The notes under the pieces: model-generated | What the model was told of the DNA's origin: nothing | What the model saw: the letters and a program-made list of their open reading frames with translations, nothing else | Database searches by the model: none | Position numbers and translations under genes: made by a program | Assembly (NCBI GenBank): GCA_027064085.1 | Contig: JAMOQH010000047.1 | Location: forward strand, 1 to 56,076 | DNA: 56,076 bases | Direction: 5' to 3' | DNA from: a bacterium | Lineage (GTDB): Bacteria; UBP6; JAFGXH01 | Shown here: one piece after another, positions 1 to 56,076 of the stretch | Layout: each line of letters begins with the position of its first letter | Numbering within the stretch: the first letter of the stretch is position 1

Positions 1-18
1 ATCTTTATTTTTCACCAT
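1..18 (-). CDS. 5' end of a minus-strand gene that leaves the window
   Basis: On the minus strand an AGGAGG ribosome binding site (complement of 23-28) is followed by ATG at 18-16 and directly by GTG at 15-13, reading M-V-K-N-K-D to the window edge. GTG at 15 has the better spacing (7 nt) and ATG at 18 is 4 nt from the site. Only six codons are visible, so no function can be given. It lies downstream of the ParB-like gene on the same strand, with palindromic repeats between the two. Confidence 0.5.
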
Positions 19-63
19 TTGACCTCCTAATAAGAGTATAACTTCTTTTATTTAAATGTGCAA

Positions 64-126
64 GTAGAGACAGGGCAATGCCCTGTCTCTACGCAATGCC
101 CTGTCTCTACGCAATGCCCTGTCTCT
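64..126. repeat. GTAG-ended palindrome with 18-nt tandem repeats
   Basis: Positions 64-77 and 79-92 are perfect 14-nt inverted arms with a 1-nt loop. The outer ends read GTAG and CTAC. The right arm belongs to an 18-nt unit (GCAATGCCCTGTCTCTAC) present at 75-92 and 93-110 and as 16 nt at 111-126. Palindromes with GTAG at the foot are typical of REP-type elements moved by RAYT (TnpA-REP) proteins. That relation is an inference, since no RAYT gene is visible here. Confidence 0.8.
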
Positions 127-173
127 TGTAAAGAAACAAATTACGAATCACAAGTAAGTAGAGAAAAATAATA

Positions 174-1070
174 TTATCTATTATCTATTTTTTCTAAAAG
201 TTCTTTTAATGAATCGTTATTTAGTAAATTAGTTAAAGCTTTAACTTTTCTTTCTAGTTCCTGATAGTTTCTGAATTGAAAAGTTATATTACTCCTAACA
301 GATTCTTTATCTATTGGTAAATCAAGCCTGAAGCCAGGAGTTTTGATTTTATTTTTTAATTTGCTCAATTCTTCAATCTCTAAACTCATATTTGGATACC
401 TAAGTATGAATAAAGCCTTTTTTAATAAATTAAGCTTTTCATTTGCTTGTAATTCTGTTTCTAAGACTTCTTTAATCTCTTTTTTACATAATAACTCAGA
501 AAATACAATATTTTCTCTTTTCATAATTTCATTTATTAGAATAAAAAGCTCCTTACGATTATTTTTATTAGCTTTTAATGTTTTGAATAAAGTTAATAAT
601 ACATTAAAACTTAGCATTTCAAACTCATAATATGATATTAATTCTTTAATTGTGATATTCAAATCAATCAGTAAACTTTCAATTTCAATACTGTAGTTAA
701 TCTCCAGAAGTTTCCATATATCCCTTAAAGATATCTTAAGCCTTTCCTTTAGTATATATACATATATATCCTTTTCACTAAAATTTTTTTGTTTTAATAA
801 GTGAATATACTTCCATATTGTAGCATCGTATACCTCTTTTGAATCTAAAATATATGCAAATAATTTTATAAAATCCTTAAAAACCATTTTCTGAATATCA
901 ATTCCAAGCTCTGATAAAATCCTGACTCTTTTTAAGCCATCAACTATATATTCCCTACCATCATCTTCATCAATAAAAACAATTACAGGTTCAATCTGAG
1001 AAATATCATTTAATGACTCTCTAAGATTATTAAATGACTTTACCTGCTTAATATGATACTTTAACTCCAT
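174..1070 (-). CDS. ParB/sulfiredoxin-fold N-terminal domain protein
   Basis: 298 aa. Residues about 28-55 read PVIVFIDEDDGREYIVDGLK, which fits the ParB N-terminal motif (a hydrophobic strand, then I-V-D-G-[HK]-[RK]) used by ParB/RepB/Spo0J-type proteins. The usual GERRxR box is weak, with only the D-G-L-K-R part clear. The rest is helical, Lys/Leu-rich and unrecognised, with no clear HTH. The start at 1070 has GAGG 5 nt upstream. There is no ParA beside it, and its minus-strand neighbour leaves the window at position 1. This is probably a solitary regulatory or accessory ParB-like protein rather than the chromosomal partition ParB, which is shorter at the front and carries a strong HTH. The domain call is moderately sure; the role is unknown. 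Confidence 0.55.
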   Translation of the reverse strand: MELKYHIKQVKSFNNLRESLNDISQIEPVIVFIDEDDGREYIVDGLKRVRILSELGIDIQKMVFKDFIKLFAYILDSKEVYDATIWKYIHLLKQKNFSEKDIYVYILKERLKISLRDIWKLLEINYSIEIESLLIDLNITIKELISYYEFEMLSFNVLLTLFKTLKANKNNRKELFILINEIMKRENIVFSELLCKKEIKEVLETELQANEKLNLLKKALFILRYPNMSLEIEELSKLKNKIKTPGFRLDLPIDKESVRSNITFQFRNYQELERKVKALTNLLNNDSLKELLEKIDNR

Positions 1071-1176
1071 TATGTCCTCACAAAAGTCGTAGATTTATAT
1101 TATTGATATTTTTAAATATTACAAGAGAAAAATTAAATTTTAACTTTTAAGGTAAAATTTACAAGTAAAAACACTG

Positions 1177-1201
1177 TAGGGCGAATTCAATATTCACCCT
1201 A
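1177..1201. repeat. Imperfect palindrome, TAGGGCGAAT type
   Basis: Arms TAGGGCGAAT (1177-1186) and ATTCACCCTA (1192-1201) pair with one mismatch around a 5-nt loop. A G at 1176 makes the foot GTAG, as in the 64-92 palindrome. It sits just beyond the 3' end of the minus-strand htrA gene and upstream of the ParB-like gene. It has no T run, so it is more likely a dispersed palindrome than a terminator. Confidence 0.55.
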
Positions 1202-1236
1202 AGTGGTTGAACGATAATTATAAGACAGATTATGGC

Positions 1237-2646
1237 TTATAATCTAAAAGCAACAAAAACATTTGCTCTTCCTCTTCTTAAATATAATCTTAGCATTTCC
1301 CCTTTCTTCAATTTTTTAAGAACTGCGTAGAATGATTTTAAATTCTTAATTCTGTAATTATTTATCTTGACAATTACATCTCCTTTCATAACCCCTGCAT
1401 CATCTGCAACAGAATTATTTTTTACTTTTGTTACTAACACTCCAGCTATATTATATTGCCTAGGAACTTCATTTACGCTTATCTCTAATTTATTTAAATG
1501 TTCTGACGGATTATCACTATTATAATTTTCTGTTAAAAGCTCTTCTTTACTAGGCATTGCTTTCATTATAACATCAAGCTTTAATTTCTTTCCATTTCTC
1601 AATACTTGAATATTTGCCTTTTTATTAATTTCAGACATAGATGCAAGCCATGGCAAATCATTTGATTTTTTAATTTTCTTATTTTTAAATTTTAATATTA
1701 CATCTCCAACTTTAACACCAGCTTTTTCAGCAGGAGAATTAGGCACTATATATGTTACCAAAGCTCCCATTGGTCGTTTCATGTTAAATGACTCTGCCAA
1801 CTCTTTTGACACAGATTGAATTGTTACACCGAGCCATGCTCTTTTTACTTCTCCATATTTTAAAATATGTCTAATAACTTTTTTAGCCATATTAATAGGT
1901 ATAGCAAAACCTATTCCTTGCCCTGCTGCATTTATTGCAGTATTAATGCCCACTACTTCACCTTTTAAATTAAATAAAGGTCCTCCACTATTACCTGGAT
2001 TAATAGATGCATCTGTTTGTATAAAATTATGATAGCCAGCTCTGTTTCCGGGGTTAACTTCTTTTCTTTCTTTAGCACTAACTATTCCTGATGTTACTGT
2101 ATGCTGTAAACCAAAAGGATTACCAATAGCCATTACCCACTCACCAATTTCTAGTTTATCACTATTTCCCAAATACGCAAATGGCAAATCTTTTTTGGCA
2201 TTGATTTTAATTAGTGCTAAATCCGTTTGAGTGTCTCTGCCAATAACTTTAGCATCATAAACATTATCATCATCTAAAAGAGTTACCTTTATTGTTGTCG
2301 CATTTTCTACAACATGATTATTGGTTAAAATATAACCATTTTTAGTAATAATGACTCCACTTCCCAACCCCCTATTTTTAAAACTCCCTCTTGGAACATC
2401 AAAAAAATGGTCAAAAAACCTATACATAGGATCACTTCTATAGTAGGGATTGATATTTCTTATAACTTCAACTTCAACTTGTATATTTGCTACAGTTGGA
2501 GATAAAATCTTGGCTAATTTTGGAAAAGCATTGAATCTAACAACGCCATCTCTATTTATCCCTTTAAACGCGGGATTCTCATTCCAAATATCTTTAGCAA
2601 AAAGACTTGATGATAATATCATAATTACTGCAATTAATACTTTCAT
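1237..2646 (-). CDS. htrA: HtrA/DegP-family periplasmic serine protease, two PDZ domains
   Basis: 469 aa. It is a trypsin-fold protease and chaperone for misfolded envelope proteins. A signal peptide (residues 1-17, ending LFA) precedes the protease domain. The catalytic triad is visible as His111 in LTNNHVV, Asp142 in TQTDLALI and Ser220 in GNSGGPL. PDZ1 is at about 275-365 (WLGVTIQ onward) and PDZ2 at about 385-469 (AGVLVTKVKNNSVADDAGV). The length equals that of typical DegP/DegQ. The start is ATG 2646 with GGAGG 4 nt upstream; an in-frame extension to 2676 lacks a site and would spoil the signal peptide. It is a single gene diverging from the DUF58 operon. Confidence 0.93.
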   Translation of the reverse strand: MKVLIAVIMILSSSLFAKDIWNENPAFKGINRDGVVRFNAFPKLAKILSPTVANIQVEVEVIRNINPYYRSDPMYRFFDHFFDVPRGSFKNRGLGSGVIITKNGYILTNNHVVENATTIKVTLLDDDNVYDAKVIGRDTQTDLALIKINAKKDLPFAYLGNSDKLEIGEWVMAIGNPFGLQHTVTSGIVSAKERKEVNPGNRAGYHNFIQTDASINPGNSGGPLFNLKGEVVGINTAINAAGQGIGFAIPINMAKKVIRHILKYGEVKRAWLGVTIQSVSKELAESFNMKRPMGALVTYIVPNSPAEKAGVKVGDVILKFKNKKIKKSNDLPWLASMSEINKKANIQVLRNGKKLKLDVIMKAMPSKEELLTENYNSDNPSEHLNKLEISVNEVPRQYNIAGVLVTKVKNNSVADDAGVMKGDVIVKINNYRIKNLKSFYAVLKKLKKGEMLRLYLRRGRANVFVAFRL

Positions 2647-2779
2647 ATATCCTCCAAATAAGATTAATAAACTCACACAAAAATATAAACATTACAAAAC
2701 AACTATTTATTCCAAACATTAATATAATGAGTATAAAAATTATTTTTTCAAGGGGATATAAAATATAAAAATTTTTTAG

Positions 2780-2808
2780 TTGTTTTTTATTATGAAATAA
2801 AATATAGT
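2780..2808 (+). promoter_or_regulatory. Candidate promoter of the DUF58-bat operon
   Basis: TTGTTT (2780-2785), 17-bp spacer, TATAGT (2803-2808). It lies 42 bp upstream of the DUF58 start in the divergent htrA/DUF58 gap. Confidence 0.4.
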
Positions 2809-2850
2809 TAAAATTGTTGAGTATTAGCATCATTTTTTGGAGTAAATTTT

Positions 2851-3738
2851 ATGATTCCAAAGGAAATTATAAAAAAGATAAGAAAAATAGAAATTTATAC
2901 AAATAGAGTTGTTACAGAGCAACTTGCAGGACAATATCATTCTATTTTTAAAGGTAAAGGATTAAATTTTAGAGATGTTAGAAAATATATGCCTGGTGAT
3001 GACATTAGAGATATCGATTGGAAAGTCACAGCAAGAATGCAAGAACCCTATATAAGAGAATACACAGAGGAAAGAGAACTAACCGTAAACATTATTGTTG
3101 ATATTTCTAGTTCAGGAATATTTGGAACAGTTGATTCTTCAAAATTTGAAAGAATGGCAGAAATTGCATCAATGCTTGCTTTTTCAGCTATTAAAAATAA
3201 TGATAAAGTTGGTCTAATCTTATTTTCAGATAAAATAGAAAAATATATACCTCCTAAAAAAGGGAAAAAACATGTTTTGAATATCATTTCCCAAATATTA
3301 ACATTTAAACCAGAAAATAATAAAACATCAATTGACAATGCCTTAAAATTTTTTGCTTCTGTAAATAAAAAATCAACAGTTGCATTTTTAATTTCTGATT
3401 TCTTTGATGATAATGACTTTGATAAATCATTAAAAGTATCAAATAGACTTCATGATATTATACCTATAATTGTAAGAGACCCAATTGAAGAAAACATGAT
3501 TCAAATGGGAGTAGTAAACTTTTTAGATCCAGAAACAGATGAAATCATATCAATAAATACAAATGATAAATCATTAATAAAAAAATATAACTCACATATT
3601 GAATCTGAAAATAAAAAGTTAGCAAATAAATTTAAAAAATTATCAATTGAATATGTAAAAATAGATATGAGTAAACCATATATTGAAGCTATTGTTTACT
3701 TTTTTAAAAAGAGAGCCTCAAAAAAGAGGAGAAGATAA
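2851..3738 (+). CDS. DUF58-domain protein (VWA-like), first gene of a Bat-type operon
   Basis: 295 aa, with no membrane segment. The DUF58 signature is clear: G-Q-Y-H-S-x-F-K-G-x-G at about 25-35, FRDVRKYMPGDDIRDIDWKV at about 40-60, and a MIDAS-like D-I-S-S-S-G near residue 90. DUF58 proteins accompany MoxR AAA+ ATPases and Bat VWA proteins in stress, metal-insertion or complex-assembly modules. The stop and the next start overlap (TAATG at 3736-3740), which indicates translational coupling. No moxR gene precedes it in this window. Confidence 0.85.
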   Translation: MIPKEIIKKIRKIEIYTNRVVTEQLAGQYHSIFKGKGLNFRDVRKYMPGDDIRDIDWKVTARMQEPYIREYTEERELTVNIIVDISSSGIFGTVDSSKFERMAEIASMLAFSAIKNNDKVGLILFSDKIEKYIPPKKGKKHVLNIISQILTFKPENNKTSIDNALKFFASVNKKSTVAFLISDFFDDNDFDKSLKVSNRLHDIIPIIVRDPIEENMIQMGVVNFLDPETDEIISINTNDKSLIKKYNSHIESENKKLANKFKKLSIEYVKIDMSKPYIEAIVYFFKKRASKKRRR

Positions 3739-4628
3739 TGAAAGGAGCTATTTTATTAATATTTACAGTATTTAGTAGTGTTATTTTTGCAAATAGTAAT
3801 ATAAAACAAGAAGTATTAAATAAAAACATAAAAGTTGGTGATTATATTCAATATAAAATTACAATTCCTCTTGAAAAGAGTACAATAACTTTAAAAACGA
3901 AGGATTTTTCTCCATTTGATTTAATTAGCAAATCCCAAAAACTTACTAAAGATAAAAAATCAACAGAGTATATACTTAAATTATCAATTTACGAAACTGG
4001 CCCTCAAACAATACCAGAACTAAAATTCATAAAAATAGAAAATAAAAAAGAATCTGAAATAACTATTCCGAGTAAAAAAATAATGGTAAACTCTGTTCTT
4101 AAAAAAGATGAAAAAAATACAAGAATTAAAGATATAAAATCAACAGTTTCAGTAAAAGAAAAAACATATTTATTTATATATATTTTAATTGGAGTTTTAA
4201 TAATCATTATTTTTTATGTTATCATAAAAAAACAAAAAAAGAAAAAGAAAAAAGAAATTATTATTATAGAAAAGAAATTACCTGCCCATGAAATTGCATA
4301 TAAAAAATTATCTGAACTCATAAATAAAGAATTGATTAAAAAAGGAAAAATTAAAGAATATGTATTTATGTTAAGCGAAATAATAAGAGAATTTATTGGA
4401 AACAGATACAATTTTGACTCTATTGAGTTAACAAGTGATGAATTGCTTAAGCATATAAAACAAGACGCAAAATTTAATAGAGAATACATAACAATAATAA
4501 ATAATTTCCTTGAAGATAGTGATATAATAAAGTTTTCTAAAATAGAAGCAACAAATGAAGAACTTGAACAATTAACTAAACTTACATTTAAAATTGTTGA
4601 TGATTTAAAAATTAATATAATGGATTAA
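3738..4628 (+). CDS. BatD-like membrane-anchored protein
   Basis: 296 aa. A signal peptide (1-18, ending FAN) is followed by a beta-rich periplasmic domain (about 20-130), one transmembrane helix (about 140-163, YLFIYILIGVLIIIIFYVII) and a Lys-rich cytoplasmic helical tail. This order matches proteins placed between DUF58 and VWA genes in Bat operons (BatD / DUF4381 type), although sequence similarity by eye is weak. The product probably couples the cytoplasmic DUF58 protein to the periplasmic or membrane VWA partner. It begins inside the DUF58 stop and ends 2 nt before the BatA-like gene. Confidence 0.6.
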   Translation: MKGAILLIFTVFSSVIFANSNIKQEVLNKNIKVGDYIQYKITIPLEKSTITLKTKDFSPFDLISKSQKLTKDKKSTEYILKLSIYETGPQTIPELKFIKIENKKESEITIPSKKIMVNSVLKKDEKNTRIKDIKSTVSVKEKTYLFIYILIGVLIIIIFYVIIKKQKKKKKKEIIIIEKKLPAHEIAYKKLSELINKELIKKGKIKEYVFMLSEIIREFIGNRYNFDSIELTSDELLKHIKQDAKFNREYITIINNFLEDSDIIKFSKIEATNEELEQLTKLTFKIVDDLKINIMD

Positions 4629-4630
4629 TT

Positions 4631-5665
4631 ATGATTAATAATTTAGTTTTTACAGAAAAATATTGGTTAATATTATTAATATTTATTCCTATTTTGGCAT
4701 ATTTATTTTTATTTAAAGGAAAAAAAAGAAATGGAGTTGTAATTCATTCTAATTTAAAAATATTAAAAGAATTAAGTAAAGGAAGAAGTAAAAAATTTAA
4801 ATATCTTCCAGCACTTCTTAGATTACTCTCTATTACTTTAATTATACTAGCACTTGCAAAACCAAAATTACTTAATAATAAAAAAGACATTGAAGTTAAA
4901 GGTATTGACATGGTTTTTGTTCTCGATATTTCAACATCAATGGCAGCCGCTGATTTTATACCTAAAGATAGATTAAATGTTGCAAAAGAAGTTATTAAGG
5001 ATTTTGTTGATAGTAGAAAAAACGATAGAATTGGTTTAGTTGTATTTAATGCTCTTTCTTATGTTCAAGCTCCATTAACTTTAGACCATAAAATTTTTAC
5101 AACATTACTAAAAGCAATAAATATGGATGAAATTAGAAATAAAGTAGAGCATGGATTACTACAAGATGGTACAGCTATTGGAAATGCTTTAGGAACAGCG
5201 GTTAATAGGCTTAAAGACTTAAATACAAAATCTAAAATTATTATTTTACTAACTGACGGAAGTAACAACAAAGGAAATATGACCCCCGAAAAAGCTGCAG
5301 AGTTAGCTAAAAAAACAAATATAAAGGTTTACCCTATTCTTGTAGGCAAACAAGGCAGAGTTCCATATCCAGCAGGTGTTGATATGCTAGGAAACATTCA
5401 ATACAACTATGTCAATAATTCAGTAAACCCAGAATTATTAAAAAAAATATCCAAAATTACAAATTCTAAATTTTATATTGCTCAAAATAGAGAAGAATTA
5501 AAAAAAGATTTAACAGATATTATTGATCATTTTGAGAAATCAAAATTTCAGGAACAAAATTTTGATAATATAGAAACATTTTTTGCTCCATTTATTTTGC
5601 TTGCATTTTTATTTTTATTAATTGAATTTTTATTAAGAGTAACTATTTATAAAAAATTATCTTAA
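4631..5665 (+). CDS. batA: BatA-like von Willebrand factor A membrane protein
   Basis: 344 aa. Two N-terminal transmembrane helices (about 9-27 and 58-77) precede a VWA domain (about 90-300) with the MIDAS motif D-I-S-T-S-M near 100 and the T-D-G-S near 215. A C-terminal transmembrane helix (about 312-335) follows. This is the architecture of BatA/BatB of aerotolerance operons. The last codons (T-I-Y-K-K-L-S-stop) lie in a 25-bp sequence that recurs at 9304-9328 on the far side of the restriction-modification island, so the gene's 3' end appears to have been an insertion target without being damaged. Confidence 0.85.
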   Translation: MINNLVFTEKYWLILLIFIPILAYLFLFKGKKRNGVVIHSNLKILKELSKGRSKKFKYLPALLRLLSITLIILALAKPKLLNNKKDIEVKGIDMVFVLDISTSMAAADFIPKDRLNVAKEVIKDFVDSRKNDRIGLVVFNALSYVQAPLTLDHKIFTTLLKAINMDEIRNKVEHGLLQDGTAIGNALGTAVNRLKDLNTKSKIIILLTDGSNNKGNMTPEKAAELAKKTNIKVYPILVGKQGRVPYPAGVDMLGNIQYNYVNNSVNPELLKKISKITNSKFYIAQNREELKKDLTDIIDHFEKSKFQEQNFDNIETFFAPFILLAFLFLLIEFLLRVTIYKKLS

Positions 5666-5666
5666 A
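5642..5666 (+). repeat. Left copy of 25-bp direct repeat flanking the R-M island
   Basis: Identical over 25 of 25 bases to 9304-9328. Similarity continues for about nine more bases with two differences. It contains the last eight codons of batA including the stop. Confidence 0.93.
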
Positions 5667-5727
5667 TATTCTCAATTTAAAACTTAGCTTTGCTAAATTA
5701 AGGAGTTGCAGTCTTTGTTTTTTTCAA

Positions 5728-5757
5728 TTGACAATTATAAAGAAAGTGATCTATTAT
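5728..5757 (+). promoter_or_regulatory. Candidate promoter of the R-M island
   Basis: TTGACA (5728-5733), 18-bp spacer, TATTAT (5752-5757). The -35 box is the centre of the small palindrome AATTGACAATT (5726-5736). The -10 box overlaps an ATG at 5756, so transcription would begin downstream of that ATG. This favours the TTG start at 5780. Confidence 0.5.
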
Positions 5758-5779
5758 GAGAGATAAAAAAGGAGAAACT

Positions 5780-6661
5780 TTGAATAGTCTAGCAATGGAA
5801 CAATTTTTTGATATAGAAAAAACAATAAAAGCACAACCTTTTATAAAGTGGGTTGGGGGTAAAAGAACTTTAGTAACCCGTTTAACAGAAATGATGCCCG
5901 AAAATTTTAATAATTATTTTGAGCCATTTGTTGGTGGAGGAGCTTTTTTATTTTATTTATATTCAGAAGAAATACTTAAAAATAGGAAAAAGTCAATTTT
6001 TGATATTAACTCAGAATTAATAAATACATATAATGTTGTTAAAAATACTCCTAATGAATTAATATCAAACTTAAAAAAATATAAAAAAAATCACAATAAA
6101 GAATTTTATTACGAAACAAGATTATTAGATAGACTGGAAGGATTTAAAACTAGTGATAAAATTTTAAGAGCGACAAGATTTATCTATTTGAATAAAACTT
6201 GTTTTAATGGCTTATATAGAGTAAATAAATCAGGTTATTTTAATGTTCCAATTGGAAGTTATAAAAATCCAAATATTGCAGATGAAAATATTATTTTAAA
6301 TGCAAGTAAAGCATTGCAAAATGTAAATATTTATAATTCTTCTTATAACAAAGTACTGGAATTTGCTAAAAAAGGAGATTTAGTTTATTTTGATCCTCCA
6401 TATTATCCTTTAAACAGAACTTCAAACTTTACTTCATACTCTGAAAATGATTTTTTAGAAAAAGAACAAGAAGAATTATTTAATGTTTTTAGAAAATTAG
6501 CCCAAAAAGGTGTTTTTGTTATGTTAAGTAATTCTGATACTGATTATATTAAAGATCTATATAAAGATTATGATATTAATATTGTTAATATGAATAGATT
6601 TATTAATAGTAAGGCTAGTGGTAGAGGAAAGGTTAGTGAAGTTGTTGTGAGGAGTTGGTAA
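5780..6661 (+). CDS. dam: DNA adenine methyltransferase, Dam/DpnM (D12) class
   Basis: 293 aa from the TTG start. It is an N6-adenine methyltransferase of the alpha (D12) class, the type that modifies GATC in Dam and DpnM, though specificity is not shown here. Motif X (IKWVGGK, about 22-28), motif I (FEPFVGGGAFLF, about 47-58) and catalytic motif IV (DPPY, 205-208) are all in the expected order. The start was chosen because AAGGAG lies 5 nt before TTG 5780 and the -10 box of a candidate promoter overlaps the alternative ATG at 5756, which has no clear ribosome site. It ends 1 nt before the next gene, a putative nuclease, as in a type II R-M pair. Confidence 0.9.
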   Translation: MNSLAMEQFFDIEKTIKAQPFIKWVGGKRTLVTRLTEMMPENFNNYFEPFVGGGAFLFYLYSEEILKNRKKSIFDINSELINTYNVVKNTPNELISNLKKYKKNHNKEFYYETRLLDRLEGFKTSDKILRATRFIYLNKTCFNGLYRVNKSGYFNVPIGSYKNPNIADENIILNASKALQNVNIYNSSYNKVLEFAKKGDLVYFDPPYYPLNRTSNFTSYSENDFLEKEQEELFNVFRKLAQKGVFVMLSNSDTDYIKDLYKDYDINIVNMNRFINSKASGRGKVSEVVVRSW

Positions 6662-6662
6662 A

Positions 6663-7247
6663 ATGAAAAAAGATGGAAAACAGGGGGATAGTACTAAAAC
6701 AGGTAAGGAATTTGAAGAAAAAGTTGATTTTATAAGAAAAGTAAATAAGTTAGAAGGATATTCTACTAAAAGTAAAAGTAAAAACAATAAGTATAAAACA
6801 TATATTTATGAAATTAAGTATAAGAATAAAGTAATTGCTGAATCCTTTAAAAAACATGCTTTTTATAGATATTTGAAAAATAAAGATTCTAATTTTAATT
6901 GGAAAAATATTATTTCAAAACAACTTTTACCAGATGATGCAATTTATGTTCATAAAAATAATACTATATATATTATTGAAATTAAATTTCAAGAAGAAGG
7001 TGGTTCAGGTTCTGTTGATGAGAAGCCTCAAACATGTTTTTTCAAAATAAAACAGTATAGAAAATTATTATATTCTTTTAATTATAATGTTGAATTTATT
7101 TATATTTTAAGCGATAAATTTAAAGATGAAAAATACAAGGATATGTTGGATTATATAAAAGAAGTGGGCTGTAAGTATTACTTTGATGAAATCAAGTTAA
7201 ATGAATTATGCTTTCCATCTATTAAGGAGAAAAATGGCATCAAATGA
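6663..7247 (+). CDS. Putative type II restriction endonuclease, PD-(D/E)XK fold
   Basis: 194 aa. A PD-(D/E)XK core is visible: L-P-D-D-A-I-Y at about 99-105, then I-I-E-I-K-F-Q at about 114-120, followed by GSGSVDEKPQTCFFKIKQY. The S-V-D-E-K-x-Q-T-x-x-F-K pattern is known to me from nucleases encoded next to methyltransferases. It follows the Dam-class gene with a 1-nt gap and overlaps the next nuclease gene by 14 nt, so all three are co-translated. It probably cuts the site protected by one of the two methyltransferases; which one cannot be told from sequence. Confidence 0.65.
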   Translation: MKKDGKQGDSTKTGKEFEEKVDFIRKVNKLEGYSTKSKSKNNKYKTYIYEIKYKNKVIAESFKKHAFYRYLKNKDSNFNWKNIISKQLLPDDAIYVHKNNTIYIIEIKFQEEGGSGSVDEKPQTCFFKIKQYRKLLYSFNYNVEFIYILSDKFKDEKYKDMLDYIKEVGCKYYFDEIKLNELCFPSIKEKNGIK

Positions 7248-8007
7248 ATCATGGGAAAAAATATTTAAAGATCATGGAATAAACGATCATGATTTTAATA
7301 AATCTCCATTTACAATTGATAGTAAAATGATAAAAGAATCTACACAAGTATTTAAGAAAACAGCTCAAAAAGAAGTTAGACTACTTTGCAAACAAGATTC
7401 AAGAAAAGATAGACCACAAGTTTTTATTGATAATGGTTTATTTTTATTACCTATTAAAAATGGAGTTTATTCAATAATTAAAGGAGAAGGATATATTGAT
7501 ATTCCCAAAATTGATTGCGATATAGAAAAGCATGAGTCAATTCTTGATTTTTGTTTAGATACATCTAAAACGGGTGATTCTGAAATGCAACATTTAGATT
7601 ATGCTTATGCAACAAGCCTTATTAGAACTTTTATGAATGATAATTCTCTTGTTTTAACAATAAGAGGAAGAAAGTATACTCCAAAAATTAATTTTAATGT
7701 GGGAAAGTTTTCTATTTATACAGAAAGTGTTCAAACAGAGGTTGATGCAGGTTATGAGGGAAAAAAACAAGTTGTATTAATCGAAGCAAAAAATTCAAAG
7801 ACAAAAGATACTATAATTAGACAACTTTACTATCCATTTAGGCAATGGCAAAAATATACAGATAAAAAAGTTGTATGTCTTTTCTTTGAGAGAGATAAAA
7901 AAACAGAAGTTTATAACATTTGGCAGTTTGAATTTACAGATATTAATAATTATAACAGTATTTCCTTAGTTAGAACTGCTAGATATAAAATAATTTGTAA
8001 AAACTAG
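7234..8007 (+). CDS. Second putative type II restriction endonuclease
   Basis: 257 aa from ATG 7234, which has AAGGAG 5 nt upstream; an in-frame ATG at 7201 inside the preceding gene has no site. The probable nuclease core is V-D-A-G-Y-E (about 180) followed by V-V-L-I-E-A-K-N (about 190-197) and R-Q-L-Y-Y-P-F-R-Q-W (about 210-219), a strand order compatible with PD-(D/E)XK enzymes. It starts M-A-S-N-E-S-W-E-K-I-F. I recognise the general type from R-M loci but not a named enzyme. After it a new promoter starts at 8026. Confidence 0.6.
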   Translation: MASNESWEKIFKDHGINDHDFNKSPFTIDSKMIKESTQVFKKTAQKEVRLLCKQDSRKDRPQVFIDNGLFLLPIKNGVYSIIKGEGYIDIPKIDCDIEKHESILDFCLDTSKTGDSEMQHLDYAYATSLIRTFMNDNSLVLTIRGRKYTPKINFNVGKFSIYTESVQTEVDAGYEGKKQVVLIEAKNSKTKDTIIRQLYYPFRQWQKYTDKKVVCLFFERDKKTEVYNIWQFEFTDINNYNSISLVRTARYKIICKN

Positions 8008-8025
8008 AACTTGTTTATAAATTAA

Positions 8026-8054
8026 TTGACATTGTTTATTTTTTAGGATACAAT
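8026..8054 (+). promoter_or_regulatory. Strong promoter inside the R-M island
   Basis: TTGACA (8026-8031), 17-bp spacer, TACAAT (8049-8054). The predicted transcript start is near 8061, downstream of the TTG start (8056) of the HTH gene. It may therefore mainly drive the two downstream genes, or the HTH start may be wrong. Confidence 0.7.
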
Positions 8055-8055
8055 A

Positions 8056-8298
8056 TTGAATACTATTGAAAGAGATATAAAAATATATCTCATAAAAAAT
8101 AATTTAAAACCATCTGATGTTTATAAGACATTAGGAATTGGGAGAGCAACATTTTACCAAGCTATAAGAAGTAATAATTTGAATAATAAGACTTTAAATA
8201 AAATCTTCGATTATTTAAATTTAGAGCTTGAGCTTGTTTTAAAGGAGCGTAAAAATGATAATGAATGTTCAAAAATACAAGAAACTATACCAGATTGA
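8056..8298 (+). CDS. Small HTH protein, possible R-M controller
   Basis: 80 aa. A helix-turn-helix of the XRE/Cro type is readable: SDVYKTLGIGRATFYQAIR (about 19-37) followed by N-K-T-L-N-K-I-F-D-Y-L. It sits between the nuclease pair and the second methyltransferase, where controller (C) proteins of R-M systems usually lie. The only reasonable in-frame start is TTG 8056 (AGGA 7 nt upstream). It begins 1 nt after a TACAAT box, so it is probably translated from read-through transcripts from upstream. It overlaps the next gene by 44 nt in another frame. Confidence 0.6.
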   Translation: MNTIERDIKIYLIKNNLKPSDVYKTLGIGRATFYQAIRSNNLNNKTLNKIFDYLNLELELVLKERKNDNECSKIQETIPD

Positions 8299-8551
8299 AG
8301 CAGATGCAATAAACTATCTAAATGATGAAATTCTTGAAAAATTTGTATTGCAAGGTAGTAAAAACTGGGATTTATACCTAAGTGAAAAAGATGATAATTA
8401 TTATTTTGATACCTTAAGTAATATTGAAGTTATAGAATTTAATACCCAAGAAAATATGTTAGAATATATGAAGAAAGTTCCTAAAGAATTATTTATAGAT
8501 TACTCAATTGAAAACAAAATTTTTTACATAGTACATTATGAAAAAAATTAA
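8255..8551 (+). CDS. Small protein of unknown function in the R-M island
   Basis: 98 aa, acidic, Tyr- and Asn-rich, with no signal peptide, membrane segment or recognised motif. GGAG lies 6 nt before ATG 8255 (a second ATG at 8261 is possible). It overlaps the HTH gene by 44 nt and the second methyltransferase by 14 nt, so it is translated as part of that unit. It could be an antitoxin-like partner of the HTH protein, a specificity or accessory subunit, or unrelated. None of these is shown by the sequence. Confidence 0.6.
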   Translation: MIMNVQKYKKLYQIEADAINYLNDEILEKFVLQGSKNWDLYLSEKDDNYYFDTLSNIEVIEFNTQENMLEYMKKVPKELFIDYSIENKIFYIVHYEKN

Positions 8552-9293
8552 AAAGCTAGCTCCTGAAAATTTTGAACAAGAAACATCAACTGTTTGGTCA
8601 TATCCAAGAAGAGGAAATTGGGCAACACATAATTCAAAATATAGAGGAAATTGGGCTCCAGAAGTTGTGAGAAATATAATATTAAGATATTCTAAAAAGG
8701 GAGATTATTTGTTAGATCCAATGATAGGTGGAGGAACAACAGCTATTGAAGCAAAACTTCTTAATAGAAATTTAATAGCCTATGATATAAACCCTAAAGC
8801 AATTAAACTAACAAATGAATTGCTTGATTTTGAAATAGATGAAGATTTTGATAATAAAATTACCATTGAGTTAAATGATGCAAGAAATTTATCTAAAATA
8901 GATGATAATTCTATAGATTTAATTTTAACCCACCCTCCTTATGTTGATATAATTAAATATTCAGATAAAAAGATAGAAGAAGATATTTCTAATATTCATG
9001 ACTTGGATAAATTTTGTGATGAAATCGAAATAATCGCAAAAGAATTATATAGAGTGACTAAACAAAATAGATATTGTGCTATTTTAATGGGAGATACTAG
9101 AAGAAATAAAATGTATCAACCATTAGCATTCATGGTAATGCAAAGATTTTTGAAAGTTGGGTTTAAATTAAAAGAAGATATCATAAAGCATCAACATAAT
9201 TGTAAAGCAACTGGTTTTTGGGCTCAAAAGTCTATTAAATATAATTTCCTTCTTATTATGCATGAACATTTATTCATATTCAAAAAAACTTGA
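8538..9293 (+). CDS. DNA methyltransferase, N4/N6 beta-type (second MTase of island)
   Basis: 251 aa. The N-terminal block TVWSYPRRGNWATHNSKYRG (about 16-35) and the order IV after I mark a site-specific amino-methyltransferase. Motif I is LLDPMIGGGTTAIEAKL (about 58-74) in place of the common F-x-G-S-G-T-T. The catalytic motif IV is T-H-P-P-Y (about 133-137), a variant of D/S-P-P-Y/W. It starts inside the preceding gene (14-nt overlap) and ends 10 nt before the right flanking repeat. It probably protects a different site, or the other strand of an asymmetric site, from the Dam-class enzyme. Confidence 0.85.
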   Translation: MKKIKKLAPENFEQETSTVWSYPRRGNWATHNSKYRGNWAPEVVRNIILRYSKKGDYLLDPMIGGGTTAIEAKLLNRNLIAYDINPKAIKLTNELLDFEIDEDFDNKITIELNDARNLSKIDDNSIDLILTHPPYVDIIKYSDKKIEEDISNIHDLDKFCDEIEIIAKELYRVTKQNRYCAILMGDTRRNKMYQPLAFMVMQRFLKVGFKLKEDIIKHQHNCKATGFWAQKSIKYNFLLIMHEHLFIFKKT

Positions 9294-9303
9294 TCTATTT
9301 TAC

Positions 9304-9328
9304 ACTATTTATAAAAAATTATCTTAAA
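9304..9328 (+). repeat. Right copy of 25-bp direct repeat flanking the R-M island
   Basis: Identical to 5642-5666. It still encodes a ghost of the batA C-terminus (T-I-Y-K-K-L-S-stop) in the plus direction and contains the true stop codon of aroQ (complement of 9324-9326). Confidence 0.93.
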
Positions 9329-9761
9329 GATTATCAACAATATACTTTGCAGCTAAATAATAACCATAATTACCAGCTCCAGAAATCACTAAATCTACAT
9401 TTTTAGCAGTATATGATTCTTGCCTAAAATTTTCTCTTTTATACAAATTAGTTAAATGAACTTCAACTTTTAATTTATTACTAATAATTTCTAAAGTATC
9501 ACTAATTGCAACACTAGTGTGAGTATACCCTGCGGGATTAATGATTATACCTATTATAGTTTCATCGCTCATCAAACTTTGGAGTTTATTAATAATCTCA
9601 CCCTCTATATTTGATTGAAAATATTCAATTTCTATAAATTTTTCTATTTTATTAATAATTTCATCTAAATCTATCCTAGATTGATATATTTCTTTTCTTT
9701 TTTTAACTAAATTAAGATTTGGCCCTTCAATGAGAACTATCTTATTGCTTCTTGAAACCAT
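9324..9761 (-). CDS. aroQ: Type II 3-dehydroquinate dehydratase
   Basis: 145 aa. It converts 3-dehydroquinate to 3-dehydroshikimate in the shikimate pathway and is cytosolic. Family motifs are present in order: E-G-P-N-L-N-L (12-18), catalytic Tyr26, Q-S-N-x-E-G (49-54), N-P-A-G-Y-T-H-T-S (75-83), catalytic His102 in V-H-L-T-N, and the R-E-x-F-R block (109-113). The His usual in Q-S-N-H-E-G is Ile and the N-terminal loop is divergent. It is the last gene of the pil operon and overlaps the Roadblock gene by 25 nt. Confidence 0.9.
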   Translation of the reverse strand: MVSRSNKIVLIEGPNLNLVKKRKEIYQSRIDLDEIINKIEKFIEIEYFQSNIEGEIINKLQSLMSDETIIGIIINPAGYTHTSVAISDTLEIISNKLKVEVHLTNLYKRENFRQESYTAKNVDLVISGAGNYGYYLAAKYIVDNL

Positions 9762-10087
9762 AGACTGTTTTTTCTAACTACAAATCTAGCTTTTCCAATA
9801 TTACCAGACTCTTTCATAAATAAAATAATAAAATAATAATCACTTATTGGCTTGATTAATACTGTATACTTATTAGTAATCATTATCTCTTCTTTGATAT
9901 TATCATTTACAGACTCAAGAATTATTGATATTTTATTGATTACAGTAGAAAACTCTATAGTCAATCCTTCTAAAACTTCATCGTTAAATGTACTATCAAC
10001 AATAATCCCATCTTTACCTATTAATGCAATTTCTTGTAAATCTTCACAGGATTCTTTTATTTTATTAAATTTTTCCCTAAAGCTCAT
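9737..10087 (-). CDS. Roadblock/LC7-domain protein
   Basis: 116 aa. The pattern A-L-I-G-K-D-G-I-I-V-D-S near residues 20-33, a long amphipathic helix and the C-terminal strand pair I-K-P-I-S-D-Y-Y-F-I-I-L-F fit Roadblock/LC7 proteins such as MglB, which regulate small Ras-like GTPases in polarity and motility. No cognate GTPase is in the window. Its position in the operon of the type IV pilus machine suggests a regulatory role for pilus activity (inference). It overlaps the upstream gene by 11 nt. Confidence 0.65.
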   Translation of the reverse strand: MSFREKFNKIKESCEDLQEIALIGKDGIIVDSTFNDEVLEGLTIEFSTVINKISIILESVNDNIKEEIMITNKYTVLIKPISDYYFIILFMKESGNIGKARFVVRKNSLWFQEAIR

Positions 10088-10901
10088 TTCTTCTCTCCTT
10101 ATAGGAATTAATAGATTCTAATAATTGCTCAAGTTTTTTAATTCTATTTTTTTTATCTAAAGAGATTAACTGTTTTCCTTTTTTAGTTAGAGTAATACTA
10201 ATATCCAAGTCATTATCTAATTGAGCATTAAAATCATCATTTAATTTACTATAAACAGTAGCTCTTTTTCTAAATTTTTTAATATTATCTAATTTTTCTT
10301 TTAAAATATTAACTCTATTCTTATCAGTTATATTATTTTTCTCTCCATTTGTATGACGAGTCACAGCCTCGCCATTACTAATTGGAGCATCATAAACTTT
10401 ATTTACTTTCTTTGTTATAGATTCTAATTCAATATCTAAATGAAGATCATCAAAACTAGCTTTATACTTCTTTTCTTTATGAATATTATTGTAAAGAAAG
10501 ATAGATGTTTTAAGGTTTTCAAGTAAAGTAATATTAATATCTCTTTTTATATCTTCAGGAGTTTTCTTAAGTGTTCTAACTTTCTCTACTAAAATTTTCT
10601 GATTTATTTCTAAATTAATATCTAAATCTAAATCTAAAGTTCTAAGAGAATACTTAGGCGTTTTGCTTTGATATTTTCTATATTGAGAAATTGATTTCAA
10701 ATAGTTTTCTAATAGTACATCATTATTTAAACTAAAAGTTTTCTTTTCTGATTGTATATTAACCCTAGAGCCAACAACAATTTCTAAATTTAAATCATCT
10801 AAACTAATATCATCAAAACTAATACTTGTAGATACCCTTTCTTTTCCTTTATTTGAATCTATATAATTGATTATATTATTAAGTTTCTCTATTGTATTCA
10901 T
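10077..10901 (-). CDS. Four-repeat acidic protein of unknown function in the pil operon
   Basis: 274 aa, no signal peptide. It is made of about four copies of a 60-70 residue unit: an acidic strand rich in alternating Asp/Leu (FDDISLDDLNLEI, LDLDLDINLEI, FDDLHLDIELE, LDNDLDISITL) and then a basic helix ending in [IL]-x-x-[YF]-[RKN]. The N-terminus begins in the helical half. The start was taken as ATG 10901, 5 nt after the upstream stop, with no clear ribosome site, so it is probably coupled. An in-frame extension to 11006 lies inside the lipoprotein gene and was not accepted. I recognise no family. Confidence 0.7.
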   Translation of the reverse strand: MNTIEKLNNIINYIDSNKGKERVSTSISFDDISLDDLNLEIVVGSRVNIQSEKKTFSLNNDVLLENYLKSISQYRKYQSKTPKYSLRTLDLDLDINLEINQKILVEKVRTLKKTPEDIKRDINITLLENLKTSIFLYNNIHKEKKYKASFDDLHLDIELESITKKVNKVYDAPISNGEAVTRHTNGEKNNITDKNRVNILKEKLDNIKKFRKRATVYSKLNDDFNAQLDNDLDISITLTKKGKQLISLDKKNRIKKLEQLLESINSYKERRNEL

Positions 10902-10906
10902 AGGGT

Positions 10907-11710
10907 TTATTCGGCTTCTTGTTGAACACATAAAGGAGGAGTATCTTGATGTAATCCACAATATGAATAAAACACTGTTGGTTGAAGAACCCCCCTTTGT
11001 TGACACGAATCTACTAAAGAAGTAGGAGCATTACAAACAGAATCATTCGTAACATTTTTATCAGGACATAACAAACAGTCTACACATAAGTTGATTCTAA
11101 ATTTAAAATGATTAGATGTTGCATACTCTCCAGCAAGAGTTTCTGCATTTATAACAATATCTACAGTTACATATTTTGTTAATAATCCATTTCCACCCTC
11201 ATTGTCGTAAAAACTAGAATATAAAAAACCTCTACTATTATCACCAGTTTCCCCTTCCCATTTTAGAATATTTCTAAACAAGGGAACTAAAACGACTCCA
11301 CCTGATTTAGGATCAATAATCACATTCTTCGTAATTACATCACTATCAACTAATACATTTTGATCAGTATATGTTTTAACAACAATGCTTTTAGTTTCTA
11401 TTGAGTTTGCATAACCACTAACTTCACCTCTTGATTTCATATCAGCATCTAAAACATTTATAAGTCCAAGTCCAAGTAAATATTTATAGTTATGAGTGTA
11501 TGCACCCGCAAGTTTAGTATAAGCAAGATCCATCATTGTACCATCTTCTAAAAATCTTGCATTTGTACCATCAATCTCATACTGATACGAACAATCCTTA
11601 TCACTAGGCAATATAGCTCCCCGTATTTGCAGGTTATATAAATTATCAAAACATGAAGATGTTGTCAGTGTAATCATTAGTACTATGAATATTCTTAATA
11701 TATATTTCAT
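10907..11710 (-). CDS. Lipoprotein downstream of pilQ, unknown function
   Basis: 267 aa. A type II signal peptide ends at Cys20 (L-T-T-S-S-C). The body is beta-rich and the C-terminal 75 residues hold nine cysteines (CVDCLLC, then more scattered), which suggests disulfides. It lies 10 nt after pilQ with AGGAG before its ATG, in the same operon. It may be a pilus-assembly or secretin-associated lipoprotein, but no family is recognised. Confidence 0.7.
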   Translation of the reverse strand: MKYILRIFIVLMITLTTSSCFDNLYNLQIRGAILPSDKDCSYQYEIDGTNARFLEDGTMMDLAYTKLAGAYTHNYKYLLGLGLINVLDADMKSRGEVSGYANSIETKSIVVKTYTDQNVLVDSDVITKNVIIDPKSGGVVLVPLFRNILKWEGETGDNSRGFLYSSFYDNEGGNGLLTKYVTVDIVINAETLAGEYATSNHFKFRINLCVDCLLCPDKNVTNDSVCNAPTSLVDSCQQRGVLQPTVFYSYCGLHQDTPPLCVQQEAE

Positions 11711-11720
11711 TGTATTTCTC

Positions 11721-14700
11721 CTATTTATTTATAATTGTATTATTTCTATTAATAATTCTTGGAGTAATAAAAATTAAAAGCTCTGATCTCTCATCAGTAT
11801 GTTTTGTACTTTTAAAGAACCAACCAAGAACAGGAATACTTCCTAATAAAGGAACTCTTTTTTCTTCATCAGATAACTTTTTAGTATACATTCCACCAAT
11901 TACCGCAGTTTCACCATCTTTTATTAAAAGCTCCGTTTTAGCATTTTTAGAAATAATTGCGGGGTCGCCTAGTGAGTTAACACGGCTAAAGTCAGGCTCT
12001 TCTTTTATCATTTCAACTTTCAAAATAATTGAACCATCTGCAGTAATATGAGGTGTTACAATTAATTTTATTTTAGCATCAATTAGTTTAGAAGCAGGAA
12101 CACCTTGAGCATTTAAGGTCATAATAGGAATTTTAACACCAGTTTCAATCAATGCTTCTTTATTATCCAATGTTGATATTCTTGGAGAAGAAACAATTTT
12201 CAATTTACCCTCTGCTTCAGCGGCGGCAAGTCTTAATTTTAAATTAAGACTATCATTAACTGAACCTAAAGACAGAGAGATTCCTCCACCAGAACCTTCT
12301 GCGCCTGTCGCAGGTAAATTTGTAACCCATTGATCACTACCTTTATATCCAACGGCTCCAATACTTGATGGAAAATATAAACCTGTTTGAGAAGCATTCT
12401 TAGGGCCTAGCTCAACTCCACCACCCCACTGAATACCTTTTTCTGTAGAGAAACTTGAAGAAGCTTCAACAATCCTTCCTTCAATTAAAACTTGAGGAGT
12501 TTCAGTATCTAAATTTTTAATTAATGCTTCTGCATTATCTAATTTACCAGCTAAATCTTTTACAATTAGCACATTTGTTCTTGTGTCAACAGTAACTTTA
12601 CCTCTTTTACTCAAAATACCTTTAACTTGCTCAACTAATTCTTCTGCGTGGGCATAAGAAACAGGAATTAATCTAACATTAAGTGGTATATTATCCTTCT
12701 TTTTGTTCTCCATATCAATTCTATCTTGTAGCTCTTTTGATAAAATAGTTAATGGAGCAACTCTTATAATATTACCAAGTATTTCTTTTCCTAATCCTTT
12801 AGTTTTTAGAATAACATCTAAAGCTTTATCCCATTGAACATTTCTTAGTCTTACTGTAACCGTTCCTGAAACATCATCAGAAGTTATAATATTTATTTTA
12901 CTAACATCAGCAATTAATTCCAATACATCATGTATGTCTGCATTTTTGAAATCTATAGAAATTCTTTTACCATAATATTTTCTTTTAGTACTATTTGATG
13001 TAGTATTTGCTTGATAAGAAGCTGTTTGTGTTGATAAATATTTAATATTACTTGATTCTTTTTTAACTAAAACATTAGTTTTTACATTTCTAAATTTCCA
13101 AACAAACACATTGTTTTTTAATGAAAAATTATTATTAGACTTGTTTTGTAACTTTACAGCTAAAATTGTATCATTAGATGATTGAAAAATTGATGCCATT
13201 CTAACAATACTATTTCTATTCTTAACTTCGATTGTATTTTGTAATCTTTCTGGAGTTTTCACATTAAAAAATTTAATTACCGCTAAATCACTATCTTCTC
13301 TTATAAGAGAGTATTTTACATTATCATCAAATTTTAAAACAACAGATGTATAATTATTGTCATTTTTAGTTTCAGCATCAATCAAATTATTCGTTAGAAC
13401 CATTTTATTTGTGAGTAAAGTTAATTTTAAAATATTCTTATCTTTTTTCAGAAAATATTTAGGAATACTAGAATTAGAGTTAATATCAACAACAACTCTC
13501 GAACCACTATTATTCTTTCCTAATCTTATTGAACTAAGCAATAAATCCTTAAAAGCAATATTTCTCTTTAGATTCTTATTCATTTCAGTATTAGGTAAAT
13601 CAATAACGATTCTTTTAGGGTTAGTTAACTCTCTAATTTCAAAATCACCAGAATAATCTTTAATATTAAGATTTATTACAACTTTATTCTTATATTTTAA
13701 AACTTTCAAATCGTTCAATTTTGTATTTTTATTTTTTTTACTTATTTTAGTTTCTTTAACAACTATTTCTTTTTGATTTGCAATTAAATTGGCTAATTGT
13801 TCTTTTAATTTTAAATTTTCATTTTCTATTTGCTTCTTCTCGTTTTCCATTTTTCTTTTTTCTTTCTCTAAAGCAAGTTTATTATTATTTCTAGATTGTT
13901 GATTTAGATTAGCTTTTAATTTTTTATTTTCAATTAAAAGAGCTTTCTTCTCATTTTCTATTTTTGTATTTTTATTTGATATTTTTAAATATTCTTGTTT
14001 TAAAGACAAATAGTTATTCCTTTCTTTTCTCAATTTTTTATCAATATTTAGTTTTTCTTTAGCAATACCATCTCTTTTAATTTTCAACCTATTTAAGTTT
14101 TTATTCATGTTATTGCTTCTGGATTTTAATTTTTTATTCTCAGCTAATAATGAGTTTATTTTATTAGTTAATTTTTTATTTTTTAAGTTATTAGAATTCT
14201 TTTTTCCACTATTTAGTTTTTTAGATAAAGAATTTATTTCTTTTTGATTGCTAACAATTTTTTGATTGTTCTTTATAAGTTTTTTATCAAGTAAAGCAAT
14301 TCTTTTATCTTTAGATTTTAATAAGTTGTTTTTCTTACTTAATTCATTTGTTAGATTCTTGTTTAAATTTTCTATTTTATTTAATGAATTGTTTAAAGAT
14401 AACAATTTGGTTTTTAGAGAATTTAACTCTCTATTTTTTTGTTCTAAATTACTTTCTTTTAAGGATATAGCTTTTTCTTTTTTTCTTAAGAGATTCTCAA
14501 CTCTTTTTATCTCTTGTTCTTTCTTCAAAAGCTTTAGCCTGATTTTTTTTATTTCTTCATCTCTTTTTTTATTATCCTGATTCTTTACGAAATCATTTTC
14601 ATTGTAATTACTTTTTTTCTTTACAATGTAGCGATTACCTGAAATACTGCTGTCTTCTAGATACAAGACGAATCTGTTTCCAATAGACTTAACTGAATAC

Positions 14701-15032
14701 TTGCCATCCTTTTTAAGTGAAAGCATTATTCTACTAGTGGTGTTTATATCATCTTCAAATTGAGATGTTATAATCTGTTTTATAATTTCATTATTTACAT
14801 TTATTGGAGATTCAATTCCTTCAATAGAAGCATTTGATATATCAATAATCAAACGAAGGGGGTTCCTTAGTTTAAATACCGTAAATGTAGGCTTTTGAGT
14901 TCCTTGAACATTCAATTCAATCCTTCCTGTAGATTCTTTTATACTAATCTTAGATATCTTATTATCTAAAGATAATATACTTACAGAGTAAAGATACAGA
15001 ACCATCACTAACAACATACTTATTCGTTTCAT
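11721..15032 (-). CDS. pilQ: PilQ, type IV pilus secretin, with large coiled-coil insert
   Basis: 1103 aa, longer than usual PilQ (about 700-900). It forms the outer-membrane channel for the pilus. A signal peptide (about 1-22) is followed by an AMIN domain (about 25-130), an uninterrupted Lys/Asn/Leu-rich coiled coil (about 150-430), a second AMIN domain (about 440-545), a third beta repeat (about 550-655), STN (about 690-765, SIDFKNADIHDVLELIADVS), NolW/N1 (about 785-848) and the secretin domain (about 850-1098, ending with VPLLGSIPVLGWFFKSTK). The start is ATG 15032 with GAGGT upstream; an in-frame GTG at 15038 overlaps that site. The coiled coil is not part of ordinary PilQ. Confidence 0.92.
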   Translation of the reverse strand: MKRISMLLVMVLYLYSVSILSLDNKISKISIKESTGRIELNVQGTQKPTFTVFKLRNPLRLIIDISNASIEGIESPINVNNEIIKQIITSQFEDDINTTSRIMLSLKKDGKYSVKSIGNRFVLYLEDSSISGNRYIVKKKSNYNENDFVKNQDNKKRDEEIKKIRLKLLKKEQEIKRVENLLRKKEKAISLKESNLEQKNRELNSLKTKLLSLNNSLNKIENLNKNLTNELSKKNNLLKSKDKRIALLDKKLIKNNQKIVSNQKEINSLSKKLNSGKKNSNNLKNKKLTNKINSLLAENKKLKSRSNNMNKNLNRLKIKRDGIAKEKLNIDKKLRKERNNYLSLKQEYLKISNKNTKIENEKKALLIENKKLKANLNQQSRNNNKLALEKEKRKMENEKKQIENENLKLKEQLANLIANQKEIVVKETKISKKNKNTKLNDLKVLKYKNKVVINLNIKDYSGDFEIRELTNPKRIVIDLPNTEMNKNLKRNIAFKDLLLSSIRLGKNNSGSRVVVDINSNSSIPKYFLKKDKNILKLTLLTNKMVLTNNLIDAETKNDNNYTSVVLKFDDNVKYSLIREDSDLAVIKFFNVKTPERLQNTIEVKNRNSIVRMASIFQSSNDTILAVKLQNKSNNNFSLKNNVFVWKFRNVKTNVLVKKESSNIKYLSTQTASYQANTTSNSTKRKYYGKRISIDFKNADIHDVLELIADVSKINIITSDDVSGTVTVRLRNVQWDKALDVILKTKGLGKEILGNIIRVAPLTILSKELQDRIDMENKKKDNIPLNVRLIPVSYAHAEELVEQVKGILSKRGKVTVDTRTNVLIVKDLAGKLDNAEALIKNLDTETPQVLIEGRIVEASSSFSTEKGIQWGGGVELGPKNASQTGLYFPSSIGAVGYKGSDQWVTNLPATGAEGSGGGISLSLGSVNDSLNLKLRLAAAEAEGKLKIVSSPRISTLDNKEALIETGVKIPIMTLNAQGVPASKLIDAKIKLIVTPHITADGSIILKVEMIKEEPDFSRVNSLGDPAIISKNAKTELLIKDGETAVIGGMYTKKLSDEEKRVPLLGSIPVLGWFFKSTKHTDERSELLIFITPRIINRNNTIINK

Positions 15033-15041
15033 AATCACCTC

Positions 15042-15608
15042 TTATTCTTCCGTTTCTAATTTTATAGGAATTCTATTAACAATTCTTTTACCACTAAGTT
15101 CATAGCTTTCTTCATTTATAATAATTCTATCTTTTTTAATAGATAGAATACGGCCAGAGTTTTTACCAACAAACTCTCTTTCTCTAACATTATGGGTTTT
15201 ACCTGTAGGATCTTTTAAAAGAGCTCTTCTATCATTAGAAGTCGTTCCATATACAAGACCAACAAGTTTCAACTCATCTAAATCAAAGCGTTGTAACTCT
15301 GAAATTTTACTAATATTTTCTGTAATTTTTATATCTGATGTAATAATGGGGGAAGTATCATTTACTTTTTTATTAAAGATAGATTGAAAAGGATCTGCTA
15401 ATTTGTGATCAGGATAAACATAATTATCATTACCTAAATCAATTTTTTTCATTATCCCATCATAAAGTTTATTTATATCTTTCTTCCTATCTTTTTTCAT
15501 AGATAATTTTTTTTGAGAATGATACTCTGGAAAACAACCAGATGCCAAAATTGTAATCACAATAAAAATAATATATTTTTTAAATTTATTTGTAAACTTC
15601 GTTTTCAT
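15042..15608 (-). CDS. pilP: PilP, pilus alignment-complex lipoprotein
   Basis: 188 aa. Lipobox L-A-S-G-C at Cys25. The conserved DPFQS segment (about 72-76) and the beta domain with LKLVGLVYGTTSNDRRALLK (about 113-132) are typical of PilP. It links the PilN/PilO inner-membrane dimer to the PilQ secretin. It lies 15 nt after pilO and 9 nt before pilQ. Confidence 0.88.
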   Translation of the reverse strand: MKTKFTNKFKKYIIFIVITILASGCFPEYHSQKKLSMKKDRKKDINKLYDGIMKKIDLGNDNYVYPDHKLADPFQSIFNKKVNDTSPIITSDIKITENISKISELQRFDLDELKLVGLVYGTTSNDRRALLKDPTGKTHNVREREFVGKNSGRILSIKKDRIIINEESYELSGKRIVNRIPIKLETEE

Positions 15609-15623
15609 AAAAACTCCAAATTA

Positions 15624-16232
15624 CTATTTTTTCTTTTTACCCTTTTTATTTTTTTGCCCTTCATTTTCTTTTTTAAATCTATAAATTTTAATTGTTAATT
15701 CTGCATCAATTAAAACTTTTTGATTTTTATAAACAGGCTTACTCATTTTTATATCATTCATATTGATAATTCTATTTGCTTCGCCAACTTTATTTAAAAA
15801 GTTTAATATTTCATGGAAAGATCCATTTATTTCTAATTTAATAGGCTTTTCAACATATAAATCTCTTACAATCTCTTTTTGTGGCTCTATATTATTAATT
15901 CTAACAAGAGTTGTATCCGCCATTATACCAATAGCATGAATAACTACATCTGTTTCCGTTCTATTTGGAAGCTTAGTTTGTTCTTCAATAAGTTTTTCAT
16001 CAATTTTCCTATTAATGGCTTTATCCATTTCAAGGGTTTTACTTTTATCATCATATTCCAACTTCTTTTCTTCAAGAGAGCTTCTTCTATTTAGAAGTCT
16101 CATATAGTCTTCTTCTAATGGGGAAAAGAAGAGAAAATAATTTATAGCACTAACCAAAACAGTAACAACAACAACAATGGCTATTTTATGTCCTGTTTTT
16201 AATGATGAAAAATTCTCTAAAATATCATTCAT
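15624..16232 (-). CDS. pilO: PilO, pilus inner-membrane alignment protein
   Basis: 202 aa. A short cytoplasmic N-terminus, one transmembrane helix (about 17-35), a coiled coil (about 38-80) and a ferredoxin-like domain (about 95-185) make the PilO layout. The Lys-rich tail after residue 186 is an extra. It forms a heterodimer with PilN. It overlaps pilN by 8 nt. Confidence 0.88.
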   Translation of the reverse strand: MNDILENFSSLKTGHKIAIVVVVTVLVSAINYFLFFSPLEEDYMRLLNRRSSLEEKKLEYDDKSKTLEMDKAINRKIDEKLIEEQTKLPNRTETDVVIHAIGIMADTTLVRINNIEPQKEIVRDLYVEKPIKLEINGSFHEILNFLNKVGEANRIINMNDIKMSKPVYKNQKVLIDAELTIKIYRFKKENEGQKNKKGKKKK

Positions 16233-16812
16233 TGTTTTTCCTCTCTTTTAATACACAATCAATTTTAAAAGCAATATATTTTAAAGCTTGAGTATATTTC
16301 CCTTGCTTAAGTTTACCAGTGTAAGTTTCAGAATGAATTTCTTTGATTTCAACTTTAGAAAATATATTACCTTGCCCCATTAAAGATGCAACAAAACGAG
16401 TTACATTATCATAAGATGCAGCCCCCCCTTTTAATTCAATTTTATTATTTTTTTTATCTAGAACAATCAACCATGTTTTATCTGGTATTTGCCTATTAAT
16501 CTCATCAAGTGTCTTTAATAAATTTTTCTTTAATTTTTCTAATGCATTAATTGCATTAATTCTTCTTAAAAACTCTTCTCTCTTCTTTTTTTCTTTTTTT
16601 AAATCACCAAGTAAATTCTTATATTGGTTAACATCTTTTTGAAGCTTATTTACCTTTAAACGTTGTTGTTCAACAAGTGTATTGTGATGAAGATAAAAAA
16701 CAATATTCCCTGTAATAATCAAAATTATTACGACTAAAAAAAGCATAAATTGCTTAAGTTGTTTTTTATACTTTAGTCCTTCTTTTATTGGTAATAAATT
16801 TAATGTAATCAT
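16225..16812 (-). CDS. pilN: PilN, pilus inner-membrane protein
   Basis: 195 aa. The N-terminus M-I-T-L-N-L-L-P is the conserved cytoplasmic segment that binds PilM. A transmembrane helix (about 22-43), a coiled coil (about 47-100) and a periplasmic ferredoxin-like domain follow. It is fused by overlap to pilM (TAATG) and to pilO. Confidence 0.9.
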   Translation of the reverse strand: MITLNLLPIKEGLKYKKQLKQFMLFLVVIILIITGNIVFYLHHNTLVEQQRLKVNKLQKDVNQYKNLLGDLKKEKKKREEFLRRINAINALEKLKKNLLKTLDEINRQIPDKTWLIVLDKKNNKIELKGGAASYDNVTRFVASLMGQGNIFSKVEIKEIHSETYTGKLKQGKYTQALKYIAFKIDCVLKERKNNE

Positions 16813-17867
16813 TAGCTTTCCACCTTTCTTAATGCCAACCCAACAGCAACAGTTGCTAAAATACCATTTTCTCTAATAAAATCAATATTAAACATTCTTG
16901 GATCAATATTAATATTATTAAATGGATTTAAATATTCAACCTGAATACCAGATGACTCTCCTAACCTTTTTGTTATGAGCTCTACTTTTGAACCTCCACC
17001 GGAAAGATATAATCTATCAATATCATCTCCAGCAGCTTGGGTTCTGTAGTAATCAATAGTCTGCAATATTTCACCCGCAATTCGACTAGCAACATCTTCA
17101 TATATACCATGCAATTCTTTTGAGTTAACCAAATTAGAATCACCTTGTAATGCTCCTAGTTTAATATTCTCAGCCTCTTCAACAGATAATCCATAATATT
17201 GAGAAACAGCTTCAGTTACCTCCATGCCTCCAATAGAAATATCTCTTACAAATTTTGAAATTCCTTTTTCAATAATATTAATATTCGTAATTGCTGACCC
17301 AATATTGATAATAACAACATTTTCATCATTATATCTGTTCGGATAATTAAATTCATAAACATTCTGTAGTGCAAATGCATCAATATCAACAATTGCAGGC
17401 TTTAAACCTATAGACTTGACAAGCTGATCATATTCATCAACCATATTTCTTTTTGCAGCAACTAAAAGGACTTCTATTTCCCCAGATTGATCTGGTACTC
17501 CTGTCAATTTTTGAAAATCAATATAAACATCATTGATATTAACTGGAATGTAAGATTCTGCATCCCACTTAATATGTTCTTCTAATTCATCATCATTAAC
17601 AGTTGTTGTTCGTATAAATCTCACAAAAACTGAATGTCCAGAAATAGATAATGCAACATTTTTAGTTTTAACTTTAACTTCTTTTAGAATTTTAACTAAA
17701 CTATCTGAGATAGCAGAAGTATTCATTAATGCACCATCAACAATTGACTCTGTTGGCAATGGAACAATAGCAAAACTCTTAAGAGATGTTAATTTTTTAG
17801 TTTGCTTTAAACAAACTAATTTCATTGAACTAGTACCAATATCCAACCCGATAATATTTACAGCCAT
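16812..17867 (-). CDS. pilM: PilM, actin-like ATPase of the type IV pilus
   Basis: 351 aa. It is a cytoplasmic actin/FtsA-fold protein that binds the PilN N-terminus. Phosphate-1 motif G-L-D-I-G-T-S-S-M-K (7-16), the SHS2-like insert with DAESYIP near 90-96, phosphate-2 motif V-I-I-N-I-G-S-A near 190 and adenosine motif Y-L-S-G-G-G-S near 288 are visible. It is the first gene of the operon, with GAGGT upstream of ATG 17867 and a promoter at 17894-17922. Confidence 0.93.
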   Translation of the reverse strand: MAVNIIGLDIGTSSMKLVCLKQTKKLTSLKSFAIVPLPTESIVDGALMNTSAISDSLVKILKEVKVKTKNVALSISGHSVFVRFIRTTTVNDDELEEHIKWDAESYIPVNINDVYIDFQKLTGVPDQSGEIEVLLVAAKRNMVDEYDQLVKSIGLKPAIVDIDAFALQNVYEFNYPNRYNDENVVIINIGSAITNINIIEKGISKFVRDISIGGMEVTEAVSQYYGLSVEEAENIKLGALQGDSNLVNSKELHGIYEDVASRIAGEILQTIDYYRTQAAGDDIDRLYLSGGGSKVELITKRLGESSGIQVEYLNPFNNINIDPRMFNIDFIRENGILATVAVGLALRKVES

Positions 17868-17893
17868 TTAAAACCTCATAACCTTATAACATT

Positions 17894-17922
17894 ATTATAG
17901 TTTTTTTAATTTTAAAAATCAA
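17894..17922 (-). promoter_or_regulatory. Promoter of the pilMNOPQ-aroQ operon
   Basis: On the minus strand TTGATT (17917-17922), 17-bp spacer, TATAAT (17894-17899). It predicts a transcript start near 17887, 20 nt before the pilM ATG. Confidence 0.65.
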
Positions 17923-17976
17923 ATTTTTGAATAAAAAGTTTTTTATATTGTTATTAATAGTTATTTTGGGTAAGAT

Positions 17977-19554
17977 TTAGAATCTACTTCTTAGATATAT
18001 TGCAAAGCCAAGTTTTTTTGTTTCACTATCACTTCTTATCACTCTTTTACTTTCTTCGTCTACTGTTGAATCGTTCTGATCAATTAAATAAGACAACTCA
18101 CCAGAAACTTCAGTCCCTTTTGATAACTCATAAAATATAGAAAATTTTAATGAAGTAATTGGTTTAACATCTACATCTGAAGGGAGTCTTACTTTATTTT
18201 TGGTTAGACCACCAGTAAAAGAGGATTGATCTTCTCTATCTTTTATAACAATGATAGAATCACTACCCTCGCCTTTATATGATGCAGGCATTTTATAACC
18301 ATACAAGAACCCCAAAGTCAAATGCTCCATCAAAGTATACTCTCCACCAATTGAAAACATTTTCTCTGTTGTTAATTTAGAATTACTAGTAATAGATTCA
18401 AATGCAGTTAATCCGGGAACATTAAACAATAAGAACTGAGGATTTCTCATAATAAAATCCATATTTACTTTAAATGAACCTGATGATACTCTAAATTTTA
18501 AATCAGTTGCCCAACCATTAAAATCAATTAAATTATCTCTATTATCTGCATCCCTTAACTGTTCTGTCAAATAAACGCCTTCAAAAGAAGCAACAAATCC
18601 TAGACCACTACCCAAGTCTTTATTTTCAGTTTTTTTTGCATCATCCTTTTTTGCGATATCTTTCAAATCATCTCTAGGGTCTATATTTCTGTAAACTTTC
18701 ATTACATCTGAAACACTTAATGTTGTATTATATCTATAAGATAATCTTCCCGAAATACCTTTTGCATAAATTCTATGTCCAAAAACATTTTCTTTATCTA
18801 AGTCTACATCATTTCTACTCTGTAAAGGATTTGTTCCTTTATCAAAAAGTCCAGCATGCACATCTAGTTTAATCATATCTGCCAAATCAAGATAAGCTCC
18901 ACTAAGAATTCCCCATGTTGTAGATATTGTATCCTTTGTTTCAAGCCCATTTGGCCCTTCTTCAATTAAGTTTGTATTAAAAGAACGAGTTTTAAAGCCT
19001 AAGAACAAACCTGCCATTTCACTTGTCCAACTAAATTTAATCCCAGGCACAGGAGTTTTTTTATTTATTTTACTCTTAGGCCACATTGATTGTCCTCCCC
19101 AAGATAAATCATAAGTCCAACCAAGTAAAAATCTATCTGAATTATATGGAAAAGCTAAAATAGAAAACTTACTATCTCCCATCTTGTATTGAATTCTTAC
19201 ATAAGAACCATCTTCTTTTAATTTTGTTAATAAGTCCCCAGTTTCATTATTAAAAACAGATAAATTAAATACAAATGCACTTTCTGTTGTTAATCCTTCA
19301 ATAAAACCATCAAATTTTTTATATACAACTAACTGTGACTCTGTTTCATCACCGGTTTTATATGTATTTAATCCTTCATTAAATAATTGAGTATTAGTAT
19401 CTCCAAATCTTGGAGAGTTACTTCTTCTTGATGTTTCAAAAATATTATCATCACTAAACTTAAAAGTCACTTGTGAATCAATCCAATCGCCAGCTAATAA
19501 GGTAGAACTCAGGCTTAAGAATACTAATAAAGATAAAATCATTGCTTTTTTCAT
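17977..19554 (-). CDS. Outer-membrane beta-barrel protein
   Basis: 525 aa. A signal peptide (1-21, ending LLAG) precedes many alternating amphipathic strands. The chain ends in Phe (FAIYLRSRF), the usual C-terminal signature for BAM-assembled barrels. Repeated short loops rich in Asp/Lys fit extracellular turns. No known porin family is recognised. It follows two lipoprotein genes by 14 nt, so it is the last gene of that operon and may act with them in nutrient (perhaps nucleotide or phosphate) uptake. Confidence 0.7.
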   Translation of the reverse strand: MKKAMILSLLVFLSLSSTLLAGDWIDSQVTFKFSDDNIFETSRRSNSPRFGDTNTQLFNEGLNTYKTGDETESQLVVYKKFDGFIEGLTTESAFVFNLSVFNNETGDLLTKLKEDGSYVRIQYKMGDSKFSILAFPYNSDRFLLGWTYDLSWGGQSMWPKSKINKKTPVPGIKFSWTSEMAGLFLGFKTRSFNTNLIEEGPNGLETKDTISTTWGILSGAYLDLADMIKLDVHAGLFDKGTNPLQSRNDVDLDKENVFGHRIYAKGISGRLSYRYNTTLSVSDVMKVYRNIDPRDDLKDIAKKDDAKKTENKDLGSGLGFVASFEGVYLTEQLRDADNRDNLIDFNGWATDLKFRVSSGSFKVNMDFIMRNPQFLLFNVPGLTAFESITSNSKLTTEKMFSIGGEYTLMEHLTLGFLYGYKMPASYKGEGSDSIIVIKDREDQSSFTGGLTKNKVRLPSDVDVKPITSLKFSIFYELSKGTEVSGELSYLIDQNDSTVDEESKRVIRSDSETKKLGFAIYLRSRF

Positions 19555-19568
19555 ATGTTTACTCCTAT

Positions 19569-20993
19569 TTATTTATTACATTCAGGGTCATTGTTTATCA
19601 TATTATTCCAACCACCCAAACTATCATCTTTTAATTTAATATCACATTTACTTCTAAGGTAAATAACCCATATATCGCTATAAACATGATGTAAAATACC
19701 TCTAACATAAGAAATTTGAGTTCCTTTTTTAAGTATTTTTTCACAATTTTCACCAGTACAATTTTCATCTTTATTTTGATGAAACATTAAATCAAATTCA
19801 CTTGCTCCATTTATAGAAACAACTCTAAATGTTGGTTTATCTGTTGCCGTAATATCTGTTCCAATTGGATAAACCTGCCATTGTGAATAAATTTTATAAT
19901 CTTTATTATTTGCATCAAAAGTACCAATTTGAACATCTTTTATTTCTACGATATTAGATTCGTATCTCTCAAGATTTTTTATATTGGTAGCATCATTCCT
20001 ACCTGCAACAAATTCAGAATGATCTAATTCACAAATAGGGATATCCTTCATTCTTTCATCTAGAACAGACTCATCTAAATCCATTTCACCACTAATCATT
20101 TCCCACAAAGGGAATCCCATTTCTGTCATTCCATTTGATATACCTGGAGGAAACTCAACCAAGTTACCACTAAACCAATCTAATTTGTGACCAGCTCTTA
20201 AATATTTAAAATCTTCTTCACCGGCACCAACAGAAGAATCTCCATCAAAATTAATTGGAGCATTCCGAGAATACACATACATAGTAGAATATCCTTCAAA
20301 ATTAGGATTTTTAATCCAATTTCCAGTTCCATCTTTAATCATACAAGCACCAGTATTATCTCCTGCTTCATTGATATGCATCCTGTCTGTATCAATAATA
20401 TACATACCACTACCACTTGCATAAATCACCATTAAATTTTTATGTGGATTACTACCATCCGGATCTGTATTTTGTGAAATTCTTATATAACTATCATTAA
20501 AGAAGTTCGAAGCATCTGCAGTACTATTACTTGGCAACTGAATATCATAAATATCTAAACCTTTAAAATAAAACTTTTTATCTTCATCAGAAACACCAAT
20601 TACGCCATTACCGCTATCCTCTACAATAATATAAGACTCATCAAATGTTTTTAATAACGAAACAGTTAAAGTGGTTTCTCCATCAATAAAATCACTAGCA
20701 GAAATATTACCAGGGTTACAAGTACCAGTAGAAGTATAAACTCTTAATTGATTTTTTAAATCTGTAACTTTTTCTCCGTAAAAATCCAACGCAGTAACTT
20801 TTATTTCTACTTGAAATTCTCCATCATGATATGGAATATTAGCAGGTAATAATTGAGTAGTTTCAGGAGCATTAAGAACATCAACTTTAAACTGAAATAA
20901 TTTTCCATGTAAATCAACTTTTCCTTGTTCAATTTCACCACATGAAATTACAAAAACAAGAGACAATAACATTAATATAATTTTTATTTTCAT
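19569..20993 (-). CDS. Lipoprotein of unknown function
   Basis: 474 aa. Lipobox V-I-S-C at Cys18. The N-terminal part is beta-rich (about 25-160) and the C-terminal part (about 330-460) resembles an extracellular OB-fold: YESNIVEIKDVQIG, then a KGTQ turn, then V-R-G-I-L-H and W-V-I-Y-L-R-S-K-C. The OB-fold call is a suggestion from pattern only. It lies 8 nt after the nucleotidase-like gene and 14 nt before the barrel gene. Confidence 0.65.
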   Translation of the reverse strand: MKIKIILMLLSLVFVISCGEIEQGKVDLHGKLFQFKVDVLNAPETTQLLPANIPYHDGEFQVEIKVTALDFYGEKVTDLKNQLRVYTSTGTCNPGNISASDFIDGETTLTVSLLKTFDESYIIVEDSGNGVIGVSDEDKKFYFKGLDIYDIQLPSNSTADASNFFNDSYIRISQNTDPDGSNPHKNLMVIYASGSGMYIIDTDRMHINEAGDNTGACMIKDGTGNWIKNPNFEGYSTMYVYSRNAPINFDGDSSVGAGEEDFKYLRAGHKLDWFSGNLVEFPPGISNGMTEMGFPLWEMISGEMDLDESVLDERMKDIPICELDHSEFVAGRNDATNIKNLERYESNIVEIKDVQIGTFDANNKDYKIYSQWQVYPIGTDITATDKPTFRVVSINGASEFDLMFHQNKDENCTGENCEKILKKGTQISYVRGILHHVYSDIWVIYLRSKCDIKLKDDSLGGWNNMINNDPECNK

Positions 20994-21001
20994 ATTCTCC
21001 C

Positions 21002-23026
21002 CTATTTCATAGTACGAATTCTATTAGAATCTTCAAAATCAGACAATCTAATTTTGTGTTTTTTTCTAATAAAATCAATAACAACATTTCTAATTTCAAT
21101 ACCAGTATCAACTTTAGTTGTTACCCTTGCGAGCATACTAAAACCACTACCACCTCTTGCCATATAATCATTAGTTGCAACTTCATAGAAAGCATAAGGA
21201 TTTAAAGGCTCTTTATTTTTACCAATTTTAATATCTTTTGCTACTTTATTTTTGCAATCTAACACCAATTCAATACCAGATACTTGAACCTGAGTTGCAC
21301 AACCTCTTTCAGCTGAGTGCTCAGCAACATAATCAAACATTTCCTGAACTTCTCTTCCTGATAATGTCATAGTTGTAATAGAGTTATTAAAAGGAAAGAT
21401 TTCAAAAATCTTTGAAATTTTAATTGGTCCCGTTGGTAAATCAGCTCTAATTCCTAAAGAATTCGTAATAGCAAAGTCAGCATCAACAAATTCTCTTGTT
21501 CTCATTGCATCACCGACTAAATTACCTAAAGGAGAAGAGCCTCCGTTTAGGTCAATTCTATTTATTAAATCTTCAGCAGAACCAATAGATTCATCAACAT
21601 TTAATATTTGGTACATTGCATCTTCATAATTTGCAAGCATTTCTGTCATTTTATTATACATTATGACAGCTTTTGAATCTGATTGATATAGCTCTTCAGG
21701 AATAGCTATTCCTTCTTTATATTGCTTAATTCTTTTTTTAGATGCTTCAATTTGATTATCTATACTATTGTCAATAGGTATTTCTCTTAAACTAGTTGAA
21801 ACAACCTCTAAACCAGCAAAATTTTCACCATCTTTAACATCTTTTAAAACTAAATTTAAAACTCCTAAAAATTTTAAGTTAACGCCACTGTGTACTAAAA
21901 TACATTTTCCACCATCTTTATTTATAATCTCTTGAGGTGGATCAGTTACTACATGGTGGTGACCACCTAAAATAACATCAGCATTTGATAATTTTTTACA
22001 CAATTGTTGGTCAACATCAAGCCCCGCATGAGATGCAATTACAACTAAATCGACTTGATCTTTTAATAAATCAATATAGTACTGGGCAGATTCTCTCATA
22101 TCTTCTGGAGCAAGCCCCATAGAATTACCTGCATCAAAAATACTAACCATAGATGCAGTATTTGCAAGACCAACAACTGCAATATCTAAACCATTTCTTC
22201 TAATGATATTATATGGCATAATAATGGAAGGCATTTGATTTTCAGCATTTGAATTTGGTTGACTAAAAAAGATATAATTAGCTGCAAGCAATGGATATGA
22301 AGTCCAATTTCTAACTTGCTTCATCCAGTTATTAATACCTTGATCAAATTCATGATTACCTAATGTTTGTACATTAACCTTTAGTAAACTTAAAGCTCTA
22401 AGCTCGGGCTCTCCTTGAAAAAAGTTAAAAATCGGGGCACCTTGATAAATATCTCCGGTGTCTATATACACCCATCTATTACTTTTAGCTTTTTCTTTTT
22501 CAAGTATATAGGCTAATCTAGCCATACCACCATAAAATTGACTACCATTATCATCATAACATTTACCATGGGAACTACACATATTTGCTCTATCTTCACA
22601 TTGAAATGCACCCTGTGTTTTATTTACACATTTAAAATTAACACATTTCTCATTACTAGTACAATCATCTGTTTTTAAACATTCATAACATTGATTATTT
22701 TCTTGATAACAATGAGATTTGCTTGCACTACAATCAGAATCAAGTTCACACTTTCCAGCTGTAGTAATAGGCTTACAATCTTCTCCTTCAGAATAATACC
22801 CAGGGTCACAATTACAATGAGCTTGTGGGTCCTGTGGAGCTAAACCTTCTTTTTTATCCCAAGAGTTTGGGGTAAATTGAAATGGAAGAATTTTTGAGTG
22901 AATATCTGTTGTGTGAAATAAAGTCAATCTTATTTCACTATCTTTTAAAGATACCCCCTCTTCATGTTTATATCTCCCACAAGATACAAAAACAAAGAGA
23001 AATAAAAGAAAAATAATTATCTTCAT
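21002..23026 (-). CDS. 5'-nucleotidase/UshA-family metallophosphoesterase lipoprotein with Cys-rich insert
   Basis: 674 aa. Lipobox F-V-S-C at Cys16. The metallophosphatase motifs are LFHTTDIHS (D41, H43), D-T-G-D-I-Y-Q-G (about 189-196), G-N-H-E-F-D (about 221-226) and G-G-H-H-H (about 354-358). The C-terminal 5'-nucleotidase domain has GNLVGDAMR and a Tyr/Phe-rich substrate region (IFPFNNSITTMTLSGREV). It likely releases nucleosides and phosphate at the cell surface or periplasm. Between the first and second motifs there is an unusual EGF-like insert of about 85 residues (71-156) with 16 cysteines. The start has AGGAGG and a promoter at 23057-23085. Confidence 0.85.
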   Translation of the reverse strand: MKIIIFLLFLFVFVSCGRYKHEEGVSLKDSEIRLTLFHTTDIHSKILPFQFTPNSWDKKEGLAPQDPQAHCNCDPGYYSEGEDCKPITTAGKCELDSDCSASKSHCYQENNQCYECLKTDDCTSNEKCVNFKCVNKTQGAFQCEDRANMCSSHGKCYDDNGSQFYGGMARLAYILEKEKAKSNRWVYIDTGDIYQGAPIFNFFQGEPELRALSLLKVNVQTLGNHEFDQGINNWMKQVRNWTSYPLLAANYIFFSQPNSNAENQMPSIIMPYNIIRRNGLDIAVVGLANTASMVSIFDAGNSMGLAPEDMRESAQYYIDLLKDQVDLVVIASHAGLDVDQQLCKKLSNADVILGGHHHVVTDPPQEIINKDGGKCILVHSGVNLKFLGVLNLVLKDVKDGENFAGLEVVSTSLREIPIDNSIDNQIEASKKRIKQYKEGIAIPEELYQSDSKAVIMYNKMTEMLANYEDAMYQILNVDESIGSAEDLINRIDLNGGSSPLGNLVGDAMRTREFVDADFAITNSLGIRADLPTGPIKISKIFEIFPFNNSITTMTLSGREVQEMFDYVAEHSAERGCATQVQVSGIELVLDCKNKVAKDIKIGKNKEPLNPYAFYEVATNDYMARGGSGFSMLARVTTKVDTGIEIRNVVIDFIRKKHKIRLSDFEDSNRIRTMK

Positions 23027-23056
23027 ACACCTCCTAAGTAGAAATCAGACGCCCTG

Positions 23057-23085
23057 AGAATAGTTAATATAAAGCAGATTGTCAA
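23057..23085 (-). promoter_or_regulatory. Promoter of the nucleotidase operon
   Basis: Minus strand TTGACA (23080-23085), 17-bp spacer, TATTCT (23057-23062), with predicted start near 23050, 24 nt before the gene. Confidence 0.65.
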
Positions 23086-23125
23086 TGATTTTTTTTAATT
23101 ATTTAAAAAAAATTAAATAAAAAAC

Positions 23126-23154
23126 TTGACTATCACCCGACCAATTCATACAAT
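23126..23154 (+). promoter_or_regulatory. Promoter of the 43-codon gene
   Basis: TTGACT (23126-23131), 17-bp spacer, TACAAT (23149-23154). The predicted start near 23161 lies just before the hairpin at 23165. Confidence 0.7.
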
Positions 23155-23164
23155 AAGTCAGAAA

Positions 23165-23181
23165 GTAGGATTTTATCCTAC
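23165..23181 (+). promoter_or_regulatory. 5'-leader hairpin
   Basis: Perfect 7-bp arms GTAGGAT / ATCCTAC with a TTT loop, starting about 4 nt after the predicted transcript start. It has no U run after it, so it is more likely an mRNA-stabilising or protein-binding stem than a terminator. Confidence 0.55.
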
Positions 23182-23211
23182 ATCAACACACATCATCAAT
23201 GGAGGTATAAA

Positions 23212-23343
23212 ATGGAATTAGTGAAAACAGAAATAAAAACAGAAAAAAGACAATTTGTATTAATTGATTTTCTTCCAGAAGATTTCATTAAAGATAGTGA
23301 TTTTGATATAAATGAAGAAATTATTCTTGAGTTAGATTTCTAG
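23212..23343 (+). CDS. Small acidic protein of 43 residues
   Basis: A perfect GGAGG (23201-23205) lies 6 nt before ATG 23212, and the frame runs 43 codons to TAG at 23341. The peptide starts M-E-L-V-K-T-E-I-K and ends I-I-L-E-L-D-F. It is acidic in its C-terminal half, has no Cys and no signal peptide or membrane helix. With the promoter and leader hairpin just upstream it has all marks of an expressed gene. It stands alone between the divergent nucleotidase operon and a convergent lipoprotein gene. The function is unknown; there is no modification enzyme nearby to support a RiPP precursor. Confidence 0.65.
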   Translation: MELVKTEIKTEKRQFVLIDFLPEDFIKDSDFDINEEIILELDF

Positions 23344-23421
23344 TTTATATTCAATAAATAAGCATTATTTTATACATAAAGAATAATACCACAGTAGTGG
23401 GCGAAGAAAATTATTAAGAAA

Positions 23422-24324
23422 TTACATCTTATCAAGCATTTTTGCAGGAATTTTAACTGAAGCTTTTAAGTAAGCACCATCAGCTTCTAATTTAATAGAA
23501 TCAAAAGCATCTTTAGCACCAGGCATTTGTTTATCCATTTGAGCAGCTTTTGCACCAAACATTTTAAGCATAGGTTTTAAACCATCAACAAGAGTTTTAA
23601 CTGCTTTTGCATCTGATTTTAAAACTAATTTAACTTCAATTGAAGATGATGAAACATTTGCGCCAACAGCTAAAACTTCTAATTTCTGTAATACTCCAGC
23701 TACTCCAGGAACAGGCATCATTTTAGTCATTTTTGATAAATCTTTTTTAGTTGATTTAGGAACAACAACAGCCCCTTTTGCTGAAGATGCATTTAATTTT
23801 GCAAAAATAGCAGCAAATTCTTTAACATTAGCAGCTTTTCCTTTACCGGCTTTTAAATCAAGGATTTTTTTAGTATTATCAACTGTACCACCAACTAAGG
23901 TTTTACCAACAAGAGCAAATCCAAACCCATCATCATTAAAAATCGTTGTACCAGCATATGCTAATTTTTTAAATCCTTTAGGTAGTTTGCTGAACATGTC
24001 TTTACTAAAACCACTACCATTGATTAAAACACCAAAATTAGGTTTTCTTTCTAAGTCTCTTAATTTGTCTACTGTTGCAAAAAGCGTAATAGATTTAACA
24101 TCAGATGGCTTAATACCTGTCATTTTAGTAAACATTTTACCTTCTTTGGTAACTTCTTTTTTAACTTTTTCTAATTTCATAAAATCAGAAACATTAATTT
24201 CAGCAATTGCATTTGTTCCTTCAGGGATTAATTTTGTATCTCCTGCTAATTTTCCTTTCTTCTTACAGGAACTAAAAGATAAAACAAAAGCCAAAGTTAA
24301 TAAAACTACAATAGTTTTCTTCAT
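23422..24324 (-). CDS. Lipoprotein, Ala/Lys-rich, unknown function
   Basis: 300 aa from ATG 24324, with GGAGG upstream. Lipobox F-S-S-C at Cys20. The remainder is a soluble periplasmic domain with two similar halves of alternating strands and helices and repeated L-x-A-G/A-V-x-V-x-x-S patterns. A longer frame to 24468 overlaps the aminotransferase and lacks a site. It is the second gene of an operon with the aminotransferase (19-nt gap). The short, simple residue set (many Lys, Ala, Gly) suggests high expression. No family is recognised. Confidence 0.7.
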   Translation of the reverse strand: MKKTIVVLLTLAFVLSFSSCKKKGKLAGDTKLIPEGTNAIAEINVSDFMKLEKVKKEVTKEGKMFTKMTGIKPSDVKSITLFATVDKLRDLERKPNFGVLINGSGFSKDMFSKLPKGFKKLAYAGTTIFNDDGFGFALVGKTLVGGTVDNTKKILDLKAGKGKAANVKEFAAIFAKLNASSAKGAVVVPKSTKKDLSKMTKMMPVPGVAGVLQKLEVLAVGANVSSSSIEVKLVLKSDAKAVKTLVDGLKPMLKMFGAKAAQMDKQMPGAKDAFDSIKLEADGAYLKASVKIPAKMLDKM

Positions 24325-24343
24325 AACAACCTCCTTATTATGA

Positions 24344-25453
24344 TTATGATAAAAATTTATCAAAGAAACTTTTAAATTTTTCATGGGGAACGGAAACGCA
24401 TATTCTTGAATATTTTTCAGCTTCTTCTTTTGGAAGAGTTGTGAAATATGGCAATGATACAGAACCAATTCTTTTTTCCATTAATTCATCAAAAGTTTTA
24501 TTGACTATAACAAAGATTCCTACAGGAACACTATTCGTATAAAATCTTTGTGCCAAAAAGTTATTTTCTTTTAAATATTTAATATTTTTACTAATATCTT
24601 CAACAGTTTTTTCCTTAAAATCACTTGCTACGACTCTACCAACATCAGTAGTTAAGATTTTTTCAATTAATAATTGAGAAAATGCATTAATTCCATTAGT
24701 TGTGTACAATAAATGTATTTTAAATTCATGATTAAAATCTTTATTACCAGTATAAACAAAACCTACCCTTTGCCCACTTAAACCAACAGACTTACTAAAA
24801 CTTTCAACTATTATAATATTTTCTAATTTAGCTAATTTAGAATAAAAATCATCACTTTCATCCATAAACAACCTTCTATATGGGCTGTCCCAAATAACAG
24901 TAACATCATTTTCAGACAATTCTTTTGCTAATTTCAATAGCATTTCATCATCATATTTATTACCAACAGGGTTATTAGGGTCACAGATTATAACAGCAGA
25001 GCCTTTTAAGTTTTCTATATTATTTTGTAATTCTTCAAAGTTTTCATAATGAGCGAAATCAACATTATTAACTTTCATTACATTGGTATAAGCTCCCCAA
25101 AAAAGCTTAGATATATAAATTTTTTCTACATCTATTACTTCTGTAATTAGCTTTAACCCATTCATTCCTCCACCAACAACAAATAAGTCATCACTATTTA
25201 TTGTGTTTTGAAAAAACTCTGTGTTTATTGCATTTCTTAGTTGCTCTCTACCATTATTTGGCGGGTACACTTGTATATCTGTTGAATTAAAATCAATTAG
25301 AGGAATTATATTAGATAAATCAATATTTACAACAGCGTTAATTCCCCTATTCAAATATAAATACTCCAAACCTGTTTCCGAGCTCATTTTTTTTAATTTT
25401 TCACCAATAGAAACAATTGCAGAGTAATTCGCCCCACTTTTTTTAATCTCCAT
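24344..25453 (-). CDS. PLP-dependent class I/II aminotransferase
   Basis: 369 aa. Fold-type I aminotransferase: the substrate/cofactor motif C-D-P-N-N-P-V-G (158-165), Asp189 in W-D-S-P-Y, the Schiff-base Lys221 in S-F-S-K-S-V-G-L-S-G-Q-R, and an Arg of R-I-C-V-S-V near the end. The substrate cannot be told from sequence. It is slightly shorter than typical (about 390) but appears whole. GGAG precedes the start. It is upstream of a lipoprotein gene in the same operon. Confidence 0.85.
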   Translation of the reverse strand: MEIKKSGANYSAIVSIGEKLKKMSSETGLEYLYLNRGINAVVNIDLSNIIPLIDFNSTDIQVYPPNNGREQLRNAINTEFFQNTINSDDLFVVGGGMNGLKLITEVIDVEKIYISKLFWGAYTNVMKVNNVDFAHYENFEELQNNIENLKGSAVIICDPNNPVGNKYDDEMLLKLAKELSENDVTVIWDSPYRRLFMDESDDFYSKLAKLENIIIVESFSKSVGLSGQRVGFVYTGNKDFNHEFKIHLLYTTNGINAFSQLLIEKILTTDVGRVVASDFKEKTVEDISKNIKYLKENNFLAQRFYTNSVPVGIFVIVNKTFDELMEKRIGSVSLPYFTTLPKEEAEKYSRICVSVPHEKFKSFFDKFLS

Positions 25454-25617
25454 AAAACTCCATAAATCATAAAATTTATACTAATTTACTACAAACAGCC
25501 TAATTAGTCTAGTATTTTTTATATTTTAAAAGCATTCAAACAAAATTCTTTGTTTTCATTTGAAAAAATAACCAATGAATTGTTTATTTTTTGAATTTTG
25601 AACTAAAATTTCAAAAT

Positions 25618-27384
25618 TTAGTTAATTTTTAAAGACTTAACATAGTTACTAGATACCGTTAAAGCCTCTAATTTAGCTTGAAGTTTAGTTGAAATAGGAA
25701 TAATTATTTCTCTATTTCTATCATCTATAGTTCCTGTTCCATAATCACCGAATCCACCTTTATCAACCTGTGTGTAGGCAAGAGCCAACCTTCTAGCATT
25801 ATAAGAAAAGCTATCTTTTTTAGAAGCATGATCAAGCATAGTTGTAAACAATGAAATAGTTCCATTATTATTATAAACAACTTCATATATTCTAGATTGT
25901 TCAGGAAAATCTAATAAGCCACAAGTTACAACTTCCACAAATGGAAATTCATTATCATTTTCTGCAGGAAATTGCCTTATTTTATTTTTATGAGTATGAC
26001 CTGCAATAATAGCTAAAACATCTTCATATTGCTTTAATGTGCTAATATATTCTGTAGATGAAACTTCTGATTGTGATTGAAAATGATCTGTTGGCTGATG
26101 ATGAATTACTATAGATGCAACTCCTTCTTCTTTTAAAGCATCTAACTTATCTTTTAACCAATTAAATTGTTCTGCACCTAGCAACGCATTCGTTAAAACT
26201 TGATTAGCTTGTAATTCTCCACTAGGTTTAACAAAATGTTTTTTAGTAGCTGATAAATCAAGAAATATTAATTCAAGAGGAATATCCTTATTTGGCCTTA
26301 TAGAGTAATATCCTTTTTGAACATCTGTATTACTTTTATTAAATCCGCCTTCATCTTTTATGGCATCTATTATTTCTCCATGGTTTCTAAATGGAGCTCT
26401 TGTAGGATCTGGATCAACTTCAAAATCATCACATCTAGGCAAATCTGATTTACAAGCATCTGTAGCTACCGGTAAATAAGCTCCATTTCTATTATCTCTT
26501 TCAAAGCCACACTGTACCTCTCCATATTCAGTATCAGGATTTTGAGCTCCACTATAAACATCACATCCTAAAAAGGGAATGGTAGACAATTCACTAGAAA
26601 CATAGTTATTAGCTTTTTCATCTGTTATATATGAAATACCAACATATAAAACATCATGATTACCTATAGATGCGTACCAAGGCAAATCATCAGCTAAACC
26701 TTCAGCAATATATGGATCCGTAAAGTCATTACCCATACCTTGAATAGGGTCATGTTCTTGAGAGCCAGTAACTGCTTTTACAACACCACCATTCATAATA
26801 GTATTAAACCACTCTAATTCAGCCCCCTCGGCATTATCTATCATGTCACCAGTTGCGAGAACAAAATTAAATTTTTCTATTTTATGGACAGCATTGATTG
26901 TTTGTATAGTAGAATGTAAAACATGAGTTGAATAAATACTTTGAGGCCTATAAGCACTACCATTATGAGATACATATCCATAAACTGCTCTCATTGGAGA
27001 TTGAACATCAGTAAGATGTATATCTGTTATCTGAGGAAAAAACAAAAGAGATTTTCTTTCTGTAGCCTCTGTATATGAATCGGGGTCTTTTAATAAGGAT
27101 TTATCTAAAATATGAGCTTCTCCTGCCTTTACTTCAAGAGTTCCATAACCACTTTTTAATACTTTATCTAAATCAGTTATTAAAATATTTGGGTCAGAAT
27201 ACTCATTAGGGATTAAAGTTTCTGTTAAAGTTGTCTTAACATCAGACAATATTTCATATTTAGCACTTTCCCTTGTGTTATCTTCATCACCACTGTCTCC
27301 ACATGATGTTATTGCTCCTCCTAAAAAAGGAACAACTGTAGCAATTTTAATAAAAGATTTTCGTGTAATTTTAACGTTCTTCAT
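25618..27384 (-). CDS. Secreted calcineurin-like metallophosphoesterase lipoprotein
   Basis: 588 aa from ATG 27384. The N-terminus I-T-R-K-S-F-I-K resembles a Tat signal with R-K in place of R-R, followed by a lipobox (A-I-T-S-C at Cys28). Metal-binding motifs are Q-I-T-D-I-H-L-T (about 124-131), G-D-M-I-D-N, G-N-H-D, H-H-Q-P and G-H-T-H-K-N. The layout resembles the large TIGR03768-type exported phosphoesterases, but the substrate is unknown. The start is fixed by the full-consensus promoter at 27411-27439 and GAGGGG before ATG; a TTG at 27396 was not chosen. Confidence 0.8.
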   Translation of the reverse strand: MKNVKITRKSFIKIATVVPFLGGAITSCGDSGDEDNTRESAKYEILSDVKTTLTETLIPNEYSDPNILITDLDKVLKSGYGTLEVKAGEAHILDKSLLKDPDSYTEATERKSLLFFPQITDIHLTDVQSPMRAVYGYVSHNGSAYRPQSIYSTHVLHSTIQTINAVHKIEKFNFVLATGDMIDNAEGAELEWFNTIMNGGVVKAVTGSQEHDPIQGMGNDFTDPYIAEGLADDLPWYASIGNHDVLYVGISYITDEKANNYVSSELSTIPFLGCDVYSGAQNPDTEYGEVQCGFERDNRNGAYLPVATDACKSDLPRCDDFEVDPDPTRAPFRNHGEIIDAIKDEGGFNKSNTDVQKGYYSIRPNKDIPLELIFLDLSATKKHFVKPSGELQANQVLTNALLGAEQFNWLKDKLDALKEEGVASIVIHHQPTDHFQSQSEVSSTEYISTLKQYEDVLAIIAGHTHKNKIRQFPAENDNEFPFVEVVTCGLLDFPEQSRIYEVVYNNNGTISLFTTMLDHASKKDSFSYNARRLALAYTQVDKGGFGDYGTGTIDDRNREIIIPISTKLQAKLEALTVSSNYVKSLKIN

Positions 27385-27410
27385 AGCCCCTCGCAAATAT
27401 TTGATAAATT

Positions 27411-27439
27411 ATTATATAAGTATATGTATTTTTTGTCAA
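27411..27439 (-). promoter_or_regulatory. Full-consensus promoter of the metallophosphoesterase gene
   Basis: Minus strand TTGACA (27434-27439), 17-bp spacer, TATAAT (27411-27416). Both hexamers and the spacing are exact consensus. The predicted leader is about 20 nt. Confidence 0.8.
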
Positions 27440-27546
27440 TTTTTAAATAATTATTAATTCTTAATCTTCTATATTGCCTATTTTATTATATTAAATTTAT
27501 ATAATTTTAGTTTTAATTAAACACAACTATTGACAAAAACTCAATT

Positions 27547-29610
27547 CTATAATACTTCAGATATCTTATCTTTTAAATTCTGTATTGTATATGGCTTTAA
27601 TAAAAAGCCCTTAACTCCATCCTTAACAAGTAAATCAATACTTGCTTCTCTCGTAAAACCAGATAATAAAATAACCTTTACATTACTATCCATTTCTTTT
27701 AATTTATAAAAGGCTTCTCTTCCATCCATTTCAGGCATCACTATATCCATAAGAACAAGAGATATTTTATCCTTATTTTTCTCAAATACCTCAAGAGCCT
27801 CTTTCCCATTAGTTGCTTCGTAAACATTAAATCCCATTTTCTTTAGCATTTTACTAGCAATATATCTAACACCATCTTCATCATCAACCAATAAAATAGT
27901 TCCAGAATAGTTTAAATTAGTTTCCTTTTTAATACTAACTTTTAAGGTTTCAACATAATCTTTAATTACAGGGAAATACAAGGAAATAGTTGTACCTTTA
28001 CCCAAATCACTTTCAAGCTCTAAAAACCCATTATAATCAACAATCGTGCCATATACAGCAGATAGCCCTAACCCTGTTCCTTTGCCCACATCTTTTGTTG
28101 TAAAAAAGGGTTCAAATATCCTTTCTTTTATTTCATTACTCATTCCTTTTCCATTATCTTTAACAGAAATACAAATATAATCTCCCTCCTTTATCCTAAA
28201 TAAAGATTCTTTACAAAATTCTTTAGATGCATTAAAGTTACTAGTAAATATTTTAATTACCGGATCTTTATTTACTGCATCTTTAGCATTTACTATTAAA
28301 TTTATTATAACATTTTGTAATTGTGAGGAATCTATTTTTATATATTTATATTGAGCATTAAACTCTGTAATAATTTTAATCTTTTTATCAATACTTCTTT
28401 TTAATAACTTAAGAGCATCAACTATTTCATTTTCTACATTTAATACCTCTTTGTAAACTCCTCCTTTTCTTGAAAAATCGAGTAACTTTCTCGTTAACTG
28501 ACTTGCTTTTTGAGAAGATTTTAAAATAACCTCTAAGTTTTCTTTATAATGTTTTGGTAAATTTTCTTCTAGTAGTAGTATTTCTGTAGCCCCCAAAATC
28601 CCAGCTAACATATTATTAAAATCATGGGCAATACCACCTGAAAGTTGCCCAATTGATTCCATTTTCTGAGACTGCCTTAATTCTTCAAGTAGTTGAAATA
28701 TTTTTGTAATATCTTTAAGGATAATAACAGCCCCTATTATATTTTTCTTAGAATCATATATTGGAGTTGATTTATCTAATACATGTATAAATTTATCTTT
28801 CTTAGTTTTAAAAAGAATAGGCTCTTCATGACTAACCGAAAGCCCTGTTTCCAAGACCTTTTTTAATGGATAAACTTGTTTGCTATCATTCTTTGCAAGA
28901 ATAAAAGAAAATAATTCCTGAAAATTTTTTCCCTTTAAATAACTTAACTTATAACCAAGTATTTCTTCACCAATTGGATTGATATAATCAATATTACCAT
29001 TAATATCAGTTGAAATAAAAATATCTCCAATAGAATTTATTGTAATAGTCAGCTTATCATTACTCTCAAGCAATTTTTTCTCTCTATCAGCAAGTTCTTT
29101 TGTTCTTTCATCAACAAGATACTTCAAACTATTTTTAACTTTCATCAAATAAATAACAAAAAGATATATTATAAGTAAAAATGTATTAAATAATAAGTAT
29201 AAAAGATAAAACCAAATCTTATCATTATAATATTCAACATCCATTATAGAGATTATTTTGTCTTTATGCATAATGTTTATTTTCATTTTTTCTAAGGGGA
29301 ATAATCCAAGTTTATTAAGAAATCTTTCAACATTATTAAGCTTATAAAAATCATCGTTAATAAAGTAACTACCAGTAATTTCTTTAACTTTAACATGTCT
29401 GTATTTCGCATAATTCGCAACTAATGTTAAATACTTAATTGCTCCATTTTCATCAAATCCCCAGATATAGTGTTCTAAAACTTTAGCTTCTTTTTTTATT
29501 TTTTCATAAGTATTATTTTTACAATAAGCTTCATACTTATAAAACACTGCAATAAATAATAAGATAGATATTAATAATCCAAATATAAAATGTTTTCTAA
29601 CTCTAAGCAT
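27547..29610 (-). CDS. Hybrid sensor histidine kinase (PAS, HisKA, HATPase, REC)
   Basis: 687 aa. Two transmembrane helices (9-24 and about 134-156) enclose a small periplasmic sensor region. A PAS domain (about 185-300), HisKA with His329 in S-G-G-I-A-H-D-F-N-N, HATPase with N441, D-N-G-K-G (485-489) and G-T-G-L-G-L, and a C-terminal receiver with acidic pair D576/D577, phospho-acceptor D622 in L-M-D-I-V-M-P and a Lys in L-L-K-P-Y follow. No separate response regulator is adjacent, so output probably runs through an unlinked phosphotransfer protein. Confidence 0.9.
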   Translation of the reverse strand: MLRVRKHFIFGLLISILLFIAVFYKYEAYCKNNTYEKIKKEAKVLEHYIWGFDENGAIKYLTLVANYAKYRHVKVKEITGSYFINDDFYKLNNVERFLNKLGLFPLEKMKINIMHKDKIISIMDVEYYNDKIWFYLLYLLFNTFLLIIYLFVIYLMKVKNSLKYLVDERTKELADREKKLLESNDKLTITINSIGDIFISTDINGNIDYINPIGEEILGYKLSYLKGKNFQELFSFILAKNDSKQVYPLKKVLETGLSVSHEEPILFKTKKDKFIHVLDKSTPIYDSKKNIIGAVIILKDITKIFQLLEELRQSQKMESIGQLSGGIAHDFNNMLAGILGATEILLLEENLPKHYKENLEVILKSSQKASQLTRKLLDFSRKGGVYKEVLNVENEIVDALKLLKRSIDKKIKIITEFNAQYKYIKIDSSQLQNVIINLIVNAKDAVNKDPVIKIFTSNFNASKEFCKESLFRIKEGDYICISVKDNGKGMSNEIKERIFEPFFTTKDVGKGTGLGLSAVYGTIVDYNGFLELESDLGKGTTISLYFPVIKDYVETLKVSIKKETNLNYSGTILLVDDEDGVRYIASKMLKKMGFNVYEATNGKEALEVFEKNKDKISLVLMDIVMPEMDGREAFYKLKEMDSNVKVILLSGFTREASIDLLVKDGVKGFLLKPYTIQNLKDKISEVL

Positions 29611-29656
29611 TAAGCTTTTGCTCTCCTAATTAATTACAAACCATCAATTTAGAACC

Positions 29657-29685
29657 ACTATAATACAAAGAGGGCTAAAAGTCTA
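29657..29685 (-). promoter_or_regulatory. Candidate promoter of the hybrid kinase gene
   Basis: Minus strand TAGACT (29680-29685), 17-bp spacer, TATAGT (29657-29662). Confidence 0.4.
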
Positions 29686-29712
29686 TTAATTTTACTATAA
29701 AATATGAATATC

Positions 29713-29741
29713 TTGACCTTTTACTTCTACTGTGATAAATT
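29713..29741 (+). promoter_or_regulatory. Candidate promoter of the TonB-dependent receptor gene
   Basis: TTGACC (29713-29718), 17-bp spacer, TAAATT (29736-29741). Its position inside the extended reading frame (from 29704) argues for translation from ATG 29767. Confidence 0.45.
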
Positions 29742-29766
29742 TCCATATAATGTTTTTTGGTTGTTT

Positions 29767-32418
29767 ATGAAATACATAGTTATATTACTGTTTGTCATCT
29801 CATTGAATATTCTAGCAATGGAAGATATAAAATTTTATCATACTGCAATTCGTGAAACAACAGAAAATACATTAACAGAAATAGATGGCTCCATATCAAG
29901 TTATAACAAAGGTGATAAATTATATGTTTTATTTAGAAAACTTGGCATAAGAAAGTATAAAAAAATATTAATGAAACATACAAATGGTAAAAATTTTGAG
30001 ATAAAACTTCCTAAAAAAGTTGCAAAGATACCGGGTTTTGAATACTTTATAGTGTTAAGTTCTAAAAAATATGGCAACATTTCTATTTTTGCTAATAAAT
30101 GGGAACCAATAACAGTTAGAGTTTTAAAAAGAGACTTGTCTAAATTAAGTAAAAAAGAACTTAACTATGAAATATTTCTTGAAGAACAAGAAAACAGAAA
30201 GGAAGTTATTTCTGCATCAAAAACTTCTCAAAAAATAACTGAAGCACCATCAACAATAACAATTATTACCGCAAAAGATATTGAAGCATCAGGAGCTTAT
30301 TCACTTCCTGAGTTGTTTCGCTCTGTTCCAGGAATGGATGTAATGTATATTTCTCCAACCGATTCTAATGTTTCAATAAGAGGCTTTAACCGAGAAGGAG
30401 CTAATAAAATATTAACACTAATTGATGGTAGACCAATATATTTTGAACTTTTTGGTATAACATTCTGGGAAGCCTTACCCGTAAATATAGAAGATATTGA
30501 AAAGATTGAAATAATAAGAGGCCCTGGTTCTACTCTTTATGGAGCAAACGCCTTTAATGGTGTTATTAATATTTTCACAAAAGATCCTCAAAAAAACAGA
30601 GGTGGAAAAATAGTTACAAGGCTTGGAAGATATGGTTTAACAGAAACTGTTTCATCTATGGGAAGCGATGAAATTTATTCTTATAGAGTTTCTGGAGGTT
30701 ACACCAAATTAAATTCATTTGAAAATATAGACAATCAAGTTCTTAAAAACATAAAGGTTAATTCGTCATTTTATTTTTTATCAGATGATGAAAAGGAAAA
30801 AATATCTATTCATACTGGTTTTATAAATGGAAAACTTAATTCATTATTTTCCTTAATTGGTACATTTGATGCGGATGAATATTCATATCTTTATGCCCAA
30901 GCAATATATGAAAACAGTGGATTTAAAGCGAATATTTTATACGATGTAACCCAAACAACAGTAACCGGTGGTTTTCCTAATCCAGAAAAGATATACACTT
31001 ACAGTCAGGAAAACGGGTACGATACATTAAATATTAAAAATTTAAATATTGCAGGTTTTAATAATCCAACAATTGGAGGAACAGCAAGAAGATTAGATTT
31101 TGATGTACAGTATCAAAAAACATTGTTTTCAATAAATAAAACTTTAATAGGGGCAAATTATAGGTTTAGCAACTTTAATGCTTTTGGAACTCTAGATAAT
31201 TATTCATCATCCAATAGATTTGGTGCATTTATACAAAATGAACTTAAGTTAGGAAATTTTATTTTAGCATTAGGTTTTAGAGGTGATTTATTAAGCATAA
31301 ACGAAAACTATATAGAGGAGAACAAAGAAACTGATAAAAAAGTACCTAGCATACTAAATTTTTCTCCTAGAGCGTCTCTTGTTTATATAATTAATTCTAA
31401 TAATGTATTAAGATTTTCAGTAGGTAAAGCATTTAGAGATCCAACATACTTAGAATCAAACCTAAGAATCAATATATTACCAGAAGTTAAAGATGAAACT
31501 ACTGGAGTAGTAACAAGAGAAGCTATAAATTTTAATGGAACTCAGGATGCCCAAAGTGAAAAAATTCTTTCCTATGAATTGGCATATTCTCTTAATTTGC
31601 TTAATGACAGATTAAAGTTTAATGTTAATTTATTTTATAACATAGTAAATGATTTAATTCTTTTTAGCGGAGATATAAAGGGGTTACTAGAAGTTATGCT
31701 AAGTAGAGGTGATAACATAAAAAATAAAGATAATTTATTTACTTTTAATAATAATGTCGATGCTAATAATTATGGTGCTGAAATTTCATTTGATTGGTAT
31801 GTTAATCAATATTTTTCACTTTATGCAAACTATTCATATCAAAAAACATGGGTTACTAATGAAGAAAAATTAAAAAAAATGTATTCAGTCGCAAATATAC
31901 ATGAAATAACAACTGTTGATATTGAAAATCCATCACATAAGGTTAATTTAGGTTTTAGAATTGCAATGCAAGGGATATTGTTTAATGTATTTGGTTCATT
32001 TGTATCAAGTAGTCAAAGAAGAAATTTTATAACTGAAATAGGACAAGTTGATAATTCTGTTCCACTAATTTCTGGAGGTAATGAATATGTCGCAATGGAG
32101 GCTAATGCGTCATCGTTTACACATGTTCCAGCTTGGCTCACGCTAAATGCCAATATAAAGTATAAATTTTTAAATGACAAGATAACGCTAGGCTTAATTG
32201 TTTATGATTTACTTGGTTCTTTTGAAGAAGTATCCAAAACATTTAATGACCCGTTTAAAGAAGGAAATAAAGTTGGTTATTCTGGAACGATTAAAAATCC
32301 AACCGGAATTGCAAATGGGCGTCATATAGAGTATCCAAGAGCAAATATGTTTGGTCAAATGCTTGGTGGAGAAACAATGGGCAGAAGATTCTATGGATAT
32401 TTAGAAATTAATTTTTAA
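29767..32418 (+). CDS. TonB-dependent outer-membrane receptor
   Basis: 883 aa from ATG 29767. Signal peptide (1-18, ending ILA), then an unusual extra N-terminal domain (about 20-130), a TonB-box-like stretch (K-E-V-I-S-A-S-K), the plug (about 150-265, with TITIITAKDIEASGAYSLPE and I-E-I-I-R-G-P-G-S-x-L-Y-G-A-N-A-F-N-G-V) and a 22-strand barrel to the C-terminal Phe (YLEINF). It imports a chelated metal or other bulky nutrient, with the ligand unknown. The start was chosen because the 29704 frame overlaps a promoter and destroys the signal peptide; the ribosome site is weak for both. Confidence 0.9.
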   Translation: MKYIVILLFVISLNILAMEDIKFYHTAIRETTENTLTEIDGSISSYNKGDKLYVLFRKLGIRKYKKILMKHTNGKNFEIKLPKKVAKIPGFEYFIVLSSKKYGNISIFANKWEPITVRVLKRDLSKLSKKELNYEIFLEEQENRKEVISASKTSQKITEAPSTITIITAKDIEASGAYSLPELFRSVPGMDVMYISPTDSNVSIRGFNREGANKILTLIDGRPIYFELFGITFWEALPVNIEDIEKIEIIRGPGSTLYGANAFNGVINIFTKDPQKNRGGKIVTRLGRYGLTETVSSMGSDEIYSYRVSGGYTKLNSFENIDNQVLKNIKVNSSFYFLSDDEKEKISIHTGFINGKLNSLFSLIGTFDADEYSYLYAQAIYENSGFKANILYDVTQTTVTGGFPNPEKIYTYSQENGYDTLNIKNLNIAGFNNPTIGGTARRLDFDVQYQKTLFSINKTLIGANYRFSNFNAFGTLDNYSSSNRFGAFIQNELKLGNFILALGFRGDLLSINENYIEENKETDKKVPSILNFSPRASLVYIINSNNVLRFSVGKAFRDPTYLESNLRINILPEVKDETTGVVTREAINFNGTQDAQSEKILSYELAYSLNLLNDRLKFNVNLFYNIVNDLILFSGDIKGLLEVMLSRGDNIKNKDNLFTFNNNVDANNYGAEISFDWYVNQYFSLYANYSYQKTWVTNEEKLKKMYSVANIHEITTVDIENPSHKVNLGFRIAMQGILFNVFGSFVSSSQRRNFITEIGQVDNSVPLISGGNEYVAMEANASSFTHVPAWLTLNANIKYKFLNDKITLGLIVYDLLGSFEEVSKTFNDPFKEGNKVGYSGTIKNPTGIANGRHIEYPRANMFGQMLGGETMGRRFYGYLEINF

Positions 32419-32430
32419 TTATATCACTCC

Positions 32431-32450
32431 CTCCATAATTATGGAGTTTA
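32431..32450 (+). terminator. Possible terminator after the TonB receptor
   Basis: Perfect palindrome CTCCATAA/TTATGGAG (32431-32446) followed by a T-rich stretch (TTTAATTCTTTTT). Confidence 0.5.
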
Positions 32451-32466
32451 ATTCTTTTTAAAATAA

Positions 32467-32495
32467 TTGAGTTTATTTATTTAATATGTTAAATA
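32467..32495 (+). promoter_or_regulatory. Candidate promoter of yceD-rpmF
   Basis: TTGAGT (32467-32472), 17-bp spacer, TAAATA (32490-32495). A short hairpin GCAAAC-TTT-GTTTGC (32502-32516) lies near the predicted transcript start. Confidence 0.35.
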
Positions 32496-32549
32496 GATAT
32501 GGCAAACTTTGTTTGCATAAATGGAGAAAATAAAACTTAAAGAGGAGCT

Positions 32550-33032
32550 ATGAACAACAAGTTAACAAGAAGATTTCAAGTAGCAGAACCTAAAGAAACG
32601 CAAGAGTATAAAATTCAAATTTATCCTGATGAATACGAAAAATATATAGACACAAGTAAAGAAAGCTATATAGAAGAGCCATTATTCTTTATTGTTAATT
32701 TAACAAGATTGAAAAAAGGATATTTCAATGCTGAAGCAAGTTTTGAGGGAAAACTTTTTACTTATTGTTCAAGATGCAGAGACAAAGCAAGTGTTGACTT
32801 AAATCAAGTTTTTAAAAGAGCTTATAAATACTCTGAATATGAGCAGGAAGAAACTGAAGATTTAATTTTTTACAACACTGTTTATATTGACCTTTTTAGT
32901 TTTTTTCTTGATGAAATATCCTTAGTAATACCAAGCTATAATTTATGTAAAGTTGACTGCAAAGGGGTTTGTGTTACTTGTGGAGAGAATTTAAATAAAA
33001 ATTCTTGCATTCATTCAAAAAATAGGGTATAA
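32550..33032 (+). CDS. yceD: YceD/DUF177 family protein
   Basis: 160 aa. DUF177 proteins are encoded directly before rpmF across bacteria and are linked to 23S rRNA and L32. Cys motifs C-S-R-C (about 74-77) and CKVDCKGVCVTCGENL (about 133-148) are characteristic. AGGAG precedes the ATG. It lies 30 nt before rpmF. The usual plsX-fabH genes do not follow. Confidence 0.85.
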   Translation: MNNKLTRRFQVAEPKETQEYKIQIYPDEYEKYIDTSKESYIEEPLFFIVNLTRLKKGYFNAEASFEGKLFTYCSRCRDKASVDLNQVFKRAYKYSEYEQEETEDLIFYNTVYIDLFSFFLDEISLVIPSYNLCKVDCKGVCVTCGENLNKNSCIHSKNRV

Positions 33033-33062
33033 TATCAACCTTTAATTGTTACGAGGTTAATC

Positions 33063-33266
33063 ATGGCAGTACCTAAGCAGAAAACCAGCAGAGCTAAAAC
33101 AAGAAGCCGTAGAGCTCAAAATCTTAAATTTAACAAGCCTACAGTAAGTGTATGTCCTGTTTGTGAAACACCAATTAGACCACATCATATATGTGAGACT
33201 TGTGGTTTCTATAAAGACGAACCAGTTCTTGTTGCTGAAGGATATTCAGAACTAAATGAAGAGTAA
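33063..33266 (+). CDS. rpmF: 50S ribosomal protein L32
   Basis: 67 aa. The N-terminus M-A-V-P-K-Q-K-T-S-R-A and the zinc-ribbon cysteines C-P-V-C (about 31-34) and C-E-T-C-G (about 44-48) are diagnostic. This is the zinc-binding form. It is followed by a strong terminator. Confidence 0.97.
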   Translation: MAVPKQKTSRAKTRSRRAQNLKFNKPTVSVCPVCETPIRPHHICETCGFYKDEPVLVAEGYSELNEE

Positions 33267-33270
33267 TCTT

Positions 33271-33316
33271 AATAAATAAAAAGGTGTGAATTCATCATAC
33301 CTTTTTATTTATTTTT
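33271..33316 (+). terminator. Rho-independent terminator after rpmF
   Basis: Perfect 15-bp arms (33271-33285 and 33299-33313), 13-nt loop, followed by T residues. The A run on the left arm would let it work in both directions. Confidence 0.88.
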
Positions 33317-33348
33317 CAAAAATTCCTTAATTTTTACCTATAAAAAAT

Positions 33349-33377
33349 TTGACACGACAAGCTTGTTGTGATACATT
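33349..33377 (+). promoter_or_regulatory. Promoter of the Glt-like operon with palindrome between the boxes
   Basis: TTGACA (33349-33354), 17-bp spacer, TACATT (33372-33377). The spacer is almost filled by an 18-bp dyad at 33353-33370 (perfect core ACAAGCTTGT, two mismatched positions outside), which could be an operator. Confidence 0.65.
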
Positions 33378-33405
33378 GCACGATAGAATTATTTTGTGAG
33401 GTAGC

Positions 33406-34734
33406 ATGAAATTTCTTTTCACTACAATTTTTTTAATTATCTTACTCTTATTACCTGCATGTGAGAATGGCATAGTCATTTCTTACAATCCAGATGATTT
33501 AGAATCTGCAAGATTTATTAAAACAGAGAAGATTAAAAACGGAACAAATGAATTAAACTGTGAATATGGTGACCCAACACATACTCACAAACAGGATGAC
33601 TCCTATTACGTGTATTTTACACTTACAAGTGCAAAGGCATCTCCAGTAAATCCAGAAAGCCCAAAGTTTTCGGGTATTGAGGACAGCCTTTCTATTGAAT
33701 TCCAAGTAAAAGATGATCAGGGAAACTTTAAAAAGGATGATTCAATTCAAGTTGGTACAATAGAGTATGTATCTCCTGGTAAAAACTTAAGCGAAAGGCA
33801 AAATTTTAATTTTCTGATTGATGTATCTGATGACACCTGTTTGGATGCAACAGATAAAGATAGATGTGCCCTTTCAGGTGGTTTAAGTTCAATTTCTTTT
33901 GGAGATATGCTAAATAAAATATCAACAGCTCTTTCAAACTTATATGATTACTATGACGATGAAAATTCATTTTTTATTGAAGATGAATTTATTGGAGTAA
34001 AGTATTTAGCTTTTTCTGCAGGAGGAGAATCAAATTGGTTTGTAAAAATGATTACAAGCTATATTACAGATATGGATGGCTGTAGTGGCTCAATGTCAGA
34101 TCAAAAAAACAAAAGAAAAATCCAATGTTGGCTAGACTTAAACAGTACAAGCACATATAGAGGGCTTAAAAATGAATCATCTAAATATCATAGAAAGCTG
34201 TGGGATGGATATATTGCGGCTGCAGACCTTATAAAATCAGATAACAATAAAAATAAGAATATTTTATTGTTTACATCTGGTTATGAGGAGGCTTTTTATG
34301 ATACAAATTCTGAATTAAGTGCAAACAATAAATCTGTTCACAGCGAAGCAGAATTTTTTAGTGCAATTACAGCAAACGATAACATCCCGGTATTTATTGC
34401 ACCTGAAGACAGATCAGATACTAAAAGTTTTCCAGATACAATTGGAACAAGCATAGATGATAAATTCTATAAGCTTGCTTGTTTAACAAATGGAGCTTAT
34501 TTCCCATATGTATTTAAAGACAATGAATGGAAACCAACACAAACATCTGATTATAGTGCACAATATATTATGGGTAGTGTAAAGGATGCTAGTTATGGTA
34601 CATGGAGAGTAAAAATAACATTAAATAGTAATACAACAGAGCGTTTTTATGATGGCGGATTTGTTGTTAATGCTAAAAGTGCTACAGGTAAAGATATCAA
34701 AACTAGCTTAGCTGGTTATAGAATTGTAAGATAG
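33406..34734 (+). CDS. Lipoprotein with VWA-like domain, first gene of the Glt-like operon
   Basis: 442 aa. Lipobox L-L-P-A-C at Cys19. A VWA-like domain is suggested by F-L-I-D-V-S-D-D-T near 145 (a partial MIDAS, D-x-S) and N-I-L-L-F-T-S-G-Y near 285-293, with beta strands at the C-terminus. In Myxococcus the Glt outer-membrane set includes an OM lipoprotein (GltK); this protein holds the same position in order but no direct similarity can be claimed. GAGG precedes the start and the next gene follows at 11 nt. Confidence 0.65.
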   Translation: MKFLFTTIFLIILLLLPACENGIVISYNPDDLESARFIKTEKIKNGTNELNCEYGDPTHTHKQDDSYYVYFTLTSAKASPVNPESPKFSGIEDSLSIEFQVKDDQGNFKKDDSIQVGTIEYVSPGKNLSERQNFNFLIDVSDDTCLDATDKDRCALSGGLSSISFGDMLNKISTALSNLYDYYDDENSFFIEDEFIGVKYLAFSAGGESNWFVKMITSYITDMDGCSGSMSDQKNKRKIQCWLDLNSTSTYRGLKNESSKYHRKLWDGYIAAADLIKSDNNKNKNILLFTSGYEEAFYDTNSELSANNKSVHSEAEFFSAITANDNIPVFIAPEDRSDTKSFPDTIGTSIDDKFYKLACLTNGAYFPYVFKDNEWKPTQTSDYSAQYIMGSVKDASYGTWRVKITLNSNTTERFYDGGFVVNAKSATGKDIKTSLAGYRIVR

Positions 34735-34745
34735 GAGAATATAAT

Positions 34746-35426
34746 ATGAAAAAAGTAATTATTGCATTTTTATTATTTGGGCTAACGATTCCATTGTTTT
34801 CAAGCAACTTAAATCAAGAAGTTGATAAATATTGGGGAGCAAGAAGACAAATCGTTGTAATTCAAAAGAAAGAATTCACAAAATCTGATAAACTTGAACT
34901 TATATTATTTGGTGGAATGGTTCCAAATGATGCGTTTTACAATTCATTTCCTATGGGCATGAGACTTGATTGGTTTATGTCAGAAAATTTATCATTTGGA
35001 CTTTCAGGCTCATATCACATTAACGCTGATACAGGTTCAATAAGCGTATTAAAAGAGTTGGGTGTAAAATCTAAATTTATGGAAAAAGTTAATTGGGACG
35101 CTTCATTAAGTGCATCTTACAGTATAATATATGGAAAAGGAGCTATGGGTAAAACTACATTAGCTTATTTCGATCTTTATCTATTAGGATTTGCTTCTAT
35201 TTATGGCACTGAATTCCATCCAGGTTCATCTTATGACAAAACAGATAGCAGTATCAGATTTGGTGGTGGAATTGGTTTTGGAACAAGATTCTATCTTACT
35301 AAAAATATTTCTTTTAGAATGGAAGCTAGACAAAACTTTTTTATGAGAACCCCAACAAGTGATGGTGGACAAGGTGGCATTCAAAAACCTCTTGAATTAT
35401 CTTTAGGAATTGGTTGGTTATTCTAA
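34746..35426 (+). CDS. Outer-membrane beta-barrel domain protein, GltA/GltB-like
   Basis: 226 aa. Signal peptide (1-19), then ELILFGGMVPNDAFYNSFPM and a small barrel ending in Phe (LSLGIGWLF). This pattern fits the myxobacterial outer-membrane beta-barrel domain (TIGR04565 type) found next to TPR gliding-motility genes. It is the second gene of the operon, between the lipoprotein and the first TPR protein. Confidence 0.65.
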   Translation: MKKVIIAFLLFGLTIPLFSSNLNQEVDKYWGARRQIVVIQKKEFTKSDKLELILFGGMVPNDAFYNSFPMGMRLDWFMSENLSFGLSGSYHINADTGSISVLKELGVKSKFMEKVNWDASLSASYSIIYGKGAMGKTTLAYFDLYLLGFASIYGTEFHPGSSYDKTDSSIRFGGGIGFGTRFYLTKNISFRMEARQNFFMRTPTSDGGQGGIQKPLELSLGIGWLF

Positions 35427-35446
35427 ATAACAGTTAGGAGTTATAA

Positions 35447-37444
35447 ATGATTAAATTTAAAATATATTTATTATTTTTTTTAATATCCTTTTCTGTTTTT
35501 GGACTTACTAAATCAGAAATCATAAAAATGACAAAAATGGGGCTCCCAGAAAGTACACTTATGGCAACAGTCAATGGCTCTAAAGATGTTGTAAAGATGG
35601 AAAAAGCAGATATTATAGAAATGAAAACAGCAGGCGTTCCAATTTCTGTAATAAAAGCATTAATAAAGAGATATTTAAAAAAGAAAGAAACCATAAAAAA
35701 AACTAGTACTAAAAAAGAAATAAAAAAGGATACTGCAGAAGAAGCTAAAAGACTTGAGGAAGAAAAAGCAAAAGCTGCTGAAGAAGCTAAGATAAGAGCG
35801 GAGGAGCAAAAAAAAGCAGAAGAAAGAATTGCAAAAAGAAAATCAGCTCAAGAACAAAGAGAATACAGAGAAAAGAGACTGTCTCTTGATAGAGCAATAG
35901 GAATGTACAATAAAAAAGAATATTTGAGAGCAATTAAAAAATTAAATAAATTTTTTAAAGTTGGTTTTAAACAAAGCAGTAATGAATATTACCTTGCTAC
36001 ATTTTATTTAGGAATGTCTTATTATAAATCAAAAGCATATTATTCTGCCATAAAAACATTAAAAGATGTTTTAGTTAGAGGTCCAGAAGTTAAAGTAGGT
36101 AAATCTATAAAAGGTGCTTACTTCATGCTAGCTTTTGAAGCTTATGGTAAAATCACTGGGGATTGGCCATTTAGTAGTGATTATAATGAAACTTACAGCA
36201 TGATAGCAACTTATAACACGGCAACGCTACCTAATAAGTTTCAAAATGTATACAATTATTATATGGGAAAATACTATACAAAATGGGCATCTAACTCATC
36301 TAGAGCTGAAAAATATTTGGCTAGAATAACCCCAATAAAGAATAAAAACAGCAAATCTACTAGTTATCCTAAATTATATGCTTCTGCTCAGTATTTACTA
36401 GGCTTAAATAAAGTTAAGTCTAAAAAATATAATAAAAGCGTAAAACATTTTCAAAATGTAATTGTAGCAGTTCAGAATAAAACTGATTTTAAAAACACAA
36501 GCTTAAGAGATTTGGCTTATATTGCATTAGGCAGAATTTATTATGAAATTGCATCATCATATTTTGCCGTGGGAGGTATAGAGCAAGCAAAAAGACTTGC
36601 AAATGCGTCCTTAGATGCCTATAGAAAAGTATCAAAAGATAGTCCTAAACTTGCAACAGCATATTATGAAGCATCATGGGCCGCATTTATTACAGGTGAA
36701 TATGATATCTCATTAGGCTATTTACATTCATTACACTCTTCTTATCTTAAAGATTATTATTATCCAGATAAATATATTTTAGAAGCTGGAATATATGTAA
36801 ATATGTGCTTATTTAAATATGCTGATGAAGCAGTTTCTGCTTTTAAAAAGAAATATGACCCTTTTAAAAAAGAGCTAGATAGTTTCTTATCAGAACCATT
36901 AGAGCCTAAAGAATACCTAGAAAAAATTAAAAAAATATCTGCAAACAAGCCTATGAAAGGAAAAAGATTTTCTTATGAATTAATTTCTTATATTATTTCA
37001 GATGGATATTTTTATGAAAGTTACAATGCTTTAAATAATATAGAAAATGAAAAAAGAATTTTGGCAAAATGGAGTAAAAAAGGTAAAAGCAAAATAGCCT
37101 CTTTTAATAAACTATATGTTCAAATTCTTAAAAAAGAAGACAAGTTGTATCGTTCATTAGGCTCATGGGTAAGAAGAAAATTACAAAATGCAGTAAATAA
37201 CTTAAATGAACTATATTTAAAATCTGATGAAATTTCTTTTGAAATTATTAGTGCAGAAAAAAGAGTTTTACAAAATGAAAAACTTGCTTTAACTCAAAAA
37301 ACAAAAACCACTAAATCTCAAAAAGCAAGATCCAAAAAGGAATACAATCTTAAAGATGATGAAATGATGTGGAAATTCACTGGTGAATATTGGATTGATG
37401 AGATAGATAACTATCACTCTTTTTTACAGAGTAAATGTAAATAG
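35447..37444 (+). CDS. Periplasmic TPR protein, GltC-like
   Basis: 665 aa. Signal peptide (1-19, ending VFG), two short helical repeats (about 20-75), a charged single helix (about 85-145, Lys/Glu/Ala), then TPR-like repeats (about 147-460) and a helical C-terminus. The size and order agree with GltC, the periplasmic TPR protein of the Myxococcus gliding complex. The call rests on architecture and neighbourhood, not alignment. Confidence 0.55.
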   Translation: MIKFKIYLLFFLISFSVFGLTKSEIIKMTKMGLPESTLMATVNGSKDVVKMEKADIIEMKTAGVPISVIKALIKRYLKKKETIKKTSTKKEIKKDTAEEAKRLEEEKAKAAEEAKIRAEEQKKAEERIAKRKSAQEQREYREKRLSLDRAIGMYNKKEYLRAIKKLNKFFKVGFKQSSNEYYLATFYLGMSYYKSKAYYSAIKTLKDVLVRGPEVKVGKSIKGAYFMLAFEAYGKITGDWPFSSDYNETYSMIATYNTATLPNKFQNVYNYYMGKYYTKWASNSSRAEKYLARITPIKNKNSKSTSYPKLYASAQYLLGLNKVKSKKYNKSVKHFQNVIVAVQNKTDFKNTSLRDLAYIALGRIYYEIASSYFAVGGIEQAKRLANASLDAYRKVSKDSPKLATAYYEASWAAFITGEYDISLGYLHSLHSSYLKDYYYPDKYILEAGIYVNMCLFKYADEAVSAFKKKYDPFKKELDSFLSEPLEPKEYLEKIKKISANKPMKGKRFSYELISYIISDGYFYESYNALNNIENEKRILAKWSKKGKSKIASFNKLYVQILKKEDKLYRSLGSWVRRKLQNAVNNLNELYLKSDEISFEIISAEKRVLQNEKLALTQKTKTTKSQKARSKKEYNLKDDEMMWKFTGEYWIDEIDNYHSFLQSKCK

Positions 37445-37472
37445 TATATAAATTTATTTGGAGGTCTTTTAA

Positions 37473-40400
37473 ATGACTAAACTTCTTGGTATTTTATTAT
37501 TGTTGTTTTCTTTTTCTTTTGTTTTACCTGCTAATTCATTTAAAGCAGCTAAAAAAAAGAAGGAAATTAAACTAAAATTAAAAAAAGAAAAAAGAAAAAA
37601 AGATGAAGCTAGAAAAAAAGCTCTTGCTAAATTAGAACAAATGAAGAAAAAAAAGCTTGATCTATATTCATTAACAGATGATGATTTAGCTTCTATTGAA
37701 AAAAAAGAAAAAGAAATAAATGAAAAGAATAGAGAGCAAATAATTCTTCTTGAAAGAATGATTAAAAATCCAAATCTTTCAGATGATCAAAAAGCAGAAA
37801 GGATGTTTAGATTAGCCGAATTAAAATGGGAAAGCTCTAAATTTTCATACCTAAGAAGAAGAAAGGAATATGAAAAATTAATGGATAAATGCCTTGAAGA
37901 TAAAACAGTCAAATGTCCTAAAAAAGAACCTGTTGCTGATTACTCTGCATCTATTAAAATATATAAGACAATTTTAAAAAAATTACCTAGATATGACAGA
38001 ATTGATGAAGTTATATACTATTTAGGTTATGGACTTCAGAGAGCCGGGAAACCATCACAAGCAGTATCATATTTCAAAAAAATTGTACTTAAATATAAAA
38101 AGAGTGAATATTTAGCTAAGGCATACTTTTCATTAGGAGAGTATTTCTTTGATAATAACTCCTTTATTGCAGCTAAGAAGAATTATGAAAAAGTTCTTGA
38201 AGACAAAAACAGTGATATTTATGACCTAGGTATGTATAAAATGGGTTGGGTTTATTATAATCTTGGTTCTGCTGCAACCGATAATAATCCTAAAAAATGG
38301 GAAAATTTAGATAAATCTTTAGATTATTTTAAATATTCAATAGAAAAATCCACAAAAGCGATTGCATTTAAAACTCAAGCTAAAAATGATTTAGTATTAG
38401 TTATGAGTGAATATAAAGATGCTTTTGACAGAGTGAAATCCTATTTTTATAAACTTGGTGGTCAAAAAGAAGCAATTAAAAGACTCAATAATTTAGGTGA
38501 ATTATTGCTAGCTCAGGGTAAAGATACACAGGTTGTTGAAGTTTATAGATATTTAATTGAATCTGCCCCTACTGCTAAAAGAGTCCCAGAGTATTATAGC
38601 ACTATACTAGAAACAGAAATTAGATTAAATGATAAAAAGGTTATTGCTAAAACTTTCAGAGAAATAATTGATTACTTTGCTCCGGATAGTGATTGGGTTA
38701 GAGCAAATACAGGTAAAGAATGGCAAAAAGAGGGTTTTGAGCTTGGTCAAAAACTATTACAAGAGAGAGCAATTACATTTCATGAAATTGCACAAAAATG
38801 TAACCCTAGAAGTAAAAAATTTAAATGTAATAAACATGAATCATATCTAAAAGCAGGTGACTTATATAGAGAATATATAGATAAGTATCCAACAAGTAAA
38901 GAAGCATACCAAGATAGTTTCTATTATGCTGAAATCCTATTTTATCATAAAAAAGATTATCAGCAAGCTGCAAACTATTATGAAAAGATATTTAAAGATC
39001 CTTCTGCAAAACAATACTATGCAGATGCAGCATTTGGTATGATACTTGCTCTTGAAAAATTAATGAAAGATGAAATGGAAAGGTTGCAAGGACAAGTTAA
39101 AATTACAGAGTCTAAAGAAGCTGGCTCTCTTAATAAAAAAGAAAGGGTTGAATTTACTCCTAGAGAAAGACAATATGTTGTTGCATGTGATAATTATATA
39201 AAAGTTGTTAAATCACCAAAAGAAAAGCCTAAAGTTGCTTATGGTGCGGCAAGACTCTTTTACGAAAAGGCACAATATAAAGAATCAATTAAAAGATTCC
39301 AAGATATTATTAAAAGCTATAAAGGCACTAAGTTTGCATCACTTGCAGGTAACTTAATTCTAGATACTTACAATAGGCTTAAAAACTACAAAGAAATTGA
39401 AAATTGGGCTGAAATACTTCTTAAAAACAAAGATTTTACATATAACAAGAAAAACAAGTTAATTATCTTTGTAAGACAATCAGTATTAAAACAAGGTGAA
39501 GAAGCAATTAAAGCAGGAAAATATGTTGAAGGAGCAAATCATTTTATCAGACTTGCAGGCGACAGAAGATTTAAAAAAGATTTAACTATTGCTCCTGATG
39601 CTCTTGAAAGAGCAGCTATTGCTTATGGTTTAGCAAAAGATGAACCCAGTGCAAATAGAATATTACTTAGAATAGTAAAAGAATATCCTAAGTCAGAGTT
39701 AGCTCCTAAATCATTATTTACACTAGGTAAGGTTCATAGCCTAAGAGCAAAATTTAAACAAGCTGCTGATTACTTTAGTATGTTACAAAAATATCCTAAA
39801 AATGAACAATATACTCCTGATGGACTATATAATGCAATTACACTATACGCCGCTTTAGGTGACACTAAAAATGCTATTTCCTTGATAGATAAAACATATC
39901 TTAAAATATATGGAAAATCTAAAGATCCTGCAAGAATTAAAGATATTGAAGCTTTAAAATATAAAAGAGGTGAAATCTTTGAAATGGTTAAGGATTATAA
40001 AAAAGCTAATGAAGCTTATAAGGAATATGTTATTAAGTATCCAAAAGATAAAAATAAAATTATTGAATTAAAAATAAGAATGGGTAAAAACTTATTAAAA
40101 CTCAAGAAAAATAATATGATTGGAGCTAAAAAGTATTTTAAAGAAGCAATTAAAATATTTGATGATAAATACTTAAAATGTAAAAATGTTACTATCAAAA
40201 AGGGAAGAAAGAAAATCACTAAAAAAGAATGTAAAATTGATAGTAAAATTAAGAAAGGAAGTAAAAAAGAAGGCGAGTTTATTTATACCAAAAATTTAGT
40301 TGGTGGTGTATTATTTATGCTGGCAGATAAAAATTATCAAAAATATATTTCTTTATCAAAAGGTATAATTTCAACACCAGCTTACAAGCCAAGATCTTCA

Positions 40401-40922
40401 GCAGAAAGAAAAATGCAAAAGAAAATCAAAGAAATGAAAAAGCTTTATCCTAAATTAAGAGATTCCTATAGTAATATATTAAATTACGAATCACCTATTT
40501 GGACAGTAGCTGCATCTTATAGGCTTGGTAAAATTTATGGTGTTTTTGCAGAAACTTTATTTAAAGCTCCGTTACCAAAAGGTTTAAATGAAGATGAAGA
40601 ATTCGTTTATAGAGACATGCTTGATGAAATAGCAATTCCTCTTCAAGAAAAAGCAATTCAAAACTATGATGTAGTATTGCAAGTTGTTAAACAAAATAAG
40701 TTTTATAATAAATGGTATAGTAAAACAGCATCTGAAATTGTTAAATATGAAGGAAGAGAAAATCTATTTCCAGCTGCAAAATACTTTTATAAAGATAAAT
40801 TATCTCAGGATTTCTACTTAAAATTCAGAATTGAAAGAAAAAAAATTAATCCAATTATTAAAAAAACAGAAAAAAAAGTAGATGATAAAAAAATGAAAAG
40901 AAATAAGAAAGGTAGAAAATAG
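37473..40922 (+). CDS. Large TPR protein, GltD/AgmU-like
   Basis: 1149 aa. Signal peptide (1-20), a Lys-rich coiled coil (about 25-105), then at least ten TPR-like repeats along most of the chain (for example KPSQAVSYFKKIVLKYKKSE and QAANYYEKIFKDPSAKQYYA) and a basic tail. The length and layout resemble AgmU/GltD, the large TPR protein of the Myxococcus gliding machinery. It is preceded by GGAGG and followed at 11 nt by the next TPR gene. Confidence 0.55.
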   Translation: MTKLLGILLLLFSFSFVLPANSFKAAKKKKEIKLKLKKEKRKKDEARKKALAKLEQMKKKKLDLYSLTDDDLASIEKKEKEINEKNREQIILLERMIKNPNLSDDQKAERMFRLAELKWESSKFSYLRRRKEYEKLMDKCLEDKTVKCPKKEPVADYSASIKIYKTILKKLPRYDRIDEVIYYLGYGLQRAGKPSQAVSYFKKIVLKYKKSEYLAKAYFSLGEYFFDNNSFIAAKKNYEKVLEDKNSDIYDLGMYKMGWVYYNLGSAATDNNPKKWENLDKSLDYFKYSIEKSTKAIAFKTQAKNDLVLVMSEYKDAFDRVKSYFYKLGGQKEAIKRLNNLGELLLAQGKDTQVVEVYRYLIESAPTAKRVPEYYSTILETEIRLNDKKVIAKTFREIIDYFAPDSDWVRANTGKEWQKEGFELGQKLLQERAITFHEIAQKCNPRSKKFKCNKHESYLKAGDLYREYIDKYPTSKEAYQDSFYYAEILFYHKKDYQQAANYYEKIFKDPSAKQYYADAAFGMILALEKLMKDEMERLQGQVKITESKEAGSLNKKERVEFTPRERQYVVACDNYIKVVKSPKEKPKVAYGAARLFYEKAQYKESIKRFQDIIKSYKGTKFASLAGNLILDTYNRLKNYKEIENWAEILLKNKDFTYNKKNKLIIFVRQSVLKQGEEAIKAGKYVEGANHFIRLAGDRRFKKDLTIAPDALERAAIAYGLAKDEPSANRILLRIVKEYPKSELAPKSLFTLGKVHSLRAKFKQAADYFSMLQKYPKNEQYTPDGLYNAITLYAALGDTKNAISLIDKTYLKIYGKSKDPARIKDIEALKYKRGEIFEMVKDYKKANEAYKEYVIKYPKDKNKIIELKIRMGKNLLKLKKNNMIGAKKYFKEAIKIFDDKYLKCKNVTIKKGRKKITKKECKIDSKIKKGSKKEGEFIYTKNLVGGVLFMLADKNYQKYISLSKGIISTPAYKPRSSAERKMQKKIKEMKKLYPKLRDSYSNILNYESPIWTVAASYRLGKIYGVFAETLFKAPLPKGLNEDEEFVYRDMLDEIAIPLQEKAIQNYDVVLQVVKQNKFYNKWYSKTASEIVKYEGRENLFPAAKYFYKDKLSQDFYLKFRIERKKINPIIKKTEKKVDDKKMKRNKKGRK

Positions 40923-40933
40923 GAGTGTAAAAA

Positions 40934-42568
40934 ATGAAAAAATTAATTCTATTAATAGCTCTTTTGGGTATAATATCTGTTGCTTGTGGAGAAAAAAAAG
41001 TTGTTAAAAAAGATGTAAACAATGATCTTCCTAAAATTACTCAAGAAGAACAATTAAAACTTGATGCACCTGCAAATGAAAAAAAGGGTTTGGACGCTTG
41101 CAAAAGAAAAGATCATAAATCTGCTAAAAAATATTTCAAACTAACATTAAAAGGTAATCCTAATAATTTTAATGCATTATACAAATTAGGAAAGATTAGT
41201 TTTCATGATGATAATTATGAAGCAGCTGAAGATTATTTTAGAAAAGCAATTGCTGTAAATGATAAAAACAATAATCTAAAATTAGTATATGGTAACTTAC
41301 TTATAAAAATGAATAGATGGCCAGATGCTAAAGAATTTTTTGAAATTCAATTTGCAAAAGATCCTAAATTTGCAGAAGCAGCTATTTCCTTACTTGCTAT
41401 TTACAAACATCTTATTGAAAAAGAAAAGGATAATAAAAAAATTGAGCAACTAGTAAAAAAAGCAGAAGGCTTTGCACAAAAAGCATTAAAGGAAATACCT
41501 GGAGATTCTGCAATATATAATAATCTAGGACAACTGTATTATTTGGCAGGTAAAAAATCTCTATCATTTTATGCTTTATCAATTGCAGAAAAAAATGATA
41601 AAAAATCACCAATAGTATTAAATACAATAGGTGTTTATTATGAAAATGAAAATAATGAGTTTTTAGCAAAAAGATATTATAAATTAGCATTAAAAAATGA
41701 CCCTAATTATGTACCTGCTTTAAAAAATATGGTTAGATTTCAGATGGAGTCTTTAAATTATGCTGATGCAAAAAAGAATTTTGAAAAAATCATTAAAGCA
41801 GAACCTAATAATATTAATGCTCTTTATGGTTTAGCAATATCAGAATTAGGCTTATTTAATTTTACAGAAGCAATTAATAAACTTAAAGCATTATTTAACA
41901 AAACTAAAGATAATAAATATGCTCTCATGATAGCAGAAATATATTACAAAAATTTAAATCAAAATCCTAAATATCAAACTAAACCAGAGGAAAGAAAAAA
42001 ATTCTTAGCAGAAGCTAAAAAATGGTATAAACTATATGTTGATAAACATAAAGAATTAAGAAAAGATAATGATATTGTAATGATTTATAATGGTATAGAC
42101 GCTGAAATTAAAATGATAAATAATCCAGATAATTTAAAAACACCTGAAGATAATAAAAAAGCAGAACTTACCGATGAACAAAAAAAGAAAAAAGAAGAAA
42201 TTCTTGAACAAAGAAAATTAGCTGATATAAAAGCTAAAAAAGAAGAATGCTTAAAAGAAGGAAAATCTGAAGAAGAATGCAATGTGATTGTAAAAAAATA
42301 TGAATTACAAGAAAAATATGATACATGTGTAGAAAAAAAATCTGAAGAAGAGTGTGCTCCAATTCTTAAAGAATTAGAAAATATCATGAATGGTAAAACT
42401 CAAGAAGTAAATAAACCTAATGATAAAAAAATCAGTAAGGATAAGGCGATGCCTAATCCTACTAATGGAGAGAAAAAGAAAAAAGAAAAAAAAGAAGTTA
42501 AGAAAGAAGCTACTCCTAAAAAAATAACTCCTAAAAAAGAAGTTAAATCTAATAAACAAGGTAAATAA
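40934..42568 (+). CDS. TPR lipoprotein, AglT/GltE-like
   Basis: 544 aa. Lipobox I-S-V-A-C at Cys18, then about eight canonical TPRs (about 45-340; for example A-A-E-D-Y-F-R-K-A-I and N-A-L-Y-G-L-A-I-S-E-L-G), and a charged Lys/Glu tail with a few Cys pairs. The type matches AglT (GltE), the TPR lipoprotein next to GltD in Myxococcus. Its stop overlaps the pdxJ start (TAATG). Confidence 0.6.
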   Translation: MKKLILLIALLGIISVACGEKKVVKKDVNNDLPKITQEEQLKLDAPANEKKGLDACKRKDHKSAKKYFKLTLKGNPNNFNALYKLGKISFHDDNYEAAEDYFRKAIAVNDKNNNLKLVYGNLLIKMNRWPDAKEFFEIQFAKDPKFAEAAISLLAIYKHLIEKEKDNKKIEQLVKKAEGFAQKALKEIPGDSAIYNNLGQLYYLAGKKSLSFYALSIAEKNDKKSPIVLNTIGVYYENENNEFLAKRYYKLALKNDPNYVPALKNMVRFQMESLNYADAKKNFEKIIKAEPNNINALYGLAISELGLFNFTEAINKLKALFNKTKDNKYALMIAEIYYKNLNQNPKYQTKPEERKKFLAEAKKWYKLYVDKHKELRKDNDIVMIYNGIDAEIKMINNPDNLKTPEDNKKAELTDEQKKKKEEILEQRKLADIKAKKEECLKEGKSEEECNVIVKKYELQEKYDTCVEKKSEEECAPILKELENIMNGKTQEVNKPNDKKISKDKAMPNPTNGEKKKKEKKEVKKEATPKKITPKKEVKSNKQGK

Positions 42569-43284
42569 TGAAATCATTATCACTAAATGTTGACCATGTT
42601 GCAACATTAAGAGAAGCAAGAAAAGATAATATGCCAGACCCCGTTACTGCAGCTTTAATGGCTGAAAAATTTGGAGTAAATGGTATAACCGTTCACCTAA
42701 GAGAAGATAGAAGACATATTCATGATAGAGATGTTGAAATTATATCAAAACTAATAAAAACGGATTTAAATCTAGAAATGGCTGCAGTTGATGAAATGTT
42801 AAAAATAGCTTATAATATTAGGCCTAAAATGGTTACCCTAGTTCCAGAAAAAAGAGAAGAAATCACAACAGAAGGGGGACTTGATATTATAATAAAAAAA
42901 GATTATTTGACAGACTTCATAAAAAACTTACATAATTCTAATATATTAGTTTCTTTATTTATTGATCCAGATATTGATATGGTAAAACAAGCTCATAAAG
43001 TTAATGCAGACATTGTAGAATTACATACTGGAGCTTATTCAAACGCAATTTCAGATAAAGACCAGTACAAAGAATTATTAAAAATTGTAGATGCATCTAG
43101 AACTGCAACAAAATTAGGAATGGAAGTTCATGCAGGCCATGGTATCAACTATCATAATATTGCTCCATTAGCACAAATAAAAGATATAGAAGAATTTGCA
43201 ATAGGACACTCTATTATTTCACATTCTATTTTTGTTGGCTTAGAGAAAGCAGTAAAAGATATGTTAAAACTCATAAACATCTAA
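42568..43284 (+). CDS. pdxJ: Pyridoxine 5'-phosphate synthase
   Basis: 238 aa. It condenses 1-deoxyxylulose 5-phosphate with 3-amino-2-oxopropyl phosphate in DXP-dependent vitamin B6 synthesis. The family signatures N-V-D-H-V-A-T-L-R-E-A-R (7-18), HLREDRRHIHDRD (about 43-55), M-V-T-L-V-P-E-K-R and H-A-G-H-G-I-N-Y (about 191-198) are all present, and the length is normal. It is translationally coupled to the last TPR gene. Confidence 0.97.
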   Translation: MKSLSLNVDHVATLREARKDNMPDPVTAALMAEKFGVNGITVHLREDRRHIHDRDVEIISKLIKTDLNLEMAAVDEMLKIAYNIRPKMVTLVPEKREEITTEGGLDIIIKKDYLTDFIKNLHNSNILVSLFIDPDIDMVKQAHKVNADIVELHTGAYSNAISDKDQYKELLKIVDASRTATKLGMEVHAGHGINYHNIAPLAQIKDIEEFAIGHSIISHSIFVGLEKAVKDMLKLINI

Positions 43285-43289
43285 ATTAT

Positions 43290-43318
43290 TTTACTTAAAT
43301 CACTAAAACGGGTATGAT
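43290..43318 (+). promoter_or_regulatory. Candidate promoter of the histidine kinase gene
   Basis: TTTACT (43290-43295), 17-bp spacer, TATGAT (43313-43318). Confidence 0.35.
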
Positions 43319-43342
43319 ACTTTGTTTATATAAAGGTTTTTT

Positions 43343-44980
43343 ATGAATGGTGATAAGCTAAAAATAATTGGTAGATGCCCAATAACGGGTTTAACTCTAA
43401 GAACAAAAGATTCTTGGAAATACCAAAGTAATGAATACTTTATTCATCCATATGCTCTTGGAGATGGCTCTATTATTATTGTTAACTCTAAAGGAAGACC
43501 AAGTATTAAAACAATACAGTTTGGCATAGATGTGTTTAAAAAAATACAAAATACTTTCAAAAATATAAAAGAATTTATAATAATTAGCAACCAAAAAGAA
43601 GTGAAAGCACTACCTCCTGGAGCAAGAAGATTATATATAGATTTTATAAAAGATAATTCAAAAATAATAGGAGCAATTTTTTATAATGTAAATTCAGTAA
43701 CAAGACTTAGTTTAAGACTAGGAAAAGCTTTAAATATTACAACAGTTTCTGTTATTGCAAGTAATTCCTACAATGAATCAATTATCATAGCTCAAAAACT
43801 ATTAAAAAAAGATTATTTGGTTAAAAAAAATATTTCTATAAAAAATAAATATTTAAATAAATTAAAAAATATAAAGCAAAAATATGTTATAAAGTTAAAA
43901 GCAATTATAAATAGAGATTTTCTGCAATTAGAGGAAGAACTCAAATTTTTAAATGAATTTTTATTGAACATTAATTGGAAAACAGAAGAAGAAGACTTCG
44001 ATATTGCAAAACTCAAAGATACTCCATTCAAATTAATTTATGAAACGATAATATATATAAAATCTGACTTACATTCTCTTATAAAAGAAAGAGATAATCA
44101 CAGAAAAGAATTAGAAAAATTAAATATCAAATTAGAAAATAAAGTTGAGGAAAGAACCAGAGAACTAAAGGAAATCAATAAAAATCTATTAAAAGAGATA
44201 GAAAGAAGAGAGCTTATAGAAAATAGTTTAATTAGAGCAAAAGAATTAGCTGAAGACACAAGTAAGTCCAAGTCTCTTTTTCTCGCAAATATTTCTCATG
44301 AACTAAAAACTCCCATGAATAGTATTTTAGGATATTCATCTATTGGTATTCAAAAAATAGATAAAATAAATAAAGATAAAGTAAAAAACTACTTTGAAAA
44401 AATAAATAAAGGTGGAAAACGCCTTTTACAACTTCTTGATGATTTAATTGATATTGCTAGATTAGAGAACTTAAATATAGAATACGAATTTACTAAAATT
44501 AATATTGTTGAAATATTAAAACCTGCAATAGAAGAAATGAATTATAAAGCTGAAAACAAGAATATTAAGATTACTCTTAATAAAAACAACTTAAATAACT
44601 ATTATATTAATGCTGATAAAAAAAGAATTAGACAAGTTATAGATAATATCTTAACAAATGCAATAAAATTTACAAAAGAAAACAAAACAATAGAAATAAT
44701 TTTGGAAAATAATTTAAACAATATTTCACTTAAATTTAAAGACGAAGGACCAGGTATTGCAAGTAGTGAAGTCTTTAAAATTTTTAATACTTTTTATCAA
44801 GGGGTAAAAACTAAAAACAATACAAGAGGAAGTGGCTTAGGTTTAGCTATTTCTAAAAAAATAATACTAGCTCACAACGGAAAGATATGGGCACATAATA
44901 GAGAAGATGGAGTAATTGGTTCTATTTTTATAATAAAACTTCCTTTATTTAATGAAAACTACAACCCGAAGAAGAAGTAG
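43343..44980 (+). CDS. Cytoplasmic sensor histidine kinase with unrecognised N-terminal domain
   Basis: 545 aa, no transmembrane helix. The N-terminal 150 residues form an alpha/beta domain starting G-R-C-P-I-T-G-L-T-L that I do not recognise (perhaps SpoIIAA/STAS-like in shape). A helical linker and coiled coil (about 240-300) lead to HisKA (His319 in NISHELKTPMNS) and a HATPase domain with the N box (I-L-T-N-A-I-K-F), D-E-G-P-G-I and GSGLGLAIS. There is no receiver. The C-terminus overlaps the end of the convergent next gene by 32 nt. Confidence 0.85.
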   Translation: MNGDKLKIIGRCPITGLTLRTKDSWKYQSNEYFIHPYALGDGSIIIVNSKGRPSIKTIQFGIDVFKKIQNTFKNIKEFIIISNQKEVKALPPGARRLYIDFIKDNSKIIGAIFYNVNSVTRLSLRLGKALNITTVSVIASNSYNESIIIAQKLLKKDYLVKKNISIKNKYLNKLKNIKQKYVIKLKAIINRDFLQLEEELKFLNEFLLNINWKTEEEDFDIAKLKDTPFKLIYETIIYIKSDLHSLIKERDNHRKELEKLNIKLENKVEERTRELKEINKNLLKEIERRELIENSLIRAKELAEDTSKSKSLFLANISHELKTPMNSILGYSSIGIQKIDKINKDKVKNYFEKINKGGKRLLQLLDDLIDIARLENLNIEYEFTKINIVEILKPAIEEMNYKAENKNIKITLNKNNLNNYYINADKKRIRQVIDNILTNAIKFTKENKTIEIILENNLNNISLKFKDEGPGIASSEVFKIFNTFYQGVKTKNNTRGSGLGLAISKKIILAHNGKIWAHNREDGVIGSIFIIKLPLFNENYNPKKK

Positions 44981-47159
44981 ATTTTCTAGGCTCAATAATA
45001 TCAAATTCAATAATTTCATATTCAGACTCAGCTCCCTTACTATCAACTGCAAATAATTTTAAATAGTAATGCCCTTGAGAAAGATAGCTTATATTTTGGC
45101 TTAGTTTGTGTATTAAATATATTTCAGACTCCTTATTATTAAAACTTATGTCTTTTGCAATTATTAAAGAATAGCTAAGCTCATCATTATCGGGGTCAAT
45201 TGACTTATTCCATGAAATATTAAAAGGCATACTATTAATAATATCTTTATTTTTAGGTCTAATCAAACTAGGTTTATATGGCTTATGGTTTTCTTTATCT
45301 ATTACTGTAAAATTCAATTTATTCTCTTCTGAACAATTTTTAGCATTATCACAAGAGGATATAAAAAAACTATAAATACCTTTTTCTAAATTATTTTGTG
45401 GAGTAAAATTATCCTTTTTATTTTCTAAAACTAAAGATTCAAGCTCTTCATTTAAAGCATTTACTAATCTTATTTTATAGCTTTTTAATCCAGATAAATT
45501 ATCTATAACTTCACTCCATTTTATTTCAACATTATCCTTGTAAAATTCTTTATTATTTTCTGTTATAAATTCTGGTTTTATAGGAGGAGTTTTGTCTAAA
45601 GTAATTTTAGCTGTTTTTACTTGATGCCCTCCCATTAAATTATTTCCATCAAAAACAACAGGTCTGACATAATAAATATATTCTTTTTCTTCATCTGGTA
45701 AAATAAAATTAAAATCAGATTCAAAATTTATGGGTAATATATCTTCATTATTATTTTTAAAATTTTCGTTGAGAGAAAACTGTATTTTATCAACGTTACC
45801 TATTTTTTCTAGATTAATTTTTACCATTTCATTATTAGTATATATTGTAGAGTTGGTCTCAGTATTTTTTATTTCAAAAGATTTTATTTCTCCTAAATCT
45901 GTAATTATAAATCTAATATAATTATATTCAGAACTTGTTAATATACCATTATATCTTATTCTCATATAATAAGGTTTCTCCCGTTCAAAGGCAAAATAAT
46001 TGTTAAATAAAAATACCTGTGAGTCTGAATTTTGATTGTAATACCCTACTGTGTTACCATAATATACAGAATTAAAACTTTCATTTGGAGCTATATCAAA
46101 ATTATATGATAAAAAATATATAAACTCTTGATTAAAATTTGAAAAACTGAAACTTGCAGGAATATCACTTAAAACTCCTATCATTGAATTATCAACAATA
46201 GGCACATTGGGAGTTTTTACATTAGCTTTAATTAAATAGATATCACTTTTACTAGCATTATTTTTTGAATAAAAAATTTTATTGTTATAATTAAAAATTT
46301 CATAAACATTAGTATCAACTTCTTTGGAGTTTGCATTATTTTTATCAAATGCGGGAATATAAACAAGTTTTAAAGTATTATTAATTAAGAGATATGCATA
46401 AATACCAAGCTCATTGATAAATATAAAAGCATTTTCTAAATGTTCATCATTAATAAGAGTATAGTCAAAATACCTATTTTGATCCTCATCACTTATTCTT
46501 ATTAAACCTGATGAAAGATTTTTGTATATTAAATATAATTTATTGTTAAATTCTTTTACATCATATAAAATACTATCAGAATTATTATTTATAGTTTTTT
46601 CATCTTCAGAACTTTTAAAAATAAGTACACCATTATTATTTGTGTAAATAATTCCATCTAAAGAATTAGAATAGTTTATTGTTTTTGAATTATAGTTCGT
46701 AGTATAAAAAAATTGTTCAGTATCTGTTAAATCATTTTTAAGATTTACTTTATAAAAATAATGATTATTCCAATCATAATAAATTAAAAGATTATCACTA
46801 CTAATAGCATAAGTCGCAAGAATATTATTAATTGAAGAAATATAAATAAAGTTATCATTAACTAGTTTATATAAAACTAAATCAACTAATATCCCCATAT
46901 CATTAGCTTCTGGAACAACAACATATAAACTATTTTCATAACAATAAAAAGCCCTTATTTCAGAATTATCAGCATCAGAAGAAATACCACCACGAAAAAC
47001 CGTATTCCCCTCCTCCTTAATTGATACTTGATCACTTACGATATTACTTGTAAGAACATATTTCTTTTGATTTTCACAACTAGTTGTATATAGAATATTT
47101 ACATTATTATCTGGTACAGTAAAATAAAGTGAAAAAAATATTAATAAATTTACCATCAT
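44949..47159 (-). CDS. Large secreted protein with C-terminal FN3-like domains
   Basis: 736 aa. Signal peptide (about 1-17), a long beta-rich N-terminal region (about 30-420, possibly propeller-like), then two or three Ig/fibronectin-III-type domains (about 420-735) with boundaries such as D-K-T-P-P-I-K-P-E and N-H-K-P-Y-K-P-S-L. It ends S-T-S-S-S-G-C-S-F-H, a Ser-rich stretch with one Cys that could be a modification site. AGGAGG lies before ATG 47159. It has its own promoter at 47182-47210. Confidence 0.75.
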   Translation of the reverse strand: MMVNLLIFFSLYFTVPDNNVNILYTTSCENQKKYVLTSNIVSDQVSIKEEGNTVFRGGISSDADNSEIRAFYCYENSLYVVVPEANDMGILVDLVLYKLVNDNFIYISSINNILATYAISSDNLLIYYDWNNHYFYKVNLKNDLTDTEQFFYTTNYNSKTINYSNSLDGIIYTNNNGVLIFKSSEDEKTINNNSDSILYDVKEFNNKLYLIYKNLSSGLIRISDEDQNRYFDYTLINDEHLENAFIFINELGIYAYLLINNTLKLVYIPAFDKNNANSKEVDTNVYEIFNYNNKIFYSKNNASKSDIYLIKANVKTPNVPIVDNSMIGVLSDIPASFSFSNFNQEFIYFLSYNFDIAPNESFNSVYYGNTVGYYNQNSDSQVFLFNNYFAFEREKPYYMRIRYNGILTSSEYNYIRFIITDLGEIKSFEIKNTETNSTIYTNNEMVKINLEKIGNVDKIQFSLNENFKNNNEDILPINFESDFNFILPDEEKEYIYYVRPVVFDGNNLMGGHQVKTAKITLDKTPPIKPEFITENNKEFYKDNVEIKWSEVIDNLSGLKSYKIRLVNALNEELESLVLENKKDNFTPQNNLEKGIYSFFISSCDNAKNCSEENKLNFTVIDKENHKPYKPSLIRPKNKDIINSMPFNISWNKSIDPDNDELSYSLIIAKDISFNNKESEIYLIHKLSQNISYLSQGHYYLKLFAVDSKGAESEYEIIEFDIIEPRKSTSSSGCSFH

Positions 47160-47181
47160 AACTCCTCCTTGAAATTATATT

Positions 47182-47210
47182 ACTATAACAATATTTTAAA
47201 TATTTATCAA
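47182..47210 (-). promoter_or_regulatory. Promoter of the FN3-like secreted protein gene
   Basis: Minus strand TTGATA (47205-47210), 17-bp spacer, TATAGT (47182-47187), within the 65-nt gap after the kinase gene. Confidence 0.6.
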
Positions 47211-47224
47211 AATATTAACTATAC

Positions 47225-49342
47225 TTAAGTATTTTCAACAATTTTTAACAAGTCATCTAGCTTATATGGTTTTGGTAAATAATTAATAAAACCATATTTT
47301 CTATAATTAGATAAAATATCCGAATTTGAATATCCACTTGAAACAACTAATTTGCATTTATTATCTATTTTCAAAAGTTCTCTAGCTGTCTCTTCACCAC
47401 CCATACCATTTGGAATACTTAAATCTAATATTACTGATTGAAAACGATTTCCCTTTAGGTAATTTTCTTTATATTTATCAATAGCTTCTGTTCCATTTAT
47501 TGCGATTTCAACCTCATAACCTTTAATTTCTAAAAATCTTTTACCCATTTTTAAAATTAATTCTTCATCATCCATAATCAATACTTTTTTGCAATAATTT
47601 TTAGAATCTTCATTTACCATTAAATCAATTTTTTCATTTAAAACATTTAGAACATCTTTTTTCATAGAAATTTCATCAATTATAGGTAAATAAATAATAA
47701 CATTTGTCCCAAAATAATTTTCTATTTTAAGCTCAAGATGACCATCATGTTTATTAATTATTGTATTTACAATAGTTAAACCTAGTCCCAAGTTATTACT
47801 ATCGGTAGTAAAGTATGGTAATAAAACTTTTTCCTTATGTTTATTGCTAATACCTCCAGCATTATCACTTATTGTTAATTTCAAAAATTTACGTGAAATC
47901 AAATAATTATCCTTTTTAAAATCATCAACAGCTTTAATATCAATATGTATAGTTTTATCTTTAATATTATTTTTTTTAAAAGCATTTATGGAATTTTGAA
48001 ATATATTTGAAATAGCATTTTTAATCATATCAATATCGATATTAAGTTGAAAATTGTTTTTAGGAAAATTAAAAATAAAATTTATATCACCTTTATCTTT
48101 TAAAGTATAAATTACTTCTTCTAAAAACTCATAAAAATTACTATTTAACCTTTTGACCGGTTCTCCTCCATCTGCAAATACTAACATTTTTTGAGCTAAG
48201 TCTTTTCCTCTAGATATAGCAGAATTAATATTTTTAACACATTCTATATCCTTTATATTTATTAAATCTAAATTACCTTGAATAATTGCAAGCAAGTTAT
48301 TTAAGTTATGAGCAATTCCTCCCGCTACAATTCCAAGGGATTCTAAATTTTTAACTCTTAATAATTCATTCTCTAATTCTCTTTCTTTTGTAATATCAAT
48401 CATTACTCCCAAAAAACGAATAGGTTTATTATTTTCGAAATATGCATTATAATTTTCCGATACATATTTAATTTTATTATTAATTATAAAACGATGCTCA
48501 AATCTATTGCCATTACTACCATTCTTTAGTACATACGCATATCTCTTTTTTATCATTTCTTTATCATCAGGATGTACTTTATCCATAAATAATTCTTTTG
48601 TAATCGTATCTACTTCCATTTTTAAACCCAATATTTCATAAATACCATTGGAACAGTAAAAACTTTTGCTTGAAAGGTTATACTCCCAGAATCCTAATCC
48701 AACAATTTCTTCAACATCATTTAATCTATTGGTCTTTTTTAAAATTTCTTTTTTCATTTTTAAGTTTTCTGTAATATCTATTATGTAACCATCGTAATAA
48801 AGAACCTCCCCTGCTTCATTCCTTATAATAGATGTTTTATCATAAACAGATATAATTGACCCATCAGCTTTGTGTAATCGATAGTATTGTTTAAATTCTG
48901 TTATATTTTTATCATTTGTATACTTTAAAGCCTCTTTTAAAATACTTTTAACATCTTCTTTATGTATAATATCAGAATAAGTAATTCTTCCTTCTAAAAA
49001 ATCATCTTTACTATAACCTAATATCCTTAAAATATTATTTGAGACATATTTAAGTGATTCATTTTTACTAGGTGGCCATCTAAACAATATAATTGGAGAA
49101 TTTAAAAACAATCTATTTTCTCTATCTAATAATTCATTTTTTTCATTTAGTAATTTATAGTATCTTCCTAGTCTTAAAAACATAGCAATAATTAAAAATA
49201 CTATTATTGTATAGCTTACAATTGATTTTGTTATTAGAGTTTGTTCGTTGATATAGAATAATCTGATAATCGTTAAAACTATCCAAACAATAGTAAATAA
49301 CATAATTATTAAAAATAAATGTTTTATTATGCTTTTATTCAT
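47225..49342 (-). CDS. Hybrid sensor histidine kinase (two PAS, HisKA, HATPase, REC)
   Basis: 705 aa. Two transmembrane helices (about 7-28 and 40-58) with almost no periplasmic loop, PAS1 with PAC (about 78-195), PAS2 (about 205-320), HisKA with His345 in A-G-G-I-A-H-N-L-N-N, HATPase (D-N-A-G-G-I, G-L-G-L-T-I-V) and a C-terminal receiver with D-D-E, a phospho-acceptor in V-I-L-D-L-S-I-P and L-P-K-P-Y. The HATPase N box reads N-I-F-Q-N-S-I-N-A. It probably senses a cytoplasmic or membrane cue. No partner regulator is adjacent. Confidence 0.9.
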   Translation of the reverse strand: MNKSIIKHLFLIIMLFTIVWIVLTIIRLFYINEQTLITKSIVSYTIIVFLIIAMFLRLGRYYKLLNEKNELLDRENRLFLNSPIILFRWPPSKNESLKYVSNNILRILGYSKDDFLEGRITYSDIIHKEDVKSILKEALKYTNDKNITEFKQYYRLHKADGSIISVYDKTSIIRNEAGEVLYYDGYIIDITENLKMKKEILKKTNRLNDVEEIVGLGFWEYNLSSKSFYCSNGIYEILGLKMEVDTITKELFMDKVHPDDKEMIKKRYAYVLKNGSNGNRFEHRFIINNKIKYVSENYNAYFENNKPIRFLGVMIDITKERELENELLRVKNLESLGIVAGGIAHNLNNLLAIIQGNLDLINIKDIECVKNINSAISRGKDLAQKMLVFADGGEPVKRLNSNFYEFLEEVIYTLKDKGDINFIFNFPKNNFQLNIDIDMIKNAISNIFQNSINAFKKNNIKDKTIHIDIKAVDDFKKDNYLISRKFLKLTISDNAGGISNKHKEKVLLPYFTTDSNNLGLGLTIVNTIINKHDGHLELKIENYFGTNVIIYLPIIDEISMKKDVLNVLNEKIDLMVNEDSKNYCKKVLIMDDEELILKMGKRFLEIKGYEVEIAINGTEAIDKYKENYLKGNRFQSVILDLSIPNGMGGEETARELLKIDNKCKLVVSSGYSNSDILSNYRKYGFINYLPKPYKLDDLLKIVENT

Positions 49343-49364
49343 ACTACCTCTATTTCAGAATTTC

Positions 49365-49394
49365 AGTATATCATAAAAGCATAAATGTTTTCAA
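49365..49394 (-). promoter_or_regulatory. Candidate promoter of the second hybrid kinase gene
   Basis: Minus strand TTGAAA (49389-49394), 18-bp spacer, TATACT (49365-49370). Confidence 0.45.
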
Positions 49395-49437
49395 GTTTTT
49401 CTATATTTTTCAAAGAGTTAGGTTTTTTCCAAGAGAG

Positions 49438-52400
49438 TTAATAGATATCTCCACTTACACCATTTTCACCAGAAAATCCACTAGCAGAACCAGCTCCACC
49501 ACCATTACCACCTAATGAAGTTGTACAAGTCCAAGAATTTAAGTTTGGATTTGAACTAAATCTATAAATACAGTATGACACCCCTCCAGCTCCGCCACCG
49601 CCAGCTCCGCCAGCTCCGCCAGCTTTAGCATAACCACCGTTACCTCCATTTCCTGATTCTCCACCTGAGCCACCACCGCCAATATTACCTGGACTACCCC
49701 CTAAAGCACCAGCCCCGCCTTGGCCTCCATTACCACCCTGACCTGCATTAATATGAACATTATTAAGTGTAGGATTTGAATTATTCAAAAATATTCCAAA
49801 TGAAGCAGTTCCAGCTTTACCACCAGCTCCTCCTTGGCCACCACAACCACCAGCGGCACCACCACCACCACCAGCTCCTGCTCCATCATTAACCCAGGTT
49901 CCATATTGAGCAGCACCGCCGCCGCCGCCGCCGCCGCCTTTACCATACATACCTTCAGAACCATTATTCCCTGCTTTACCTACCCAATTGCCTGTAATAA
50001 TATCTCCTAAAGCTGTTCCTCCTAAACCATTTGCACCATTTGCACCACTTACTGTTGCAGAAGAACCAGCAGATCCATTATTAGCACTTCCGCTTCCTCC
50101 ACTTCCTCCTGATATACCCGCAGCACTATTTGCACCACTATAACCTGAATGATGATTATCTTTACCACCACCACCACCATTTCCACCATTTGCAGAAGGA
50201 CAAGCAGCATTTTTTCCACCGGCTCCACCGGCTCCGGGGGCATCTTCATCATCATTACTTCCATTTCCTCCTCTTAAACCATTTCCTCCATCAGCACCTT
50301 TAGTCGCAATATAAATTTGGTTTCCATTTAAACCACTCATTCCATTTCCTGCATTAATAATTAAATTTTGTAATTTTAAATTATTGCCAGAATTCAATAT
50401 ATTAATACCTATAGAATTTTCTGGATAAACAGATGCATTTGCTGAATTAATAGTAAAGCCATCAATATATGTATCTTGGGTAACATCAGTACAAGTTATT
50501 CCATGGGCTGCTACCATAATTTTAGAAATATTTGCATTGATATTTCTTTCCCAAGAAATATCATCATAACCTCCAAAAATAGAAACACCATCATTTGTAA
50601 TAGATAAATTTTCTGCATAATCACCAGCTGCAACAATTATTTGTGTATATCCTAAAACAGTAGCTTGATTTATTGCATAACTAATTGTTTTAAATGGGCT
50701 ACTCATAGTTCCATTATTTGAATTACTACCAACCCTGCTTGAAACAAAATAAGCATCATTAATATTACCGTCTATTCCATCACAGTTATGATCAATTCCA
50801 TCTGGAATATCTTGAAAAGTATCAAAAGTACAGCTGTATTCACAACCATTACTATCATCATTATCCAAATTATAATAATTGATATTACATGATATCAGTT
50901 TACATTGTCCATTTTCGCATGATAATTCAGCATTTACCATATTAGAACAACTATCAAACAAATGTTCATTTTCCTCATCAATTTGTTCATTACAGTTGTT
51001 ATCAACGCCATCACAAATATCATAAGAAGGGTTTAAAGCATCACAATCATCCCAACCAGCTTGCCCTAAACATCTTCTTTCACCAGAGCAGGTTCCAAAT
51101 TCATTAGTTATTTCACAGCTTCCATCTAAGTTTTCGTCTATTTCATTATTACAATCATTATCTATTCCATCACAAACCTCTAAAGCGGGAGTACTTGCAT
51201 TACACTCGCCCCAACCTTGAGCTCCTTGACAACTTTGAACACCAGTACAAAAACCAATTTCGTTTGTTACTCTACAACCTAAGTCATCTAATTCATCAAC
51301 CTCATTATTACAATTATCATCAATTCCATTACAAACTTCAACACTAGGTATTCTAGCATCACAAGACTCTACACCATTAACACATATTAAATTACCTACG
51401 CATGTCCCCATTTCATTCGTATTTTCACATGATTTTACTGCAACATTATCAATAATACCATCACAATCATTATCAATGTTATCACAAACTTCTTCACTAG
51501 GAGAAGTTCCATTACAATCGCTCCAGCCATTTTCGGTACAAATTTTATTACCTGAACATGTTCCAAAATTATTAGTAATATCACAATTTAATGTTAAATT
51601 AAGATTATCATTATTACAATCACAAGAATTTCCAATTGGAGAACATAATTTAAAAATATCTCCTGCTATATCTGTATCATTACAACTAAATCCAGTATTA
51701 CAGTGTTCACTATACTTACAACTATCTAAGCATGATTTTACACCATCGATTTCAACACACTTGCCACCAAAAACAGAACAGTCACTATCATCATCACAAC
51801 TATCACAAGAATAATTTAAAATAGGCGCACAAATTGACTCACCATTGTATGGATAACAATCCCAATTATCACCACAACCATCTTCATCTGCAAGCTCACA
51901 TTTTAAAGAACAGAATTTATTCTCTCCAACTTGTATACATAAGCCACTTAAGCAATCTTCGTTTTCTGTACACTCTGTTTGATATTGACTTAAAATAGAT
52001 TCTTCACATAAACCACTTGTTGGATTACAAGCTTGTTTATTTTCACATTTATTAACTTCACAAATAGGTTTACACACTCCATCTAAAGGGTCACACATTT
52101 GGCTATTTTCTTGACAAGTAACACTTGAACAATCTATTTCACATTCTCCAGTTAAAGGAGCACATTTTTCATTTGCAGCACATTTACCCTCAGGGCAGTT
52201 TAAATCACAAATTCCTGTTGTTTCATTGCAGTATTCAGTAACTTCACAAGCTCCGCTATTTAAACACTCTGCTTTACATAATGCATCACTAGTATCACAT
52301 TTAAAATGTTCCTCACATGTAACCTTAGAACAATCCGGCTCACATAAACCAGTTAAGATGTCACAAGTTTCATTAGTTGCACACTTTTCCTCATAACAAT

Positions 52401-52695
52401 TATCTTTACACTCTCCCGTAGGAGGATCGCAGTATTGAGTACTAGGACATCCATCAGTTAAACATGTTGGTTTTTCTTCACATAAACCTGTAGTTTCATT
52501 ACAAATTTTATCATCTGAACAACCAGTTTCAGTACATCTTTTAGGAGCTTCACATTTACCACTCTCTTTGTTACAAATTTGATCAGCATTACAGCCATTA
52601 ACAACACAATTATTTTGCTCTGTAGAACCAGTTGTGTCAGAACATGATATTACAAATAACGAAAATATCAATAAACTAAAATATAAAAACTTCAT
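49438..52695 (-). CDS. Giant surface lipoprotein: Cys repeats, MopE-like repeats, beta-helix, Gly-rich tail
   Basis: 1085 aa from ATG 52695. Lipobox V-I-S-C at Cys18. It has nine short Cys repeats (about 30-240; typical unit C-x4-C-x5-C-x6-C), then a further Cys-rich region (about 240-380), four to five MopE-type repeats (about 400-640; V-C-D-G-I-D-N-D-C-N-N-E-I-D), a pectate-lyase-like beta-helix start (GSNSNNGTMSSPFKTISYAI, about 690-710) and a Gly-rich tail of about 270 residues with G-G-x-G-G repeats. MopE-type repeats are linked to copper or calcium binding in other proteins. It is likely on the cell surface. The longer frame to 52749 overlaps the promoter. Confidence 0.8.
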   Translation of the reverse strand: MKFLYFSLLIFSLFVISCSDTTGSTEQNNCVVNGCNADQICNKESGKCEAPKRCTETGCSDDKICNETTGLCEEKPTCLTDGCPSTQYCDPPTGECKDNCYEEKCATNETCDILTGLCEPDCSKVTCEEHFKCDTSDALCKAECLNSGACEVTEYCNETTGICDLNCPEGKCAANEKCAPLTGECEIDCSSVTCQENSQMCDPLDGVCKPICEVNKCENKQACNPTSGLCEESILSQYQTECTENEDCLSGLCIQVGENKFCSLKCELADEDGCGDNWDCYPYNGESICAPILNYSCDSCDDDSDCSVFGGKCVEIDGVKSCLDSCKYSEHCNTGFSCNDTDIAGDIFKLCSPIGNSCDCNNDNLNLTLNCDITNNFGTCSGNKICTENGWSDCNGTSPSEEVCDNIDNDCDGIIDNVAVKSCENTNEMGTCVGNLICVNGVESCDARIPSVEVCNGIDDNCNNEVDELDDLGCRVTNEIGFCTGVQSCQGAQGWGECNASTPALEVCDGIDNDCNNEIDENLDGSCEITNEFGTCSGERRCLGQAGWDDCDALNPSYDICDGVDNNCNEQIDEENEHLFDSCSNMVNAELSCENGQCKLISCNINYYNLDNDDSNGCEYSCTFDTFQDIPDGIDHNCDGIDGNINDAYFVSSRVGSNSNNGTMSSPFKTISYAINQATVLGYTQIIVAAGDYAENLSITNDGVSIFGGYDDISWERNINANISKIMVAAHGITCTDVTQDTYIDGFTINSANASVYPENSIGINILNSGNNLKLQNLIINAGNGMSGLNGNQIYIATKGADGGNGLRGGNGSNDDEDAPGAGGAGGKNAACPSANGGNGGGGGKDNHHSGYSGANSAAGISGGSGGSGSANNGSAGSSATVSGANGANGLGGTALGDIITGNWVGKAGNNGSEGMYGKGGGGGGGGAAQYGTWVNDGAGAGGGGGAAGGCGGQGGAGGKAGTASFGIFLNNSNPTLNNVHINAGQGGNGGQGGAGALGGSPGNIGGGGSGGESGNGGNGGYAKAGGAGGAGGGGAGGVSYCIYRFSSNPNLNSWTCTTSLGGNGGGAGSASGFSGENGVSGDIY

Positions 52696-52720
52696 AGAAC
52701 CCCCTCTCTTATAATATTTT

Positions 52721-52749
52721 ATTATATAAGCTATAAGTTTTTTTTTCAA
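52721..52749 (-). promoter_or_regulatory. Promoter of the giant lipoprotein gene
   Basis: Minus strand TTGAAA (52744-52749), 17-bp spacer, TATAAT (52721-52726), 19 nt from the -10 box to a GAGGGGG ribosome site region and then ATG 52695. Confidence 0.7.
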
Positions 52750-52786
52750 TTTTTTTTAAGTATTTTATTTTTTTTTACTATTTTTT

Positions 52787-53599
52787 TTATAAATCACTAA
52801 AATTTAAAACTTTACCTGCACCATTAAAGTATACATTATCAATAAAATTTTTTAAAAAGTAATATTCTTTTTCTGTTGAGCAATGTGATAATTCAAAATG
52901 ATTAATTTTAACTTTTTTTATAGAGTTACTTATAATTTCAATATCTCTATCTCTTTTAAAGTTAACATTAATACCTCCAAAAATCATTTCTATTTCTTTA
53001 TTAGGAAATCGTTCTGAGACCCAATCAAGTACCATACTTAATCTTGAATGAGCTGCCCCTAAAAATAAAAACAATCCTTTTTTAGTATCAATTATCATTG
53101 CTAAAGCATTTCTAATATTAAATTTGTTTAAAGGATACTTATGTTCTAGGGTATCTGAAGGCAAAAATAGATATATATTCTCCTTGTATTTAAACTCCTC
53201 TTTTATAACTGTTGTTACAGTATGCCTCTTTAAATATTGCTTTATTGAATCAATATAATCAATATTTCCATAAGCTATTTTTCCATCAATATTTTTAGAA
53301 AACTTCTTAAAATATGATGGTTCAATTATAAAGTTTGTTTTATTTTTTAAAACTCTTACTAAATGAGGTACTCCCCCGGAGTGACTTTTATGCCTATGTG
53401 AAATAACAACCATATCTATAATATTCAAATCTATTGCTAACTTTTTAGCATTTTGTAAGAATAAGTTAGAATATCCTGTATCAAACATAATATTCTCTTT
53501 ACCATAGGTAATTAATAATGAATATCCAAACTCAGAAGATAATCTTTTATCGTATAGTGCATTATCAACAAGAGTTGTAATAGAGAGGTTTTTTAGCAT
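52787..53599 (-). CDS. Metallo-beta-lactamase-fold protein with altered metal motif
   Basis: 270 aa. It resembles the COG1237-type MBL hydrolases (F-D-T-G at 39-42, G-A-A-H-S near 180, L-S-H-C near 240). The metal motif reads H-R-H-K-S-H (68-73): the Asp of the usual H-x-H-x-D-H is Ser, so the second metal site may be lost or changed. The reading frame is otherwise intact. AAGGA precedes ATG. It is the last gene of the DUF507-PAP2-MBL operon, 18 nt after the PAP2 gene. Confidence 0.75.
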   Translation of the reverse strand: MLKNLSITTLVDNALYDKRLSSEFGYSLLITYGKENIMFDTGYSNLFLQNAKKLAIDLNIIDMVVISHRHKSHSGGVPHLVRVLKNKTNFIIEPSYFKKFSKNIDGKIAYGNIDYIDSIKQYLKRHTVTTVIKEEFKYKENIYLFLPSDTLEHKYPLNKFNIRNALAMIIDTKKGLFLFLGAAHSRLSMVLDWVSERFPNKEIEMIFGGINVNFKRDRDIEIISNSIKKVKINHFELSHCSTEKEYYFLKNFIDNVYFNGAGKVLNFSDL

Positions 53600-53617
53600 T
53601 GTAAATCCTTTTGAAAA

Positions 53618-54700
53618 TTATAACCATTCCTTGTTATTATGGTATTTCGGATTTTTCAAAGAATAATCAAGTGGAATAAAATAAGTTCTTACATATTTCT
53701 TTCCTGTTTTAGCTCTATAGTAATCAGCTTTTTTACTATAAAAAATCATAAGCTTAGGAGTAAACCACAAAGAAAATATTACAATTAATAAACCTCCGAG
53801 GTGGTCTGTCAAATAATGATATCTCAAAAATATTGCAGAAGTCCAAACTAAAATAGTTGGAATTAGCCATACCCAAAATCTTTTTCTACTATGAAAATAA
53901 TCAAATAGTAAAATAAAAGCAGGACCCCCAAAATGTAATGAAGGAAAAGCTTGATACCCTCCACTTAAATGTTCTATCATATCATCACATTTATTCATAA
54001 AGAAACCTGAAACCAAGTCATAATGATAGAAGTCAGATGAAAAGAAAAATTTAGGACCTAAAGAGGGGAATACAATATTTAAAAAAAACGCAATTAAAAA
54101 GGTTACTCCAAATCCTGTGATAAATAAATCAAAAAGAGGGTCTCTTCTAAGATATTTTTTTACAAAAGATAAGTATAAAACAACAAAATAAAATATATAG
54201 AAAAAAGCCATAAATTCAACAAAAGAATTACTCCATAAACTTTCTAGTACTTTAGATGCATCATTTCCTATTAAAAAACTATCTATTTTGTATAATTCAA
54301 AATCAAAATTATAGCTATTTACAGAAGGTATAATATAGTTTAAATGTTCGTATATGTAAGTTCCCGTTATAAAAGGAGATAACTTAAAAATCATTTTAAC
54401 TATTGTTTTACTTACTGCATTGCCTTTAAAAAGACTTTTTGAATTTCTGTAAATAAAGTACGAAATTATAACTGCAAAATAAATAAAAAAATATTTTAAA
54501 CTTCCTGTTATAAATGAATAATGATTTTCAGAAACAGGTTTTATAGGAAATAGCATCCAAAAAAGAACTGAAAAGAAAAATAATATTGAGATAAATTCCA
54601 ATGGTGAAATTGTATTTAAAAACCAATTTAAAAATAAATCTAATTTAGTATACTTTTTATTACTTTCTATTGTATCTTTTGTTTTGTCTATATCTATCAT
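53618..54700 (-). CDS. PAP2-superfamily membrane phosphatase/phosphotransferase
   Basis: 360 aa with about six to seven transmembrane helices. The PAP2 active-site motifs are P-S-L-H (253-256) and R-Y-H-Y-L-T-D (293-299, with His295 and Asp299). The first motif is in the G-P-K-F-F form (215-219) as in inositol-phosphotransferase (Aur1/Ipt1-like) members. It acts on lipid phosphates or transfers phospho head groups at the periplasmic face. It overlaps the DUF507 gene by 41 nt. Confidence 0.8.
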   Translation of the reverse strand: MIDIDKTKDTIESNKKYTKLDLFLNWFLNTISPLEFISILFFFSVLFWMLFPIKPVSENHYSFITGSLKYFFIYFAVIISYFIYRNSKSLFKGNAVSKTIVKMIFKLSPFITGTYIYEHLNYIIPSVNSYNFDFELYKIDSFLIGNDASKVLESLWSNSFVEFMAFFYIFYFVVLYLSFVKKYLRRDPLFDLFITGFGVTFLIAFFLNIVFPSLGPKFFFSSDFYHYDLVSGFFMNKCDDMIEHLSGGYQAFPSLHFGGPAFILLFDYFHSRKRFWVWLIPTILVWTSAIFLRYHYLTDHLGGLLIVIFSLWFTPKLMIFYSKKADYYRAKTGKKYVRTYFIPLDYSLKNPKYHNNKEWL

Positions 54701-55253
54701 GATATTCCGGATTTCTTAGACCTTTTGCAATTTCTAGTCTAGTTCTTATCTCTCTTTCTTTATCTTTCCAATCTTTTGTTCCTTTTTTAATTCTAGGAAA
54801 ATATTCTGAAAGATAAAACATTCTTTTCTCAACTTCTCTGTTTAATTCTTCTGTTGTTATAAAAGATTTATTACAAGTTTCTAAAAACATTCTTTTAATT
54901 TTATTATCATCAACCATAATGTCATCAATGTTATCTGATTGAAATAATATTGCCAACAATTGCTTTACTAAATATTCTTCATTATATTTTTCTAAAGGAA
55001 ACTTTTTTTCTGCGGCAATTTGCTTTCTTATCTTATTAGAAACAGATCTATCAAGCTCATCTGACTTTTCTATTCTTTGCTTTGCCAATTTATATATTTC
55101 TTTTAAATTTAATAAATATGCTCTAAAAATAGATTCTACATCATTTTGTGCAGCCTTTAAATTAGCCTTATCTATCATTAAATACCCATTATTAATACTC
55201 TTTTTTATAAATTCCTTAGATACTTTAGGAATTAAATTTTCATAAATTCTCAT
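54660..55253 (-). CDS. DUF507 protein with two domain copies
   Basis: 197 aa from ATG 55253 (GAGAGGG upstream; a TTG at 55265 was not chosen). The N-terminal half starts M-R-I-Y-E-N-L-I-P-K-V, the typical DUF507 opening, and the C-terminal half (about 90-185) repeats the same plan, with V-D-D-N-K-I-K-R-M-F, P-R-I-K-K-G-T-K-D-W and a basic end. Standard DUF507 proteins have about 90 residues per copy. The function of the family is unknown. A consensus promoter lies at 55291-55319. Confidence 0.75.
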   Translation of the reverse strand: MRIYENLIPKVSKEFIKKSINNGYLMIDKANLKAAQNDVESIFRAYLLNLKEIYKLAKQRIEKSDELDRSVSNKIRKQIAAEKKFPLEKYNEEYLVKQLLAILFQSDNIDDIMVDDNKIKRMFLETCNKSFITTEELNREVEKRMFYLSEYFPRIKKGTKDWKDKEREIRTRLEIAKGLRNPEYHDRYRQNKRYNRK

Positions 55254-55290
55254 AAACCCTCTCAAAATGAAGATTAAATAAACAATCTAT

Positions 55291-55319
55291 ATTATAGTAT
55301 TACTTTACTGATTTGTCAA
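55291..55319 (-). promoter_or_regulatory. Full-consensus promoter of the DUF507 operon
   Basis: Minus strand TTGACA (55314-55319), 17-bp spacer, TATAAT (55291-55296). Both boxes and the spacing are exact consensus. Confidence 0.8.
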
Positions 55320-55396
55320 TTTTATTTTTTAGGAACTCCAAGCATTAAAATTGCTTTTCGTTGTTCGTTCAGCTTTATAAATAAATCTTCACTCAT

Positions 55397-55477
55397 TTTG
55401 CAAGCCTTTACTTTAAAGTCTTGCAAAGAATTAAACACTGATAAAAAATGTCAACACTTATTTGACAAAAAATGTCA
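55397..55477. repeat. Cluster of inverted and direct repeats
   Basis: Arms TTTGCAAG (55397-55404) and CTTGCAAA (55420-55427) enclose a perfect 10-bp palindrome ACTTTAAAGT (55410-55419). Nearby are two 11-bp direct repeats AAAAAATGTCA (55443-55453 and 55467-55477) and the inverted pair TGTCAA / TTGACA (55449-55454, 55462-55467). This lies between the Rpn-like gene and the DUF507 operon promoter. It may be a binding region or the edge of a mobile unit. Confidence 0.5.
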
Positions 55478-55508
55478 TTTCTTATTAAATAAGCTCTAAA
55501 ATATAATA

Positions 55509-56076
55509 TTAGTTATCTTCTATATTTAACTCTTTTTGTAATTCTTTGATTTTCTCTATGGATAATTCGGTAGCTTTTGACACAAATATAGGTTCTGAAC
55601 CTAATTTTAACATCTCAATTGCTGTTTCTATTTTAGCTTCTATTTTACCTTCTATTTTACCTTTTTCTATACCCTTTCGTTCTCCTCTTTCTTCAATTTC
55701 GTTAATTAGTTTCATCATTCCACCCATTTTATCCTCCTTATTTAAAGTTTTTAGAGCTTCTTTAATATCTATTCTATCACTTGATATTAATTTAACAAAT
55801 TTATTAATTTTATCAAGCATTATTAATTCTTTTTCTTTGTCATAACCTGATAATATCTGCTTTATTTTTAATACTATTTCATCTAAATCTTCTTGATTAA
55901 TTTCTTTATTATCAGTTGCTAAAATATTACTTAATAAATTATCTATCATTTTTAAGTCTTTTAAACTCTTTTCGTTTAACATTATTTTATAAATATTAAA
56001 TTTAGGTATATAATTTATTGCATTATCAAATGGTTGTTCTATTAACTTAGTTAAATCAAATTCAAAATTCCACTTA
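55509..56076 (-). CDS. Rpn-family PD-(D/E)XK nuclease/transposase, C-terminal part
   Basis: The frame is open from the right edge of the window (56076) to the stop at 55509, 188 codons visible, so the start is outside. The visible C-terminus has the segment P-F-D-N-A-I-N-Y-I-P near the edge, a helical region (DLDEIVLKIKQILSGYDKEK) and the tail EERGERKGIEKGKIEGKIEA with repeated Lys-Ile-Glu, then SKATELSIEKIKELQ. This tail is typical of Rpn / transposase_31 proteins, whose N-terminal nuclease domain promotes recombination. An internal ATG at 55982 is not the start because the frame continues upstream. Confidence 0.75.
   Translation of the reverse strand, partial: KWNFEFDLTKLIEQPFDNAINYIPKFNIYKIMLNEKSLKDLKMIDNLLSNILATDNKEINQEDLDEIVLKIKQILSGYDKEKELIMLDKINKFVKLISSDRIDIKEALKTLNKEDKMGGMMKLINEIEERGERKGIEKGKIEGKIEAKIETAIEMLKLGSEPIFVSKATELSIEKIKELQKELNIEDN

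Follow-up and report, generated by a model that had tools for sequence, protein, structure and literature searches.

A restriction-modification island between 25-bp direct repeats at the convergent ends of batA and aroQ

How does a restriction-modification (R-M) island without a recombinase gene come to lie exactly where two convergent genes end, leaving both of them intact? The question is raised by a window of 56,076 nucleotides, the whole stretch of DNA analysed here, which is one entire contig (C47) of a draft genome. R-M systems are described as inserting with long, variable target duplications and without any mobile-element gene, a class named insertion with long target duplication, ILTD (PMC3874152, PMC3031569, PMC1643837); the primary reports of the long duplication are Nobusato et al. 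2000 and Furuta et al. 2010, as cited in PMC3874152. We consider the batA–aroQ island to be probably an insertion of this kind. The same genome and its relatives carry similar repeats around single nuclease genes.

The repeat and its two flanks

The features of the locus are as follows.

4631–5665, plus strand: batA, BatA/VWA membrane protein (ORF; Pfam BatA and VWA; 64% identical to the G001 orthologue)
5642–5666, plus strand: left copy of the 25-bp repeat, the true batA 3' end including the stop (exact match)
5667–5688, minus strand: possible decayed aroQ end (14/22 bases agree with the true terminus; suggestive only)
5728–5757, plus strand: promoter-like TTGACA-18-TATTAT ahead of M1 (consensus match only)
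5756–6661, plus strand: M1, Dam/D12-family adenine methyltransferase (PF02086, E 8.6e-64; TIGR00571; PADLOC MTase_II)
6663–7247, plus strand: R1, putative PD-(D/E)XK nuclease (PDD...EIK motif by eye; PDDEXK_11 match below cut-off)
7237–8007, plus strand: R2, DUF6996/DUF6997 type II restriction-enzyme homologue (PF22518, 5.2e-48; PF22515, 2e-21; PADLOC REase_II, 1.6e-33)
8026–8054, plus strand: promoter-like TTGACA-17-TACAAT ahead of the HTH gene (consensus match only)
8056–8298, plus strand: small HTH protein of Cro/C1 type, possible control protein (PF13443, 3.7e-5)
8255–8551, plus strand: small ORF (ORF call; no Pfam, PADLOC or NCBIfam match)
8538–9293, plus strand: M2, N4/N6 DNA methyltransferase with permuted motif order (PF01555, 5.2e-26; PADLOC MTase_II over the full length, 1.4e-90)
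9304–9328, plus strand: right copy of the 25-bp repeat, in which a ghost of the batA end overlaps the aroQ stop (exact match)
9324–9761, minus strand: aroQ, type II dehydroquinase, intact (PF01220, 7.8e-38)

The sequence ACTATTTATAAAAAATTATCTTAAA is an exact 25-bp direct repeat with copies at 5642–5666 and 9304–9328, the identity that an earlier note on this DNA had claimed. A search of the whole genome (3,649,757-base draft, about 3.65 Mb) returned two copies of the 25-mer, both at this locus. This excludes a common dispersed repeat, and no additional island uses the 25-mer. A third copy with up to three mismatches was absent from the window (0 expected in shuffles), and the nearest additional match in the other sequence examined has 4 mismatches. 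No exact dispersed direct repeat in the window exceeds the 25-mer in length; the sole longer repeat is a tandem one at 75–93.

The left copy is the true 3' end of batA (...TIYKKLS; TCT TAA), with the stop at 5663–5665, and the last 24 bases of the gene make up most of it. At the right, this sequence does not code for batA and is a ghost of its end. The ghost stop (9325–9327) overlaps the stop of aroQ (9324–9326, minus strand) as TTAA. The ORF coordinates confirm the same note's assignment of both copies.

Right of the repeat, the two flanks agree in 7 of 9 bases, which matches the two differences reported before, and in 14 of 22 bases overall. Positions 5642–5688 and 9304–9350 are identical at 39 of 47 bases (83%). 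Left of the repeat (upstream of 5642), the flanks have zero similarity. Among anchored random window pairs, 14/22 was reached with P 0.0016, and among AT-rich pairs with P 0.0056. When the right flanks were aligned locally with gaps, the match was not significant (P 0.25); significance was reached in the end-anchored comparison alone. Read in the aroQ direction, the left flank gives AKF*IENI* against the true AAKYIVDNL*. The proposal of a diverged aroQ end had these residues right (I-E-N-I-stop against V-D-N-L-stop); the remnant carries an in-frame stop, and at 14/22 (P about 0.002–0.006) a decayed aroQ terminus at the left flank is suggestive only.

The decay of the two ghosts is unequal, with 0/22 differences in the batA ghost and 8/22 in the aroQ ghost (Fisher P 0.004). 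If 47 bp had been duplicated and both useless copies had drifted freely, the ghosts should look alike, and they do not. This leaves three readings: a duplication of about 25 bp with a chance likeness to aroQ, arrival of the island with a diverged aroQ end already attached, or selection on the right ghost. An element carrying its own copy of the target, as suggested earlier, would explain 0/22 against 8/22; the similarity behind this idea is 22 bases long, and selection or chance would suffice too. A terminator hairpin was sought at the junction and none of note was found, which gives no support for selection on the right-hand ghost.

batA was compared across 99 relatives and aroQ across the family, in which G001 and G002 are the two other sequenced species and the only close relatives. 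The two genes are non-adjacent in both. In G001, batA is followed by acetyltransferase-like and phosphoesterase-like ORFs (read from translations), and aroQ is on a separate contig, where its neighbour is an ABC-transporter-like gene. The genes downstream of aroQ differ again in G002. Because batA–aroQ synteny is not kept in G001 or G002, these genomes offer no orthologous junction for comparison, and neither an empty batA–aroQ site nor one bearing the island was seen in them. The ghost itself is the chief sign that the two genes were probably once neighbours.

The restriction-modification cargo

Six ORFs lie between the repeats (5756–9293), namely M1, R1, R2, the HTH gene, the small ORF and M2. 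Pfam, PADLOC and NCBIfam agree on the identity of the R-M cargo, and none of the three matched a recombinase, integrase or transposase to any of the six ORFs, in keeping with the description of a six-gene R-M island without integrase. The make-up of a type II R-M system is present in one cluster: two methylases, a restriction-enzyme homologue and a weak PD-(D/E)XK ORF. The promoter-like sites at 5728–5757 and 8026–8054 show no excess over shuffled sequence.

R2 is 268 aa long if the possible upstream ATG at 7201 is used, or 256 aa from the ATG at 7237. Compared with plasmid homologues of about 420–435 aa, it is about 165 aa shorter and its C terminus is missing. The idea that R1 supplies the C terminus that R2 lacks was rejected, as R1 has no similarity to that part; a relative of R1 with a solved structure was sought and none was found. 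An R2 homologue, a DUF6997 endonuclease gene, stands immediately beside a DNA adenine methylase gene in plasmids from three bacteria, Stanieria cyanosphaera, Megamonas funiformis and Enterococcus gallinarum. Identity to the Stanieria plasmid proteins is 45% for M1 and 30% for R2. Judged by this gene order, the M1–R2 pair is a real unit that recurs on plasmids. Unlike the plasmid pairs of Dam methylase and DUF6996/6997 protein, the island has a C-terminally shortened R2, and its M1 and R2 genes are separated by an additional PD-(D/E)XK-like ORF. The island is a predicted type II R-M system with an R2 that is shortened relative to its homologues.

No R2 gene turned up in the genomes of the family or phylum that were searched; a single weak match came from a genome outside the phylum. 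The same island genes are not shared by all relatives. The D12 methylase family is missing from G001 and G002. These absences are consistent with gain by transfer. A search of IMG/VR for relatives of the island returned only a 34% methylase, and the island was absent. The island has a G+C content of 24.5%, as do batA and aroQ. Base composition thus does not point to a foreign source, although this test is weak in a genome so rich in A+T.

Direct repeats at rpn-family nuclease genes

Direct repeats were also sought in 1.33 Mb of the 3.65-Mb genome, with paralogous genes and CRISPR arrays excluded. The blind pass covered 313 ORFs of 220–420 aa, with 400 bp on each side and a repeat score of at least 30. 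Three of the 313 reached this score, and all three are rpn-family (PD-(D/E)XK) nuclease genes, with repeats of 43, 49 and 86 bp.

L076, 8608/9684 (L171 is the same insertion): rpn-like gene, PF04754; 86 bp, exact; between converging amidohydrolase and DnaJ-domain genes
L168, 1267/2446: second PF04754 gene; 49-bp repeat with one mismatch
L063, 18196/19278: PF12784 gene; 43-bp repeat with one mismatch

Seven rpn-family genes were counted among the 313 ORFs, which gives 3/7 against 0/306 for the other ORFs (hypergeometric P about 7e-6, calculated by hand and post hoc). In the 1.33 Mb scanned, no mid-sized ORFs other than these nuclease genes have comparable repeats close on both sides, and the repeats at the nuclease genes likewise carry host sequence, which supports insertion at batA–aroQ. 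Exact rpn repeats were also found in other genera of the phylum, 44 bp at L234 and 41 bp at L244 (genomes G012 and G024). As a control, 23 batA loci had no such repeat (5/25 for rpn against 0/23; Fisher P 0.05). Three of the five repeat-flanked rpn cases (L171/L076, L234 and L244) lie at or beside a convergent 3'-end junction, and their repeats include one or both host gene ends, just like the repeat at batA–aroQ. Outside the phylum, no rpn repeat of at least 41 bp was found; a 31-bp repeat in G066 looks like a dispersed repeat and was set aside. Diverged relatives of the 86-bp repeat occur at other places in the genome, and a dispersed repeat may be involved there. The gene neighbourhood of one rpn insertion was not conserved in G001 or G002, and none of the rpn cases offered an empty site for comparison.

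Genes of the rpn family have been linked to nuclease-driven, RecA-independent recombination (PMC5350276), and a survey of them reported no identifiable target-site duplications (PMC10327210). In this phylum, some single genes of the rpn/YhgA-like family (PF04754) resemble the R-M island in being flanked by repeated host sequence, often where two genes converge; they differ from it in being single nuclease genes rather than R-M systems. We consider these repeats a possible insertion footprint like that of the R-M island, and we infer how the insertion occurs. The repeats differ from the published statement of no duplication (PMC10327210) and merit a proper survey.

Origin of the island

The explanation that we judge probable is the insertion of an R-M island, without a recombinase, at the convergent batA–aroQ junction, with duplication of the target. 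A convergent junction with overlapping batA and aroQ stops would have existed beforehand. An island of about 3.64 kb (5667–9303) without its own recombinase would have inserted there, and the target, at least 25 bp, would have been duplicated, with batA and aroQ each retaining its own end. A recombinase-free joining may have taken place at a staggered or doubly nicked break, where filling in of the offset breaks would generate the duplication. Convergent 3' ends would be survivable insertion sites because no gene is broken there. The direct repeats may now permit precise loss or amplification of the island. Addiction is a general means by which R-M systems are retained, and this island may be kept in the same way.

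The island has in common with described R-M insertions its R-M cargo, the lack of a transposase or integrase, and a direct repeat of host sequence at both ends. It differs in that its repeat lies exactly on the overlapping stops of convergent genes. The repeat here is 25 bp (47 bp at 83%), shorter than the length of about 100 bp quoted for R-M insertions, and this counts against the proposed origin. Should the left flank be the remains of an aroQ end, the unequal ghosts would count against this origin too. The earlier note had offered target duplication or site-specific capture. Its duplicated target and both intact genes stand; capture finds neither an integrase nor a second use of the 25-mer. 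An integrase-type genomic island, with its att site at a gene 3' end, requires a tyrosine or serine integrase, and none of the six ORFs matches one.

Other origins were weighed against the same evidence. Campbell-type integration would bring in a circular island carrying the 25-bp core together with a fragment of aroQ that is older, diverged and derived from a former host, joined by a host or in-trans recombinase or by RecA-independent recombination. It would account for a perfect core beside an imperfect aroQ-like flank (14/22), and RecA-independent movement between imperfect direct repeats has been described for islands that lack an integrase, as in the H47 genomic island of E. coli (PMC5426353). 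H47 resembles the R-M island in being small, without a site-specific recombinase and flanked by direct repeats; it differs in its other cargo, in its imperfect repeats of about 145 bp, and in that excision was measured in H47, whereas the R-M island is known from sequence alone. We consider Campbell-type integration unlikely here, since the aroQ-like flank is weak (P 0.002–0.006) and has an in-frame stop, the island has no recombinase, and the 25-mer is unused elsewhere in the genome.

Homologous replacement could also have brought in the island from a related, island-bearing strain, the repeat then being old and its copies held identical by gene conversion or selection on the aroQ 3' flank. 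The island's composition matches that of the host, and the T-run after aroQ could serve termination. This origin appears improbable to us, given that no terminator-like hairpin was found at the junction and that the original insertion is merely shifted to another strain. Least probable of all is an artefact of assembly or binning at the 25-bp repeat. The genome is a metagenome-assembled draft of 195 contigs, but the genes on both sides are intact and the same architecture occurs at rpn-family loci in other assemblies. The final k-mers of the usual short-read assemblers also exceed 25 bp. Recombinase-free insertion with target duplication is the origin that we retain as probable.

Footprints like that of the R-M island have already been described for R-M systems; what is new is a footprint of the same kind at single nuclease genes, in this genome and its relatives. 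It is possible, and we propose it only tentatively, that one recombinase-free process inserts nuclease-encoding defence genes, both R-M islands and single rpn-family genes, with duplications of 25–86 bp that survive mainly at convergent ends, the inserted nuclease making offset cuts. If this is true, four of the five rpn-family repeats, those of 41–49 bp, would record the spacing typical of such cuts, and the R-M island, with its 47-bp similarity, would preserve an older instance of it.

The R-M island extends a known footprint to one more case, found in an uncultured lineage, and bears on how defence genes may move without a transposase or integrase. The rpn-family repeats bear on whether such "putative transposases" insert with target duplication, and they supply concrete sites at which this can be tested.

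Repeat-flanked rpn-family genes

Open reading frames of 220-420 aa in 1.33 Mb of the source genome (G000) were scored for flanking direct repeats. Such repeats flanked only 3 of the 313 tested, and all three were single genes of the rpn family of PD-(D/E)XK nucleases (PF04754 at L076 and L168, PF12784 at L063). Single rpn genes between exact direct repeats were also found in two other genera of the phylum (G012 and G024); both lie at convergent junctions, and the repeats contain the 3' ends of host genes.

Direct repeats around rpn-family genes (coordinates within each retrieved stretch, L)
L076 8608-8693 / 9684-9769, G000:C20, 86 bp
L168 1267-1315 / 2446-2494, G000:C69, 49 bp
L063 18196-18238 / 19278-19320, G000:C7, 43 bp
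L234 1387-1430 / 2429-2472, G012:C235, exact, 44 bp
L244 1050-1090 / 2089-2129, G024:C157, exact, 41 bp

The source genome has at least 20 rpn-family matches. Because many are truncated at contig ends, the family probably breaks the assembly.

Other repeats

A 35-base low-complexity repeat (L104 7905-7939 / 9593-9627, G000:C49) forms the 3' end of an AAA-ATPase_like/PDDEXK_9 gene and recurs 160 bp upstream of it. A perfect 2.95-kb duplication (L062 8022-10980 / 14622-17580, G000:C6) carries iron-sulfur, multiheme and cytochrome-like genes, and two diverged oxidoreductase large-subunit genes adjoin it. Short tandem repeats occur in the window at 75-126 and 49598-49940; the latter are GC-rich (CCG, CCGCCAGCT), whereas the remaining sequence has 27% G+C.

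Other loci

A CRISPR-like array lies at L095 55-1700 (G000:C39), with CTTTTTACTTTACCTATGAGGAATTGAAAC within its repeat. Paralogous N4/N6 methyltransferase genes form a tandem array of three to four members on the 3.3-kb contig L098 (G000:C42). On L074 (G000:C18), imperfect palindromic repeats (1851-1996 and 3736-3789), which by eye resemble integron attC sites, surround two genes, one for a TIR protein of the ThsB type and the other for a TPR-S protein; this locus is possibly a cassette carrying a defence system.

Follow-up and report, generated by a model that had tools for sequence, protein, structure and literature searches.

A Glt-type gene set without its own motor in a genome of the UBP6 phylum, and its possible service by a motor encoded elsewhere

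On balance we think it probable, by analogy with Myxococcus xanthus, that the operon described here specifies those parts of a Glt/Nfs-type trans-envelope complex that lie in the outer membrane and periplasm and that these are engaged by a motor encoded elsewhere in the genome, a coupling that we infer. The operon lies in a 56,076-nucleotide stretch of DNA, the whole of which is called the window here, from a MAG of 3.65 Mb and 27% GC (G000) of an uncultured bacterium of the UBP6 phylum. Four Glt-type sets were found in this genome, three of them elsewhere (sets A, B and C) and the fourth, set D, in the window.

Set D and pdxJ make up six ORFs on the plus strand (window 33406-43284; Table 1) with intergenic gaps of 11, 20, 28, 11 and -1 nt, and most of the ORFs are preceded by a GGAG/AGGAG-type ribosome site. 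The tight spacing agrees with a preliminary description of this DNA, which had placed the lipoprotein, the barrel, three TPR proteins and pdxJ in one operon. Because promoter-like matches totalled 70 as against 68.7 in shuffles, the promoter-like site just upstream of the first gene proves nothing by itself. The last gene, pdxJ, is probably co-transcribed with the Glt-type genes and probably functionally unrelated to them; its linkage is not conserved, since in the sister genus smpB comes after GltE. The same description had stated that the inner-membrane motor is absent from the window, and profile searches bore this out, as no AglRQS, GltG or GltJ was found there and all matches to PF01618, GltG and GltJ were on other contigs. 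Elsewhere in the window, at 11721-17867, NCBIfam models identified pilM and pilQ of the type IV pilus; the small genes that separate the two occupy the places of pilNOP.

Table 1. Features of the operon and its surroundings (window coordinates)
Feature	Position	Strand	Basis
Promoter-like site, TTGACA-17-TACATT with TG before TACATT	33349..33377	+	Consensus match only; just upstream of operon
Predicted outer-membrane lipoprotein, 442 aa, candidate surface adhesin	33406..34734	+	Lipobox LPAC, Cys19; six further Cys
Outer-membrane beta-barrel, 226 aa, OMP_myx_plus family, GltA/GltB position	34746..35426	+	TIGR04565
GltC homologue, 665 aa	35447..37444	+	NF033756 E=9e-41; non-UBP6 model 232.8 bits; GEYWxDE motif
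GltD/AgmU homologue, 1149-aa TPR protein	37473..40922	+	Non-UBP6 model 550.7 bits
GltE/AglT homologue, 544-aa TPR lipoprotein	40934..42568	+	Lipobox VACG, Cys18; model 131.5 bits; NF033758
Palindromic repeat copy, peptide SKDKAMPNPTNGE, C-terminal tail of GltE homologue	42437..42462	+	Repeat search
pdxJ	42568..43284	+	NCBIfam; overlaps GltE stop by 1 nt

Sequence comparisons support a Glt-like identity for the barrel, GltC, GltD and GltE of the window. The barrel, which is 27% identical to that of set A, scored 83 bits against TIGR04565 (OMP_myx_plus), above the cut-off of 60. The GltC homologue matched the NCBIfam gliding_GltC model over positions 66-619 of 622 and retains the C-terminal motif listed in Table 1; it also carries an additional N-terminal region of about 110 residues, a charged stretch, that is missing in the GltC of set A. 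A competing explanation is that the three TPR proteins are generic outer-membrane TPR proteins that are like Glt proteins in size only. In its favour, GltD matches only generic TPR families in NCBIfam (tol_pal_ybgF with 105 bits, BamD with 43), and GltC and GltE fall under the curated gliding equivalog cut-offs (140 versus 450 bits for NF033756, and 43 versus 225 bits for NF033758, a weak match with E=2.7e-11). To set against this, models of GltC, GltD, GltE and GltG were built from loci of other phyla, mostly Myxococcota and Bdellovibrionota, with loci marked UBP6 left out, and the search space was 189 ORFs of the source genome, the window included. With these models the window proteins scored 233 bits (GltC, nearly full length), 551 bits (GltD, positions 15-1043 of 1075) and 132 bits (GltE, positions 4-410 of 435), against 22.9, 105 and 81.5 bits for the best generic NCBIfam TPR matches, in a sampling that is not fully independent because the source loci were found with UBP6-based GltC patterns and their ORFs chosen with UBP6-based models. 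The barrel family and the gene order also agree with Glt, the order GltC-GltD-GltE being common to many Myxococcota loci. Since the Glt models outscored the best generic matches for all three proteins, the proposal that they belong to generic families fails, and we regard it as most improbable; the Glt-like identity proposed in the preliminary description holds for the barrel and, nearly end to end, for the TPR proteins.

The product of the first gene has no Pfam or NCBIfam match and is family-restricted, with orthologues in the sister-genus genomes (G001 and G002). An AlphaFold model of the full-length lipoprotein reached a pLDDT of 50 and a pTM of 0.55 with no clear fold match, and a model of the central domain of a sister-genus orthologue reached a pLDDT of 38. 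In M. xanthus, the surface adhesin of gliding is CglB, which is loaded in the outer-membrane assembly (reviewed in PMC12288465). The window lipoprotein resembles CglB in its length (442 aa compared with the 402 positions of the NCBIfam model), in its lipobox and in being tied to Glt parts, but it differs from this VWA surface adhesin lipoprotein in having no detectable sequence relation to it and no intact DxSxS motif. It gave no NCBIfam match to the CglB family NF033757, for which the best match in the genome (E=0.07) lies elsewhere than the window, and a profile-profile comparison with CglB-like proteins and the VWA protein of set C was negative. That the first gene is an analogue of CglB, in functional position, is offered as a lead only. 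A VWA domain had been suggested by eye from the segments LIDVSDD, KLACLTNGAYF and KNILLFTSG; none could be shown by a Pfam search at E<=10, by a sequence search of the PDB, by the profile-profile comparison or by the two AlphaFold models.

A search of the rest of the genome for AglRQS and other Glt proteins, which the preliminary description had proposed, found two clusters of AglR-AglQ-AglS-GltG, one further GltG and a GltJ. The genome encodes eight MotA/ExbB proteins (PF01618), two of them in the AglR-AglQ-AglS-GltG clusters on contigs C40 and C159. Set A (C22) consists of a barrel, GltC, GltD, GltE, GltG and another barrel, with no motor. Set B (C40; L046:705-8366) comprises GltC, GltD, GltE, a GltF-like protein, AglR, AglQ, AglS, GltG, a barrel and Wza-like and Wzc-like proteins, and set C (C159; L045:3471-9408) comprises lipoproteins, AglR, AglQ, AglS, GltG, a barrel, GltC and GltD. 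The non-UBP6 models confirmed GltC, GltD and GltG of all three sets, and GltG occurs in this genome in these sets only, on other contigs than the window. The GltJ orthologue, on C61, is 45% identical to a G001 protein that has a zinc-ribbon, GYF, PEGA and a gliding_GltJ match. Three lipoproteins of set C lie directly upstream of AglR, one of them with a weak VWA_2 match, a DKSGS motif and 'ISDGAP'; their position next to AglR-AglQ-AglS-GltG is a CglB-like arrangement. In two further families of the phylum (f2 and f3), set A and set B are arranged in tandem, with a barrel after set B; in f2, set B is also followed by genes readable as Wza and Wzc. The set A proteins of records labelled UBP6 (UBA1177 and UBA1196) score like those of f2. 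The polysaccharide-export genes Wza and Wzc after set B are Pfam-confirmed in G000; in a genome of another family (G005, L095:4049-11599) they were read from the sequence.

Within the phylum, set D is limited to a single family, represented by G000, G001 and G002, all three of which also carry set A GltG, set C GltG and set B genes. Only the two sister-genus genomes have close orthologues of GltC and GltD from the window (57-63% identity, with GltD at 63%), and there set D is found at two loci, lipoprotein-barrel-GltC and GltD-GltE-smpB. The unsplit arrangement of G000 is more likely the older gene order, which we infer because GltC and GltD are often neighbours in other phyla. In another phylum, genome G060 (L057:5279-9373) encodes a 1364-aa GltD with a weak GltE-type match (E about 1e-5), which is possibly a GltD-GltE fusion. 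The dN/dS values between G001 and G002 were 0.16 for the lipoprotein, 0.15 for the barrel, 0.10 for GltC, 0.07 for GltD and 0.13 for GltE, which shows that purifying selection acts on all five genes in the sister genus. No homologues of set D were found in viral contigs.

In the GltC and GltD trees, set D forms a clade of its own with good support, which has a long branch and is not nested in A or B; the deep order in these trees is unsure because of the long branches. The trees do not support an origin of set D in a recent duplication of set A or B, as D stands apart in both of them as a deep clade, although their deep order is unsure. The preliminary description had suggested that the operon may be a stripped ancestral form of the gliding machinery. 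Set D does have fewer genes than the M. xanthus G1 and G2 clusters combined, and its clade is deep in both trees. The suggestion nevertheless finds no support, because the genome has three paralogous sets besides D, the deep clade of D is not a basal stem, and the distribution of D is restricted to one family; the same genome carries the fuller sets A, B and C with two motors, and the published core complex has AglRQS and GltG (PMC3169522), both of which are missing from D. We therefore consider an ancestral origin of this kind very unlikely.

Our preferred reading is that set D would act as a head that is moved by a shared motor. The outer-membrane lipoprotein and barrel would form its surface part, with GltC beneath the barrel and GltD and GltE as a TPR scaffold. 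The AglRQS of set B or set C could engage it by way of GltJ or of the GltG of any of sets A, B and C, and would then drag this head along the cell, just as in Myxococcus AglRQS works for both Glt and Nfs. There, one AglRQS was shown experimentally to drive both systems and to contact GltG/NfsG (PMC3858216), and GltA, GltB and GltC form an outer-membrane subcomplex through direct binding to one another (PMC4488436); set D has one barrel compared with GltA plus GltB. The fast-evolving lipoprotein may be the part that contacts the cargo or substrate. Likely outputs would be surface adhesion and gliding, or the deposition of a surface polymer, and the data favour neither. Set D has at its locus neither a motor of its own nor its own GltG, the protein known to partner AglR, and coupling in trans demands more than the Nfs precedent because nfs retains the GltG paralogue NfsG. 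Since the sister genus has lipoprotein-barrel-GltC at one locus and GltD-GltE at another, the two groups do not have to work as a single complex.

The principal alternative is a motor-independent scaffold, in which Glt parts would serve as a static tether between outer membrane and periplasm or as an adhesin platform after coupling to AglRQS had been lost. The operon has no GltG or motor, the sister genus has the module in two pieces, and the sequence gives no readable sign of motor coupling, all of which are in keeping with such a scaffold. However, GltD and GltE, the bridge towards the inner membrane, have been retained and are strongly constrained, and motors and GltG paralogues are present in the set D genomes. 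We rate the static scaffold as rather unlikely. A broader version of the shared-motor reading, in which UBP6 bacteria of this family operate several interchangeable heads (A-D) on fewer AglRQS motors and D has dispensed even with a GltG of its own and uses its lineage-specific lipoprotein as an adhesin, is put forward tentatively, as something that may well not hold in full.

A separate feature of the operon is the C-terminal tail of the GltE homologue, where the peptide SKDKAMPNPTNGE arises from a DNA palindrome. The repeat has a GGATRAGNCNNNGNCTYATCC core and co-varying arms, and yields peptides like SKDKxxxYPT. The strict 26-mer has 25 matches in G000 and none for the reversed control, and is absent from 27 other genomes of the phylum; a relaxed palindrome has 92 sites in G000 compared with 0 for the reversed control. 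Twenty-two of the 25 strict matches are inside ORFs, and the coding ones are all in the sense orientation and in one frame. All 16 distinct relaxed-pattern sites that were examined, some of which overlap the strict set and six of which are tandem copies in one gene, are likewise inside ORFs, sense and in the same frame. The hosts are unrelated genes, including GltE paralogues, YidC, lipoproteins, and DnaX-like and CheA-like genes (the last two recognised by their N-termini). The insert carried by the YidC of G000 is missing from the YidC of G001. The repeat presumably resembles the Rickettsia palindromic elements in kind.

We know of no modular surface-transport kit described in the UBP6 phylum. 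Our results extend Glt/Nfs-type machines to this phylum: a single genome holds four paralogous sets, of which the motor-encoding set B adjoins Wza/Wzc polysaccharide-export genes. A set without motor and GltG offers a testable case of how outer-membrane heads may be swapped on a shared motor, which has been studied so far in M. xanthus with Glt and Nfs.

Among known systems, set D resembles the Nfs system of M. xanthus (NfsA-H) in being a paralogous, motorless Glt-type set with clustered barrel, GltC, GltD and GltE homologues. It differs in that Nfs, which is driven in trans by AglRQS, has NfsG and NfsF, both missing from set D, and in that set D has one barrel instead of two and opens with a lipoprotein of no known family. 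Compared with the M. xanthus clusters G2 (gltK/cglC, gltB, gltA, gltC) and G1 (gltD-J), set D shares the order lipoprotein, barrel, GltC, GltD, GltE, a GltC profile match and an outer-membrane barrel; in contrast, it has a single barrel, lacks GltF, G, H, I and J in the operon, and its GltC and GltE are under the NCBIfam gliding equivalog cut-offs. The core complex proposed by Luciano et al. in 2011 consists of AglRQS with GltC, D, E and G (PMC3169522). Of these components, set D has GltC, GltD and GltE, while AglRQS and GltG are both missing from its locus and from the window. In sets B and C, AglRQS and GltG are found together with GltC and GltD.
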